Positions 1-64,000 of a stretch of DNA of 64,000 nucleotides are shown in pieces. The position numbers were made by a program, and so were the translations under genes. The notes under the pieces are model-generated. The model saw nothing but the letters and a program-made list of their open reading frames with translations, was not told where the DNA came from and made no database searches. Position 1 is the stretch's first letter, and every line of letters starts with the position of its first letter. The stretch lies in assembly GCF_000006445.2 (NCBI RefSeq), contig NC_006046.2:1542297-1606296 (forward strand), read 5' to 3'. This DNA comes from Debaryomyces hansenii CBS767 (lineage: Eukaryota > Ascomycota > Pichiomycetes > Serinales > Debaryomycetaceae).

Positions 1-335
1 TTATGCCTTGGTTACCAAAATACCTTCTAAATACTTTTTCTACCCCCCAGAAACATCCGGCTGCCAAGGTAATTAAGGAAGATGTTGGTGTGGTTTTTAA
101 TGCAGATGACACTGAAGTAGTCATTTTCGTTATTTTTCACAATTATTGATTGTTTGTCTTTAGATATGAAATATACTTAGATTGAAAATATACTCCAATG
201 CTATAATTTCGATATTTATCGTAGAAAAACTATGTAATTATAGAAATCTAAATGCTTACATTACTTAGTAATGATGGGTTCCCAAATTTAAACGGCACTC
301 TATTTTTTGTTCAATATCACGTGATATGAGATGGC
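1..335. other. Left-edge non-genic stretch
   Basis: The first 150 bases keep two short plus-strand frames open to the window edge. One ends with TGA at 147-149 and the other with TAA at 74-76. Either could be the tail of a gene that starts outside the window, but neither shows a domain I recognise. From 150 to 335 the sequence is AT-rich and would hold the 3' end of the deubiquitinase transcript. I see nothing else in it. Confidence 0.3.
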
Positions 336-2690
336 TTATTTGTTTCTTCTAAAGCTGAAGAATCCTTTTTTCTTCTCTTTTTCAGTTGTATTTGTATTTT
401 CCAACGAATCATTGTTTCCGCTACCGTTGCTATTAGCGTTACCGTTGCCCTTTTGACTTGAAATGGTCTTCATGCTAGCCGAAGATGATTTTCTCTCTAT
501 TCCTGGTAATGTACTTATCAATTTTGATTCTCTTCTTTTTAAGCCACCAACCCAGCTTTTTTTCTCTGATTTAGGTGTAGGAGTTTCTTTCTCGTTCTCA
601 GAGAGACTTTTATTCGGAGCAGGCAAATTAATGCCTGTAGGGCGAGTTTCGCTAGATTCCTTTAATGTGGAATCTTTGAAAGGATTCATAAATTGTCTCT
701 TGGAGAATGATCCAGCATCAGATGACGTACCCAGTGGAATATAGTCCTTAGTTTCGAACGTTTCAGACGAGGATCTAGTAGATGATCTCTCGTTATCATT
801 GTCTGCTTCTTCTACTACTGGATTATTAAACTTTGCCGATGACACAGAAGATGTTTTCCTTACAGAGGTGGTAGAAATACTTGAGTTATCATAGACTGAA
901 GTATTACGGAAATTTTGTGCTAAGGAATAATCTCCACCGTCGTACATGTCATTAACATTGAAGCCAAAATCAATAGCATCTTCTGAATCATCAGTTGTAT
1001 CACACTTTTGATAAAATAGAATGTACGCACTTGCTAACCCCGGCCCATTACCAAAAAAACGCATCACATATGCATCATCTACTAATTCAACGGTTTCATC
1101 GTCGAATAATAACCACAATTTTGCCTTAATCTTACACAACGAAATGTAATGACCATGCATTGGGCCACCACCTATGTGAACAACCAAAGCATATAGATCA
1201 TAAAGGGAAAAGTCATCCTCTGACTTATCCTCATTTTTCTTAGAAGTTGTCGTCGTATTGAATAGTCTTAATGTAGAAGGATATGATATTGAATCGAACA
1301 ACTTAACCATCTTATCAACATTTTCATCATATTTGAATCTCTTGAAATTAATCACCAAAATCTCAGGGAGATCTTTTAATTTAATAGTCTTGGTTGCTTC
1401 TTGTAACGAAGAGCACGTATTGCAATAAAATTTATTTTGATGTGTTAATGTTTCCAGTCTTGAAAAATTATTTAATGAATAGGTTAACGAATATGAACTT
1501 TCACCTGGTGGAACATCTACTGATAAATCCAAAAATGTTTCTTCTTTAGATGTCACTGTTTCACAGGATAAACATTTAGTTTCATTCGTAATTAGCCCTT
1601 GAAATAATTTATTACACCAGTTATTTTGAAGCCCATTTTCTTTATCTAAGCATTCAATTATCTCATTAATTAAATAATTAAAGAATTCGTGAGCATCATG
1701 GTGCATGTTATTTTGTCTGAACAAGTAGTTCTTATCTTTTAATTTGTTAATGAAGTATGTTGGAGAAACAACCCCTGTTTGCGATTTATTTTCTATCATA
1801 CACTCGAAGATATCTTTCAAAGAATACAATAGAGCCGAATCATCTGATTGTTGAGTTGGGAGTTGTAACGAATGATCTAAATTGATTATTGGTCCATTGA
1901 TTAATGCCGATCGTTTTCTTTGGTCTATTGACGGGTTAGGATTAATAGGGTAAATCTGGCTACTTAAATACGATTCTGGTTGAGGAATACCGACTATTAC
2001 TACACATGATTGTGGTGTGATTGATGTTTCATCCTTTTGAGTTCCATTTTGAGTGCTGTTATTTCCATTTGCGTTGGTTTGATCATTATTTAACAACATT
2101 GAAGATGATTGCGAATAGCTATTTTTATTCGCCGGATTCGCTGGGTTAGATGAAGATCTCGTTATTAATAACGGAAGGTTTTGAAAATCTATGTTTTTCT
2201 TGATTAATATGCGTTGTTGAGTTGAAAGCGTTTCACAGTTTTTGGCCTCAACTATCATGGAATTTTTATTGATGTCAGATTCGTTAGAACCATTCATATT
2301 TTTCGAATTATTGTTGCTATTAGAACTATTCGAATTAAACTTAATGCCAAATATGGATCCTTTCCTTGAAGACTTGGGTCTTTCGGTAGTTTCGCTAGCG
2401 GCCAGTAGTTGGGGGCTCTTTCCTTGTTCTTTTGCTCTCTTAGCCACCATCTGCTCATATTTAGTCGTGAACCCATGCGGTTTTACGCCGGTAACTGAAA
2501 GTTTCCTATCATGCACTGTAATTTTGTGTTGAGCCAATTGTGTACGGAAGTTCTCCGTATAAAACAAGCACTGTAATATAGAATTGCAATAACACGTATT
2601 ACCGAAATTTTCCATGCCAAATATTTTATTGGACCCATCGCCATAAGGCAACGGCTTCGTATTGGTAGTGCTGGAGCTGTCGCCATTCAT
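336..2690 (-). CDS. Ubiquitin carboxyl-terminal hydrolase, UBP9/UBP13 type
   Basis: This is a 784-residue cysteine protease that removes ubiquitin from proteins. The Cys box GNTCYCNSILQCLF has the catalytic Cys33. The Asp/His region NNMHHDAHEFF lies near residue 330, and the His box HGHY places the catalytic His at 514, followed by LFDDETVELV. Two CxxC pairs (CLSC, CNTC) form the usual USP zinc ribbon. Residues 50-300 are an Asn/Ser-rich insertion inside the catalytic core, and the last 200 residues are a Ser/Lys-rich tail ending in basic residues. The N-terminal layout (PLPYGDGSNKIFGMENFGNTCYCN) and total length fit the yeast Ubp9/Ubp13 pair. The start is the first ATG. It looks intact and housekeeping-like, so it probably marks the stable side of the window. 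Confidence 0.92.
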   Translation of the reverse strand: MNGDSSSTTNTKPLPYGDGSNKIFGMENFGNTCYCNSILQCLFYTENFRTQLAQHKITVHDRKLSVTGVKPHGFTTKYEQMVAKRAKEQGKSPQLLAASETTERPKSSRKGSIFGIKFNSNSSNSNNNSKNMNGSNESDINKNSMIVEAKNCETLSTQQRILIKKNIDFQNLPLLITRSSSNPANPANKNSYSQSSSMLLNNDQTNANGNNSTQNGTQKDETSITPQSCVVIVGIPQPESYLSSQIYPINPNPSIDQRKRSALINGPIINLDHSLQLPTQQSDDSALLYSLKDIFECMIENKSQTGVVSPTYFINKLKDKNYLFRQNNMHHDAHEFFNYLINEIIECLDKENGLQNNWCNKLFQGLITNETKCLSCETVTSKEETFLDLSVDVPPGESSYSLTYSLNNFSRLETLTHQNKFYCNTCSSLQEATKTIKLKDLPEILVINFKRFKYDENVDKMVKLFDSISYPSTLRLFNTTTTSKKNEDKSEDDFSLYDLYALVVHIGGGPMHGHYISLCKIKAKLWLLFDDETVELVDDAYVMRFFGNGPGLASAYILFYQKCDTTDDSEDAIDFGFNVNDMYDGGDYSLAQNFRNTSVYDNSSISTTSVRKTSSVSSAKFNNPVVEEADNDNERSSTRSSSETFETKDYIPLGTSSDAGSFSKRQFMNPFKDSTLKESSETRPTGINLPAPNKSLSENEKETPTPKSEKKSWVGGLKRRESKLISTLPGIERKSSSASMKTISSQKGNGNANSNGSGNNDSLENTNTTEKEKKKGFFSFRRNK

Positions 2691-2930
2691 TATTTCTATG
2701 AACAGCCTCTATATCTATATTTATTCTATAATTTACCATCCGGCGATTTTATCTAGTAAATCTAATAACTTTTATTCTACAGTTGGGTTCGTCACGTGAT
2801 TGCCTTTCATTTTTTCTCCATTTTTATGGAGAAATGAATTTACTCCTAAATCGATCTACAAAGATAATGATACTTTATCATCTGTATTACTAACATTTCG
2901 CTTATATATATATATATATAGTATTAATAC
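2691..2930. promoter_or_regulatory. Deubiquitinase upstream region with TA repeat
   Basis: This 240-base gap lies between the start of the deubiquitinase and the stop of the GST, both on the minus strand, so it should hold the deubiquitinase promoter and the GST terminator. An alternating TA tract lies at about 2904-2922. I see no other motif I would name. Confidence 0.4.
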
Positions 2931-3602
2931 CTAGTTCTTTTTGAGGAAAGGTGATTCCCTAGGTACGGTAAACCCCTTTTGAACTTCTGGCAACTTATCT
3001 AAGGCATCAAACCATTTACTTGTCAATGGCCATTGTTTGATATCAATGTCAATTCCAGTCAAAAACTTGGCCCACGAATAGACGGCGATGTCAGAAATAC
3101 AATAGTGATCGCCCACAAGGTATAAGCCATTACTCTGGTTACGTCTCAAGTATTCCTCAACAACTGAATACAATCTCTGTGTTTCAGCTGTATATCTTTT
3201 AACACCATATTCAATTTTCTCAGGCGCGAACTTAACAAAATGGTTCGCCTGGCCTTGCATTGGGCCAAGACCTGCCATTTGGAAGTACAACGTTTCCAAT
3301 TGCAAGTAGTAATTCTTGGTACCAACCTCGTATGAGAATTTGTGACTTTTGTCGTATGTATCAACAAGGTATTGCATAATTGCTGCGGTTTCACTGATAG
3401 TGATTCCAGTGCTCGAATCAACTAACGTTGGAATCCTACCATTAGGATTCAACTTTAGAAACCAATCTTCCTTTTGCTCGTTCTTACTGATATCAATATA
3501 CTGGGAATCATATTTAAGGCCCAACAATTCTAATAAGACAGATACCTTGTATCCGTTAGGAGTACTACAAGAATAAAGTTTTAATCCGTTTGCTACCGAC
3601 AT
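2931..3602 (-). CDS. Glutathione S-transferase, Ure2-like
   Basis: This 223-residue cytosolic GST would conjugate glutathione to electrophiles or reduce disulfides. The N-terminal thioredoxin fold (about 1-85) starts LKLYSCSTPNGYKVSVLLE and has the NEQK segment, the cis-Pro motif NGRIPTLVD and the SETAAIMQYL glutathione-binding helix. The alpha-helical domain follows from about residue 95 to the end. Length and motifs match the Ure2/YfcG-like GSTs, without the Asn-rich prion domain of Ure2 itself. It diverges from the zinc-cluster gene at 3891, and the two share a 288-base promoter, so that regulator may control it. The frame is intact. Confidence 0.88.
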   Translation of the reverse strand: MSVANGLKLYSCSTPNGYKVSVLLELLGLKYDSQYIDISKNEQKEDWFLKLNPNGRIPTLVDSSTGITISETAAIMQYLVDTYDKSHKFSYEVGTKNYYLQLETLYFQMAGLGPMQGQANHFVKFAPEKIEYGVKRYTAETQRLYSVVEEYLRRNQSNGLYLVGDHYCISDIAVYSWAKFLTGIDIDIKQWPLTSKWFDALDKLPEVQKGFTVPRESPFLKKN

Positions 3603-3680
3603 AATTAATTAATTGAACCTCTTGACTGATAAGTTGGGGCATTACGCTGTTAAATACGCACATACCTTACTAATCAAAAT

Positions 3681-3728
3681 GGCAAGCTTGTATTGAAAGC
3701 AAAATTAGTAATCATAAGGCAAGCTTGT
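3681..3728. promoter_or_regulatory. Paired 11-bp direct repeat in GST/regulator promoter
   Basis: GGCAAGCTTGT occurs exactly at 3681-3691 and again at 3718-3728, 37 bases apart. Its core CAAGCTTG is a palindrome. It lies between two divergent genes, a GST and a zinc-cluster regulator. This suggests an operator read by that regulator or by another factor, but that link is inference. Confidence 0.4.
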
Positions 3729-3890
3729 TATCTACCGGACCTAATTACATTTGATAAATGTTATGTAAGCAGAACAATAATAATGGTCCTCAATAGGAAA
3801 AGCCCAAGTAGCATTGTAGTATATTCGTTCATTCAGTATGGGTGAAACAAATGTTTGGCTAACAAAATTCAAAACGAGGGTTAATTAGCC

Positions 3891-5282
3891 ATGACTAATA
3901 ATAACTCGTCATTTCCGGATACACCACAATTGAAAAAATCTAGGAATAGGTGTCTAAGTTGCAAAAAATTGAAGATTAAATGTGACGAAGCTAAGCCTAA
4001 ATGTGAATATTGTGAACACACTAAGCGAGAATGTATTTATCCAGATCCTAGTACTATTAAGAGAGGAAGGAAAGCGAAGACAATAAAGACGGTTGAACGA
4101 AAGGAACGTATAGAGCAAATAAATTCGTCTGCAGTTGAACTTTGGAATAGGCAGATGTGTCTCAATTCAGTTGCACGTCAATTGGATATATCACAGTTTG
4201 AATTCCGGTTACTTCATTATTTTCAGGAACACTACATAAGAATTGAAAATACAGATCCCCTTAACAAGGTTTGGAAGTTTCAGGTTCCGAAATTGTGGCA
4301 GGAATCCGATATCGTTAGACAGAGTATATTTTCGCTTAGTGCGATGCATTTATGGGCATTATGTGATTTGACTTCATTAATCCAAGATGATATTATGGAC
4401 TATAAATCCAAAAAGATCACATTTTTGAAGAATATCAATTGCAACGAATTATTTTTACACCCCAATACTTTGAAGGCCTATTTATATGACAAGACAGGCG
4501 AATATTTCACTAATTGCTTACAAAGAACTAATTGCATGATGGATGCAATTATAAATCAAAATTATATCATCTCTACTGTATTCCAAGCTGCAGAAGTTGT
4601 TATCTCTGGTATATTGCTATTTTCTTTTTTGGCGTTGCAGCCTCATGGACTTATTCCTTTGCTTTCTTGCGACTCGGCTATTCCAGATATATTGTCTATG
4701 TGCAAAGGAATGAAAACATCTATGTCCTATGCGTTTCCATTGCTATATGATTCACCTTATCGTGGACTATTTCACTTGAATGAAACTATGGATCCCCCTA
4801 CTATAACTGAAAAAGATCGGTATCCGTTAATCGAATATTTAAGAGACGAGCTTGAAAAAAATAGCCAAGTTAATAAATTTCCAGATGACGAATACAAAAT
4901 TTTCAAGGGCGCAATTGATATGCTTGAAATTGACTTCTACAGAACGATTGAAACGAATAATCCACTACCTATTTATAGATGGATCTTCTTGATAGATATC
5001 AAGATGTATGATATCATAAAAGTTGATAGAAATAGTTTTGGATTAAAGTTAATGTATATTTATACTTGTTTATGTGTGATGTGTCAATTTAGACTCGACA
5101 AAAAAACAAATATTTGGCTTGAGTATATGGATTGGTACAAGGATTACAACTACAGGGTTTTTGGTAAATGGAATGATTCTTTCGACCAAGAAATGTATGA
5201 ATTGGTTGTGGGAAAGAAATTTGAGATCCCAAGTAATTCATATCATCTCTTAGAAACTTTTGTCCCACTTATGTACTTATAG
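3891..5282 (+). CDS. Zn2Cys6 transcription factor
   Basis: This 463-residue fungal regulator has the binuclear zinc cluster C21-x2-C24-x6-C31-x6-C38-x2-C41-x6-C48, followed by a basic linker (KRGRKAKTIKTVERK). The rest, starting LLHYFQEHYIRIEN near residue 105, looks like the fungal-specific transcription factor domain 2 type (PF11951-like) middle region. It is short for the class but ends naturally. It diverges from the GST gene and converges on the dioxygenase at 5365 with only about 80 bases between stops. It may regulate these neighbours; targets cannot be read from sequence. Confidence 0.88.
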   Translation: MTNNNSSFPDTPQLKKSRNRCLSCKKLKIKCDEAKPKCEYCEHTKRECIYPDPSTIKRGRKAKTIKTVERKERIEQINSSAVELWNRQMCLNSVARQLDISQFEFRLLHYFQEHYIRIENTDPLNKVWKFQVPKLWQESDIVRQSIFSLSAMHLWALCDLTSLIQDDIMDYKSKKITFLKNINCNELFLHPNTLKAYLYDKTGEYFTNCLQRTNCMMDAIINQNYIISTVFQAAEVVISGILLFSFLALQPHGLIPLLSCDSAIPDILSMCKGMKTSMSYAFPLLYDSPYRGLFHLNETMDPPTITEKDRYPLIEYLRDELEKNSQVNKFPDDEYKIFKGAIDMLEIDFYRTIETNNPLPIYRWIFLIDIKMYDIIKVDRNSFGLKLMYIYTCLCVMCQFRLDKKTNIWLEYMDWYKDYNYRVFGKWNDSFDQEMYELVVGKKFEIPSNSYHLLETFVPLMYL

Positions 5283-5364
5283 CTCGAAGTAAATATTTAT
5301 TGAATGAGTAACATTCCAGCGAAATGAATAAAAAAATAAGTGCCAGGAAGCTATTTAATTATAT

Positions 5365-6246
5365 TTATCCGTCAAGCGAGTAACCTAAATTAGCCCCTTC
5401 GAACTGCTTAGCTAAATTCTCCAACTTACCTTTCATTAATTGCAAATTTGGTTCCTTAGTTTCAAACCTTGGTAACCATTCTGCTACACCATGTTGTAAA
5501 ACACCTTTGGCTCTTGTTTTGCCGTGATCAACATGTCCGTAAGAACCATGTAACGTTAATCTGATACTTTTCGATGAATAAGACGCTCTATGTAAAATAT
5601 TACTATTGTAGAAGACAATATCACCAGGATTCAAACCAACTGCGATTTGGCCATCGATAAATTCTTTTCTATTATCGTTGGAAGTCTTTTCACGCTCCTC
5701 CGGTGTCCTAATTCTATTATGAGAACCAGGAATAACAATTAAGCATTTATCTTCCGTCAATGGCAAATTGAACTGAGTCCCTGCGTATGGATCTTGCAAT
5801 AATTGTTCGGCCTCCTCTTTTTCACTAACCTCCGGTTTTATGTAATCTCTATGCCAATCTAAATCAAAGTCTGTTAGAGGGTTAATAAGCATGTTAAAAA
5901 GTTCCATACTTAACCCATTATTATCTGTCTGTAAGATATCGCCGGCAATATCTAATAATTTATCAGACGCATAGCATTCATGGAATGGTCTTGACATATC
6001 CCCTAAATCAGGGTTCAACAATCCTGATATTCCCCAGATATCAGGGCTAAAATTCTTGGGCCAAGGAGGAAACTGCTTCCCTCTTGTCCTGACTTCCGGC
6101 CATTTACCTTCTCTAGCATATTCAACAACATTTTCTGAAGCTTGCCTGTATCTTTTTACTTCTTCTGGTGTTAAAAAGCCTCTAACAATAGTGAAACCAT
6201 CTTTAGCGATTTGATCGTGGTGAACGTGTGATGTTTGAATTGTCAT
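5365..6246 (-). CDS. Phytanoyl-CoA dioxygenase family protein
   Basis: This 293-residue Fe(II)/2-oxoglutarate-dependent dioxygenase has the iron ligands H132 and D134 in DLDWHRDYIK and H219 in NSNILHRASY. R229 follows as the likely 2-oxoglutarate contact. The N-terminal segment FTIVRGFLTPEEVKRYR and the GSHNR turn (about 174-178) are typical of the PhyH family. The substrate is unknown. Fungal members act on fatty acyl-CoAs, secondary metabolites or small organic compounds. It diverges from the Gfo/Idh/MocA gene across a 273-base promoter that holds a 20-bp inverted repeat, so the two may be co-regulated. Confidence 0.85.
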   Translation of the reverse strand: MTIQTSHVHHDQIAKDGFTIVRGFLTPEEVKRYRQASENVVEYAREGKWPEVRTRGKQFPPWPKNFSPDIWGISGLLNPDLGDMSRPFHECYASDKLLDIAGDILQTDNNGLSMELFNMLINPLTDFDLDWHRDYIKPEVSEKEEAEQLLQDPYAGTQFNLPLTEDKCLIVIPGSHNRIRTPEEREKTSNDNRKEFIDGQIAVGLNPGDIVFYNSNILHRASYSSKSIRLTLHGSYGHVDHGKTRAKGVLQHGVAEWLPRFETKEPNLQLMKGKLENLAKQFEGANLGYSLDG

Positions 6247-6419
6247 TCCAGTATTTTAATTTTAAACTATAGAATTAAAGGTCTATGGTACATAGCAGTG
6301 GATGGAATGCTGACTATTTATATTAGTGAACTGATTGGTATGCTGGAGTATCCATGTATAGACTGTAACGTGTTTTCAAAATGATAAAAAAGTTATGTTC
6401 CAAATGCAACCTCGATATA

Positions 6420-6439
6420 ATGTAACGTCGATGTTACAT
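6420..6439. promoter_or_regulatory. Inverted repeat in shared divergent promoter
   Basis: ATGTAAC and GTTACAT face each other across six bases, and a further half-site TGTAACG lies at 6364-6370. The site is 174 bases upstream of the dioxygenase start and 81 upstream of the oxidoreductase start, with an AT-rich TATA-like tract at 6439-6450 on the oxidoreductase side. It is a plausible dimeric activator site shared by both genes. Confidence 0.4.
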
Positions 6440-6519
6440 TTTTATATATATTCAGGGAGACTTCCAATTTTCCATTTACATCTATTATATCTAACAAAGC
6501 TTTCAAATACCAATATATA

Positions 6520-7596
6520 ATGTCAATTACGCTAAATTGGGGAATCCTTGGTGCTGGTAACATATCCTCTCAATTTGTTCATGATTTGTGCTTGAATAAT
6601 GAAAAAGGAAACAATGAAATAAAACACATAGTCAGGTCAATTGGATCTTCGTCAAAAGGAAAAGGCCAATATTTTATTGAGTCAAATTGTATTAAATCAA
6701 GCAATAACGAAGATGTTATACCAGCTATCCAATCGTATGACGAATTTTTTGCTAATGATCAAGTTGATGTTGTCTATATTGGTACCCCACACCCACTACA
6801 TAAAGATCAAGTTATACAAGCATTAGAAAATAACAAACATGTTCTTTGTGAAAAGCCTTTCACCATAAATTCGGTAGATGCTAATGAAATAATCCAACTT
6901 GCAAAGAAAAAGAAGAGATTCTTAATGGAGGCTGTCTGGACAAGATTTTTCCCATCGATTACGCTTTTGAAGGAATACATTTTTGAAGACAAAGTTCTTG
7001 GCAAGATTAATAGGTTATTTGTTGACTTCGCATATGATGCTGATATAGAGAATTTACCAATTTCCTCAAGGCTCAGAGATATCAAATTAGGTGGTGGTTC
7101 ATTATTAGACATAGGTATTTATTCTATAACTTACGCAAGAATATTGCTAGATGAGAATGTTGGAACTGATGCAGCAAATTTTGAAACGAAATCATTTCTT
7201 ACATTAGATAATGTCGATAAAGTGGATTACACCTCATCTATTCTAATGAAGTATGTAGATGGGAAACAAGGGATATTGACATGTTCAAATTATACTGATG
7301 GAAAGGAACCATTCTTAAGACTTGAGGGCTCAATAGGAACCTTAGAAATGTGGGCAGAAAATCCAGCTTGTCCTAAGAAATTCAAGATTACATTTAAAGA
7401 CAACACTGATCCTATAGAGTATGAGGACAATAGCGGATACAATGGTTTTATCTATGAAGCTGATGCGGTAGCTAAAGATATCGCTCAAAAAAAATTAGAA
7501 AATAATACAATGCCTTTAAGTGAAACTCTCCTAGTAATGGAAATCATGGATAAGGTCAGAGCAGAAAACGGCTTAATTTATCCTGAAGATAAGTAG
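6520..7596 (+). CDS. Gfo/Idh/MocA oxidoreductase (dihydrodiol/xylose dehydrogenase-like)
   Basis: This 358-residue NAD(P)-dependent dehydrogenase has a Rossmann fingerprint GAGNIS at residues 11-16 and the family motif E111-K112-P113 in CEKPFTIN. The C-terminal substrate domain includes GGGSLLDIGIY. Length and motifs match dimeric dihydrodiol dehydrogenase and NADP-dependent D-xylose 1-dehydrogenase relatives. The family oxidises sugars or trans-dihydrodiols; the true substrate here is not shown. It shares a promoter with the PhyH gene, which hints at joint use in breaking down a small organic compound. Confidence 0.85.
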   Translation: MSITLNWGILGAGNISSQFVHDLCLNNEKGNNEIKHIVRSIGSSSKGKGQYFIESNCIKSSNNEDVIPAIQSYDEFFANDQVDVVYIGTPHPLHKDQVIQALENNKHVLCEKPFTINSVDANEIIQLAKKKKRFLMEAVWTRFFPSITLLKEYIFEDKVLGKINRLFVDFAYDADIENLPISSRLRDIKLGGGSLLDIGIYSITYARILLDENVGTDAANFETKSFLTLDNVDKVDYTSSILMKYVDGKQGILTCSNYTDGKEPFLRLEGSIGTLEMWAENPACPKKFKITFKDNTDPIEYEDNSGYNGFIYEADAVAKDIAQKKLENNTMPLSETLLVMEIMDKVRAENGLIYPEDK

Positions 7597-8202
7597 CGAT
7601 ATAGCCCCAAGTGCGAAATCATCCGTCTGGAGCGCTTGTGGAGACCTCAAGTATACAGGTTTTGCTAAGAATAAGTTCGAGGAATCTGCACAGATGCACT
7701 ACTGCGCTAAAAACTATGACATATGATGTTTTTTTATAACTAAATATTTTTTGGCCAAAAGAAAGTGGGAAATGTTTGGAACAATATTTAAACAGTTTAG
7801 AGCCTATTCGATTATCTCCTATTATTAATATTTATAGCGTAGGAAGCCGTTTTCTTAAAATTATTTATTGGAAAAATTTCTTACCTAAGTTATTATTCGA
7901 TTTAATGATATGGCGTATGATATATTTCTTTTAAATTACATCATTCTTAGCATTCACTATTTCCAAAACAGTATGTTGTTATTATTGGACACCGAAGAAT
8001 TAATCCGAAAGAACAATGCAGCCGCATGTTATACATGTGGCTAATGATAAAGGGCTCAAGATTTTTAAAAATTTTTCCGGACACCGGTCCTGCTACGATT
8101 ATTTGGCATTCATTTCTTGCAATCTATAAAAGAATTATGGTCTCTCATTCAAAAATAATTTAAATTTATAACCTTTGTTTAGACTGATAAATTCAACTAA
8201 TC
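7597..8202. promoter_or_regulatory. Hexose transporter upstream region
   Basis: No gene is visible in these 606 bases. A TATA box (TATAAAAG) lies at 8125-8132, about 75 bases before the transporter ATG. A GC-rich CCGGACACCGG segment at about 8088-8098 stands out in AT-rich surroundings and could bind a zinc-cluster factor. Confidence 0.4.
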
Positions 8203-9939
8203 ATGTTTAAGCAGGAGAATGGAAAAAAACTAGAATCAACCAGACAACTGGTCGATAATGGTTCTAATTCAAGCAACAATACTGCTAACGGGTCCTTTAC
8301 GGCGAAGGATAAAATTGACAGTAATGACCTTGAAAATCATGAAACTCCAGAAGATCCAGATCAAATTCCATCTACAAACGAAATTGTTGAAAATTTACCT
8401 ACCTTACCTGAAAAATCTACTAAAGATTATTTATCTACATCGTTTTTCTGTTTATTGATTGCTTTCGGTGGTTTTGTCTTTGGCTATGATACGGGTACGA
8501 TTTCTGGCTTTGTGAATATGACGGACTTTAAAAGGAGGTTTGGTACTCTTGATAATGGAGAATATATTTTAACCAATATTAGAACAGGTCTTATTGTTGC
8601 GATTTTTAATATTGGTTGTGCAGTTGGTGGTATTTTTCTCTCCAAAGTTGGTGACATATATGGGCGTCGTGTTGGCCTTATGTTTTCGATGCTTATTTAT
8701 ATTGTTGGTACTATTATTATTATTGCAGCTAGCGATAAATGGTATCAAGTGGTTATTGGAAGGGCTATTACTGGATTGGCTGTCGGCTGTGTTTCAGTTC
8801 TCTCCCCAATGTTCATTGGAGAATCTGCACCAAAGGTATTAAGAGGTACGTTGGTTTGTTGCTTCCAACTCTTCATTACTTTAGGTATTTTCTTAGGGTA
8901 TTGCACCACCTACGGTACTAAGGTATATGATGATTCTCGTCAATGGAGAATTCCACTGGGCTTATGTTTTGCATGGGCAATCTTTTTAACTATTGGTATG
9001 ATTTGTATGCCAGAGTCACCTCGTTATTTGATTGAAAAAAACAAAATTGAAGAAGCTAAAAAATCTATCGGTATTTCCAATAAGGTATCGGCGGAGCATC
9101 CAGCTGTCTACACTGAAATTCAATTAATCCAAGCAGGTATTGATAGAGAAAAGTTGGCAGGTTCAGCTTCTTGGACTCAATTAATTACTGGTAAACCAAG
9201 AATTTTCAGTCGTGTTATCACTGGTATTGTCTTGCAGTCGATTCAACAATTAACAGGTAACAATTATTTCTTTTACTATGGTACGACTATTTTTCAAGCT
9301 GTTGGATTAAATGATTCTTTTCAAACTTCTATTATTTTAGGTGTTGTTAATTTTTCTTCAACTTTTGTCGGTATTTACAGTATTGAAAAATTAGGTAGAA
9401 GAGTCTGTTTGTTGACTGGTTCTGTTGCCTGTAGTATCTGTTTCATCATTTATTCGGTATTGGGATCCGTCGCTTTGTATCCTGAGGGCTATGATGGTCC
9501 AACAGATAAGCCATCAGGTAATGCGTTGATTTTCATTACCTGCTTATTCATTTTCTCATTCGCCTCGACTTGGGCTGGTGGTGTCTATACCATCGTATCA
9601 GAAATTTACCCGTTGAGGATTAGATCAAAGGCAATGGCTGTAGCTACTGCGGCAAATTGGATCTGGGGTTTCTTGATTTCATTTTTCACACCTATGATCA
9701 CTGCTGCAATTCATTTCTACTATGGTTTTGTTTTCACAGGTTGTTTAATTTTCTCATTCTTTTATGTTTACTTCTTTGTTTATGAAACTAAAGGGTTATC
9801 ATTGGAAGAAGTTGATGAATTGTATTCTCTGAAAATACCAGCATGGAAATCTTCAGACTGGGTTCCACCATCTACAGATAATATGGCACATGATACCGGG
9901 TTCGCATCCGAAGCGAAACCTTCTGATGAACAAGTATAG
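8203..9939 (+). CDS. Hexose transporter (HXT/HGT-type MFS)
   Basis: This 578-residue, 12-helix plasma-membrane sugar porter has about 75 hydrophilic residues before helix 1 ([14 protein letters not shown]). It carries the loop motif [19 protein letters not shown] near residue 270, [17 protein letters not shown] in helix 7 and [15 protein letters not shown] after helix 12. The QQLTGxNYFFYYG segment and the terminal WKSSDWVPP are typical of yeast glucose transporters of the Hxt/Rag1/Hgt group, so glucose or fructose uptake by facilitated diffusion is likely. It looks intact, and its promoter has a TATA box. Confidence 0.9.
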
Positions 9940-10192
9940 ACTTAAATACTTCAAATCTTTAATGGTCATAACAAGGAGTTGCGTTTAAGTTGTTTTCGAA
10001 GTACGTCAAATCTACAATTTAAAATTCAATGTAAATATATATCATATAATATAAAATCAATTATCAAAATAACAAAACAATTAGTAATTAAAATATGTGG
10101 CATTCCAAAAATATTCTCGTTACTCAAGTTAGGATTTTACCTTCGATCACACCCCAGTGAATTATATCTCAGTTTTATATATAACAAGTGGA

Positions 10193-10861
10193 TTAAAAAA
10201 TAGTAGGGTCCCTAATATCTAAATCGCCTTGAATGATGTTGTAACTCTTTCCAAAAGTCTTGGTATTATTCAAGGTTTGTACAATAACACGAGCGACATC
10301 AACTCTATCGATAGAAGAGTCTAAACCTTCGTTTGGGCCTATTATTCTAATTTTTCCGGTGCCTTCATTATTGGTCAATGAAGAGGGCTTCAATATTGTA
10401 AAATCCAAATCATTTTGAAATTCATTCATCAAAATCCTATCAGCAAAGTGCTTAGCAATGTAATAATTACGAAGAGGTGATTTTGCGAAATATTCTCTAT
10501 CATCAGCATGAAGCGCGCTTATAAGTACTAACCTACGTACACTAGCAATACGTGCAGCTTCGAATGTCTTAACAGCACCATCTAAATCAACTTGTAATAG
10601 ATTTTTACCACCAGATCCTGCAGTAAAAACTACGGCATCATGACCCTCAATTACCTTCGCAATGTCTTTTACAGAGGCATTATCGAGCGTCAAATGCACA
10701 GAGGTTATTTGACTGGATATGTTAGATATAGTTTTTTCTTGTTCTGTCGATCTAACAACAGCTGTGGGATTCAAGTTGGAACTTACAAGTTCTTTGAGAA
10801 GAAGCTTTCCTATTTGACCAGTTGCACCAAAGACAATAACGTTCTTTACTAAGGATGACAT
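10193..10861 (-). CDS. NAD(P)-binding SDR-like protein, YMR090W type
   Basis: This 222-residue atypical short-chain dehydrogenase has the nucleotide-binding motif G12-ATGQIG-18 in VIVFGATGQIGKLL, and YYIAKHFAD as the active-site-like Tyr-x3-Lys. It belongs to the NAD(P)H-binding group that includes yeast YMR090W, whose substrate is unknown. I place the start at the ATG at 10861; the frame extends three codons upstream only to a TTG. It converges with the hexose transporter. Confidence 0.82.
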   Translation of the reverse strand: MSSLVKNVIVFGATGQIGKLLLKELVSSNLNPTAVVRSTEQEKTISNISSQITSVHLTLDNASVKDIAKVIEGHDAVVFTAGSGGKNLLQVDLDGAVKTFEAARIASVRRLVLISALHADDREYFAKSPLRNYYIAKHFADRILMNEFQNDLDFTILKPSSLTNNEGTGKIRIIGPNEGLDSSIDRVDVARVIVQTLNNTKTFGKSYNIIQGDLDIRDPTIF

Positions 10862-11209
10862 ATTATACAATTAAACTTTCAAATTAATAAGTAATTGATA
10901 CGAGATAACTCAAAATTTGTTGATTAGTAGGAAAAGTAAGAAATATTAGAAAAGATAAGAACTATTAGAAATCAAGGAGAACTATATCAGTGGCGCGTAT
11001 GCAGGATTATTTTAATGTGGCTTTTCTTTGTCTCTAAATGCTACTCTTGAACGGATTGAGAAGATTCGTTGCAGTGATGGAGCAACTTTAAAGGTTATTA
11101 ATTTCATTACGAAATACTTCTTATTGCAAAGCAAAAAATACGTACTATAAAAGGATATCTATGTGCTATATAAAACGATTGAATGCCCACTTGACATATA
11201 GCCTTTGTA
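10862..11209. other. Intergenic region, SDR promoter and permease terminator
   Basis: These 348 bases sit between two minus-strand genes. The side next to 10862 should be the promoter of the SDR. I see AT-rich sequence and no clear motif or RNA gene. Confidence 0.35.
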
Positions 11210-12796
11210 CTATTTAGCTATCTCAATTTTATCTATTGAATACGATTTTCTACTTTCATTCTCTTCAATTATATCTTCCTGTTCTTGTTGCGACCTAACA
11301 ATTCTAATTTCAGGTCCTATAAATGTGATCAAGAGCACATATCCGAAAACACATCCCATGAATATGGCCATGACCTTACCATAATTGAAAACATCTTCTC
11401 CTTTTTCTGGTAACGGAAATCTCTCGCCGATAGTAGACTCTATGGTAGATGAAGCGGATGAAGCAAGATTACCTAGCTGATAGGCAATACCAACGATAAA
11501 TGATCTGTATTCGTAGGCAGGGGTACTAAGTTCACTTAAATGGATCGGAATCACTCCGAAAGCACCTTGAACTCCGAATTGCAAGAAGAAAACGGCGGCA
11601 TTTACACCTCCATTTGTAACGAACGCCCAAGGATAAATTAAGGCACCTCCTAAAATACAACAAACAATAATAGAAAGTCTTCTGCCAAGAAAGTTTGAAA
11701 AATGGCCCATTACAATACCTCCTAATATTGCCCCTAAATTAGCAACACAGTTTGTGACAGTAGATTTATCGTCACTGAATTCTAATTGTTTCTTTAAAAA
11801 GGTGGGGTATAAATCTTGGGAACCATGAGACATAAAATTGAATCCAGCCATGAGTAAAACCATGTAGACTAACATTAGCCAATAATATTTTAATACTTTA
11901 GCAGCTTTTTTCTCGAAAGATTGAGTTTTCTCACCTGAAGACTCTTGTATTGTTTCTTCTAACTTTTTCTTCTGGTACGCATCCGTTTGAGGCAACACAA
12001 CTCTGGCCATTATAATCAAAACAGATACACCTGCGGCAAACCAAAACTGTGCTCTCCATGATTTTGAAGTTGTATCAGCAATTGCTCTAGTAAAAATAAC
12101 CGCTAATAAATACCCCAAAGCATAACCTTGTTGCAATACCCCAGAAATAAATCCCTTTGCTTGTATTGGACAATCATCTAAAGCTGTGGCAGTTGCATTG
12201 CCGTATATTCCCCCCATAACAATACCAAATAATGCCCTAACTCCTAAAAACTGTTTAAAAGTTCCTATGAACCCAGTACCAACTTGTAACATACACATTA
12301 AAATCAAATTGGCAACAAATGGCCATTTTGAACCATATTTGTCACCAAGATATCCAAAAATGAAAGCCCCAACCGTTCTCAACATTAAAACTAAAGTAAT
12401 CCCCCAGGTAATCAGACTCACATCAGTATTCAAATCTTGGGCTAATTTGTCCACGTTAAGAGAAACTGTAAAGAAATCAAAACTATCCCATGTCCATGCG
12501 GCTAACCCTGAAAGAATGAATAACCACTGTTTAGCAGGAATATCTTTGATAGCGGGAAACGGATTCAATAAATCCCTGTTGGCTAGCATGTATTCCTTAG
12601 TTGGTAACAATTCTGTGAATCTAGTTTTTATGTAATTATTGATAGATCCTGTAGAGAAACTTGGGGCTCTCAAAGGAGCCTGTTCAGGTTCAGTGCTTTT
12701 ATGGTACTTCTGTTCCTGTTCGACATTATCTATGGATCGTTCCATATCTTCACTAGAAGGTCTAAACAAAGAATTAGAAGAAGAATTTCTAGACAT
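11210..12796 (-). CDS. JEN-type monocarboxylate/proton symporter
   Basis: This 528-residue MFS permease takes up lactate, pyruvate or dicarboxylates with protons. The signature of the JEN family, N-x2-S-H-x-S-Q-D-x3-T, is present exactly at residues 320-332 (NFMSHGSQDLYPT). The N-terminal 90 residues are hydrophilic and Ser-rich, followed by WDSFDFFTVSL in helix 1 and GYLGDKYGSKWPF as the inter-helix loop. The basic C-terminal tail is cytosolic. JEN genes are repressed by glucose through Mig1, and a Mig1-like site lies upstream. Whether it is a Jen1 (mono-) or Jen2 (dicarboxylate) type cannot be settled by eye. Confidence 0.93.
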   Translation of the reverse strand: MSRNSSSNSLFRPSSEDMERSIDNVEQEQKYHKSTEPEQAPLRAPSFSTGSINNYIKTRFTELLPTKEYMLANRDLLNPFPAIKDIPAKQWLFILSGLAAWTWDSFDFFTVSLNVDKLAQDLNTDVSLITWGITLVLMLRTVGAFIFGYLGDKYGSKWPFVANLILMCMLQVGTGFIGTFKQFLGVRALFGIVMGGIYGNATATALDDCPIQAKGFISGVLQQGYALGYLLAVIFTRAIADTTSKSWRAQFWFAAGVSVLIIMARVVLPQTDAYQKKKLEETIQESSGEKTQSFEKKAAKVLKYYWLMLVYMVLLMAGFNFMSHGSQDLYPTFLKKQLEFSDDKSTVTNCVANLGAILGGIVMGHFSNFLGRRLSIIVCCILGGALIYPWAFVTNGGVNAAVFFLQFGVQGAFGVIPIHLSELSTPAYEYRSFIVGIAYQLGNLASSASSTIESTIGERFPLPEKGEDVFNYGKVMAIFMGCVFGYVLLITFIGPEIRIVRSQQEQEDIIEENESRKSYSIDKIEIAK

Positions 12797-12958
12797 TTAA
12801 ACACAGTGCTTTCTATAATGAACAGTAAAAGAAGTTGGAAGAATTTAACGTGAAAATTTTCAAGTATTTTCTAACTACTGCAAAAATTTCCTGTCAGCTA
12901 TGAGTCTCATCTGGTGAGTCGCATTAATTTTTCGAAGTGACACATTATTGACATCGGT

Positions 12959-12968
12959 AAAAGTGGGG
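12959..12968 (+). promoter_or_regulatory. Mig1-like site upstream of JEN-type gene
   Basis: AAAAGTGGGG fits the yeast Mig1 consensus (four A/T, then S-Y-GGGG). It lies about 165 bases upstream of the permease start, in an otherwise gene-free stretch of 704 bases (12797-13500). A second GTGGGG is at about 13045. Glucose repression of JEN genes is known in other yeasts; its use here is inferred. Confidence 0.4.
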
Positions 12969-13500
12969 CTCTCGAGGGGAAATGCGCAAAACCTTTTTTC
13001 CTTTTTGACACATTGAGGAAATTCAGTAAATAGTTAAAAAGTTAGCTGAGTGGGGTATTATACTATACTATATGACAGAAGCAAGAATTATTTTTTGACA
13101 GCCGGTAGCCGGAAGTTGAATATTTAGTGATCTTGAGCTATGAATGTCAGTTGATAGATATGAGAGCTCCATTTCTATCCAAAGCAGTTTGGGTTCTTTC
13201 TTTAAGGAGTTTGGGGAGTCAAAAATTTATTTCTGGAGATGAAACTTGCTGAGTTAACATTTTGCTAGCTTCGTTTCTATATATGACATTGTAGTATTAT
13301 TAAGATGTTCTAAAGATACGAATATTTTGATCAAATAACTAAACGATCAGATCTATAACATTATTAGTAGTCAGCTACTACAATAATATATCTAACTTCA
13401 AATCATAATTTAAATGCAGATCTGTCTTTAAAGAATAAAGTAAAGTAGTCGCTGTTTATACCTGGAGGTTGCTTACCTTTTCTTCAATATTTAAAGTTAC

Positions 13501-15174
13501 TTATTCGAAGTGCTCCGTCAGAAAATTCTCCTTTTCGGAGCTATCAATATCAATAATTTGTTTTTCACGTCCAACCTGCTTATCAACTTGCTCAATCTTT
13601 ATTCTCTTAAAATCAGCTTCTGATTTCGATGCTAACCAACTATCATTTGCAAATAAATAATCGATGTCTTCCAAAGTCCTGTTAGCAGTTTCTGGACAGA
13701 ATAAGTATACCAAAGCAAGTGAAATAAAATTACATGCCCCAAATATATATAGTGTCTTTTCTCCAATCTTACTGAACATGATGGGACATAAAAGCGTTAA
13801 CCAACCATTCCCAATAGACCACCCAACGACACCAAATGCATTTCCTTGGGCTCTAACTTTTAATGGGAATATCTCAGTAGGATAAAGCCATGGAACAGCT
13901 AACCATGTTGCTCCAAAAATAGAGGTGTAAATAAACACAAAACTTGCGGCTGCAGCACCATAAGATGAATTTTTTGGATTCTTTTGTTGAAGCTTTGAAA
14001 AGCCTCCCGCCAAAAACATCGATATTCCTTGCCCGATGGCTCCCCAAAATAATGTGAATCTTCTACCAAATCTATCAACGGTAAAGAAATTGATCAATGT
14101 AGATAAACAGTAGAATATGTTGTTAACTCCACTTAACCAGGCCGATTTTCGAGTTCCAAATCCAGCTTGCTTGAATATCTCTGGTTGGTATACAGTAACA
14201 CCAGCAATTCCAACCCATTCTTGGAAAATTTGCATCCATATAACTATTTGTACACGTCTTGCAATATGGAGTGTTTTAGCTTTAGCAGATTTCTTGCTAT
14301 CTTTATCAGGGAAATAACCGAGAAACATGCGCCAATAGCTTGAAGATAAAGCAGACTCTTGTTCAAATCTCATGGCACCTACAATTTCCGCAAACTCTTG
14401 ATTACCTCTTTCTACGCCTCTCATATTAAGAAGGATTCTTTTCGCGTGATCCTCTTCACCATTTTTAACAAGCCATCTTGGTGACTCAGGAAAGAACCAA
14501 ACAATGCCAAGTAACACAAGCAAGGGAATGATTTGAAAAGCAATTGGAAATCTCCACTGGAATGCAGAAAACCCGCTGTCAATATAACTTAAGCCGTATT
14601 CCAACCAGTATGCAACGCAAACACCAAAAATGTTCAAAGTGAACTCTATTGCTATAAATGCACCTCGAGATGTATGCTCCGCAGTCTCAGAAGAATAAAC
14701 AGGAACTACAGCATTAAGTATACCAGTACCGATACCATTAACAAATCTGGCACCACACATCCAGGACATTTGCTGTGCAGCACATTGCAATGCTGCCCCA
14801 AATATAGCAATTAATGCACCGAGTGCAATGGCTTTAATTCTACCATGACGGTCAGAGAATAAACCTCCAAAAACGCATCCAACGAGCGTACCGAAATAGT
14901 AAATCGCGACGATACCACCTTGTCGCGTTGAATTGGTAACAGTCACATCTCCATTTTCATTGAAATACCCGTACTTCATCTTTTCCACATAATCTGGGGA
15001 TGTATTAACACCTGCCATCATACCTTGATCATAACCAAAAAAGAAGATAGCAAGTGCTGACAACGCAACCACGCAATGTGTCAACTTCTTTCCCTTAACC
15101 TTATTCTCGAGCAAGTATTTCTCTGGTATTGTAAATTTCATTACGAACCCGCTATAATTGAAAATACTGTTCAT
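13501..15174 (-). CDS. MFS sugar/polyol porter
   Basis: This 557-residue, 12-helix sugar porter has FFFGYDQGMMAGV in helix 1, FSDRHGRIKAI as the inter-helix loop, FFPESPRWLVKNGEE near residue 230, VDRFGRR and the end motif PETANRTLEDIDYLF. The form of helix 1 and the NTSPDYV loop are nearer to the Stl1-like and high-affinity sugar/proton symporters than to Hxt proteins. The substrate (sugar, glycerol or another polyol) is not decided. An in-frame second Met at residue 12 (MKFTIPEKY) is an alternative start. The frame is intact. Confidence 0.85.
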   Translation of the reverse strand: MNSIFNYSGFVMKFTIPEKYLLENKVKGKKLTHCVVALSALAIFFFGYDQGMMAGVNTSPDYVEKMKYGYFNENGDVTVTNSTRQGGIVAIYYFGTLVGCVFGGLFSDRHGRIKAIALGALIAIFGAALQCAAQQMSWMCGARFVNGIGTGILNAVVPVYSSETAEHTSRGAFIAIEFTLNIFGVCVAYWLEYGLSYIDSGFSAFQWRFPIAFQIIPLLVLLGIVWFFPESPRWLVKNGEEDHAKRILLNMRGVERGNQEFAEIVGAMRFEQESALSSSYWRMFLGYFPDKDSKKSAKAKTLHIARRVQIVIWMQIFQEWVGIAGVTVYQPEIFKQAGFGTRKSAWLSGVNNIFYCLSTLINFFTVDRFGRRFTLFWGAIGQGISMFLAGGFSKLQQKNPKNSSYGAAAASFVFIYTSIFGATWLAVPWLYPTEIFPLKVRAQGNAFGVVGWSIGNGWLTLLCPIMFSKIGEKTLYIFGACNFISLALVYLFCPETANRTLEDIDYLFANDSWLASKSEADFKRIKIEQVDKQVGREKQIIDIDSSEKENFLTEHFE

Positions 15175-16254
15175 TTGTTTTTCAGAAAATTAGGTTACCT
15201 TATATGCTTTGATTTTGATTTTCTGTATTGCGGCGTTATCTGTAAATAAGGTTTAACTCGTATTGTGGAGTTATTATTTTTGTTCTGCTTCTAATTATTT
15301 GCCCCATCCCTACACCTCAACATCCCCACATCGTATACTGCATCACCAGCAGAGTAATATACATACATCCATTTTTATTATTGAATAATAGGCTAACCAA
15401 TCAGCTTTAGTTTTGTTGAAACTGCAAGCCGTACTACAAGCTTTTAACTCGGGTGGCCCTTGTTCTAGCCGACAATTCATCCGGCCGAATTTGATGTATG
15501 GGGGAATTGGGGGAATTATAGAAGCATACTTGCGTGAACAAAATATTGCTCGGTTAGATTGAAGCCGGGAAACTCTCTCTTTAATTCCGACTTATGCATC
15601 GATATGGACTTTAAGTATATTGTTTAGTAAAGTTCTTTAAAGGTTGAATTAATCACCATAATAATTACGTTTCCGATTTGCTGCGAAAGTTATGCCATAT
15701 TGCGGTTATTTAGAAGAACCGCTTTTCAAGGAAAATAATCAAGTCTGGCAAGAAGTGCATTGGTTTGTCTGAATACATTATATGATTTAGTTATATCTAC
15801 TCTGCCTATGTTTATGGCTCATCATACGGCCATGGTTATCGGTAAATCTACGATATCTTTAATGAAGAATATGTTATAGAATTTGAATTGGTCAACTTTG
15901 TATCCTGATACCAGACGTTATCTGTTGTTATATGGAAAAATTGAAAGGAGAAGGGACTTATGTGAATATACCCATCAAATAGGCGCCAAAAAAAAAACCG
16001 ATAATTATTTCGGTTGAATAAGGATTAGATTAAATCACACAAAACTATGCATTTTAAAAGGCTAATCGTTAATACTGCATATTGTATAACTTATCTTATT
16101 CTTCCTGAAAGGTCCTATCGCGCTAACGTTATCTAATCAGCTGCAATTCATGTACGATGAACTATCCAACAACGTATTATATAACTATATATAATATACT
16201 ACTAGCAAAATGAAATGAAAATCCTCGTAGATATATTTAATTTTACCAGGCATT
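15175..16254. promoter_or_regulatory. Divergent promoter of sugar porter and GABA-type permease
   Basis: This is a long gene-free stretch of 1080 bases. It holds a telomere-like unit (15305-15326, listed separately) and two GATA-type sites read as TTATC at 16091-16095 and 16129-16133, 120-165 bases before the permease ATG. GATA factors drive nitrogen-catabolite genes such as UGA4 in yeast, so these two could matter. A TA-rich tract at 16177-16200 may serve as TATA. Confidence 0.35.
15305..15326 (-). repeat. Interstitial telomere-like unit
   Basis: The minus strand reads GGG, then ATGTTGAGGTGTAGGG, then ATG: one full 16-base unit with the start and end of its neighbours, as expected from a tandem array. 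I remember this unit as the Debaryomyces hansenii telomere repeat, but I cannot check that here. It sits between divergent genes rather than at a chromosome end, so it may be a relic of telomere healing or a binding site for a Rap1-like factor. Confidence 0.45.
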
Positions 16255-17967
16255 ATGTCCAAAATTAGTCCATTACTTTCAAGAGAAGAAATAATTGAAC
16301 AGACTCGATCTAACAAGCTGTTTTACAATAATACTCAAAATGTGGAAGAACCAAAAATTAATGCTTTATTATCTAATTCAGATGAACAATTATTAGCAGA
16401 AATTGGATACAAACCAGAGTTAAAGAGGCATTTTTCGTTGTTTCAAGTGTTTGGTATATCCTTCAGTATAATGGCCATCTTACCGCTGATTCTGAGTATT
16501 CTTGCGGACGGATTAACTGGTGGACCTGCTGGTTGCTTTTGGGGTTGGGTTATTTCTTCAATGTTTATTCTTACAATTGGAGTTTCCATGTCGGAGAATG
16601 GAAGTTCGCAACCCACCTCAGGGGGTTTATATTACTGGACTAATTTCTATGCTCCAGCGCGGGCAAAGACAGTTATATCTTACTTGATAGGGAACACTAA
16701 TTCAATTGCATTAATTGGAGGTTTGTGTTCTGTCGATTACGGATTTGCACAAGAATTATTGAGTGTTATTGTTATAGCAACGGATGGTGAATTCAATATT
16801 ACTGCTGCTAAGACCTATGGGGTATTTGTTGCTTGTGTTTTATCTCACATCATTCTTACATGTGCTTCGTCAAAAAACTGTGCCTGGCTACAGACGTCGC
16901 TGGTCGTTCTAAATACCACTATTGTGGTCTTATTTTTGGTTGCTCTACCGATCGGTGCTAAAGGAAATTTTAAAACTGCAAGTTATGTCTTCACAGAATT
17001 TAACAACTTTTCAGATTGGCCATCTGGCTGGACCCAGGTATCATCTACATGGTTGCTGGGTATATGGACCCTTGGTGCATTTGACTCCGTGATTCATATG
17101 TCAGAAGAAATTCCTCTGGCTTCAACTGCTATACCCATTGGGATAATAGGCTCTTTGTCTGCTTGTATTATTTTGGGAATTGCTGTAATGCTTGTTACTT
17201 TATTTTGTATACAAACAAATGATATTGAAGGTCATATTATCGGATCAAAATTGGGTCAACCGATGGCTCAGATCATTTACGATTGTTTGGGGAAAAAATG
17301 GGCAATATCGTTCATGATACTAATTGCAATTGGCCAATTTTTAATGGGTGCATCTATTTTAACGGCCATATCTCGTCAAATTTGGGCATTTTCTAGGGAT
17401 AATGGATTACCGTTTTCTTCTTGGATTAAAAAAGTTAATGTGAAGTTATCAGTTCCAATTAGAGCTGTCTGTTTCGGAGGTTTTGGAGCTATTTTGATAG
17501 GCCTATTATGCTTGATTGGACCTACGGCTGCGAACGCATTGTTTACTTTATATATTGCTGGTAATTATGTCGCTTGGGGTACTCCAACATTTTTGAGATT
17601 GACTTTTGGAAGAAATAAATTTCAGCCAGGAAAGTTTTACTTGGGGGGGGTTTTTTCACCTCTTATAGGTTGGACTTCAACGGTATTTATTCTATATACT
17701 GTCGTGATGGTGATGCTACCTTCCACCAAGTATCCTGATAAAGAAACAATGAACTATACTTGTATCATTACCCCTAGTGTTTGGATCTTTTCATTAGTGT
17801 ATTATAAAATATATACACATAAGCATTACCATGGGCCTCAGAAGACAGTACATGTTTCAGATTGTGCAAGTGAAAACGGTATGGATCGGATTTATACGAT
17901 CTTGGATGGAGTTGAGGTAAATTCAGACAAGAAATCGAGAACATATGAAAAGCTTGATTTTGCATGA
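16255..17967 (+). CDS. GABA/polyamine-type amino acid permease (UGA4/DAL4-like APC family)
   Basis: This 570-residue, 12-helix permease of the APC superfamily has a hydrophilic start with LLAEIGYKPELKRHFSLFQ, then FSISFSI-type helix 1 and GGPAGCFWGW (about 91-100). HMSEEIPLASTAIP near residue 281 is the substrate-loop signature of the fungal GABA permease group, and ILTAISRQIWAFSRDNGLPFS is the conserved helix 8 region. Two CTG codons at residues 78 and 80 lie where relatives have Ser (LPSIxS), which supports serine decoding. It likely imports GABA, choline or polyamines. The frame is intact. Confidence 0.88.
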   Translation: MSKISPLLSREEIIEQTRSNKLFYNNTQNVEEPKINALLSNSDEQLLAEIGYKPELKRHFSLFQVFGISFSIMAILPLILSILADGLTGGPAGCFWGWVISSMFILTIGVSMSENGSSQPTSGGLYYWTNFYAPARAKTVISYLIGNTNSIALIGGLCSVDYGFAQELLSVIVIATDGEFNITAAKTYGVFVACVLSHIILTCASSKNCAWLQTSLVVLNTTIVVLFLVALPIGAKGNFKTASYVFTEFNNFSDWPSGWTQVSSTWLLGIWTLGAFDSVIHMSEEIPLASTAIPIGIIGSLSACIILGIAVMLVTLFCIQTNDIEGHIIGSKLGQPMAQIIYDCLGKKWAISFMILIAIGQFLMGASILTAISRQIWAFSRDNGLPFSSWIKKVNVKLSVPIRAVCFGGFGAILIGLLCLIGPTAANALFTLYIAGNYVAWGTPTFLRLTFGRNKFQPGKFYLGGVFSPLIGWTSTVFILYTVVMVMLPSTKYPDKETMNYTCIITPSVWIFSLVYYKIYTHKHYHGPQKTVHVSDCASENGMDRIYTILDGVEVNSDKKSRTYEKLDFA

Positions 17968-18237
17968 TTTTCCTTTGAAATGCCATTACTTGATTAGATT
18001 GATGGATTATTTAATTGTATCATTGGGATAAAGTGGAAGTTTTAAATTATTCTCTAAAGAAGAAGTTTACACTCAAGTTGTCAATTCAAATTTGTTACTT
18101 GGTCGACATATAAGATCGTTTTATCGCAAATTCGTAAGATTTTTTAAATTTTGCAATATTTGAATTTTGTACAAAGTGTTTATTTATAAATTTTATTATC
18201 TATATTAACATGTATCTAATCTAATAACATATATAAA

Positions 18238-18690
18238 TCACGAGGATCGGCATTTACCCATTGGAATCCTCTTATACCGAGCTTCCTTCATTGTCAAAGG
18301 ACAATCATCAGAAATTTCTGTATCAATATATTCTGGAGAAATCGAATTTACTCTAGCAAACTTCGCCTAGAGATTTGGCTAAATGAATTACACCTGCTTT
18401 AGCCTCATTGTAACATGCCTGTCCTTGTGGAAGATTCACAATGTGTCCTGCTATTGACCCAATAAAAATTAAGTTGCCAGTGCCTTGTTTTCTAAATACT
18501 TCGCCAACAGCTCTAGCACAATGGTAAGCACCATTGAAGTCAGTGTCAGTGACATCTTACTTGGCTGGAATACCTAAATTGGAATCATAACGTACAAAGT
18601 ACCTAAGTCCCAAGAGTTTTAGCAACAGCATAACTAGCTTGTTTGTGAACTTAACATTAACTTCTCTTTTAATTCTTCAGCTACGATGTC
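18238..18690 (-). pseudogene. Broken short-chain dehydrogenase (SOU1/sorbose reductase-like)
   Basis: Read on the minus strand, the middle of an SDR is clear at about 18555-18375. It has DFNGAYHCARAVGEVF, the serine-bearing strand NLIFIGSIAGHIVN, and the active-site Y-x3-K in QACYNEAKAGVIHLAKSL. These match the Sou1/L-xylulose-reductase-like family of yeasts. In-frame stops interrupt it before and after this core, the N-terminal nucleotide-binding part is lost, and the C-terminus ends early after IPMGKCRSS. It is a decayed copy next to the TauD-type gene. Confidence 0.75.
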
Positions 18691-18784
18691 AAAATAAATT
18701 CTCATGAAAGCTCATATGTCACAAAAGAATAATATCATATCATATAAATAATAATTTTTACTCAACATTCTAAATAAGACATAC

Positions 18785-19966
18785 TTAAGTCAAATTTTGA
18801 TATTCATTAAGGGCTTCATCTCGACTTGAACTATTTGCATCCAAATACGGGCGCTCGCCAATTCCTACCGTTCTCACACCAGTACGTTCGAAAGCATCAT
18901 TGAAATAATCATTAGTAGCAGTATGGTATACAGATCTGTTATCCCAAATTGCCACGTCGTTCTTATTCCAGCGAAATCTTACTTGAATATCATGACTACC
19001 ATATAATAATTCACTGAGGTAATCTTTAATAAGTGCACTTTCTGAATCAGAAAGACCATTAATAGAAGTAAAGTGATGCCCTATACTAAATATAGACTTC
19101 CACCCAGTGACGGGATTAGTACGCACAAGAGGATGGACTGCCGTTAATTCGTCACCTACATTCTCCGGTGCACCCCTTACTCCAGAATAGATTTCAAACT
19201 TGCCTTCAGAGGCCTTTTTAAATCCCGGTTGAGAATACACTCCAGTCAATGTTTCAAGGTAGCTGCGAAATGTAGGTGTTAACTTTTCGTAAAGGGCGTA
19301 GCCACTTGCCCAAAGAGTATCACCACCTGTAGGAGTCGATTCAACAATTTTAAGGACCGCATAATCTGACGTAACTGGTTCAAAAGTTATATCACTGTGC
19401 CAACCTTCACCGCTTCTCTTGCCACGCGTAAAATTCTTGATATACAATTCTTTACTAAGTTTAGAAGAGATTATAGATACTTCTGGATCGGTCTCCTCAG
19501 AATCATCGTCTTTAAAAAATCCTCCTGCTGGTGCTGTTGGATGGATATGAAGTCCAGACGTTTTCGGTTTATGGGTTAATTTTCCGAGTTCGTCAGCGAG
19601 GATCTTCTGTTCTTCGACAGTAATATCCTGATTTCTAAAAAATACCACTCCACGGCGAGAAACGGTAATAGCAAGATCTTGTAGTTTCTTCTTATCCTTA
19701 AGGATATCACTAATTTTAGCAGTCGGATATTCTCTACCTATCTGTGGTGTTATCTCATCAAATTCATATTCACGGTCAAGGTCTCCTGAAGGTTCAAGAT
19801 AAAGAGTACTCGGCTGATATGAAGGACCTTCCTTATACTTTTCAGCATATGGCGAGCTCCCATTATTTTTCTTAGTAGTGTTCTTGAAAGTATTCTTTTG
19901 AAGAATACTATATTTTGGGGCATCATTTTTTGGAGCTTTCGTTGTTTCTATACTGGTGGGAGACAT
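18785..19966 (-). CDS. TauD-type sulfonate/2-oxoglutarate dioxygenase, JLP1-like
   Basis: This 393-residue Fe(II)/2-oxoglutarate dioxygenase would release sulfite from alkyl sulfonates or sulfate esters. Iron ligands are H190 and D192 in GEGWHSDITFE and H348 in SVYHTATNDY, with R361/R365 near the end as 2-oxoglutarate contacts. The stretch STPTGGDTLWASGYALYEKL is typical of the TauD family. Length is close to yeast Jlp1 (about 412). Jlp1-type genes serve sulfur scavenging. Neighbours are a broken SDR and an NmrA-like gene, with no clear operon-like relation. Confidence 0.88.
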   Translation of the reverse strand: MSPTSIETTKAPKNDAPKYSILQKNTFKNTTKKNNGSSPYAEKYKEGPSYQPSTLYLEPSGDLDREYEFDEITPQIGREYPTAKISDILKDKKKLQDLAITVSRRGVVFFRNQDITVEEQKILADELGKLTHKPKTSGLHIHPTAPAGGFFKDDDSEETDPEVSIISSKLSKELYIKNFTRGKRSGEGWHSDITFEPVTSDYAVLKIVESTPTGGDTLWASGYALYEKLTPTFRSYLETLTGVYSQPGFKKASEGKFEIYSGVRGAPENVGDELTAVHPLVRTNPVTGWKSIFSIGHHFTSINGLSDSESALIKDYLSELLYGSHDIQVRFRWNKNDVAIWDNRSVYHTATNDYFNDAFERTGVRTVGIGERPYLDANSSSRDEALNEYQNLT

Positions 19967-20648
19967 TATAACTTATTATACTATATATATATATATTGAA
20001 GTTTATTGTAAAACAACATACTTCCTCTCCTTAAATATGTTGTATTCCAAGAACTGTGGCATACAATTAATAAGTATATTTGCCTATCCTTTACTGTGCT
20101 GACATATTTAGGTGTCAATTGGGTATTTAAACAATACAATTGCGAAAACCACCTAAATGATTAAATATGTGTCGCTCTTTTACCTCACTATATTCTTTTT
20201 TGGTGTATAAATATGATAGAATTCAAAAAACATATCCGAAAGGCGTGAGTGCGTACTTAAAATGTTTTGTGGTGGATACTATGTGGCTTGTTCGGAGCCA
20301 CAAATTATGTGTAATTACTATTCTCTGTCCCTGGGTGCATTCTAATTTTGTAGTAGCCAAAAAAATAAGTCTAACGTTTTATCAAGTGTCAAACTCGCTA
20401 TCTATCGGCATTAAAATTCATAATTTATCATATTGTCCATAAATCTTTTCCTTATGTACACTATGTTTAAGCATTATAGTCTCCCAAATTTTATATGAGA
20501 ACACAGATAATTATAATACCAATATATACTAGTAAAGGGGTACATTATTTGTCTTTCATATCTACATTAAGAGTCTACAAACTATAATAGGAACCATGTA
20601 TAATATTATTCAAACAACTTAAGTTTACGGGTTTCGCAGTCTAAAAAC
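19967..20648. other. Intergenic region upstream of TauD-type gene
   Basis: These 682 bases hold the TauD-type promoter, with a TA tract at about 19981-19996, and the terminator of the NmrA-like gene. A 91-codon plus-strand frame at 20167-20442 has no recognisable feature and I do not call it a gene. Confidence 0.35.
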
Positions 20649-21581
20649 TCAACTTAGGTTAAGTGGATCGACAGAAAGATACTCTTCGATGGTAGTAAGT
20701 TTTCTATGTACTTGCTTCGATGTCCATTCCACAGCTTCCTCGGTCAGAGGACCGTAATACCCATAATCTCTCAAGTATTTGAACATTTGAATTAATTCAT
20801 CAGCAAATGTGGGTGGTAAGAACCCATGAAAAACCTCCTCTGCAACTTGCTTATAATTTACTATCTTTCCAGTCACAGCGCTCAATGCTCGCGTTACTTC
20901 TTCTAGCGAGTAAAGTTTAACTGCCGCATAGAACACCTTATCTTCATATTTGTCTGGTTCTTCAAGGATAGGTGCGATAAATTTACCAGTATCGCCAACA
21001 ATATCGATAAATGGAATTTTTGTTTCAGGTTTAAAGATATTTGAAATTACATACGTTCCATCTCCACTAGGGTGTGGTTTCATCTGGGTATGGAAATTTT
21101 GCATGAATGATCCCGGTGCATAGAATGCGCTTCTAATTGGGAGGCTCCGAATGTATTCTTCAATCTCAGCTTTTACATCAAACTGAGTCACACATTTTAA
21201 CTTACCATCTGTAATTTTAGTCACATTCGTACTAGTACTCCAAATAAGGTATTGAACGCCCGCAGCCACTGCTTCATCGGTAATGGCCTTACCTTGGCTG
21301 AACTCCCTTTCTTTTGCATTATAATCATAGATCGTGTTTGTTTGTCCAAAAACAGTATGAGCATCCTTAAACGCATTCTTCAAAGACTCGGGTGTATTGA
21401 TATCTGCTTTAACAATTTCAACGCCTTTCTGTATAAGAGCTTGAGCCAGTGAGGTCGAAGGATCTCGTGAGACCCCTCGAAGCTTGTACTCCTTAGCTAA
21501 AACAGAGCCATTAAGAATATAAGAAATAATAGACCCGCCTTGTTGGCCTGTAGCTCCTAAGATAACTAAATGTTTGCTCAT
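20649..21581 (-). CDS. NmrA-like NAD(P)-binding protein
   Basis: This 310-residue atypical SDR starts with HLVILGATGQQGGSIISY, the NmrA-family glycine motif (G9, G12, G15). GVSRDPSTSLAQAL follows, where an Arg binds NADP phosphate, and later FYAPGSFMQNFHT. Family members act as redox sensors or as isoflavone-reductase-like enzymes and often lack the catalytic Tyr. It diverges from the truncated regulator at 21856 over about 275 bases that contain a perfect 16-bp palindrome. The frame is intact; the function is undetermined. Confidence 0.82.
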   Translation of the reverse strand: MSKHLVILGATGQQGGSIISYILNGSVLAKEYKLRGVSRDPSTSLAQALIQKGVEIVKADINTPESLKNAFKDAHTVFGQTNTIYDYNAKEREFSQGKAITDEAVAAGVQYLIWSTSTNVTKITDGKLKCVTQFDVKAEIEEYIRSLPIRSAFYAPGSFMQNFHTQMKPHPSGDGTYVISNIFKPETKIPFIDIVGDTGKFIAPILEEPDKYEDKVFYAAVKLYSLEEVTRALSAVTGKIVNYKQVAEEVFHGFLPPTFADELIQMFKYLRDYGYYGPLTEEAVEWTSKQVHRKLTTIEEYLSVDPLNLS

Positions 21582-21801
21582 GTTGATAGTATCGTTTGTG
21601 TAATCCTGTTTGCAAGAATAAAAATAATATTAGGTATTCTTTTAAATTTATATCATTTTGGATTAGGCACAAGGTTGTAGGTCACAGATGATTATTCGGT
21701 CGAGTTTCTTCATTTAGAGTAATCATATAACTTTCAATTACCTCATACCACTCTTTAGTTGCTCTTCTACGGCAAGATTTTAATGAACAGTAGAAAATGA
21801 A

Positions 21802-21817
21802 AAGTTCGGTCGAACTT
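21802..21817. promoter_or_regulatory. 16-bp palindrome in divergent promoter
   Basis: AAGTTCG and CGAACTT face each other with two bases between them. A related TTCGGTCGA occurs again at 21695-21703. The paired sites lie between the NmrA-like gene and a transcription factor gene, the usual place for an operator of a local regulator. Confidence 0.45.
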
Positions 21818-21855
21818 CCGTATTAGGAATATTTCACAAAGGTTGGGGGGATTGA

Positions 21856-23844
21856 GCCTCTTCAACAGAATCATTGAAGTATCGCGATAACTTATTTAAT
21901 TCCAGACAGGAAAAAATCAACTTCTATGAAAGGTTCACGCCTAGCCTCAGTGATGAACCCATAGAAATCGAATACGGCCCCTTAGCCTGGCCGTTTATTG
22001 AAAAAAAGGAGCCCGCATTGCATATGATGTTGAAATATATTCGTGAATCGAAAATGACGAATGATATGGATCTGACTATACTGGGGGTTTTTCAAATACT
22101 GGAACTGAAAACTACAGCTAACGAAATATCTGAATATCATGATGAAATAGCAAACACTCTTCACCTAAAGATTAAGACGATTTTACCGAGCAAGAAGATC
22201 ATATGGAACCTTATTTCATTATTTTTCAAGCATGTTTATTCATTTATGCCCATTTTGGACGAGATTTCATTCCGGATGGAAATGACCAGAATCATTGGGC
22301 CTGAAGAATTTGGAGATGATACTATTATTCCATCTATCCAAAAAGATGATGATTTTGCTTACATTGGAATTTTGCTTATAATACTACGCACATGCTATTT
22401 ACAAGATGATAAAGGTAATGGTGGTTGTATTTCAGATGGTGTACAAATAGGGCCTGAATATATCAATTTAGCTAATATGTGCTTAAGGCGCTATGATATC
22501 ATAGGTAAAGTTAGTTTAACGGTTTTACAATGTGCATTTTGTTTGAGGCTTTACCAAAAAGTTGCGCCAACATTTAACGACAGTTTTAATAATAAAAATA
22601 CGACAGTATATAACGGCATACTTGTTCAAATGGCTTATTCGTTAGGGTTGAACAAGGATATTCAGTTACCTGACCAGCGTATGAAAAATTTGAGACAAAA
22701 AATATGGCATCTTTTGGTTTTATTTGATATTATAGAAGCATATTCCTTTGGTTCTCCTTTGATTACAAAAAGACTTTATTTCAATACAAGACTTATTCTT
22801 CCTGGTGAGATTGATGGTAACAACTCAAATAATTTAGATTGCACTTTGGAGCGGTCAGTGGTAAGTAATATGATAAACCTGCTGAATAACATGGATCCTT
22901 TAATTGACATTCTTAATATGATTTTAGATATCAAAGGACAAACTAAAATTTCAAGCTTGGTACTATCAATAAATAAAGTGGAAATAAGAATAGCGAAGAG
23001 TTTAGGTTTTTTAAAAGACATTTTGGTTCCAATACCAAAAAATATATCAGCACTGGAGATACATGATCGGATACATAAGATGAAGGGCTTAATGTCAATT
23101 AAGATCTACTTATCATCAATATACCAACACTTAGCTGTACACTTTGAGCATACGAATAATGTGAGGTTAGCATTGTTTTATAGAAAGAAAATACAATGTA
23201 TTAGTATTGGTGAAATAATGCCAGTCTTATTACCACTTACAGAAGATATGAGCAATTATTTTGGACGTATTGGGGTTTTAATAATAACTTCATTTTTCTT
23301 TCAATCAATTTATAGAATGAGCTTGCTAAATATCGAGGTACTAATTCGCTTAAGATATCATTTTTACTATTTCACTGACATTTATTCCTATAAGCAAGAT
23401 AACTCATATATTTACTCTTATCTCAGCAAAGCCATTGAGAAATTAGAACGATCCATGGATATTTTTATATCTTGTATATCAAGATTGTGCAAAGAATATG
23501 ACTATACAAAGAAACCGAAGAATTTATTGAATGTTTATTTATGCATCCTTAAGAAAAATGAGTTTTATGAGAATAATATGAATAATAATGCCTTAAGAAA
23601 AACCAAGTATACAAGCGATTACTTAAAGCAAATGTGTTGCATTTATGATGCAGCGTTGGGCAATGTTACGAATTCTCCTTATCCTTTGGATTCTGTTGAC
23701 ACGTACGATTTCGAGGATGATACTAGCCAAGAGGATATTTTCAGCTTAATTGATTTCGAAACTTTGAATTTTGACATCATTGATTATATTAATCAATTCG
23801 GTAATGATAATTTTGTACGTGAAGAAACTTCATTATTTAAATAA
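21856..23844 (+). CDS. Fungal-specific transcription factor lacking its zinc cluster
   Basis: The frame is open from 21856, just after a stop at 21853-21855. The start is unclear, since the first in-frame ATG is only at 22024. Homology begins before that ATG: the segment INFYERFTPS through YGPLAWPFIEKKEPALH is the usual linker of this regulator family. The middle region (PF04082-like) starts IIWNLISLFFKHVYSFMPIL. No Cys6 cluster is encoded in the 275 bases upstream, nor do I see an exon that could supply it. It is either 5'-truncated and dead, or it works as a regulator without DNA binding. The rest, about 650 codons, is free of stops. Confidence 0.7.
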   Translation, partial: ASSTESLKYRDNLFNSRQEKINFYERFTPSLSDEPIEIEYGPLAWPFIEKKEPALHMMLKYIRESKMTNDMDLTILGVFQILELKTTANEISEYHDEIANTLHLKIKTILPSKKIIWNLISLFFKHVYSFMPILDEISFRMEMTRIIGPEEFGDDTIIPSIQKDDDFAYIGILLIILRTCYLQDDKGNGGCISDGVQIGPEYINLANMCLRRYDIIGKVSLTVLQCAFCLRLYQKVAPTFNDSFNNKNTTVYNGILVQMAYSLGLNKDIQLPDQRMKNLRQKIWHLLVLFDIIEAYSFGSPLITKRLYFNTRLILPGEIDGNNSNNLDCTLERSVVSNMINLLNNMDPLIDILNMILDIKGQTKISSLVLSINKVEIRIAKSLGFLKDILVPIPKNISALEIHDRIHKMKGLMSIKIYLSSIYQHLAVHFEHTNNVRLALFYRKKIQCISIGEIMPVLLPLTEDMSNYFGRIGVLIITSFFFQSIYRMSLLNIEVLIRLRYHFYYFTDIYSYKQDNSYIYSYLSKAIEKLERSMDIFISCISRLCKEYDYTKKPKNLLNVYLCILKKNEFYENNMNNNALRKTKYTSDYLKQMCCIYDAALGNVTNSPYPLDSVDTYDFEDDTSQEDIFSLIDFETLNFDIIDYINQFGNDNFVREETSLFK

Positions 23845-25208
23845 GTTCTGTTTCAAAATTGATAAACGATGAATTACAGAACAAAGTGGCTTAATGGAAA
23901 TCTGGAAGTTAGCTTGAAAGATACAACAAGCATTAATATGACAACATCTTATCTAATATTATAACACCAGTCACATATAATTCATCGTTGCTCGGTACCT
24001 TATTTATATTCTTCCAAATTCAATTATTCTCCACGATATACTTCCTTACAATAAATAATTGTTTCTTATAGACGTATCTGCCTGCCAGCGGAATCAAATT
24101 GTAATAAGAAATTATCCCAACCCTAAATAAATGAAGAGAAGTTCACTTGAAATGTAAGTACAATTTCTGGCTAGCGATTACGATAAGCTTTTTGGCGAAA
24201 TGAAAATGATATATAAATAAGAATTTCTATGTCACACAAAGAATTTAAAATCAAGTTAAATCTGAGAGTACATTTGCACTTTGAAAAGGTAGGTACAGAA
24301 ATTTCACAACTAATATTGAAAGATGTCTTCACACTTTAAGTATTGCTTTTGGTGTAGTACCTTGCAATACGTTTATTCTTAAGAAATTTTCAAATATCCC
24401 ATACGATCTTGAGGTATCAAAGGAAAGAATAGATTCAATAATGAAATCTCTAATTGAGTTATACCTTAATAAAGGGATGATTTTGCAGCAGTTGAACAAA
24501 AGAATTTTCCTTGGTTTTAAAGATCATTATCAGAAATCAGGGCAATAAGACAAAAGGTTTGTTTATGTTCATGCATAGTATTCCGTTTTGAGAAAGAACG
24601 ATTCATTATTACTCACATATATATATGGTAGAGTTGATGCTCTCAACGATAAGTAGCGTAAATTTGGGAATTCTGTGGTTCACATAAAAATTCGAACGAT
24701 GTTAGTATCTCTTCCAATAGTTAAGACTATCATAGTCCTGAAAGGTTACATCTTAAAAGCCCAAAAATTCCTGAAAGGTTACATCTTAAAAACCCAAAAA
24801 TTCCTGATTGTTTTATACAAAACATTTAATTTTCATCTTTTATTATCTTATATTAAATTCTACTCCGAATAGAGTAATTCCAAAAATTACCTCAAAACGC
24901 ATTACTTCTTTTTAGAGGAATGATCAGAATTGAACCAATTCATATTATCCTTAAAGTTTTAAGAAACCCCCGAAAAGTAATTCCAGCTAGGTAATCTATG
25001 TTGAAGGTTGCTCTATGAAACATTTAAACTGACCACATTGTAGAATAGTGCAGAGCTTTACAATGTGTAGCATTGATTTGCATTTATACCTCAGCATACT
25101 AAATTATAGAACTATTCTGCAGATATATATATATATATATCCATATTTGAATTGATTTTTTGAAAATCATCAGTATTTAAGAATATTATTTACTCAAAGT
25201 ATATCGAC
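23845..25208. other. Long gene-poor stretch with an unknown remnant
   Basis: Over 1360 bases no intact gene is visible. At about 24330-24548 a stop-free frame of about 70 codons (LSIAFGVVPCNTFILKKF and on to HYQKSGQ) looks protein-like but lacks a start in frame, so it may be a decayed gene of unknown kind. A TA tract sits at about 25120-25140, some 70 bases before the next gene's ATG. Confidence 0.35.
24737..24802 (+). repeat. Two-copy 33-bp tandem repeat
   Basis: The unit starts CCTGAAAGGTTACATC and ends CCCAAAAATT. Copies are 24737-24769 and 24770-24802, differing at one base, and a third copy begins with CCTGA. No gene product is evident. Confidence 0.8.
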
Positions 25209-26261
25209 ATGGGAAATTCAACAGATTTTAAAGGAGAATTTACAATTAATCCTCCGCTAACGATGGAACAGATCCAATACGCAACTGATTGTTTTGAGGA
25301 TTCAAAGTCACATATGTATTTACAACACGGTAATGCTGAATTTACTAATGGTCATGGGGACTTGAATTGGGATGGTAGCTGGTCAGTCTCTCCTGGTGGG
25401 GATAAAATATTCTTCAATCCAATGGACAGGCTCTACGAGGGGAAAGGGTATTTAAAGTACTTAATAGAGCATGCAATAAGGCCAACTAAATCCACCGTAA
25501 ATGGTGAGATGGTTTTCCTTAATGAGTATGGTTCTTTTGGAATATTAGGAGTTGAAAATAATGAAGTGTATGTTATTGGTTATCTAAAGGAAAATGATTT
25601 ACCTCTTTATGTAGAAGCAAGAGAAGAGGCCCTCACGCTGAAATCCTACTCATATAATGTCAGCATAGACCAGATTCCTCAAGAACTTAGCTGCAATCTG
25701 TTGATACCTGTAATTTTCAGATACGATATAGCCCTGAAAATTACCAGAAACACAGAATTCGTGGGATCATTTAATGTTGAAAGCATATTTGACTTTGAAG
25801 CATATTTGATGACTAAAAGCACTAAAGAGGAATATATCGACAATGAGGTAGATAAAGAGCTAAAGAAACTTTCTGGGTGTTACACATATAACCCCGGATT
25901 CCTTGCTGAAGCTGAAGAGCGCATACGTCAAAAAATTGAGCGCACATATCCATATATTGCAGAACACAATATAGACGGTACAGTTGGTGACAGATCAACA
26001 AAAAATGAATGGATACTCTCTGATAATCAACAGAAACTCATATGGTCAGGTATAAAATTTATTGCTGCTCATAACTGGCTAGCATTTTTAAGTTTTCTGT
26101 GCTTTGATATCCGAGGTTCAATTAAATGGGTCAATGAACGAAATGAACTGGGGTTGCTAACGGTAGAAAGAATTGAGAATCTGAATTATGGCAATAAGAA
26201 CTTCGTTTTCATAGAATTTGATGGGAAAAAATATTTGGCCAATATTTCATGGAGCTATTAA
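25209..26261 (+). CDS. Hypothetical protein resembling bacterial proteins
   Basis: This 350-residue protein starts at the first ATG. The first 130 residues have the plan of a domain I associate with bacterial hypothetical proteins: FKGEFTINPPLTMEQIQYA, then WSVSPGGDKIFFNPMD, then GYLKYLIEHAIRP, then VNGEMVF and a short strand with NNEVYVIG. Residues 135-350 are not recognised. They include a helical charged part (about 200-250) and an aromatic segment IAAHNWLAFLSFLCFDIRGS. No signal peptide is seen. It stands alone after a gene-poor stretch and before the decayed retroelement. Acquisition from bacteria is plausible but not shown; the function is unknown. Confidence 0.75.
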   Translation: MGNSTDFKGEFTINPPLTMEQIQYATDCFEDSKSHMYLQHGNAEFTNGHGDLNWDGSWSVSPGGDKIFFNPMDRLYEGKGYLKYLIEHAIRPTKSTVNGEMVFLNEYGSFGILGVENNEVYVIGYLKENDLPLYVEAREEALTLKSYSYNVSIDQIPQELSCNLLIPVIFRYDIALKITRNTEFVGSFNVESIFDFEAYLMTKSTKEEYIDNEVDKELKKLSGCYTYNPGFLAEAEERIRQKIERTYPYIAEHNIDGTVGDRSTKNEWILSDNQQKLIWSGIKFIAAHNWLAFLSFLCFDIRGSIKWVNERNELGLLTVERIENLNYGNKNFVFIEFDGKKYLANISWSY

Positions 26262-26741
26262 TAGTCATCAGTTCTATAAAATAGTTAATAAATAACAGCA
26301 AGGTTTGTTGTTTTCGTATATAATCAGCAGGTTTACAATATATATCTTCACTCTTTTTAATTCATTATTCTTCTTTACTCTTTGACAAATATACTAGTAG
26401 ACCCCCCACCTGAACCAATACTTATACCCTGCAATTGGGTGGAAGCCCATAAAAAAACTGGAAGCCTGGTTTGTTTACATGGCATCAAGGCTCTTTAAAT
26501 CAAAACAAATAATCAGGTCAATCATCTTTTCAGGTTTTCTAACCTTCAGAAGAAAGCATATGTCCGATCTACAAAAGTTTACAACCAGCAACATGACTGT
26601 AATGAATAATTGAAATTGCTGTGACGATGAAGAATTACTAATGAATACGGTGAATCCTTTTTTATTATAAAAACTTTATATATGGAACTTGTCGCTTTCA
26701 ACGAAAGAATAATTGATATTCATTGTGCATCAGTTGATAAT
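26262..26741. repeat. Gap with dispersed R element copy
   Basis: A copy of the dispersed element that begins TATACCCTGCAATTGGG lies at 26424-26520 and continues with TTTGTTTACATGGC and AATCAAAACAAATAATC. I see no gene in this stretch. Confidence 0.55.
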
Positions 26742-28140
26742 CTAAATCCTTTCGTAAAGTCGGGCAATACCAAAACAAGATGAGTCGTCATCTTTTCTTT
26801 TAGTATTTCGATGCTTTCCTTTCGGCTTCCTGCAAACTGCAGTGTTCTGCCATAAATTTATTGGTATCTTTAAATCATCAGGCACAATTCCATTGGACAT
26901 AATTGTATGTCCTAAGAATTCTAATGTGTCTTTGAAAAATTCACACTTCTTTTCTTTTGCAATCAACTTATTTCCTCTTAATAACTGAAGTACTCTTTTT
27001 TAAATCTCTCTCGTACTTTTTCCCATATGACTACAAATTAATATCTAGTTAAACTAAAACATTAGGCGTGTCTCCTAATATATCATTCATAAATGACTGA
27101 AATGTTGCAGGACCGTTTACCACTCCAAATGGCATTACACTCCAATGGTTCCAAAAGGTGTAATAAAACCTGTCTTTTCTTCGCGTACCGGCTTCATTCT
27201 GATCTGAAAATATCCTGACATTATTTTTACCATTGAAAATACTTTGGCTCTACCTATTTTCATAAATTTCAATTAAGGGAATGGAAAATGCATTTTTTAT
27301 CGTGTTAATATTTAATAATTTAAAATCAACGCATAGAATTAATGTCTTATTCTTTTTCTTCATAAATAGTACTGGTGCAGCACACGGTGAATTTGATTTC
27401 TGTATAGATCCTTGCGGTAGTAGTTCTTCTATTTGTTTCTTCAATTCTTCTGTCTCAAACTGTGAAATACGGTACGGTAGTCTTGCCGTAGGTTTTGCAC
27501 CTGGAATGAGGTGAATTCTATGAGTCACCTTCTTGAACTCGGGTGTTTTCCGTGTACTCGTATTCGTTACGACTTCACTAAACTCTGACTATATAAACTC
27601 GGGCACTTCTTTACCTCTTTCTAGAGTTTCTTCTGTAATATAAAATAATTGTCAGTACCGAAAGTATTTGCAAATGCCAGCTTTTCTTCAGAAATATCGA
27701 CACAGATAAGTTTTTAGAACTGTACCTGTACGCTTTTGCAACTTTTTCGACATAATAACCCAATTGGTTCACAACCAAAGACAACGACAGAATCAACCGC
27801 CTTCAACTTGGCACGCTAGGAGATTTTTACTGTGACACTAACAGGTTCTATCATAACGGCTTCTTCCGTATTCATATGATCTAGGATCTTGTAAAGCATA
27901 ATCATAAGAAACATTATAGTATTTAGCTAAAGTACCATCGTCAAGCGGAGTTGCCGTAAAATAAGTACCATAGCAATATATTTTCCAACTCTGCAAAGAT
28001 CACAAAATTTATAGGTTCAATAGCAACTCTCTTACCAATTTTTAAACCGGGTACTTAGGCGCCAAGTGCGGAAATAATTCCATCATGACCCAATATCATA
28101 TATGTAACTTCTTTCAAAACGTACTTACCAATAATTCCAT
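26742..28140 (-). mobile_element. Decayed Ty3/gypsy retrotransposon pol
   Basis: Minus-strand reading gives reverse transcriptase pieces in the correct order. PYRISQFETEELKKQ and QGSIQKSNSPCAAPVLF (about 27500-27370) are the start of Ty3-type RT. FWNHWSVMPFGVVNGPATF (about 27155-27100) leads into a damaged catalytic strand, DDILGDTP. KKCEFFKDTLEFLGHTIM with NGIVPDDLKI (about 26960-26860) is the end of RT. Upstream, near 28140-27950, KYVLKEVTYMILGHDGI could be from the protease. Stops and frameshifts break every part. I find no integrase or RNase H and no clear LTR pair, so it is an inactive fragment. Confidence 0.8.
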
Positions 28141-28309
28141 TTGCCAGTAATGAGCATCAGAACCGCAAATACCAGTTTCTTTTATGCGAACCCTGACATC
28201 CTTAGGCTCCAATTTCGCAATTGGTCTCTTCAAATGCAACTTTTTTGACAGCTTCCAATACAAAGGCCGGGTTCGTTCCACGCATACTTTTTACGTCATT
28301 GAAGATTTT

Positions 28310-28590
28310 TTAGTAAAGCACACTTTCTTGTTATTGCACATTAGGAACAAACCCTTTTACGGTTGTTAGCTCTGTTGGAAGATTTTCTATCTTATTTTTC
28401 TGAGCGTCCGCCGAATATTTTCGAATGCTCTTTTGCTTATCATCTTGTGACCATTCAACGCACAATAAATGAATTTCCAACTTGAGACTGGTAAGGCCTA
28501 AATCAAAAACTAACGTGCAAACCTCTTTCATAGATCAACGTCGTAAAATGCGAATGTAAATGAGCACTTTTAATTTTTTTGCTATTTTGA
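28310..28590. repeat. Dispersed repeat shared with 62800-63050
   Basis: This stretch aligns by eye with 62800-63050. Both contain TTTAGTAAAGCACA, then GGTTGTT and GCTCTGTTG, then TTGAGACT, AACGTGCAAAC or AACGTGTGCAAAC, and GTCGTAAAATGCGAATGTAAAT. In both places it runs straight into the family A upstream repeat. The minus strand here has a 66-codon frame (28331-28531), which decays in the other copy, so coding is doubtful. Confidence 0.6.
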
Positions 28591-28890
28591 CACAACTTAT
28601 GATTTGTTGTTTTTAATGTGTCGCACGCAACGTTTTCAGTTACGATGTGTTGTATCGTCATGCTATTAAGTTAGTAGTCCTCTTAGAATTCATCATATTA
28701 AAATTATTTATAAAAATATATGTCTTCTTGCATCCTCCACATCAACATCTTCATGGTTATCATCGGCGATTTTACTAAACTCGTTACACAAATCTTTTAT
28801 CGTGATGTTCGCATTTCAATAACCCCATAAAATGCAATTATTTCCTAGCTGAAACTTGAAACAAGTATTTCTTTTATGCTAGCTTTATTC
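28591..28890 (+). repeat. Orphan copy of family A upstream region
   Basis: This matches the promoter region of the family A nuclease-kinase genes in the same order: TGTGTCGCACGCAACG, then ATCGTCATGCTATTAA, then TAGAATTCATCATAT, then TGATGTTCGCATTTCAATA, then CCCCATAAAATGCAATT and ATTTCTTTTATGCTA. No family A coding sequence follows. Only a short unrecognised frame (28997-29188) lies downstream. Confidence 0.7.
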
Positions 28891-29665
28891 AGTATCAGGA
28901 TCGAATTCCATGATTATGTGGTAACCGTTATGCTAATTTAAATCAGAGCTTGTTCTGGATTTCCAGATTTATTACAACGAAACCGATTAGATATCATTGA
29001 AAATGAACAAAAATAGACTAAGGACCAAAACTTTCAAAAAGGGAAACACTTCTTTTCATGCTGAAAATATCAATTTAAATGTTTCACAAATATTTAAACA
29101 GGCGGCACTATTGACAAACAGTATTGTTAAAATCATCCTATTTCATTTGGATCGGAATTCTGGGACAGAATTTGCCCTGTATTTTTGAATTAACTTATTA
29201 CGGCGAAAGAGTTCAAGATCTGGTTCGAAAAAAATAAGATAAATGAAGTTACAACATTATTGGATGACGAATTATTGATTTCATGAAAGTATCGCAACAG
29301 GCAGGTATTGTTTGAACATCGGAAACCTTTACTTAGTAAAGCCTCAACTTTAATCTACAATCATTAGAAACTGCAATAATTAGTTGGTGACATAGAATGT
29401 CTCAAAGCGGATCATGGATAATCTACTCTGTGTGTGCTACGACGAAGAAATTCTAACAGCTTATACTTTAGAAGCCAGCTTCTAATTTTTATCAGCCTAT
29501 TCAATCCTATACGAACAAAGCTATTTATACAGCTGAAATATGATTTCCTCCTTTTTCTTAACAACAAACCATTTACCAATATAGTTACATTTGTAAGCGG
29601 AAGTCATACAAGGACTGACTCTATTGGAATTATTTTATACAAATAAGTAGCAGCGACTTCGCTAA
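28891..29665. other. Unassigned stretch with short frames
   Basis: A 60-codon plus-strand frame at 29003-29188 (MNKNRLRTKTFKKGNTS onward) and later pieces near 29413-29480 look like decayed coding sequence, but I cannot assign a family. Stops are frequent after 29188. Confidence 0.3.
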
Positions 29666-30328
29666 TTAATTTCGAAAACTATGAAAGTCGAATACTGAAT
29701 CACTTCTTAAAGTGAAACCAATTGCATCTCTTAATTTCTTTTTCAATGAAATAGTCTCGTTGTTTGTAAATGAAACACCGTAGCCTCTTAAATAACGAAC
29801 ACATTCTTCTCTTGTTAAGTTTTCAATGTCTTCGATATTTAGAATGGGCGGCAAATCTTCGTCGGGCTCTTGCCCATTCAAAAATGGTAGCTTTCCACTA
29901 GAGAAACCGGAAGCTCTCAGCTCTTTGTTTTCAATGCGTGCGATTCTGAAATTAACTCGATTCAAAGCAGTTGATAACCCTGACATATCACCTTTCAAAT
30001 CTGACATATCACCTTTCAAATCTGACATATCACTAGCAAAACGGTTAGCCCAGTTTGAAAACCAAAGTGGCATTGTATCCGCTCCTTCTTCGTTAGCTTT
30101 CTGTTCAAGAAAGCCATTTACACGTTGAATATCTTCATTTGATTGCACTTGAATTTCTAGACACTGGCGTTTTGCTTGTAATTCAAGCTCTGACGCATGT
30201 TGATGCAGATCTGTTATTTTATTACTTACCGCAATTTCTAGTTTTCTCTTATATTTAATCACCTCATTATAACTTTCATTAGTTGGTGGATTTACTCCAT
30301 AGTCGTTTTGAAATATAGGATTGTTCAT
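29666..30328 (-). CDS. Coiled-coil hypothetical protein
   Basis: This 220-residue protein has a long charged helix (residues 25-90), then PLWFSNWANRF, then a heptad array in which SDLKGDM repeats (residues about 98-116). The C-terminal part, ILNIEDIENLTREECVRYL with the following GYGV and KKKLRDAIGF, has the spacing of a small SAP-like helix-turn-helix. This weakly recalls fission-yeast Mug135-type proteins. The heptads come from a 21-bp DNA repeat at about 29988-30032. It lies on the opposite strand between two orphan copies of the family A upstream region, about 1.9 kb apart. The function is unknown; it could be cargo of a mobile element. Confidence 0.6.
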   Translation of the reverse strand: MNNPIFQNDYGVNPPTNESYNEVIKYKRKLEIAVSNKITDLHQHASELELQAKRQCLEIQVQSNEDIQRVNGFLEQKANEEGADTMPLWFSNWANRFASDMSDLKGDMSDLKGDMSGLSTALNRVNFRIARIENKELRASGFSSGKLPFLNGQEPDEDLPPILNIEDIENLTREECVRYLRGYGVSFTNNETISLKKKLRDAIGFTLRSDSVFDFHSFRN

Positions 30329-30439
30329 CTTTTTAGATAATACTGGTAGTAAAAACGGAGCTAAACTAGGAACTTTTTATGCGATCCGTCGGATGTCTTT
30401 TCTAGCCGTTGAGGGTTACCCGGAAATGTAAGTTATTTC

Positions 30440-30712
30440 CATCCCACACTTTGATTTGTTGTTTTCGATGTGTCGCACGCAACGTTTTCATTACGCTGTG
30501 TGGTATCGTCTTGCTATTTAAGGATAGTGGTCCCCTTAGAATTCAGCATATCAAAATCGTTCATAAAATATCTGTCTTCTTTCATCCTTCAGATCAACGT
30601 CTTCCTGGTTATCAATTACGATCTTACTAAACTCGTCAATCTTGGTGATACCAAAACTTTTTTCGTGATGTTCGCATATCAGAACCCCACAAAATGCAAT
30701 TATTTAAATCTG
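30440..30712 (+). repeat. Second orphan copy of family A upstream region
   Basis: The same landmarks occur in the same order as at 28591-28890: TTGTTGTTTTCGATGTGTCG, GCACGCAACGTTTTC, CCCCTTAGAATTC, GATCTTACTAAACTCG, TGATGTTCGCATAT and CCCCACAAAATGCAATTATT. No family A coding sequence follows. Confidence 0.7.
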
Positions 30713-31473
30713 TAAATAATGCGGTATTAAGCATATCTCTAGAAAGAAATATGTTTTTTTTCCAATATTGAAAATGATATAGGTAAAATCGTTAAACTTT
30801 TATATCCTAAATTTTGGCATAAAAAGGATTACTCATTTTTTCCGAAATTTCGATTATTCAAGTGGATAAATGTCTATCTCTCAGCGGATTTAATGCAATA
30901 ATACCATATAATGCACGAAATAAACTAATTTTTTCAAGAACTTATCGACTGCACTTGCATAGTTGAGATGCACACCGAATTTTTGTTAAACTAGTAACTA
31001 AGAGAAGGTGGGGAGAGTAGAATTGTAGGCTATATTACGTCTTCTAAGAATTTTAAAATAGTGAACGATAATGAAAAATTTATGATGATACACTTTTCTC
31101 AGATCCCAAGGATATTGGAACTTATTCAGAATACTAAATAATACCTGAACTTTCAAAATTGAAAAGATTTAGAAACTTTTGATGGTACATATTCAGAAAT
31201 TGCATTGTCGAGGTATTTGAACAGAAAATTCTCAATACATCTTGGTGCTACTTTCTAATTAGAAAACCTTTTCTCTAATATATTATTCCTTGAATTATAT
31301 TCCAAATTATAAATTACGTGAGATCTACATATAGAGGAGGTATTCAATAAAGATAAATATTGGCTTGTAACAAGGGTTAACATTTAAAACCTCTTTCTCG
31401 AATAAATTCTAAGAGAGCATTCAGCAGATTAAGACGCTAATAAAATAGCAGTTTCTGTTATGGATGTTCACTA
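30713..31473. repeat. Gap with a piece shared with 62275-62325
   Basis: At about 30985-31030 the sequence TTAAACTAGTAACTAAGA and AAGGTGGGGAGAG repeats what is found at 62277-62312. The preceding bases (CACTTG, CATAGTTGAG, TGCACACC) parallel 62650-62700. The remainder is AT-rich with no gene I can support. Confidence 0.5.
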
Positions 31474-32356
31474 CTATATTTGTGACGCCTTCGACGTATT
31501 ACCTTCCGTTATTGTGCTTGTAGCGAGCGATTGTTCGCTCATCTCATCAAAAACCGCTTCAGAGGAAGGATTAGTACCACTTCCATCATTTTCATCATTG
31601 CCAGCCTCGTCAAGAAGTACTTCACTTTCTTGACTATACTGATTGTCTTGAGGATCATTCTCAATTTGATTCTCTATAGCTGCCTTCAATCCTTCAAATC
31701 ATTCCGCATCTTATAGACTCCCGTTTTGTAATCACCTATCCCGAAAACAATATCGGGATATTGCTTATCTGAATCCGATTTATTTATCATATGAATCATA
31801 TCAGGTTGTATTATTCTTCGTTGATCCAATGGCGGTCTTACAATTGATGGATTATCAAAACAGTTGTCCTACATCATCACGATAAAGCTGATCGATTGTT
31901 CCTGCTATTTTTCCATTAAAGTACCACTGGATAGCTTGTCCACATGCATTGCATCCCCCAATGGATAACGATAGTCTTCTGCTAAAAGTCGACTCCTGAT
32001 ACTCGATTCCCTAAGAGCATTATCAAGCGACGCAAGCTATCCGTGAATCCATCACTACTCATCTCCCTGAATTCAGCAGTAATCAATGCTCGGCTGGTAT
32101 ACACAAGAACCCGCATAAACGGCGTATTCCCTATGTCCACGGATTCCTTACTCTTGGGCACTAGTCTCTCTGAGGAGGGGTTTCGCTCGCTTCTTTCACT
32201 ACGAATCCTTAATAAGTGAGTAATCAAAAAAAATCTTGCATTTTTCCATGATATTGCGGACTCTACCATATAGTTCTGGATCTACTGTAATGTACTCGTT
32301 GCTATTACCATCGATGGTGATATCACTGCTATCTACCCCCGAAAAATACATACATG
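31474..32356 (-). pseudogene. Family B nuclease-kinase, copy B1, kinase domain deleted
   Basis: The N-terminal part is family B: MYFSGVDSSDITIDG at the start, the PPLDQRR segment, then QPDMIHMINKS and FGIGDYKTGVYKM with the PD...DYK motif. Stops and frameshifts interrupt it repeatedly (for example near 32220, 32040 and 31870). Soon after GDYK, past an FEGLKAAIE-like piece, the sequence jumps to the acidic C-terminal tail with SSEAVFDEMSEQ. About 300 residues including the whole kinase-like domain are missing. Upstream, GGGTTACG at 32408 and a TATA tract at 32429 match the promoters of the intact copies. Confidence 0.8.
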
Positions 32357-33053
32357 GCATCATGTGATAGGTATTAAACAGCGATGCTCATTCCTTAATC
32401 ATTCGTTGGGTTACGTAATGGCAATGGTGATTATATAATGAAATGTCTTAGCGTAATTCAAACATTCCCGTCTGACGCCGCATGGCTATCCAAAAGAGGT
32501 GAAGTTTCAGCAACCTCCTGCGTATAAAATATCGTTAGAAGGGATACTCAACCCGCACTTCCCACTCTAAAAAACACAAAATTTTGCAACCCGAACGAAA
32601 AAAAAAAAAAAAAAGGCCTATGCGTCAACAGTTCGTCCTCAAGAAAGCTATGATGAATATCCCTATACCCCATATTTCTTACGTTATCAGCAAACATATT
32701 GATATAAGACTATTCAAGTGAGAAGTTGAAAGAAATATAATCTTCGTTCATTACAGTGTTACAGCTAATATTCGCCATCTTCGCAATACATGAATTATCA
32801 TTAGAACTAAATAATTTAAAACAACTAAAACTATTGCAATAATAGGAATTAAATAAAGATAAATAGTAAACATTTTATAAAGTAATTAAGTTCGTAAACT
32901 CCTGTCATCCGGTAGGGCTGATCCCTTTACAGTCTATGCAGAATGACAGCTCCTTTCCTGGAGAAAACTATGGCAACAACCTGACAAAATAAGTATGCAA
33001 GCTACGGATATTTAGGAAAGCTAATTTATTCTCCTCAATATACTCCCTCATAA
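32357..33053. other. Gene-poor gap with poly-A run
   Basis: The first 90 bases are the remains of the family B promoter. A run of 17 A lies at 32598-32614. I see no gene in the rest. Confidence 0.4.
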
Positions 33054-33389
33054 TCAGGATCGACTCTTCCGAAGTCCTCCGAGTATAAAAGTATCGCTGC
33101 CAATACTCGAGCTACCTCCCCATGCCACAACTCTTAGGTACTTGTCTTTGTATGGAGTGACACGGTCATACCAAGTTATAGGGTGTAGCCAATCAACCCC
33201 ACTTAATCCAGTAACATTGTAATCTTCGTTACATTCAGTGTTGAATTCTGCATCTTCCCAAGACTCTAACCAGGCGGGTTTTCCAATTGCTTGTATGTAG
33301 TTCGGGACTTTTACAAATTTGATACAGATATCTGTATTATTACTAGGGCTCTTTCCCACAGTATCTATGGATCCACCATCTAATCTCTT
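33054..33389 (-). pseudogene. Unrecognised protein fragment
   Basis: A stop-free minus-strand frame of about 110 codons ends with GGLRKSRS. It reads protein-like (KPAWLESWEDAEFNTE, DWLHPITWYDRVTPYK, VVAWGGSSSIGSDTF) and is rich in Trp, but no ATG is in frame before an upstream stop. It may be the end of a lost gene. I do not recognise the family. Confidence 0.4.
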
Positions 33390-33591
33390 TTACAAAACCA
33401 TAGACACTGTAACCTGTGACATAATGCAGAATAATATTAAGGCATATAAACGTAATACAAAAACTCTTAACGTTGTTATTCACTCTCCTCATTTATTTGT
33501 TATTTCAAACTGTTCACAAAACTATAACCTAAATTATACCGTAACTATTATGTTTATAATTTATTTCAAATAAATATATCTGTTTATATAC

Positions 33592-33924
33592 TAACTTATC
33601 AAATATATTCTGAACAACTGCGGTCCTGTTGCACAGGGGGTAATAAATTCCCATATCGTCTTGAGGATAGATGATTCTCAATTCGGAAAAGCTGTTGCCC
33701 ATATTGATGCCTCCGACTTCAACAATAGGTTATCCGGAACTTCGGACAGCCTGTTATGCATGACCGAATACAGTCATCTTCACATCAACATGACATTCAA
33801 GTGCAGAAGTATTCCATATGGTTATGAATATACAAACAACTACAGGGCGCAAATATCTTGTTTACGTGGTGAACTTGGTTATAACTTTGTGGTCTCTCTT
33901 ATTACGATTACGATTGACACATAG
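33592..33924 (+). pseudogene. Unrecognised Cys-containing fragment
   Basis: About 110 codons are open on the plus strand without a usable ATG at the front. Landmarks are ILNNCGPVAQGVINSH, FNNRLSGTSDSLLCM, TFKCRSIPYGYEYTNN and AQISCLRGELGYNF. Four cysteines and several Asn-x-Ser/Thr could suit a secreted protein, but no signal peptide remains. No family is recognised. Confidence 0.35.
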
Positions 33925-34688
33925 GCTTAATTCAAAGCAGAGCCATAAAAATGCGCGGGTATTTTGTGTTTGGCATGCGGACTCTCTCCTGATTTGATTT
34001 AATATCATTCCTACTCACAAATTATACTGGGAAAGAATATAATCGTTAAATCGAATTTCTCAAAATAGGGAATTTGTTGTACAACATACTAATCATCTTG
34101 TGGATAGAAACATTTGTGGTCAGACGATGATCGTAAAGCCTTGTGGGACTATTTTTAATTTATTAGTTAATCATTAAGTATTTCCATTATAGTTAAAGCT
34201 TGAAAAATACCGCAATAATCCCTTAGATTAGCATTTTAACAAGTATTTTTTTATGCCAAATTGAATAGTCTCCCACATATTGACTACAATACTTGACGCG
34301 AAAATGATAACTGCTAAAAGTAGTTTTTCAAACAAATAGCCTACTTATTTAGTGCTTAAGATAATAGATAGCTCATGTATCACCTACACTTGAAGAATTC
34401 ATTTTTACCATACACATCTAAACCATGTAAAAGCAAAAAATACAAGTCGTCCGTAAGAAAATAAAAAGTTTCAAAACTTCTTGTCGCATAACATTGCAAC
34501 TGTTTACATGTATGGAACGTCATTAAAGCAATTATTTTGGATTAATACCTTCGGAGTTATTTCGTGTCATTCATGTAAGCTGGTGTTGCTCGCAAAAGGT
34601 TGCAGTACTTCGCATTAACTTGTCTTAATGAATAAATATTAAAAAAAGAATAATTATACCAAACTATCAGTTTATATAAATATAAATA
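33925..34688. other. Gene-poor gap before family B copy B2
   Basis: AT-rich sequence with no gene. A TATA-like tract TTTATATAAATATAA lies at 34672-34686, directly before the ATG at 34689. Confidence 0.35.
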
Positions 34689-36470
34689 ATGTACTTCTCT
34701 GGTAAAGATATCAAAGAAATCATTGTCGAAGAGCCTTCTAGGGAAGCTATCAAAATAAATCCAACATTATTCAATAGTTTACGTGATAATAATGAACAAA
34801 GTACAAGAATATTGTTGGATATTCCATTACTAAAGATCCGAGATTATAGAGGCAAAACAAAGCAGGTCATGAAGAGCTTAGTACCTCAAAGTGATGCAGA
34901 TGTATTTGCAGGCGACATGCCATTTATGTCAGCTCTTGTTTATATCACAAATGCAATGATGAATGCCAAGTTTACAGGCTTGAGTATTGATGAGTTCAAA
35001 ACAAATTATCTTTCTCCTTTTGATAAGACTATTAAAGAATCGAAGATTCAATATCTTCCTTGTTTAAACCCAGTTTTTCCTTATCCATTGGCATATGATT
35101 GGGATGATGAGTTTGACATCCATCAATATTTCAGGCAAGATATATCTGGGTCAATTGAACGTATATAACATAGCATCTATGATTTTTACCATAGATTTGG
35201 ATATCCTCCAATTGTAAAAGCTCTTTTGAATCAGAAACAAAAATTGCGACCTGATATTATGCACTATAAGATGAGCAAGTCGGAACCTTATACAGATAGT
35301 CCTGCCTTATGTTTCGGAATAGGTGACTATAAGACAGAAAATTATTATTTATCTCAGGGATTTGAAGAATTGAAAGTAGCTATAGAAAATACAAGAACTT
35401 CAATGATTGAATTAATTTTTCCAGAGAGGGAATGGAGCCCTAGGGTGGTTTTTGCTTTGACTCTTCGCAAACATCTTTATCAGGCCTTCCTTTGTGGTAC
35501 CGATAGAGTTTTCATCTCAGATCACCAATCATTTTCAGGTTTTTTCAGATATGAAATTGTCAATGGTCAAATGACAATAGAATATTATGTCATAAACGAT
35601 CCAGAGACTGCTTTAGAAGGTATGACTTTAAGATCTGCTATAGCTGGATTCTTTTATAAGAGTGAGGAAAAAGCCTTCGATACGAAGAAAGCGCTAGCGA
35701 GGTCCCTTCTGGTGGCTAACAGTGCCAAGAGGTTTGATCCATTCTTGAATGTACTTCCCAGACCTGTTGAGCTTTTAAATAAACTACCAACTAATGAACT
35801 TCAAGGGTTGAGAAACATTGAAGAAACAGATGGCCTTGAAGATTTTCAAGTAATCTTAGACCAACCATACTGGCGAATAATTCATAACGCAGTGAAATGG
35901 TATCCTAATTTAGGATTGAAACTTCCATACACTGTGGTTGCTGAATTGTATCGCTACTCTAAATTGTTCTGGGAAGATGCAGCCAATGGTTTGTTATGGG
36001 TCAGTCTTCCTGATAAAAGAGAATATTACGAAATGTTCATTACGGAACTTTCAATTAATGAAAAAAATGCGAAATCACAATTTGCTGCAAATTTTTCAAA
36101 GCTCATTGTTTCTGGTTATTGGAATGGCGTTCCTGATCATCCAATGCATATATTTGAAGATGTAGGTGAAAAAATTCCAAGGAACGAGTGGGAAGAGGAA
36201 AAGGTGTATGAGGGTGTTAAATTAAGGCTAGAAGAACTCCATCTGTTGGGAATTAGCCATAATGATGTTAGGATGGAGAACATCCATGTTTCTGAGTCAG
36301 GTAAAATTTTGTTAGCTAATTTTGGGTTATCACAATATCCTGCAAATGAAAAGAATAAAATGAATGATTTTGATTTTTTGAACAGTGTATTCCCAACCAA
36401 TACAGACAGTGAAGATAGTGATTCTGAATGTGATATGACAATGAATATGAATGAAGACAATAGTAATTAA
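34689..36470 (+). pseudogene. Family B nuclease-kinase, copy B2, one nonsense codon and altered kinase
   Basis: One frame of 593 codons is interrupted only by a TAA at 35166-35168 (codon 160). The part after the stop stays in the same frame. It keeps the nuclease-like motif (PDIM ... D213-Y-K215) and the segment REWSPRVVFALTLRK with SDHQSFSGFFRYE. In the kinase-like domain, GISHNDVRMENIHV is intact, but the ATP-binding Lys seen as VFVK in other copies is Glu here (VAELY), and DFG reads NFG. So the gene has both a premature stop and a pseudokinase. The tail is acidic (SEDSDSECD) but lacks the FDE motif of other copies. Its upstream region also differs from the other copies. Confidence 0.85.
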
Positions 36471-36946
36471 GAAATTGCAAAATGGTCATCAAAGCCGGGC
36501 TGGTGCACGAAAAATTGGTCCACCAAAAATTGTAGAGTCTCCATACTCAGATTGTATACTTACTCATTTGATCAGATGTATGATAAGCTTGTATGTTAAA
36601 ATGAAATCGCCTGAGTATGTCGTGATATTTTGATATATGGAAAGAAGTACATGTTTTTTATGTTTGCGCAAAAAATGTGAGAAATAGTGATCTATATTGA
36701 AATTCTAAGAATACTAAGAATTTTGATTTCAGTTTTTGCTGAAATGTAGGGATTGTAATATAAGAACTTTTTTATATCAAGTATGTAATGTAGGACTTAA
36801 ATAATGCTGTAAAGGTGCGGCAATCATCGTGGTATAGTTTAGGATTTTATGAGATGTTTTGTGATCGTTTTCGCGCTATGTTGCTACTTTCAGAGATTTC
36901 GCATCTATAAGTAGTTGCAATAAAAATGGAGTCATATGGTTTTCAA
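36471..36946. other. Gap after copy B2
   Basis: AT-rich sequence without a gene I can support. A short plus-strand frame from 36451 to 36633 overlaps the end of B2 and has no recognisable feature. Confidence 0.3.
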
Positions 36947-37200
36947 GGAGTATATTCTTCAAGCAAGACTGCTTTTGAAGGGTACGGAATTACAGCAGGA
37001 TATTGAGAGAGGGAATATTGAAGGTGCTGATTCGCTATACGACACATATGATGTATGCAATCTATGCCAGTCGCTTTAACTAAAAGTTTTCCAAGTTATG
37101 CAGTTAACGAATTATCGAGGTAGTGGTAGCCAATCCGAAGTGGCAAAGAAAATTGATTTTGAAGAAAGGTTTCAGCTGCAATAAAGGTTAAAGTTTTTTG
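36947..37200 (+). pseudogene. Fragment of putative telomere-linked helicase (TLH), N-terminal part
   Basis: Plus-strand pieces EYILQARLLLKGTEL and then YAIYASRF with FSKLC and RIIEVVVANP align in order with KYILQDIPHLKGTHP, IYANYASRFFYTFAKLC and RIIEEVVTSP of the longer copy at 58153-59728. Stops and a frameshift interrupt it. Confidence 0.6.
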
Positions 37201-37324
37201 GGTAAAAGCTAGAGTAATATTCATCGGAATAACGACATAGCCCCCATAAAACCCAGCTTCGCTTGTAGGTATATTTTATCTGTGGGATTCCTTCCAAGTA
37301 AAATATCTTGTTCTAGAATTGTTG

Positions 37325-38395
37325 TTCTCAACTCATTTCGTCAAAACTTTCCTCAGAAGGATTATCATTACATCTATATTTGTCATCTATGCCAGTATTT
37401 TCTGTGATTGAGTCTAAATTTCCTGAAAGGTTGCTGAAAGATTGTTTCCCTGACGATCCTCTAGTAGTCCTAGGAAGTATATTTTCAAATGGATCCAGTC
37501 CCTCTGTTTTACCTGCCACCTCAAAACATTTTACTAGTTTACCCTTTGCAACATATGCGTCAGACACATCCTTATATGAAAATCCCGCTATTACACTTCT
37601 TAAGGTAACGCCATACCCAACATTTTCTGGATCATTGATTGCATATAGTCTATAGTCATTTTTTCATTCACAATGTCATACCTGAAGAATCCTGAGAAAG
37701 TTTGGTGATCTGAGATAAAAATCCTATCAGTGTCGCAAAGGAATTCTTGATAAAGATATTTCCTTAAAACTAAAGCAAATAAAACCCTAGGGGACCACTC
37801 CCTATCAACAAAAACTGTAGACTTTTCAGAGATCTCAATCGCTTAGTATCCAATAGATATTGCTTGAATTCTTTTATAGTCACTTTTAATTCTTCAAATC
37901 CTCGTGCCAAATTATAGGTTCCTTTTTTATAATCACCTATAGCAAAACAAACTTCTGGAATTTGCAAATTTTTAAAAGGTCCTTTTTTCAATACATGACC
38001 CATAGCTGTTTATGCGACTTTTCTTCTATCCAATGGTGGTTTAATAATCGACTGTTTGCCAAAATAGTTGTCCATATTACCTGTATCACGATAAAGTCGC
38101 CTGATTGTACTTGTTATTTCTTCATTAAAGTAGTTTTGGATATCATCTTCCAGGTGGTTAGCATCACAGAATGGATAAGCATATTTGTCCAAGCTCGAAT
38201 CCTTTTAATAAGTGAGTATACAAAAATACTCTTGAGTTTCGAGTTTCCCTTGCCAGAAATGATAAAACCGAGTACGAACCAATTTTTATGCAAAAATTGG
38301 GTGAAAGACTTGATTGGAAAATATCGAAGAATGTATTTAGCAAGAAGTAATTGTTATCTATTACGGTATAATTAGCAGAATTGATGAACAATGAA
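37325..38395 (-). pseudogene. Family B nuclease-kinase, copy B3, kinase domain deleted
   Basis: Pieces in order on the minus strand are ETRNSRVFLYTHLLK, then YPFCDANHLEDDIQ and RLYRDTGNMDNYFG, then EVCFAIGDYKKGTYNL, then CDTDRIFISDHQTFSGFF and PRTTRGSSGKQSFSNLSGNL. The next residues are already the C-terminal tail (NPSEESFDEMS). About 70 residues are lost after THLLK, and the entire kinase-like domain is absent, as in copy B1 but with a different join. Several stops and frameshifts are present and the start codon region is gone. Confidence 0.8.
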
Positions 38396-38397
38396 GA

Positions 38398-38775
38398 AGG
38401 ATTGCTAAAAGGGCAGAAGAATCAAATACCATAAAGGTTTTCTTCACGGATCATGGAGAATACCTTGGTGATCATAACTTAATTGAAAAATGGCCTGCTG
38501 GTGTTCCTGAGCAGTTGGTACATGGACCCCTTATCGTATCAGGGCCTGGGATTGCCAAAGGAAAAACAGTCACTGCTTTAAAAGAGATGGTAGACATATG
38601 ACCCACAATATTTGAGTTGAGTAGATTGCTGACAAGTCATCCATACCCTCATAATGTTAATTCCTTATTGCCTCTTGTTTTTGAAAAGGTAGAATAACAC
38701 CATGATATTGTATTTTCTGAGGGTGGCTTCTTGTATTCTGAAAAGCCCATCATTGAGAGATCTGTGTCAAGAAAA
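38398..38775 (+). pseudogene. Sulfatase fragment
   Basis: A plus-strand frame has TDHGEYLGDHNLIEKWP, the metal-site signature of the sulfatase family, followed by GPLIVSGPGIAKGKTV and EMVDI, PTIFELSRLL. Two stops interrupt it and both ends are missing. It begins at the edge of copy B3 and runs without a gap into helicase-like sequence, so it is a trapped fragment. Confidence 0.75.
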
Positions 38776-38779
38776 AACA

Positions 38780-39350
38780 TTGACATTTTGTTTAAGTATC
38801 TGCGGGAAACAGCTAAGGATATTTTTCAGCGGCTAGAGTGGATGGTGTTTTACGGCATATCATTCGGACAAAAAAGTGCAAGGCGTATAAAGAGTTTGCA
38901 GAAACGGAGAGTGCCATGATGCTTGCAACGTCCGCGTTCAGTCACAGGGTTGATGTTGAGGGTATAAGCCATGTAATATCCATTGGTAGCGTCCCCAGTA
39001 GTGTTGATTTTCAGCAAGTTGTGCCAAGGATGTGGAGAAAGAAGGTTAATAATGTGGGTCGGTCAATTATATTGTTGGATCCAGGGATGAAATCGGAGAT
39101 AATCCAGGGAGATAAATGCGTGAATGGTATGTTGGTGCACGAATTGAATGGAAAAGTAGAGCAGAGTTGTTTGTAGCAAAGGTTTGTTCCTTGCTCTGTG
39201 TGTGATATCAGTAAGAGAATCAGAAAGGGGAACTAGAGGATGAGGCGATAGAGGAGGTGTATGAGAGGTTTAATGAAGAAGAGTAGGGTCAGGATAATGA
39301 AGCAGATGATGTTATAAGATGGTTGTGAGAATACAATTTTAATATCCTAG
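38780..39350 (+). pseudogene. RecQ-type telomere-linked helicase fragment
   Basis: MMLATSAFSHRVDVEG and ISHVISIGSVPSSVDFQQ match motifs V and VI of RecQ helicases, where ATSAFGMGVD is typical. GRSIILLDPG follows. The segment FVPCSVCDISKRIR after 39176 has the CxxC typical of the region behind the helicase core. Frameshifts near 38840-38920 and stops after 39176 inactivate it, and the ATPase half (Walker A, DEAH) is not seen. RecQ-like genes next to telomeres (TLH) are known in fission yeast and filamentous fungi. Confidence 0.65.
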
Positions 39351-40203
39351 TAATGTATTTGTTAGCAAAGGCAATAAGAGCGTTGGGCAGGCGATGGGGT
39401 GTTATAGTCGATAGTTAATGCGCGGTTGTTATCATGGGGTTCTTTGAAGATCTGTAAGTATGCAGAGGATGTCTATTATAGAATGAGCATGCCTACAAGC
39501 TAGATGTGAGCGACGAATAGGAAGTGCTCTCTTACGCCATTTTAATGTTCATACTTTTTGAGAAGAAAGGCGGTTGGTCATGCTCCAAGAAGAGTTCCTG
39601 CAGTCTATGGTCAGCGATATGATGAAGAGGTAAGCCTATTGATTATGGAATTAGAGGGCATAGAATAAAGGTATTTCGAAAGTTGAGGGATGGAAGCTTG
39701 ACGAGGCACGTGTTTTTCACATGCACATGGACGAAGGAATCAAAGGCCAAGTTCCAGCAGTATCTTGAGAAAGGCCTTATATCCGGAATATCTCTTATAT
39801 TGGCAGGAAGGACCAAGAAATGAAAACAATCATGTAGTGGTGGCCACGATGGTGAGATAATGTGCATTCCGATTCCAAGAAACGATACAGGCTTTGAGTA
39901 CTCATCAATATTTGAGCTCGGAAATGTCTAGAGGGGAACAATGTCGCCATGGATAGTGTCAACCTTATAAAAATAAAAAATTAACTTTACTTTATACCTT
40001 GCACACTTACTCATAATTTTGAAGTATTGAGGGGATTGATCATGTAATTCCGCTTGCACGTACTAGTATTATTCAGTTGAGCTCATCGGAAATGTCGATT
40101 GAGGGGAAATGTCGCTCCGGATAAGCATGGGGAAAAGACGCTCCAGCTATATAAGTTCATTCTTTTTATTCTTTGAAAGCTCAGTATAGAACTTAGGAAT
40201 AAG
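39351..40203. other. Decayed coding sequence upstream of esterase gene
   Basis: GC content is higher than in the surroundings, and pieces such as RKLRDGSLTRHVFFT and QQYLEKGLISGISLILAG (about 39675-39820) suggest the worn tail of the helicase gene. An imperfect direct repeat lies at 39913-39955 and 40078-40125 (GGAAATGTC, GAGGGGAA, ATGTCGC). A TATA-like TATATAAG at about 40147 precedes the esterase ATG by 55 bases. Confidence 0.4.
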
Positions 40204-41418
40204 ATGATGACTTCGTTAAATGATCCATCCTGCCTTTCTGAGCTTTCCAACAATTTGGATAATATTCTCAACAATGCAGTGGACAATACAAATGCACAAA
40301 GTTTTGCTCCAGGAGTTGTTTTGGGAGTCACAAACGAAAAGGAAACAAAATATTTGAATTCAAAGGGCGTTGTGAGTCTTGACAATAGGAAGGAAATGAC
40401 AACAGATGCAGTTTTTTGCTACTATTCGTGTTCAAAGGCCATCACAACCACAGCAATTCTCCAATTGGTTGAAAAAGGATTGATTGACTTAGATGTACCA
40501 GTGAAGACATATTTATCGAAAATTGGAGATATTGGTATAATCAAAGGTTGGAAAGATGAGAAAACACCAATTTTTGAGCCTCCAACTGTAGATATAACTA
40601 TGCGTATGTTATTAACCCATTCTGCAGGATTCTCTTATCCTTTCTTCAACGAAGATTACAAGAAGATACTTGAGCAAAATGGACAACCAAACATTCTTAA
40701 CGTTGATGAAACAACAATGGATTGCACGTTTTTGATATTTGAACCGGGTACAAAATGGCATTATGGTATGAATTTGGATTGGGCAGGGTTTGTGTTGGAA
40801 GCTGTCGCTGGTCAAAAGTTAGGGGACTATATTATGGAGAATATTTTTAAGCCTGCCAAGATGGACTCATGTACTTTTCATATAAAGAATAATGATATAG
40901 TTTCAACACATATGCGTACATCAGAAGGATTGATGATTGCTCCATTTGGTCCAGAAAGAGATCCTAAGTTAGATATGGGAGGCCATGGTATTTTTGGGAC
41001 TGTAGATGATTATTTAAAGTTCATTAGAATTTGGTTGAACGGTGGAAAAACAGAAGATGGTTTGCAGATTATCAAACCGGAAACTCATGAGATTGCTATT
41101 CAAAATAATCTAGCTAAAGGTTTGCATGTCACCGATCTTGAATCCTTTCAACAAGAAGTCACTAAATCGGCTCTTTTAGATCCAAGTATAAAACCAGATA
41201 CTTGGTCACTTGGGTTTGCAGTAAACGAGCAAGATTTACCCACTGGGAGACCAAAAGGTACTATTCACTGGTCCGGTGTTGCAAATCTATATTACTTGAT
41301 AGATATCAAGAATAAAGTAGGAATTTTTTGGGCTACTCAAATTTTTCCTTTTCTTGATGAATCAGCAAGTGGGTTTATAAAAGCAGAAACTGCAGTATAT
41401 GATGCCTTTAAATCGTAA
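40204..41418 (+). CDS. Class C beta-lactamase-like serine hydrolase/transesterase
   Basis: This 404-residue esterase of the beta-lactamase family (EstB/LovD-like) has the nucleophile motif S75-C-S-K78, Y187 in WHYGMNLDWAG as the general base, and H355-W-S-G as the third motif. There is no signal peptide, so it is likely cytosolic. A second Met directly follows the first. Fungal members cleave or transfer acyl esters rather than beta-lactams. It sits beside a Baeyer-Villiger-type monooxygenase, whose ester products it could hydrolyse; that is inference. The frame is intact. Confidence 0.85.
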   Translation: MMTSLNDPSCLSELSNNLDNILNNAVDNTNAQSFAPGVVLGVTNEKETKYLNSKGVVSLDNRKEMTTDAVFCYYSCSKAITTTAILQLVEKGLIDLDVPVKTYLSKIGDIGIIKGWKDEKTPIFEPPTVDITMRMLLTHSAGFSYPFFNEDYKKILEQNGQPNILNVDETTMDCTFLIFEPGTKWHYGMNLDWAGFVLEAVAGQKLGDYIMENIFKPAKMDSCTFHIKNNDIVSTHMRTSEGLMIAPFGPERDPKLDMGGHGIFGTVDDYLKFIRIWLNGGKTEDGLQIIKPETHEIAIQNNLAKGLHVTDLESFQQEVTKSALLDPSIKPDTWSLGFAVNEQDLPTGRPKGTIHWSGVANLYYLIDIKNKVGIFWATQIFPFLDESASGFIKAETAVYDAFKS

Positions 41419-42049
41419 GTTAATAAATCTCAACAATAAAAATTCAAACGTAGCTTTTAAAGTTTTATATAAAATATATATCAAACTAGGAAATTTGTTT
41501 CTATTGAAAAACGCATAGTAAATTATAATACAAAATTTCTTGCAGAAATGCAATAGTAACTATCACCATATCCTTTGGTGGAATTTTGAATGGCATATCT
41601 TGTTCTCTGAAATATCCGTTTTGCAAACAGTTTCATCTCGCAAGGCGTTTGCTGTTTGCTAAAGCAGAAACATTCTTCCTCTCTAAGATTGCAATCGGTA
41701 AGTAAGTTTCCGTTCCCACTGTTTGTATTAGTTTTTATAAGAACCTATACTTTCTTTGATGATGTATAGATGAGGGCCACTTTTACCATAAAAAAAATTA
41801 CTGCGGAGAAAAATAAGTTTTGTATCAAATGCTGATCTGCCAGATATCTCGGAAATGTAATCTATTGAAAACTTTCGGAAATTCAATATATCTTAAATAT
41901 TTTTCTGGGGAAATGATACATCCGAAGGAACAATAAACAAAAAGTCGAGCTGAACAAGTAGTTTCTCCACGAACGAAACACATATAAGTATCAAAATACA
42001 TCCGATATTTTTCAAGATTTGTTAAACAAACAAGACAAAGTAGTTAATT
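41419..42049. promoter_or_regulatory. Monooxygenase upstream region
   Basis: These 631 gene-free bases lie between two plus-strand genes. CGGAAAT occurs twice (about 41850 and 41876), which could suit a zinc-cluster factor. A TATA-like ACATATAAG lies near 41980. I see nothing else. Confidence 0.3.
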
Positions 42050-43671
42050 ATGAGTACTAAATATTACGATGCATTAGTTGTTGGCGGTGGTTTCGGCGGC
42101 ATTACCGAACTTTTTAAATTGAGAGAAGCTGGTTATTCAGTTCATGGCTTCGAAAGGGGAACCTATTTAGGAGGGGTATGGCATCACAATCGCTACCCAG
42201 GAGCAAGAGTCGACACAGAAGTTCCTTGCTACCAATTATGGTTGGAAGAAACCTGCAAAGGATGGATTTTTTCAGAACGTTTTCCTGGATATAAAGAGTT
42301 GCAAAATTACTTCGAATATGCTGATTCACAAATTCACGTGAGCAAGGATTATACGTTCGAATCAAATGTCAGCAAAGCACACTGGGACCAAGCAAATAAC
42401 ATGTGGGATGTTCAAGTTACTGGAAAAGGAGAAGGTAATTACAGATGTAAATACTTGATTCTTTGCATTGGATTTGCTGCTAAAAAGATGTATCCTCCAG
42501 GCGTGGACACTCATAAGTTTAAGAGTACGTCATTCCATACCGCGGACTGGCCTTGGGAAGGAGTAGATGTAAAGAACAAGAGAGTTGCTGTTGTTGGAAC
42601 TGGTGCTTCTGGTGTCCAAGTGGTCCAAGAGATTGGGGGTGATGTTAAGGAATTAGTGGTATTTCAACGTACTCCCAACACTGCACTTCCTATGAGACAA
42701 AGAACAGACGACCCTAAAGATAAGGAGACTCAAATGAAGAGAAGAGTTGACTATCCAAAGATTTTCCGTAAGTTGAGAGAAACTTCTTACTCAGGTTTTG
42801 AGTTCGAGGCTGATTTTCGCGCTGCTCTGGAATGTACACCTGAAGAAATTAAAGAAAAATTTGACGATTGCTGGGAAAAGGGAGGTTTCCGTTTCTGGCT
42901 TGGGAACTTCAAAGACGTGTTTGTTGACCCTAAAACTAATGAAATAGCCTACAAGTACTGGAGGGAAAAAGTTTTCGAGAGAGTTAAGGACCCAAGAAAG
43001 AGGGAAATATTGGCTCCAGCTAAACAAGTTAACCCTATTTTTACTAAAAGACCAAGTCTTGAACAACGTTACTATGAAATATTTAATCAGGATAATGTCA
43101 ACATTGTCAACATTAGGGATACACCTATTACCGAAGTTACCGAGACTGGATTGAGAACCTTAGAAAAGGAATATGAATTTGACATTATTATATATGCTAC
43201 AGGTTTCGACTCAATTACTGGTGGGTTTTATCAAATCGATTTAAAGGGTGACAATGGTGTATCTCTCCAAGAAACTTGGAAAAATGGGACCTATACCCAT
43301 TTAGGTATGACAATTTATGGGTATCCTAACTTATTTTTCATGTATGGACCTCAAGGGCCTAGTGCGTTCTGTAATGGTCCGACTTGTGCTTTAACTCAAA
43401 GTGAGTGGATTAGAGATGCGATCAATTATACAGAAAAGAATAAGTACAAAAGAATTATGCCTACATTGGAAGCTCAATTAGGTTGGAAAAATACATTAAC
43501 GAGGGAGCCAACAGCACATTATTACCAATTGCAGATTCATGGTATATGGGTGTCAATAGAGAGGGAAACAAACCCAAAGAATGCCTTCTTTACGTTTATG
43601 GTGCCAACAACTATCTTAAGGATATTTCTAAAGAAGCTGAAAATAATTATGAGAATTTTGCATTTTTATAG
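42050..43671 (+). CDS. FAD-dependent Baeyer-Villiger-type monooxygenase, frameshifted near C-terminus
   Basis: The gene encodes a flavoprotein that would insert oxygen next to a ketone. FAD binding is at GGGFGG (residues 12-17), then RYPGARVDTE. The fingerprint FKSTSFHTADWP (about 163-174) is the BVMO motif with its Gly changed to Ser, and the second Rossmann motif is VVGTGASG. After the A-run at 43487-43491 the frame changes. The original frame runs on into unrelated sequence to 43822. The natural C-terminus (IADSWYMGVNREG to NYENFAFL, ending at 43671) is read one frame over. The break is one base in a homopolymer, so it could be a sequencing error or a fresh mutation. Confidence 0.82.
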
Positions 43672-44186
43672 CTTTATATTGTTTGTATCGATTATTCTAT
43701 ATAAACTTGCAACTCAGTTAAATTGCAATAAACCAATATACTTTTCTTTCGTGTTCACAACATATAGCCTTTGGAGAAGTCTTTCGGATTGTACTTGCAT
43801 GCATATTATGTACTTTCAGTGAGGAAAGAAAGGATTGTGGAAAATTTAATTCCATTTTAGTTAAGTATTCCGAGACTTTTTTTGGGTTTCACATCCCATT
43901 CGACATATTTATTATACTTGGATTGTAGCTAAATGAATATATACATATCCAGATAATGCGACAAAAAAAACATGGCATGATCTTATTCATAAGGAGGATA
44001 ATATGTTAAACTTCAATATTATACCTTGTAATGTATTATTTTTCAGTATCTCTACGGTCATTTATGAGTTTGAAATATAAAACCAGAAAACAAGATTAAT
44101 TCATTTGACTGAAGTGGTACTTCAGTATCAACTCTTGTCTAGAATACCTAATTTGTCGTCCGACATACAGCTTTAAAGCTTAATAA
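43672..44186. other. Gap after monooxygenase
   Basis: No gene is seen. A small hairpin, CTGAAGT facing ACTTCAG across three bases, lies at about 44110-44127. Confidence 0.3.
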
Positions 44187-44880
44187 TGATGCGACAAATC
44201 CACATATTGGATATCAATACCTGGCTTTATTTTCGATTTGGTGTAGCATCCAATATTCCAAATGTATCTTTGACTAATTTTGGAACGATTCCTCTCTCAG
44301 AAACTTTTGGTTAGACACTTAAGGATTCATTAATATTAAGGAGCATTCTCACTGGTGCATTTGAGCTTATAGGTTGTATTTTGTTTGCAACATCAAATAG
44401 GTTTATCCCCCATTGTATGGCAATATCTTTTTTTGCGGTGTTAGTTTCATTTTTTCAATCATGTTTGTTTTCATTTGCTCCAGGTAAGGGTTAAAGACTA
44501 TATGAGTAGTATGTGAGTAGTGTTATTTAATGTGTGTGTCTAGTTACTAAAATCCGGCTTTAACTTACTTTCAATCAAATACAACGTATACCAAGATGAT
44601 AACTTCAGCAGCAATCTTCTTCATTTGTTGTTGTGTTGGAAACTTAGTTAAATTTCAGACATTGTTGAATATCAGGAACCAACATATTCTTGGAGAAAGG
44701 TGTTAGCATAGTGTGTGATGCAGAAACATTACTTATTCTTGCTGATATATACTATAATTGTTGATTTCGGAAAAAGAACAGAGATGAGAAAGATCTTCTG
44801 TTAGATGAGCGAATCTAATGCGATTTGCAAATCAGAATTTGCAGATTTAACGAATAAAGAAAGCCCAGTATTCATGTATT
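44187..44880 (+). pseudogene. Dal5/allantoate-type permease remnant
   Basis: Three pieces follow the order of a Dal5-family MFS permease: NIPNVSLTNFGTIPLSE with LTGAFELIGCILFAT, then MITSAAIFFICCCVGN, and the C-terminal signature FADLTNKESPVFMY. The front third or more is missing, and stops or frameshifts separate the pieces. Family members import allantoate, nicotinate or similar anions. Confidence 0.7.
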
Positions 44881-45189
44881 AACTTTGAATATATACATAT
44901 ATTCATTGCAAAAACAATATTATAGTTTCTGAACTTTTATTAATAGTCTAAATAATTTTTAATAATAATGAATATAACTTTTGCAAATCTTCATAGTAAC
45001 GATTTCCTTGTTTATTGTATTAAATGCCAATAATCCCCTTTATAAACAAGCTTTAATTAACTAAGACATTTCCAATGGCTCTTTGTATCCTACTTTAGAA
45101 TTAGTTAATTTTATTTAATAGTAGTACTCAAAAAGTAACCTGAAATTACGAGAGGAATGGATGTTATTTATAAATTTATTCTAAGACTG

Positions 45190-46080
45190 ATGAAGATTAT
45201 TTAACAAACTTGGATGAGCTAGTACCAAAAGACAGGATACCATTCATGGAGTACTGCATCAATGCGATTGGTTTACGCGCCCAAGCAGTTTATGTGTCAA
45301 ACGCCTGCATTATATTGAATGTTATAGGAAAGGCGAGGCGGCACAACATGTCTCTTAGATCGCCCGAGCTGGACCCAGACCGGGCGTTGTTGAATACCGA
45401 CCAGTACAGGATCATGATGCAAGTACGCACTCATTACTGCGCATTGGAATGTCGTTGGCCCGCGGTGAGGGCAACCTTTCCCGCCTAAATTTCACGACTG
45501 GTGTTATTTTCAACGCCAGCGGGCACGAGGTGGACGATAAGGACGTGACTCGCCGCATTTTTTGACAGGTTATATAAGCTTGCACGAACCATGATATTCG
45601 ACATCCGGAATAAAGAAGAGTTGGATTACTCAGTGGATCATGCGCAGCTCAATAATGGGATGGCGTCTTTTACTGACTGTGACCGAGTACAGTAGATATA
45701 AGCATGGAATTCTCTATCTGAAATATAACGGCGACATCTCCTTAGACAGGAAGAAGTACACCGAGTTGTCGCTCATTCTCATCACACTTCTCCATATTCT
45801 GTGCTTGCCGGCGCGGTCCAGAGATCAATCAATTAACGGAGATGGGAACAAGCTTTTGGTTTCGAGGGGTCAATTTTCTCGGTAGCACGCTCGGTTCTTG
45901 CTACATGTACAATAAGTTGGCCAATGCCAAATACCCTATCATCCGGGAGACGGGGCCTTATTTGTCGAGGTTGATCATGTGGTAGCTTGTGCATAGGCGG
46001 ATCTATCTTGAGGAAACGCAGGTGGAGGATGAAACCAAGTTCCCCATCTATGCGGCTCCCATTACAGTACATCTTTTGAC
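45190..46080 (+). pseudogene. Decayed GC-rich coding sequence, possibly middle part of TLH
   Basis: Base composition is richer in GC than the flanks, like the helicase pieces at 38780 and 58153. Open stretches are KDRIPFMEYCINAIGLRAQ (from 45228), SLARGEGNLSRLNFTTGV (from 45454) and MYNKLANAKYPIIRETG with EETQVEDETKFPIYAAP (45900-46060), in different frames with stops between. I see no defining motif. The assignment to the helicase family rests on composition and context only. Confidence 0.35.
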
Positions 46081-46178
46081 AACTAATGAAAAATTGAGTG
46101 ATTTCAAATAGAAGGAATTATTATTATTATTTTTCTTACATACATCGACATATTTAACTAAATCTAAAAGAACCAAAA

Positions 46179-47819
46179 CTAAACAGAGCTATTCTTCTTT
46201 TCAGTGAGTGACATTCGTGGAGAATCTTCATACACGGTGTTCACTTCATTATTTAAAACAGCATTATCACCTGCCATCTTTATATCAGTAATATCTTCAC
46301 CAAAAATCTGTGCCACTTCTTCTAATCCCAATCCTTGTGTTTCTGGAAAGAAGAAATAAACTACGCAAGCTTGAATAAATACCCACACACAAAAAACAAT
46401 ATAATACTTCCATGAAATAGCATCCATTGCAATGTTGTTGACATAATTGTTATATAAAACCCATCCCTGACTCGTCAAACTGTATATCAATGAGGCCTTA
46501 CTTCTCATGGTATAAGGTACAACTTCCGTCATGTATGTAAAACCAATTGGAGATATCGCATGGTAAAATCCATAAAATAAATAGATTATGGCGACAATAC
46601 CTCTCCCTAACGATTTATTCTCGAAATTTGTTCTCTCATTTATAGAAGCCAATACGATCCAAACAATAAACGTGGCACACATTAACAAAAGGCCGCTTAT
46701 TATCAAAAGTCTACGTTTCATCCTTCCAGCATATGTGGCAAAAACAATTCCCCAAACCCCACCGTAAACAGTCAAACCAATGTTAATTTTCAATTTTTGG
46801 ACAGGCTCAGTATACCCAATGGCTTCAAGAACAATCGAAAAGTAGTAAGAAAGAAGTGAGGAACCACACATTTGTAATATTGTTGCCATTGCAAAGGTAA
46901 GAAATAACCTATGTAAGTATGCTTTAGATGAGAACCATACACCCCACGAAAACTTCTTACCAATCAGTTCTTTAGCAATTGCCGCTTTTATTTCTGCCAT
47001 TTCGAACTTCACCAATCTACTATCTCTATCACCGCCAGCATGATACTTAGTCAAGACTTCGTATGCTTGGTCTTCTTTACCATGTGCTATAAGCCATCTT
47101 GGTGACTCTGGACAAAGAAAGGTCAAAATCAATTGAATTATCGGGAATACTGCTTGCAATAATGAAGGTAGCCTCCACGACCAGTTATTATATTTCATGT
47201 CTGACATGTATGGACCCCAAGTAAATAGAGCTGCTAAAAATGCCCCTGTTGGAAAACTTGCTTGAAGCATACTTGTCATCGCTGGTCTTTGGGATGGGAA
47301 AGCACATTCCGCTAATATAGGGGCAGACGCAATTCCAGTTGCACCAGAACCAAGACCTATTATAATACGAGACGCAAGAAACATTCCAAAATTTACAGCG
47401 CCAGCTTGTATTGCTGCCCCAATAATTGTCAAAATAATTCCAATCATAAGCATATGTCTTCTTCCTATACGATCACCAACAAGAACAATAAAAGGCGTAA
47501 CACATAAACTACCAATAGTAGTACCATTACTTAAGGTACCTAATATACCACCTGAAGGGTGGTTAAAATAACCTTCCCAACTTGGTAAAGTTTGTAAGTT
47601 ACTCATCATACTTCCATCATAACCTACGGTAATCATACCAAACACAGCACAACCTAAGTAAATGTTTAACTTCAATAGGTGAGGATATTGAAACCACCAT
47701 TTTGTTAGTTTTGGAGTGACATCTTCCAACGTAAGCTCGTGGTTCTCATCCATTGCAGGATCTATATGTGAAATCAGTATTTCGCTCTTATATTTTTTAT
47801 CACAATTAGTGCCTGTCAT
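46179..47819 (-). CDS. Lac12-type MFS sugar permease
   Basis: This 546-residue, 12-helix permease of the fungal lactose/hexose symporter group has GMITVGYDGSMMSNLQTLP in helix 1, GDRIGRRHML, CPESPRWLIAHGKEDQA near residue 240, and FFPETQGLGLEEVAQIF at the end. The pattern GYDGS-x7-LPSW is typical of Lac12-like porters, and lactose, cellobiose or another glycoside is a plausible substrate. I place the start at the ATG at 47819, because the three codons before it begin with TTG. A broken partial copy lies at about 51270-51705. Confidence 0.86.
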   Translation of the reverse strand: MTGTNCDKKYKSEILISHIDPAMDENHELTLEDVTPKLTKWWFQYPHLLKLNIYLGCAVFGMITVGYDGSMMSNLQTLPSWEGYFNHPSGGILGTLSNGTTIGSLCVTPFIVLVGDRIGRRHMLMIGIILTIIGAAIQAGAVNFGMFLASRIIIGLGSGATGIASAPILAECAFPSQRPAMTSMLQASFPTGAFLAALFTWGPYMSDMKYNNWSWRLPSLLQAVFPIIQLILTFLCPESPRWLIAHGKEDQAYEVLTKYHAGGDRDSRLVKFEMAEIKAAIAKELIGKKFSWGVWFSSKAYLHRLFLTFAMATILQMCGSSLLSYYFSIVLEAIGYTEPVQKLKINIGLTVYGGVWGIVFATYAGRMKRRLLIISGLLLMCATFIVWIVLASINERTNFENKSLGRGIVAIIYLFYGFYHAISPIGFTYMTEVVPYTMRSKASLIYSLTSQGWVLYNNYVNNIAMDAISWKYYIVFCVWVFIQACVVYFFFPETQGLGLEEVAQIFGEDITDIKMAGDNAVLNNEVNTVYEDSPRMSLTEKKNSSV

Positions 47820-48553
47820 AATAACCAAAAGTTGATAAAACGAGGATTAACTTGGGCTTAGCATGGGAATAGTACTTTTTATATTTGTCTTCTGTAGCAC
47901 CCCATCTGTTTGAGTAAATATCTCCAAAAAGTATTTAACTCTTAAATGACTATTGATAATGTGTAAATTAAATCATTCATACAAGACTACGATGTTGATG
48001 TGAGATTTACTTCTTCTTTGTTGCGGTAATGCCTTCTGTTTAACTTGAAGATGAGGAGAAAATCTCTGAATTATCGCTTTCATCATGCATCCCCCACCAG
48101 AAACGATAAAATGCGCTTGGGGTTTGACAACCCACTGCGTGGAACTACAGAATTAAGATCCTGCATAAGAATCAATTTCCATTTCAACGTACAGTTGGGC
48201 ACAATAACAGAAAAAAGTCTATTTACGAGACTTTGTCTACTGACTCCACTTTTTATCGAAAACATTTGAACCAGGTTTTTTTAACGTTTCCTCGGAGTTT
48301 CCAAAATTTTTATTAGAAACTATATTATTTTGTGGAGACTCCTCCACTAAAAATGGAAAAACAAGCCGAACAAAAAAAAAGATTGTATGTAGGTCATTAT
48401 CGCACAAAAAAAAAAGGTAATAACCTGGTATAGCTGCTTACCTACTAACACATTTAAAAAGTTATCACGGGGTTGCAGGGTATAGTTAGAAATAGTCAAA
48501 GTCTATTAATTTAAATTAACGAAAATGAAAAGGGAAAACATTAAGAAGCCGAA
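47820..48553. other. Gap with reverse R element
   Basis: This stretch has the promoter of the Lac12-type gene on the left and the terminator of the tannase-like gene on the right. A reverse-oriented R element ends at 48484 (GGGGTTGCAGGGTATAG). Several poly-A runs lie at 48373-48415. No gene is seen. Confidence 0.4.
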
Positions 48554-50319
48554 TCAGTAAATTGGAACTTTGAAAGCATCAAAAGTGTATGTCCAAGAAT
48601 CGTAAGACATCTGGTCATAAACACAGTCATAACTGGAATTACTTTTCCAAAATGGACGAAGTGGCCATTTGCAAAGAAGCTGAGATTCTCCTCCATAGTC
48701 ACCTGAAGAGACAGTTGAATTAAGGCCGGATGGTTTCCTATCTTTTTCAACCCAATCTAAAATGGTTTCCATATTAGATTCTGGATATGGGCCTGGTTGC
48801 AAGCTATTTGTATTACAATGAGCAGCACCAGGTACTAAATAAAATTGATACCAGTTGTCAAGAGCAGTGAGCGATTCGTTGAAAGACATTTCACTGTACA
48901 TAATAGAACGAACACTTTGCCAGTAGTGAACTGAAGAAGCGGCAGGAACACTTGGATCAGATTCGCCGTGATAGTGTAACAACTTTCCTCCATTAGAGTA
49001 AAATGATGTTAAGTCAGGTATTGTGGTTTGTAAAGAATCCAAGTATCTATAGTAACCGGTGAACATCCAATCAACCAAAGTATCATAAGTAATGTTATCG
49101 AGGGATGAAAGGTTATCAATATTTAATAATTGAATAAACTTTGTAACGTATTCCCCTCCAGTGGATGGGATATTGAGCTCCCAAGATTCTGAATCTTCAC
49201 TATATTTAGTTTCACCATCACTAAGCTCAGAACCAATTTGCCAAGAAAGATAAGCTCTTTGACCAGCAGAACTTTGAAGGCCTTTATAAATTGCCTGAGA
49301 AACAGCGACTCCCTCAGCAGTAACTGTACCGTTTTGTTCGGGTTGATAAGAGGTAGTACTACCTTCCGCTCTTTTACTAAAACCAAAACCAAGGGAAGTA
49401 CTATTTTGAGCTCCACAATAATAAGGTTCTCCAATTATAGAGCTCAAATTAAATTTAAGCATACAGCGATCTGTTCTGGAAATAACTCCATCTATGCGAC
49501 CATCGAGGGAATCACAGGCAGCTATTGTAGCATTAACAATTTTACTCAATTCACATGGAGGTGGGAAGTAGTTCAAATCTTTTTCAACCATGGCAGGGTA
49601 AACATGATTGACCTGTTGTTGAGCATATCTGAAGGCCGGGGCACCGACAACAACGCCATCATACAACTCTCCATACCTTTGTATTTGACTCATACCTTCA
49701 CGGCCACCATCGGAACAACCTTCAAAGTAAGTGTAAAGCTTTTCATCATCAGACATTCCGTAGAGAACACTGGTGAGGAATTTACCGATGGTGGTCATTT
49801 CACCCAATCCTTGGTAAGAGAACATGTAAGTTGCATCCCAGTTGATAGAACCATTGCCAAAAAGAACCACCTCGTCATATGATGTATAGAAGGCATCGTA
49901 ACCAGCATCAGTGCACCACCTGCAGCACCATAGGAAAGACTACTAGTAGAAGAACTACTGAGGCTATAACCACCTCCACCAGCAACGTAAAATCTATTCT
50001 CGAAGTTAGAAGGATCCGGTAACGCATAGTTAAGAACAACCGTATCGTTTTTTCCTGTATGTGCATAAGAAACAGAGATGTTACAATAGCTGTAATTAGA
50101 ACTTTCAGCGACATTAACTTCCACAGATGTTGGAATCATTTCAATACCAAGTAAAGTCCCATTCAGAGGCAACGAGTCCCGAACATAAGAAATAGAGCAT
50201 AAATCATTAAACGAAGAGTTAGTGCTACTGTTATTTGAAGATAAATCTCTTTTGAATATAGGGCTAGTACTTGTAATTGTAGCAAATAAAGTGACAATAA
50301 TCAACAATTTCATTATCAT
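48554..50319 (-). CDS. Tannase/feruloyl esterase family protein, frameshifted
   Basis: This is a secreted serine esterase, about 588 codons in two frames. The N-terminus MIMKLLIIVTLFATITS is a signal peptide followed by a Lys-Arg site. The first frame runs from 50319 to about 49912 (GGGGYSLSSSSTSSL, YGAAGGA). The second frame continues from TDAGYDAFYTSYDEV to the end at 48554. The catalytic set of the family is present: nucleophile in GCSDGGREG, Asp in YHGESDPSVP and His in PGAAHCNTN, with the Cys pair of the CS-D-HC motif. The two frames join near 49911-49913 by a one-base change, so this is a recent break or an error. It probably cleaves gallate or hydroxycinnamate esters of plant matter. 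Confidence 0.82.
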
Positions 50320-51269
50320 TCCTAATTATATTAAGTAAATAATATTGAAATTTAAACAGTTACATCTTACTTGCACCTTTATATATTTTTATTTTCTTGT
50401 CTCTCATGGGATTTGACATGGCTTTTTCAAAACAAGGCTAACAATTTTTGATTAGTATACATATGCATTATCTTTGTTCTTTAAATGCCGATCGTTTGTA
50501 TATTTCTCGGATAAACGTCGGTCCGGTACTTATAGCCGAGGTGCATAGAATCCTCATCTTAAAGTTCACCGTCAAAGGCCAACTTCAATTAATCTGTCCC
50601 AGACCAATATTATTTGAATGACAAACATTTTCTCATCATCGCAGGGCTGTGGGATTATGAATAAGCTCCTTTCCAGAAGCTAACATTATTATTGAAGCAG
50701 CAATAGCAAGCAAACTCTTCACCCCTATACAAAAAGCTTAAACAGGCCTATTTACATTTCAAAGCTCCATGACGCAATGGTCCTTTTGAATCAAAACGAA
50801 AAAGAAGAAGTCTCATAGAACATTATTATATTATAAAGCCACTAGCCAGTTTTCGTAGGATAGTTACCAAAAGATGGACATTGAAATCATCATCTTGAAG
50901 TAATTTCTCTAAAGGGAATTCATTTCAGTATTTATTTGATTATGTATTATTGGAATCAGGTAGACATAGATCTCCTCATTTGTCTCCAGAATCCTTAGAT
51001 ATGCATTCATTTGTAAATGATCCCTAAGGTCGTATGATTACCTTAGGAGTTAATAAAATGAACTATATAATAATATATAGTTGGATGCAAGGGTATGAGA
51101 AAGGGGGAAGATAACCTGGTAGTTGATAAACATAAGGAGGTACTCTGAAAGGTAAACAAAACCAGTTTGTACTTTTAGCGTGGGATTGAACAGTTATCGC
51201 GGGGTTGCAGGGTATATTCGACTATGTAACGAAAACGTCGAAATTTCTATTCAAACAAAGGTTCCATTG
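50320..51269. promoter_or_regulatory. Tannase upstream region and R element copies
   Basis: No gene is seen. CGGTCCGG at 50518-50525 is a candidate zinc-cluster site about 200 bases before the tannase-like start. A degenerate R element piece lies at 50728-50805 (CATGACGCAATGGTCC, AATCAAAAC). A clearer reverse copy lies at 51111-51216 and ends GGGGTTGCAGGGTATA. Confidence 0.45.
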
Positions 51270-51705
51270 AAGATAGAGATAAAGATCTTGCTTTCGAAGA
51301 CGTTAAACAAAGTCAACAAATATTAGTCTCAAGAACTCTATCCTTAAAAATTAAATACATTCTTGGGGTATGTGGTATTTCAAGCAGTTACTAAGGGTAC
51401 GAAGGATGTATGATGGGAGACTTAAAAACATTGCCAAGTTGGACAGTCTACTTCAATAATATTCAAGGCAGTGAATTAAGTACGATGACAAACAATCAGA
51501 AAATTGGTTCATTATGTGTTGTAACCCGTCTTGCATCAATTGGTGATAGATTTTCAAGACTTTGTTCGATGGGTTTGGGTTATTCTAGCAATTAATAGAG
51601 GTTGGTGCCGCAAACTTTGGAAAGTTTATAGGGTCAAGAATTGTAATTGGGGTAGGTGTTGATATCCCTTAGGTTAGAGCTTTTCTTGCTGATAGAAGTA
51701 GGCTA
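51270..51705 (+). pseudogene. Lac12-type permease fragment
   Basis: The fragment aligns with the N-terminal part of the intact permease at 46179-47819. LAFEDVKQSQQ parallels LTLEDVTPK, LKIKYILGVCGI parallels LKLNIYLGCAVF, and MMGDLKTLPSWTVYF parallels MMSNLQTLPSWEGYF. IGSLCV and IGDRFSRL follow. Stops interrupt it, and it ends where an R element begins at 51710. Confidence 0.8.
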
Positions 51706-51709
51706 CCAA

Positions 51710-51770
51710 ACTATACCCTGCAACTGCGTGCAAACTGTTCAACCCCATACTAATGATATAAATTGTTCTT
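51710..51770 (+). repeat. R element copy
   Basis: The copy begins CTATACCCTGCAACTGCGTG and continues CAAACTGTTCAACCCC and ATACTAATGATATAAA. It is nearly identical over its first 50 bases to the copy at 62378. It directly abuts the permease fragment on its left, so the first bases appear to be a true element end. Confidence 0.7.
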
Positions 51771-51904
51771 TGTTCTCCCCCACTTTTTTTAGAATTGTTA
51801 TCGCACACTATAGTTCACGGACACAACCACCGCGCGCAATGTCGCCGGTGCAATGTCTCAAATGCGCGTAAAAATCAACCGAGCACTTTAATTGTCTTTT
51901 ACTT

Positions 51905-52259
51905 AGGCACTACCACAACTTGCAAATTGTGGTCTTTCAATGCGAAAGTGGTAAAGTCGCTCTGTAGGATTGCAGGTTACACAGTGTGATACCGTCATCC
52001 ATTTGATCAATTTATGAATATATAAATAGGGTAGCCCTCCCCTTTGAGAATACATATCGAAATCGCTTATTCGATTATCTGTCTTCTTTTATTTTCCACT
52101 ACATCGATATCTTCCTGTTTATCATCTGCGGTATTACTTGGGCTTTTTTTTCGTGATGTTCGCATTTCGAAAACCCCACAAAATCACAATACTTCCTTCA
52201 ATGAGAATCTGAAACAAATATTTCTTTTATGCTAATTTTATTCGATTTCCTATAAATTG
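51905..52259 (+). promoter_or_regulatory. Family A upstream region (copy A1)
   Basis: This holds the conserved blocks of the family A upstream repeat: CACAACTTGCAAATTGTGG, GATTGCAGGTTACACAGTG, TGATGTTCGCATTTCGAAA, ACCCCACAAAATCACAAT and ATATTTCTTTTATGCTAA, ending at the gene's start. A TATA-like TATATAAATAG lies at 52018-52028. It is shared with 63050-63461 and with orphan copies elsewhere. Confidence 0.7.
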
Positions 52260-54278
52260 ATGGAGACTCACAAGAACACAAAAGTACCGAATTTTTATTC
52301 ATCACAATTAATTAAGATGAACAACAATACTTTTCGTAATAATATTAGGAGATATATTTTAGGAGATGACGAGGATACTGGTATGGATATTGACATAGAT
52401 ATTGATAAATTTGAGATTACGAAATTTGACTACAGAAAACTATTCGATAAGAGAGCGATTCAGAATGTGAGCTATCAAGAAATTTTACGCAAAATGTTTG
52501 AAATTGAGAATGTATTTGACTTAGATATGGATCATGTGAGGCATTATAAAGATCATCCAGATAAATGGAAAGAATTATTTATTTTCTTCTGTGTTATGCC
52601 ATTCACGGAGTACGAGTTCCAAGGCAAAGATGGAAATTTGTTGAATCCCGATACTCTTCATATTGCTTGTCCGAGTGATGCTACAGACAACCTTCTAATT
52701 GGAACCTTTTCAGATATAGAATTTGAATCACTGAACCAAGAAATATTGGAAGATAGACTTGCTGCTAATTTGCAGTGTATTTTGAAAACTGACCTATTCT
52801 CTAATACTTTTAGCGAAGATCAAAGAAAAAAATTAATTACAAATTTGCTCTATGTTGGTTTTCAATCAAAGCATAAACTTGTTAAACATATTGGGTCGAA
52901 GGCTGAAGCAACTTACAGAGATAATTTTCTGATATATTTGTTTCAACCCATAAGTGACTATGTTTCAGCTTTATTAGGCTTTGAAATAGAAGTTGAAGAG
53001 AGAAATACAGTTGGTCAGACAGGAGTGCAAACCAGAGTACCTCACACAACAAATGATTTATTTTATTCTCATCCGGATATTGTAGCTTATACGGAGAAAA
53101 TACATTGCCGATCATTAGCTATTGTGGAGGTCAAAAAATTACCACTTTTGAAGGGAAACAAAGTGATAAACTTTAATGATTCAAAAATGGTTAGATTCTT
53201 CGTTCAAGTTGTCGCGGAAATGTTTTCTAACCACACTAACAAAGGCATGCTAACAGACTCTTATATAACAATATTGGTTGAAATAGATATCGAGAGGAGT
53301 TTGGAGGCAATAAAGCATAGTACAGAGCTTTTGGATTCCAGCAAGCACATAGCTCTCAATTATAAGATCTTGGATTGTCACTCGTCGGGACTTACTTTGA
53401 GAGGTGGACTCATTTCATTTATCTATGAGGCATTCAATGTGAATGAAATTCGCTTAAATGAGGTTAAGAGAGGATTAGAAGAGATCTATAAGTATATTCG
53501 TAAGACAGACGAAGAATACTTGACTTATATTGATGGACTAGCCGACAAATATGAAGCAGCTTATAGAAATTTCTGTATCGATGCTTATAGGACTAAAGAG
53601 CAACGCCTTTACCTTTCTGATACAAGTATAAGTCTTGGAAAGTTTGAGAAAATTGATGTGCAAAGTGGGTTTAGTTTCAATTCTCAACTTTTCATAGTAG
53701 ATATTAAAGAGATAAAAGATTATTTAAGAGAAAATATTGGGATAGGCGACAAATTGATTGTTAAGATCTTTGATCCAATCAAGGCCAAGAGAAAACATGA
53801 TAGTTATACGGTCGACAAAACTGATATTTTCGGCAAATGCCGAAGAGCATATCTGTGTGAGAAGACAGCCTATGAAAAGCTAATAACTAATCTAAAATTT
53901 AACAGCATTTACATTGATCAGCAATGTGTTTTTGGTAAGTTTAATATCGCCGAACACTACCACGCTTTGGGACCATTTCTCATATTAAAGTATTTGGGTC
54001 AAACGAAATGTCCATTGGACGAGGAAACTTATAAAAAGGCTGAAGAACAATTAGAAATAATCCACTATAATGGGATAATACACGGGGACATTAATTTGAG
54101 AAATATTCTCTATTACAAAGGGAAAGTCTATTTTATCGATTTTGGGTATTCTAATTATGATGATAACGACGAAAAGCGTTCTGGGCCTGTAACTGCTAAT
54201 GAAGAGACTAAGAAGAGTGAACACAGAGAATTGTGCGATGTATTTGAACAGCCTATTCCAGAAAAATATAGATATTAG
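52260..54278 (+). CDS. Family A nuclease-kinase fusion protein, copy A1
   Basis: This is an intact 672-residue protein. Residues 1-60 are charged and include an Asp repeat (MDIDIDIDKFEITKF). A PD-(D/E)XK nuclease-like motif is seen as HPD273 followed after 16 residues by E290-V-K292 on the strand LAIVEVKK. The C-terminal kinase-like domain has the ATP-binding K502 (LIVKIFD), a helix Glu in CEKTAYEKL, the catalytic loop HGD610-INLRN615 and D627-F-G. The C-lobe is very short, as in small RIO/Bud32-like kinases. The start is ATG 52260; ATG 52317 (MNNNTFRNN), conserved in copy A2, is the alternative. No signal peptide or membrane segment is seen. The architecture resembles CR/Crinkler-type nuclease-kinase effectors; the role in this yeast is unknown. 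Confidence 0.75.
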   Translation: METHKNTKVPNFYSSQLIKMNNNTFRNNIRRYILGDDEDTGMDIDIDIDKFEITKFDYRKLFDKRAIQNVSYQEILRKMFEIENVFDLDMDHVRHYKDHPDKWKELFIFFCVMPFTEYEFQGKDGNLLNPDTLHIACPSDATDNLLIGTFSDIEFESLNQEILEDRLAANLQCILKTDLFSNTFSEDQRKKLITNLLYVGFQSKHKLVKHIGSKAEATYRDNFLIYLFQPISDYVSALLGFEIEVEERNTVGQTGVQTRVPHTTNDLFYSHPDIVAYTEKIHCRSLAIVEVKKLPLLKGNKVINFNDSKMVRFFVQVVAEMFSNHTNKGMLTDSYITILVEIDIERSLEAIKHSTELLDSSKHIALNYKILDCHSSGLTLRGGLISFIYEAFNVNEIRLNEVKRGLEEIYKYIRKTDEEYLTYIDGLADKYEAAYRNFCIDAYRTKEQRLYLSDTSISLGKFEKIDVQSGFSFNSQLFIVDIKEIKDYLRENIGIGDKLIVKIFDPIKAKRKHDSYTVDKTDIFGKCRRAYLCEKTAYEKLITNLKFNSIYIDQQCVFGKFNIAEHYHALGPFLILKYLGQTKCPLDEETYKKAEEQLEIIHYNGIIHGDINLRNILYYKGKVYFIDFGYSNYDDNDEKRSGPVTANEETKKSEHRELCDVFEQPIPEKYRY

Positions 54279-55239
54279 AAGAATGATTATACCCTACAAT
54301 TGGGCGCGATCTATATTCGTATTTCTTAGGAATGGAATAGAATATTAGGTTTAGGCGAGAGGGATGCAATACCGCTTCAACTCAACTATAACCAGTAAGC
54401 CCATGATCAAACTGGTTTTTATTTACTTTTGAGAGTAACATGACGTCATGATACTTCCAAACAAATAAACAGAGCAAAAAATAGAATATTGATAATTTTA
54501 AATAGCCATGCTCCAATCAATAGAAGGACTATGTATCATATTATTTAAATTAATAATGCACATGAAATTGTTAATGCTTAGCGGTTTGCTTCTAACAAGT
54601 GAAATAGTCGCAATTAATTGTTCCTAGAAAAATGTAACCAGTTGCGCATGCAGAGGCATCCAATATGTGGACCATAGATAGGTATTCAATAAACCATTCC
54701 TATGCATGAAAGCTATTTTAAACTGGTTGAAGTTAGCACAAATGACTAGAAAGGCATAAATCAAAACTTAACGTGTGCAACTCTATGATAGATAAAATGC
54801 AACATTGTAAAATTCCAATATAAAGTATCACTTCTATTTGACACAACCATAACTTGCATTTTGTTGTTTCTGATGGGTCGCACGCTACGATTCGCAGGTT
54901 ACGCTTTATGGGATCGACATGCTATTAATCAATTAACTATGTAAAGTACAGTAGTCCCCTTGAAACCAGCATATCCAGCAATTACGAATTTGATGCAAGC
55001 AAGTTATGTAGTAAGTCATTTCTAGCTAATAAATAGTTAACAGAGAAAGTGTGGAAGTGCTAGGGAGTTGAAAGATGAGAGTGATAGTTGTAAGGCATTA
55101 GATAAGTTCCAGGCAGGTGAATGCTTATACCGAGAAGGAAAAACAAGCACAACACTTGTGTCGAGTCTTTGGTCAAATAATACCTGGCAAATATCAAGAT
55201 TCAAATGAATAAGATAAAAAAATAGCTTGTGAGTATGCA
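54279..55239. repeat. Gap with R element and family A core repeat
   Basis: An R element copy starts at 54289 (TATACCCTACAATTGGG). Its second half lies at 54395-54475 (AAACTGGTTTTTATTTAC, ATGACGTCAT, AACAAATAAACAGAGC). At 54846-54985 there is a copy of the family A upstream core (ACAACCATAACTTGCA, GGTCGCACGCTACG, GCAGGTTACGCT, GTACAGTAGTCCCCTT) that is not followed by a family A gene on the plus strand. No gene is seen. Confidence 0.6.
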
Positions 55240-57171
55240 TTATCTTCGTGATGGTTTTGAAGCAATATCTTCTATCGTTATTTGGGTACCAAAAGTTCCT
55301 GAACTCCCTTCATCAAATACTTCTTCACTAGAAGAATTACTATCATTTCCATATTTGTCATTTTTGTCTGCTCTATCAGCAGGTATAGCTTCGCTTTTAA
55401 CATTAACTTGATTGGCATGCTTAAAACTTTCATTAGAACCATTTGCTCTCAATATGTATTCAAGAGTCTCAAAATCATTCTTCTTGTGTTCTTCATTATT
55501 TGTGTAGTCCGATAATCCAAAATCTATCAAAGATATCTTACCAGAAACAGACACATGAATGTTGGCTAGCCTAACATCATTATGCGAAATTCCTATCAGA
55601 TGAAGCTCTTCGAGTCTTGATTTGATAACTTTGTACACTTCTTTGTTATTCCACTTTTCTTCTGGGACTTCCTTCCCAAGGTATTCAAATATATGCATCG
55701 GATGATCAGAAAGCCCGTTCCAATAACCAGAAACAAGGAGCTTTGGGAAATTAGAAGCGAATTCTGACTTAGCAATTCTTTCATTAATTAAAAGCTCGTT
55801 GAAAAACATGCCATAATACCCCTCTTTTTCCGGTATCTCCAAACACATCAAACTATTCTCTTCCCACAATCGACTAGAGTAGTAGTATAGTTTGACAAAA
55901 ACTGGCGATGGAAGTTTCAAATCAGGATAAAATTCTGCGGAATCGTATACAACTCGACAATATGTGTTACCATCAATAGCATCAAAGTTATCACTGGCGT
56001 CGTTTTCTTTTACCGAATCTAAGTTGCCTGAAAATCCACGTCTCGGTAATTTTCCCGAAGATCCAGAAGGGTCTCGAGGACGAACGTTGAAAAATGGATC
56101 CAGCTCTTCAAGTTTTTTTATCCCGGTGTTGTTGGCTATATCAAAACTTTTCATCAACCTGGCCTTCGTATCAGCTGTATCGGCAACATTCTTATAAAAA
56201 AATCCTGCTATAGCCGACCTTAAAGTGATGCCATTCTCCACAGTTTCTGGATTATTAATGACATAGTAGTCTATAATCATTTCGCCATCCACTATTTCAT
56301 ACCTAAAGAATCCTGAAAATGTTTGATGGTCTGAAATAAGAATCCTATCGGTTCCACAGAGGAAAGCTTGGTAGATATATTTGCTTAGAACCAAAGCAAA
56401 TAATACTCTAGGCGACCACTCCCTACCTGGAAAAAAATCCCCAATTGAATGCAGCCTCAATCTTCTTCGGTTCAGAATAGCTGTCTTGAATTCTTCAAAG
56501 CCTTGTGTCATTTTATAAACTCCCGTTTTGTAATCACCTATCCCGAAAACAATTTCCGGATATTGCATATCTGAATCCGACTCGTTTTTCATACGAATGA
56601 TATCAGGTTGTATCCTTCTTTTGCGATCTAGTGGGGGTCTTATAATTGATGGACTGCCAAAGTAGTTGTTCGTATCACCTACATCACGATAAAGTCCCTT
56701 GATTGGGATTGCTATTTCATTAAAGTATTCTTGGATAGCTTGTTCTATATGCATTGCATCTCCCCGTGGGTAAGCATATTCTTGTGCTAAAGGTCGACGG
56801 CAAATATTCGATTCTTTAAGAGCAATATCAAGCGGAGCAAGATACCTATCCTTGAAATCATCACTACTCATCTCCCTAAATTCAGCAGTAATCAATGCAC
56901 GACTAGTATACACAACAATAGGTATAGAAGGCATATTCCCTAGACCCACTGATGCATTACCCTTAGATACTAGTTTCTCTGCACGACGTTCCTGCCCATC
57001 TTCATTACCCCCAATCTTAAGCAAGTGAGTGTCCAAAAAGACTCTTGTATTTAGTTCCCTGTTATTGAGAACTCTAATAAATAGTTCAGGATTTATTGTA
57101 ATGCACCGGTTGCTAGGATCATCGATAGTGATAGTATCACTATCTACCCCTGAAAAATACATTCGTGGCAT
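55240..57171 (-). CDS. Family B nuclease-kinase fusion protein, copy B4
   Basis: This is an intact 643-residue protein from ATG 57171; ATG 57162 (MYFSGVD), where other copies start, is equally possible. The order is a header of about 180 residues with RVFLDTHLLKI; a PD-(D/E)XK-like motif P189-D190 followed by G-D213-Y-K215-T; the family segment REWSPRVLFALVLSK with SDHQTFSGFFRYE; a linker; and a kinase-like domain with K427 (VFVKLYYY), NELLINE as the helix Glu, HND532-VRLAN537 and D550-F-G. It ends in an acidic Ser-rich tail with SSSEEVFDE. All kinase residues are present. It converges on copy A1. No secretion signal is visible. The function is not established. Confidence 0.78.
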   Translation of the reverse strand: MPRMYFSGVDSDTITIDDPSNRCITINPELFIRVLNNRELNTRVFLDTHLLKIGGNEDGQERRAEKLVSKGNASVGLGNMPSIPIVVYTSRALITAEFREMSSDDFKDRYLAPLDIALKESNICRRPLAQEYAYPRGDAMHIEQAIQEYFNEIAIPIKGLYRDVGDTNNYFGSPSIIRPPLDRKRRIQPDIIRMKNESDSDMQYPEIVFGIGDYKTGVYKMTQGFEEFKTAILNRRRLRLHSIGDFFPGREWSPRVLFALVLSKYIYQAFLCGTDRILISDHQTFSGFFRYEIVDGEMIIDYYVINNPETVENGITLRSAIAGFFYKNVADTADTKARLMKSFDIANNTGIKKLEELDPFFNVRPRDPSGSSGKLPRRGFSGNLDSVKENDASDNFDAIDGNTYCRVVYDSAEFYPDLKLPSPVFVKLYYYSSRLWEENSLMCLEIPEKEGYYGMFFNELLINERIAKSEFASNFPKLLVSGYWNGLSDHPMHIFEYLGKEVPEEKWNNKEVYKVIKSRLEELHLIGISHNDVRLANIHVSVSGKISLIDFGLSDYTNNEEHKKNDFETLEYILRANGSNESFKHANQVNVKSEAIPADRADKNDKYGNDSNSSSEEVFDEGSSGTFGTQITIEDIASKPSRR

Positions 57172-57224
57172 AATGTTATAGATATTCAATAAGGTGTTTA
57201 TCGTTCATCCCTTAATCTTTGATT

Positions 57225-57233
57225 GGGTTACCC
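57225..57233. promoter_or_regulatory. GGGTTACCC element of family B promoter
   Basis: GGGTTACCC lies 54 bases upstream of ATG 57171, preceded by TCATCCCTTAATCTTTGATT. The same arrangement is found upstream of B5 (62099-62109, GGGGTTACCCC) and in worn form upstream of B1 (32408). It contains TTACCC, the core of the yeast Reb1 site. Confidence 0.45.
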
Positions 57234-57284
57234 TTCCTTGAAATTGATTATGTAAGTCCACATGAGAGCAGCCACAGCATATTC

Positions 57285-57554
57285 AGTAAAATGAGTGCAA
57301 TGAAAATATTGAAGCCAAAATACTTGTATCCGACAAGAGTGTTATATGCAAAGTTGGCCGGTCGGTTTTTCTATACGTTTGCAAAGTATAGCAGGAATGC
57401 AACAATCGAAGAGGTTATTCATAGACCAAAGCCACTACTGGTCGCACAAGCTATGCATGTCATGATGCAGACCTACGTTCTAGTTGTCAGGGATCCTACT
57501 CCGAGTTTGAGAACTGTTCACCACAGGTTCAGCATGGCTATTCCAGGTTTTAAG
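57285..57554 (+). pseudogene. Fragment of putative TLH, N-terminal part
   Basis: TRVLYAKLAGRFFYTFAK, ATIEEVIHRPKPLLV and a following helix align with TQVIYANYASRFFYTFAK and IIEEVVTSPTDEVV of the copy at 58153-59728. It has no proper start and stops where an R element begins (CTATACCCTGCAATTGGG at 57557). Confidence 0.6.
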
Positions 57555-57556
57555 AC

Positions 57557-57605
57557 TATACCCTGCAATTGGGTGGAAGCGTGATATGACACCGTTCTAC
57601 AGTTA
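57557..57605 (+). repeat. R element copy
   Basis: The copy starts CTATACCCTGCAATTGGG, then TGGAAGCGTGATATGACA and CCGTTCTACAGTTATC. It abuts the helicase fragment on its left with no transition. Confidence 0.55.
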
Positions 57606-57656
57606 TCATTATAACACATAAAAAACCCATATACATCCAATAGATATCTATAATAA

Positions 57657-57968
57657 CAAGTTACCTTCGTATTCTCAAATGCTGAGAAGAATAAATATTG
57701 AATATGAGGTCTATCCTACACGGTTCAAGTTTTCAAGATTTGCGAATATCGGTTTGGATTCTGAATTTTAAGAAACTTTCTGAGAAAAAGTGCGAAAACT
57801 TACAAATGTGATTTCTCACTTTCTCAGAATTTTCCTAAACTTGTTTATAATGCCTCTTATATACTACCTGATGATAGAAATATCACTGGTCATTATTGGG
57901 AATTGATGTATACGGAGACCTTACAAGATATTAATGAAAGGTATTGGAACCCTGACGAGCCTAATTAA
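57657..57968 (+). pseudogene. Unrecognised gene tail
   Basis: Two open pieces in neighbouring frames read like one damaged protein end: SQMLRRINIEYEVYPTRF with FANIGLDSEF (57657-57771), then CDFSLSQNFPKLVYNAS with GHYWELMYTETLQ and ERYWNPDEPN (to 57968). I do not recognise the family. Confidence 0.35.
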
Positions 57969-58152
57969 AATTTGTGCTAAAAAATATGAAAAATCATAAA
58001 ACTGAGTACTATTTTCAAAACTTTTAGAAATTTGAAAGTAATAGTTTTAGGCCAAAATTGAGATATGTTTAATGTCCGTCTTTTAGAATGTTAGAATTGA
58101 AACATAACTTCATATATAGTCTATATGTGCCACAATGCTAATAATTATTTAG
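57969..58152. other. Short gap
   Basis: AT-rich sequence with no feature seen. Confidence 0.3.
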
Positions 58153-59728
58153 GGTGATTTTGAGAACCGAAACCATCGTTTTGTGTTGCGCTTTCGCCTT
58201 ATACTCATAAGGTCACATGCATTTAACGCGTGCACGAATGGAATCTCGACGACAGATGAGCTGTCCTTTTTTGAAAATATTGAGCCCTGCATCTTTTGCA
58301 ACAAAATGGAAGCAATACGCATTGTTGAGATTGATGGGGTTTCTGTTTTAACACATGACAGAAACACTCTTAACCCTTTTTCCGAGAGATTTAACAAGAG
58401 ATATTTAGTGAATGCCATGGATTGTTCCATTATCCGTGATGACATTCTATCAACAATTCATAACCACTTCGATAACCACTCAAAAGACCATTATGTGCGA
58501 AAAAGGGTTGTTCCCATCAATTACTACTCTGAAATAGCGGGAGTCAAGGAATCTAAACTCAATGTTTGCAAGATTTGTTTTAACCATTGCGCGCTGAACT
58601 ACATTAATCAACATCTCAAGAAAGAGCATAGCGTTAAGAGAAATTTCCAACGGCACGTCTTCAGAACAACCGGGTATGCAATTCCCAACCAAAAGTGCGG
58701 CTTTTCCTATTTATACCGCGAAAAAGAAGACACCAAACCGCCCACTTCAATGACAACCATCGAAGGCCCGCTTACCCATCTCCGGCACGAGGACAAGTTC
58801 CTCCGCACAATCAACGCCAACCTATATTACGGAAAGGGATACCCGCAGTACCTACACAGCGAAAACAAGGAAGAAAGCATACCGATGTTTGAGGCCGTCA
58901 AGAAGTATATTCTCCAGGACATACCACATTTGAAGGGCACGCATCCCATTTACAATCGGATGTTGCGAGAGGGCATATTGAAGGTTCCCGTTCTCTTTAC
59001 GACCCAGGTGATCTATGCAAACTATGCCAGCCGTTTTTTCTACACGTTTGCCAAGTTATGCGATAACCGAATCATCGAGGAAGTGGTGACCAGTCCCACC
59101 GACGAAGTGGTGAAGCGAGCGGTGATGGAGACGATCGAGAAGTATATTGTGGCGGAAGAAGACACGACTGAAATGTTTATGAAAGTCGTGATTATCTCGT
59201 TGATGCTTCCCGATGACCGGTTTGCGCAGTCGAAGGTGCGAGCCAAAATCTTTGACGGCATCAACTATTTCTTGAAGTTGGCTATAGCAGACTATATGTT
59301 GATGAGAAACAACGCCAAGGAGATTATCAAAAAACTGGGAGAATCTAGCATACCAGGCATTTGAGTCCACACGGTCATGCAACCATAAATTCAATAGGAC
59401 GTTGCCGGCTTTCCAGACGATAGTCGACCAGCAGGATAACCGAAAGGTGATGATCGGCTCGTTCTGGTTCATTACGAGCGAACTCGACAAGTTAGTTAGA
59501 TGCTTGGTCCGAGAATACCATAACACCGTTTGAAAGTTGCTACCAGAAGGAATGCTGAAGGTGGACGAGCGATATGAGGAGTTTCTGAAGCACGTCAAAG
59601 ATGTGTTCAGGGGCACGGATTTAGGCTATAGTGTTTTCTATGGACAAGCGAACTCAACAAGCTTTCGTATCAGCGACGCACGAACGAACAAGCTGTATGC
59701 AATAAATGGAAGAATCAAAAGTATATGA
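58153..59728 (+). pseudogene. Longest copy of putative TLH N-terminal region, broken
   Basis: The frame is open from 58153 to 59364; the first ATG (58306) lies inside the conserved part. A zinc finger of the C-x2-C...H-x4-H kind is seen in LNVCKICFNHC and YINQHLKKEH. Its form recalls the OrsD/DUF3505-type finger found in fungal subtelomeric helicases and some mobile elements. Helical sequence follows (FTTQVIYANYASRFFYTF, RAVMETIEKYIV). Near the A-run at about 59329 the frame shifts, and NLAYQAFESTRSCNHKF to REYHNTV continues in another frame. A TGA at 59531-59533 follows, then EGMLKVDERYEEFLKHV to the end. Base composition is GC-richer than in neighbours. No helicase core is present. The TLH identity is inferred from the finger, paralogous fragments and subtelomeric setting. 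Confidence 0.55.
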
Positions 59729-60104
59729 GAAGCATGTTTGACCAGTCTAGTAGCTTAGCTTGAACATCTTTGTGTGCGTTTTTTCAGCTATGGCTATCCA
59801 TTCTGGGTGACGAGGTTGCTCACGTTATGATGAAATAGAAGTATTACTTCGTTTCTCTGACATACATAATTTATTAACTAGTAAATATTCAATTGTATCA
59901 TGGTGAATCACGATGACATGGAATTTCTATCATAAAAATATATAGACTTTCTGCAAAGTTCCTCTGCCCCATTGTTTATAGTTTTGAATTATGACATAAT
60001 TTTATTTGATATCTTAAGCTTAATAAGTCATACCACTGTAAAACACAAGAATCCAAGTACACATCCTTCAAAAATACTTCTGAACTGGTCCGAAGTCATT
60101 TGTA
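59729..60104. other. Gap before copy B5
   Basis: AT-rich sequence, terminator side of B5. No feature seen. Confidence 0.3.
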
Positions 60105-62030
60105 TCAAGTTTCATCATATTTCGAATTGAAATCAACCTTAGTAGACCCTGGGGTGTCATCAGACTCTAAAACCAGTTCGTCAAAGACTATTTCGTCACT
60201 GGAATTTGCATGATCATTCCATCCACTTTCATTATTTTCGTTTTTAGCCAAGACAACATCACGTATTTTATCCTCCCCAGAAATCCCATAACCAGTAATT
60301 GGGACAAGCTCATCAAGGGCTTCAAAGTCTCTTTTTTTCTGCTCTTCACTACTTGGGTAAAAAGCTAACCCAAAATCTATCAAAGTGACCCTTCCCGATA
60401 TTGAAACATGTATATTGTCGAGCCTTATATCATTATGCGAAATTCCCAACAGATGAATTTCCGCGAGTCTCTCCTTAACTACTTTATGCACCCTAAATTT
60501 ATCCCATTCAGTAGATGGTATTTCTTCTCCCAAATCTTCAAATATATGCATCGGCTGGCTTGGAATACCATTCCAGTATCCAGAAACTATAAGCTTTGCG
60601 AAGTTTGCAGCAAACGACGAATTCGCAAGCATCTCATTAATTTCAAGCTCATTGACGTACATGTCGTAGTAACTATCTTTATCTGGAAAATTTTCTTGAG
60701 CCTGCTCAGGATAGTTGTACCATTTAACAAAGACTGTAGACGGAAGCAACAATCCCAAATTAGGAAAAGATGCAGCAGAATTATATATTATGCGACAAAA
60801 TGTGTTACCTCGAATGGCATCAAAGTCAACTTCATAGCTTTCTTCTATTGTTATCAATCTTTCTCGAAGTTGACTTCCAGAAATCTTGCTACGTTTCCGT
60901 TTACGACTTGGTGTGGGTTCTTCCACAAGTCGAGGAAGCACATTCGCTAATGGATCTGGTCCTTTGGTCTTCTGACTTATTTCAATTAGTCCTGCGAATT
61001 TCTCTTTTGTACTGAGCGCCTCTGTATTATCCTTATAGAAAAAGCCTGCTATCGCTGACCTTAGAGTTATGCCATGTTCCACAGTCTCGGGATCATTAAT
61101 AACATAGTAGTCTATGATCATTTTTCCATCATCCATAATCTCATATTTGAAAAACCCCGAAAATGACTGATGATCTGAGATAAACACTCTGTCTGTCCCA
61201 CAGAGAAAGGCTTGATAAAGATATTTTCTTAAAACTAATGCGCATAAAACTCTAGGCGACCATTCTCGATCTTCAAATAAGTGCTGGTTTTCATGCAGTC
61301 TCAATTGTTTCAAGTTCAAACGCTTTTCTACGAAACCCGTTATAGCTAATTTCAATTCTTGAAGTCCTTTAGTTAAAAAATAGTTTTCTGTCTTATAATC
61401 TCCTATCGCAAAGCAAATATCTGGATTTCGTCGAGTTGATGCCTTATCATAAGACACATGGACAATATCGGGCTTGAAGTTTGGAATTGTCAACAACGGA
61501 GGTAAGATTGAAGCGTGACCAAAATGGTGGTATTCATCCAAGATGTCACGATAAAGTCTAGTAGTGGTATCTTCTATTTGATGAGAAAAATACAGCTGAA
61601 TATCATCTTCCACATGTCTGGCATCTCCCAAAGGATAAGTATACCTCTTTGATAGCAAGTCTTCGCTGAGATTTGAATTCTTAATAACCTTATCAAGGGG
61701 AGACAAATACGTATTTTTGAATTCATCACTGCTGATCTCTCTAAATTCTGCCGTCATCATCGCTTTCGTAACATAATTCAGTGCCAGCATCACAGTCGTG
61801 GATCCAGTGGAAACTGAAGCATTATGCTTGGATATTATATGTTCCAACGTAGGTAATTTTTGATTATGTGAGATATTTCTTATTTTCAAAAGGTGAGTGT
61901 CTAAAAAGACCCTTATGTTTTGTTCATTGTCATCTTGAACCCTAGCATATAATGATGGATTAATCCTAATGCATTTATTTGCGGGGTCATCATACGTAAT
62001 ATTGTTACTATCTTCGCCCGAAAAGTACAT
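60105..62030 (-). CDS. Family B nuclease-kinase fusion protein, copy B5
   Basis: This is an intact 641-residue paralogue of the gene at 55240-57171, starting MYFSGEDSNN. The nuclease-like motif is P187-D188 followed by G-D211-Y-K213-T. REWSPRVLCALVLRKYLY and SDHQSFSGFFKYE follow. A basic cluster RKRKRSK in the linker could be a nuclear localisation signal. The kinase-like domain has VFVKWYNY, NELEINE, H532-ND534-IRLDN539 and D552-F-G, so all catalytic residues are kept. The tail is acidic and has SSDEIVFDE. The promoter keeps GGGGTTACCCC and a TATA box. It is divergent from copy A2. Confidence 0.78.
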   Translation of the reverse strand: MYFSGEDSNNITYDDPANKCIRINPSLYARVQDDNEQNIRVFLDTHLLKIRNISHNQKLPTLEHIISKHNASVSTGSTTVMLALNYVTKAMMTAEFREISSDEFKNTYLSPLDKVIKNSNLSEDLLSKRYTYPLGDARHVEDDIQLYFSHQIEDTTTRLYRDILDEYHHFGHASILPPLLTIPNFKPDIVHVSYDKASTRRNPDICFAIGDYKTENYFLTKGLQELKLAITGFVEKRLNLKQLRLHENQHLFEDREWSPRVLCALVLRKYLYQAFLCGTDRVFISDHQSFSGFFKYEIMDDGKMIIDYYVINDPETVEHGITLRSAIAGFFYKDNTEALSTKEKFAGLIEISQKTKGPDPLANVLPRLVEEPTPSRKRKRSKISGSQLRERLITIEESYEVDFDAIRGNTFCRIIYNSAASFPNLGLLLPSTVFVKWYNYPEQAQENFPDKDSYYDMYVNELEINEMLANSSFAANFAKLIVSGYWNGIPSQPMHIFEDLGEEIPSTEWDKFRVHKVVKERLAEIHLLGISHNDIRLDNIHVSISGRVTLIDFGLAFYPSSEEQKKRDFEALDELVPITGYGISGEDKIRDVVLAKNENNESGWNDHANSSDEIVFDELVLESDDTPGSTKVDFNSKYDET

Positions 62031-62098
62031 TCATGACATGATAATATGTGAAGTATTGAGGTGCTGTGGTTGTAATTTCATCCCTTATTTATTGATCT

Positions 62099-62129
62099 GG
62101 GGTTACCCCGAGTTTGATTATATAATAAA
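62099..62129 (-). promoter_or_regulatory. Family B promoter: GGGGTTACCCC and TATA tract
   Basis: GGGGTTACCCC at 62099-62109 is followed by GATTATATAATAAA at 62116-62129, about 70-100 bases upstream of the B5 start. Both elements recur upstream of B1, and the first recurs upstream of B4. Confidence 0.5.
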
Positions 62130-62274
62130 CCGTCTTGAACGAGTTGGTAAGTGTTACAAAAGACAAACGGCTTATGAGCTGCATACGTACTGCATGTGAC
62201 TTTTCGCCTGCACTTGGAGATTTCCCATAGTTAAGGTGGTATACTGCAATGTCGTAGTGCAAATGTCGCAATGT

Positions 62275-62325
62275 TTGCTAAACTAGTAACTAAGACAAGG
62301 TGGGGAGAGAAAAGTTGTAGGCATT
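62275..62325 (+). repeat. Repeat shared with 30985-31030
   Basis: TAAACTAGTAACTAAGACA and AAGGTGGGGAGAG match the other site with few changes. It is followed at 62330-62376 by a shortened family A core (ACAACTTGCAAATTGTTG, GATTGCAGGTTAC) and then directly by an R element. Confidence 0.6.
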
Positions 62326-62376
62326 ACTACAACTTGCAAATTGTTGTCCTCGTGCGCACTGTAGGATTGCAGGTTA

Positions 62377-62512
62377 CTATACCCTGCAACTGCGTGCAAA
62401 CCGTTCAACCCCATACTAATAGTGTAAACTGTTTTTGTTTACTTTTCAGAGTACCATGACGTCGTGGTACAATTAAATCAAAACAAATAAACAAAGCTTA
62501 ACAATAATACTT
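62377..62512 (+). repeat. R element, best-preserved copy
   Basis: The order is CTATACCCTGCAACTGCG, GTTCAACCCCATACTAAT, TTTTTGTTTACTTTTCAG, an 18-of-20 palindrome at 62451-62470 (GTACCATGACGTCGTGGTAC), and AATCAAAACAAATAAAC. The palindrome has a CRE-like GACGTC core. Other copies keep parts of this order. Confidence 0.65.
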
Positions 62513-63049
62513 ATAATTTACATAATCACAAGCTAAACATAAAACATACGTAATCATTTATAACATATTAAAAACCGAATAAAAAACAATATATAAGAGT
62601 ACATAATTAGTACCTTCAATTTATCTCTTTCTTTGATAAGTAGTCGACTATCGCCTGCACTTGGAGATTGCGCGTTTTTCCCATAGTTAAAGTGCACACC
62701 CGTTTGGGTGCAATGTCGCGGTGCAATATCGTGGGTGCAATGTCGTAAATGTTTGTAAACTGGAAAAAAAAAGAGAAGGTAAGATTGTATTACGTTATCG
62801 AAGAATTTTAGTAAAGCACATAATTGCAGTCGTTTATGGTTGTTCGCTCTGTTGAAAGATTTTATTATTTGCGAGCTTCCACTAAAAAAAATGCACTTGA
62901 GCTTTTCATATTGTAACCATTCGACGCCACAACACATCAACTTGAGACTCGACAGCCCGAATCAAGAATTAACGTGTGCAAACCTATATGATAGATAAAG
63001 TAGTCCACGTCGTAAAATGCGAATGTAAATCAGCACTTTTAATTTATTG
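62513..63049. repeat. Upstream part of A2 repeat block
   Basis: TATCGCCTGCACTTGGAGATT at 62649-62669 repeats 62206-62223 in part, followed by TGCAATGTCG units at 62709-62750 (three spaced copies). From 62800 it matches 28310-28590. The minus-strand frame here (62554-62940) is not convincing as a gene. Confidence 0.45.
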
Positions 63050-63461
63050 TCATTTGACACAAACCATAACTTGCAATCTGTTGTTTTTGATGTGTCGCAC
63101 GCAACATTTTACAGGTTGCGCTATGTGGGATCGTCATGCTATCAATTAACCATGTAAAGTACAGTAGTCCCCTTAGAATTCATCATATCAAAATTGTTCA
63201 TAAAATTTCTGTCTTTTTCCATAGTCCACATCAGCATTTTCCTGGTTATCAACTACGATCTTACTAAACTCGCGAATCTTGGTAATAAAAAAACTTCATC
63301 GTAGATGTTCGCATTTCAATAACCCCACAAAATGCAATTATTTCCTAGATGAAACTTGAAACAAATATTTCTTTTATGCTAACTTTAATTAATTTGCTAT
63401 AAATTGAGGAGGTCCCACAAGAAAGAATAATGATGTTTTTGCTCGCATCAATATAATCACG
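63050..63461 (+). promoter_or_regulatory. Family A upstream region (copy A2)
   Basis: The full set of family A upstream blocks is present: ACACAAACCATAACTTGCA, GATGTGTCGCACGCAAC, ATCGTCATGCTATCAATTA, AGTACAGTAGTCCCCTT, GATCTTACTAAACTCGCG, GATGTTCGCATTTCAATAAC and ATATTTCTTTTATGCTAAC. It leads straight into the A2 start codon. Confidence 0.7.
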
Positions 63462-64000
63462 ATGAATAACAACACTTTTCCTAATAGTATTAGGAGATAT
63501 ATTTTGGAAGGAGGCGGTGAAGACAAGGACATGGATATTGATGTTGATGCTGATATTGATCTATTTGAGATTACCAAATTCAACTATAGGACATTATTCG
63601 ATAAAAGTGCGCATCAAAATATCAGCCATACCGAAATGGTGTATAAATTTTTTGGAATTGAAAATATATCTGATGTGGATTTGGAGCCTCAAAGTCAAAA
63701 ATGGTACTTTAAAAACCATCCAGATGAATGGAGAGAATTATTTATCTTCCTTTGTGACATGCCGTTTACAGAATATGAATTTCAAGGCAAAGATGGAAAA
63801 TTATTGAATCCCGATAGTCTTCGTGCTATTGGTTCCAGTCATGGTACAGACAATGTCCTTATTGAAACTTTTTCTGAACTTGAATTTGAATCATTCAACA
63901 AAATAATTCCGGAAGGTAGATTGGCATTTAAGTTGGAAAATATCTTGAAAACTGACATATTCTCAAGTAATTTTAAACAAGATGAACATAAAAGAAACTA
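63462..64000 (+). CDS. Family A nuclease-kinase fusion protein, copy A2 (cut by window edge)
   Basis: The frame is open from the ATG at 63462 to the end of the window (179 codons). MNNNTFPNSIRRYILEG parallels residues 20-36 of copy A1, then the Asp repeat MDIDVDADIDLFEITKF, then HPDEWRELFIFLCDMPF and EYEFQGKDGKLLNPDSL, all close to A1 but clearly diverged. The nuclease and kinase motifs would lie beyond the window, so whether it is intact is unknown. In-frame stops precede the ATG, which fixes the start. Confidence 0.8.
   Translation, partial: MNNNTFPNSIRRYILEGGGEDKDMDIDVDADIDLFEITKFNYRTLFDKSAHQNISHTEMVYKFFGIENISDVDLEPQSQKWYFKNHPDEWRELFIFLCDMPFTEYEFQGKDGKLLNPDSLRAIGSSHGTDNVLIETFSELEFESFNKIIPEGRLAFKLENILKTDIFSSNFKQDEHKRN

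What the first reader, a model, noticed from the sequence alone, without database searches (positions are those of the whole stretch)
52260..62030. Two yeast gene families fuse a PD-(D/E)XK-like nuclease to a small kinase
Families A (A1, A2) and B (B1-B5) share no obvious sequence but the same plan: a P-D ... (D/E)-x-K strand in the first half and a compact kinase-like domain at the C-terminus with Lys, Glu, H-x-D...N and DFG all kept in A1, B4 and B5. Seen directly: the motifs and their spacing. Known: nuclease-kinase fusions are described among eukaryotic CR/Crinkler effectors and have been linked to selfish elements. Inference: these could be selfish, competitive or genome-conflict genes expanded at a yeast chromosome end. 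I know of no described system of this kind in budding yeasts.
Basis: partly seen in the sequence, partly recalled or inferred. Interest (0 to 1): 0.9.

Follow-up and report, generated by a model that had tools for sequence, protein, structure and literature searches.

The report
Nuclease-kinase gene families at yeast telomeres
A food yeast carries, near most of its chromosome ends, two expanded gene families whose proteins join a probable DNA-cutting domain to a small kinase, the same layout as the known fungal 'spore killer' Spok proteins, which makes them good candidates for selfish or defence genes in budding yeasts.

The parts
52260..54278 (+). A1, uninterrupted 672-aa nuclease-kinase gene of family A (table 12). 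N-terminal domain about 1-190, putative PD-(D/E)XK region about 216-395 (D273, E290, K292, Q316; TLR motif 379-381), Bud32/RIO-like kinase about 453-672 (K502, E534, H608, D610, N615, D627)
55240..57171 (-). B4, uninterrupted 643-aa nuclease-kinase gene of family B; DUF3698 then kinase
60105..62030 (-). B5, uninterrupted 641-aa nuclease-kinase gene of family B; DUF3698 about 181-285 (D188, D211, K213), kinase about 390-585; KRKRSK basic stretch at 377 in the linker
63462..63998 (+). A2, N-terminal 179 aa of a family-A gene, cut by the end of the assembled chromosome
34689..36470 (+). B2, family-B copy split by an in-frame TAA (ORFs 34689-35168 and 35259-36470)
31638..32348 (-). B1, degraded family-B fragment (11 stops in the match)
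   Evidence: C4:1573934-1574644
37418..38195 (-). B3, family-B fragment in three pieces
   Evidence: C4:1579714-1580491
51904..57239 (.). A1-B4 block duplicated at the left end of contig C3 (95% over 5379 bp)
58541..62281 (.). B5 and neighbouring sequence, duplicated at C4 left (96% over 3755 bp) and, in shorter stretches at 91-97%, at C2L, C3L, C5R, C6R, C7R

Best explanation
Families A and B are two distantly related families of proteins, most likely intracellular, in which a PD-(D/E)XK-type nuclease domain is fused to a compact Bud32/RIO-like kinase. Most likely they work like Spok proteins: the nuclease can damage DNA, and the kinase of the same protein, or of a sibling copy, restrains it, so that cells with the gene are protected and cells that lose it (or an invading genome) are harmed. 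Shown here: gene structure, kinase fold, conservation of both sets of residues, joint subtelomeric expansion, purifying selection. Inferred: nuclease activity, its restraint by the kinase, and that the benefit is selfish retention or conflict.
Against: No Pfam or solved PD-(D/E)XK nuclease was matched by sequence. The A1 nuclease region is unresolved and fold lists were filled by kinases. At the 90% level B has no conserved D..[DE]xK combination, and at 85% it has a second one (E225-x-K227). SPOK's Cys cluster is absent (0 of 36 A, 0 of 41 B); QxxxY was seen near the site in only 2 of 36 A and was not tested in B. The third off-pattern copy (C5:584 kb) and one database protein (P0011) have intact nuclease residues and a changed kinase HxD, which a strict own-protein antidote would not tolerate unless siblings protect in trans. 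The nuclease-altered B copy at C6:1753 kb shows no relaxation of that domain (dN/dS 0.12-0.31 vs 0.33-0.35 in controls, dS near saturation). Ten A copies are interior and divergent from A1, which fits a non-conflict role as well. No phenotype exists.
Confidence: 0.45

Rival explanations
1. Intracellular defence: nuclease-kinase proteins that cut invading DNA (for example cytoplasmic linear plasmids or mobile elements), the kinase acting as sensor or switch, expanded at chromosome ends like other immune repertoires.
For: Many broken copies beside copies under purifying selection; PADLOC kinase models PD-T4-6 and MAD6 match, weakly and only around the kinase catalytic loop.
Against: No partner gene, sensor domain or known defence system was seen attached; kinase-loop similarity is generic.
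Confidence: 0.25
2. Ordinary subtelomeric gene families with a non-conflict role (a kinase with a DNA-binding or structural pseudo-nuclease domain), expanded only because chromosome ends recombine.
For: Several 2-5 kb blocks are shared between ends at 90-97% identity, as expected of subtelomeric exchange (other blocks are 71-79% alike). 9 of 42 B rows lack at least one of D188, D211/E211, K213, two of them through gaps. No nuclease family was matched.
Against: The putative nuclease residues are near-invariant in A between groups only 25-32% identical; 36 of 39 frames of this genome keep both residue sets.
Confidence: 0.2
3. Crinkler-type (CR) effectors sent into other cells, with the same REase-kinase C-terminus.
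For: REase coupled to kinase is about one sixth of CR C-termini (PMC5289972 passages).
Against: No Crinkler model among the Pfam matches of 15 A and 25 B members; by eye the N-termini of A1 and B5 show no signal-peptide-like hydrophobic stretch (no predictor was run).
Confidence: 0.07

Closest known systems
Spok spore killers (Podospora, Fusarium FuSpoks)
   Same: Single protein, order N-terminal domain - PD-(D/E)XK nuclease - kinase; kinase thought nearer to eukaryotic-like kinases than to classical protein kinases (PMC6660238); several copies in dynamic genome regions
   Different: No sequence link was tested (no Spok sequence at hand); no Cys/His cluster before the kinase (0 of 36, 0 of 41); QxxxY in only 2 of 36 A. 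Close Spok relatives are listed from Sordariomycetes and one Eurotiomycete, wider ones from 'various Ascomycota'; S. cerevisiae is said to lack them (PMC9972908)
CR/Crinkler REase-kinase effectors (e.g. CRN8)
   Same: REase + kinase in the C-terminal half; broken copies reported
   Different: No Crinkler header found; the primary paper (Zhang et al. 2016) is not held and was seen only through passages of PMC5289972 and PMC6131194
DUF3698 (PF12479)
   Same: Family B is this family (E 6e-40 to 3e-47 for B4 and B5)
   Different: Pfam's line gives no function; here its extent (B5 about 181-285) coincides with the putative nuclease core
Bud32/RIO kinases
   Same: Compact kinase; best fold and NCBIfam matches of A1
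   Different: Scores far below the NCBIfam equivalog cut-offs; fused to another domain
RNase L
   Different: Recalled: its RNase domain follows the kinase and is of another fold
Pandoravirus DUF5898 protein A0A2U7UEV6
   Same: Foldseek alignment of 533 columns with B5
   Different: rmsd 13.5, TM 0.24; DUF5898 is a kinase-clan family (PMC9758233 passage); a lead only

Membership tests
Eukaryotic-like protein kinase fold | Kinase fold with N-lobe Lys and Glu, HxD, Asn, DFG Asp | tested here: met
PD-(D/E)XK nuclease | Asp at start of one strand, (D/E)-x-K on the next | tested here: inconclusive
   Residues conserved; strand order right in the B5 model, A1 model unresolved
PD-(D/E)XK nuclease | Fold or sequence match to a known member | tested here: inconclusive
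   Pfam scans of 15 A and 25 B members and PDB profile searches gave none; fold lists filled by kinases; the domain alone could not be folded (both jobs used)
DUF3698 | Pfam model above gathering score | tested here: met
   B4 136.4, B5 157.7 bits against 25; all 25 B members of alignment A2 match
Spok | Order N-domain, nuclease, kinase in one protein | tested here: inconclusive
   Kinase shown, nuclease probable
Spok | Cys/His cluster upstream of kinase | tested here: not met
   0 of 36 A and 0 of 41 B
Spok | Killing by nuclease, resistance by kinase | not testable with these tools
   needs experiment
Spok | Sequence homology to SPOK | not tested
   no Spok sequence was available
Crinkler/CR | N-terminal header domain | tested here: inconclusive
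   No Crinkler model among the Pfam matches (a weak AbiJ_NTD4 match, E 0.0077, is below its cut-off); N-termini poorly modelled

The most novel reading that the evidence does not exclude
D. hansenii and its relatives carry two linked families of single-gene poison-antidote elements, Spok-like nuclease-kinases, that have colonised almost every chromosome end: the first such system in budding yeasts. Copies with altered nuclease residues and an intact kinase act as suppressors.
Probability: 0.3. Interest if true: 0.85.

Novelty: new variant of a known kind. Interest (0 to 1): 0.62.

Why it matters
If right, it extends the Spok/CR nuclease-kinase plan to budding yeasts, gives a function hypothesis to DUF3698, and offers a culturable yeast in which toxin and antidote activities of one protein could be separated. 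It would also explain part of the large gene turnover of D. hansenii as genetic conflict rather than nutrient adaptation.

Tried and rejected
Rejected: 'A and B unrelated' (kinases homologous; nuclease regions share a short collinear TLR element: hhalign score 28.2, 0 of 200 column shuffles reach it, best shuffle 26.4; marginal). Rejected: the bare motif as evidence (chance-level). Rejected: fungal kinase family PF17667 as a label: the search of the genome listed 14 matches, none at an A or B copy, and it is not among the matches.

Led nowhere: solved-structure profile searches with the nuclease regions alone (A: 4 matches, all PLK4, best E 0.41; B: 3 matches, nitrogenase 0.059 and 0.096 and an HNH endonuclease 0.93, all taken as chance); viral contigs (20 and 29 stretches fitted a pattern, none a relative); the third protein search, with the A alignment, returned 18 proteins, all at least 51% identical to A1, so the spread of the interior A type in other yeasts is untested (only the 7,995 candidates sharing most words were scored). 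DUF3698 in papers: 0. That no such system is described in budding yeasts rests (listings) and on passages of PMC6660238, PMC12693581, PMC9972908 and PMC12941216 only. In no paper was more than passages seen.

PADLOC kinase hits (PD-T4-6, MAD6, MkoA) lie around the kinase loop and were not taken as membership.

Full report
Where it is. The window is the last 64 kb, to the last base, of contig C4 (1,606,296 bp) of an assembly of 12,181,948 bp in 8 contigs. Table 12 was used for most analyses; searches used table 11.

The genes. A1, B4 and B5 are uninterrupted frames of 672, 643 and 641 aa. B1 (11 stops), B2 (one TAA) and B3 (three pieces) are broken; A2 is 179 aa and runs off the contig.

Nuclease half. 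In one protein the pattern D..[DE]xK is not remarkable: 15 instances in A1 against a mean of 21.5 in 200 shuffles, 14 in B5 against 14.2. In alignments it is. Of 36 A proteins (19 from this genome, 17 others), 35 keep D273, 35 E290, 35 K292, and E290-x-K292 is the only [DE]xK that follows a conserved Asp within 40 residues at the 85 or 90% level, D266 being an alternative first Asp. Of non-gap B rows, 35 of 40 keep D188, 39 of 41 D211 (one more has Glu), 38 of 41 K213 (that 42-row set holds B5 twice, with and without its first Met; one search used 41). In B no combination reaches 90%, and at 85% a second one, E225-x-K227, is conserved too. The B5 model gives helix 136-162, strands 167-170, 188-193, 202-211, helices 218-239 and 258-276, strands 280-284, 290-297, 303-310 (model numbering, one less than the protein). 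D188 falls just before one strand and D211-x-K213 at the end of the next, the arrangement expected (from general knowledge) of PD-(D/E)XK enzymes; block means of pLDDT from 181 to 310 are 65-90 except 55 at 241-250, and 49-79 before that from 131. DUF3698 covers about 181-285 of B5, the putative core. Against: no Pfam or solved PD-(D/E)XK nuclease was found by sequence; the A1 model is below 50 at 196-417; fold lists were filled by the kinase. I therefore call the nuclease probable.

A and B nuclease regions share a short collinear element (A1 SGLTLRGGLISFIYEAF, B5 HGITLRSAIAGFFYK), P 0.002. None of 200 column-shuffled controls reaches its score, though the best came close (26.4 vs 28.2). Of six other region pairs the kinase pair gave P 3.7e-15 and the five mismatched or N-terminal pairs 0.28-0.74.

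Copies in the genome. Searches list 65 and 73 match rows, lower bounds that include pieces and cross-family kinase matches. Near-full-length frames in the fetched stretches: 19 A and 20 B (one B frame is cut by the edge of its stretch). Nine A copies are close to A1 (59-100% identity); 8 of those 9 lie within 62 kb of a contig end. Ten are divergent (about 25-35%) and interior. 15 of 20 B frames lie within 60 kb of an end. Counting fragments, 12 of 14 ends have a match within 30 kb (none at C3 right and C7 left; at C1 right only a 67-aa piece). All 8 subtelomeric close A copies have a B match within 2.8 kb (one of these a B fragment); the interior one (C4:757 kb) has none. In the protein database 5 of the 17 A clusters share a contig length with B clusters (5,333; 14,232; 123,721; 361,878; 471,239 bp), which suggests the linkage holds in other isolates; this is inferred from equal lengths only. 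Several blocks of 2-5 kb are shared between ends at 90-97%, so subtelomeric exchange explains the spread.

Selection. Median dN/dS 0.29 (A) and 0.34 (B) over pairs with dS 0.05-1.5 (37 of 171; 59 of 190; pairs are not independent). By domain A 0.28/0.26/0.19 (54, 32, 23 pairs) and B 0.38/0.29/0.20 (121, 76, 42 pairs) for N-terminal/nuclease/kinase. Of the 39 frames, 36 keep both residue sets. The A copy at C3:910 kb has lost D, E and K together. Its nuclease dN/dS is 0.38-0.49 against 0.16-0.24 in controls, but its kinase is somewhat relaxed too (0.24-0.47 against 0.17-0.33), and it is the exception in 7 of 13 columns conserved in all but one of 14 proteins, so the triple loss is partly general decay. 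The B copy at C6:1753 kb lost D188 and K213, yet shows no relaxation there (0.12-0.31 against 0.33-0.35; dS near saturation). The A copy at C5:584 kb keeps the nuclease residues and has HxN, as P0011 has LxE: results against a strict own-protein antidote.

Distribution. Of the 86 B hits, those with an organism name are Debaryomyces (hansenii, tyrocola, fabryi), Priceomyces carsonii or Scheffersomyces xylosifermentans, plus two 'Staphylococcus equorum' MAG proteins that are probably yeast contamination. Of the 17 A hits three bear a name, all Debaryomyces.

Known systems. SPOK3 has three domains (about 40-170, 210-400, 490-700), a PD-(D/E)XK motif at 219-240, QxxxY at 294-298, a Cys/His cluster and a kinase with Asp 667; K240A removes killing, D667A removes resistance (PMC6660238, passages). 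SPOK1 with the kinase mutation is toxic through DNA damage in E. coli and S. cerevisiae, and baker's yeast is said to lack Spok genes (PMC9972908, passages). [quoted passage not shown] A and B share the plan but lack the Cys cluster (0 of 36; 0 of 41), and A lacks the QxxxY in 34 of 36; a conserved Gln does follow (Q316 in 35 of 36 A; Q273 in 32 of 42 B rows). They are filed as Spok-like in plan; membership is not claimed. I saw no report of such genes in budding yeasts in the searches listed of a limited open-licence library, and 282 Spok3 homologues from 'various Ascomycota' were not open to inspection. D. hansenii is known to have many subtelomeric pseudogenes and expanding families of unknown function (PMC2876123, PMC4055711, passages).

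Verdict. Real, coherent, beyond chance; kinase fold clear, nuclease probable; selfish or defence role plausible and directly testable; not categorically new.

Noticed in passing
58306-59364 (+): ORF with weak OrsD similarity (E 0.025 for the longer frame 58183-59364), itself a repeated family: 23 matches in the genome, near chromosome ends like A and B; longer open frames at C5:9901 (with a TAA in the match) and C6:2294904.
   Followed up: partly
48554-50319 (-): Tannase gene split over two overlapping frames (49795-50319 and 48554-49825): looks like a frameshifted copy.
   Followed up: no
51243-51672: Stretch with a short ORF (51410-51595) that by eye resembles the sugar-transporter ORF 46179-47819; 77-79% similar to stretches at four other A/B loci on C2 and C6.
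   Followed up: no
P0028 and P0035 (protein database): DUF3698 proteins labelled Staphylococcus equorum MAG, 89% and 53% identical to B5: probably yeast DNA in bacterial bins.
   Followed up: no
B5 residue 377; B5-like copies: Basic KRKRSK stretch in the linker of B5, a possible nuclear signal; a basic run was found there in 9 of 41 B proteins, B5-like ones and P0032.
   Followed up: partly
C3:354-362 kb, C3:908-918 kb, C4:1067-1075 kb, C5:582 kb, C6:1105 kb, C6:1217 kb (L017-L022): Ten interior, divergent family-A genes, several in tandem; their spread in other yeasts is unknown.
   Followed up: partly
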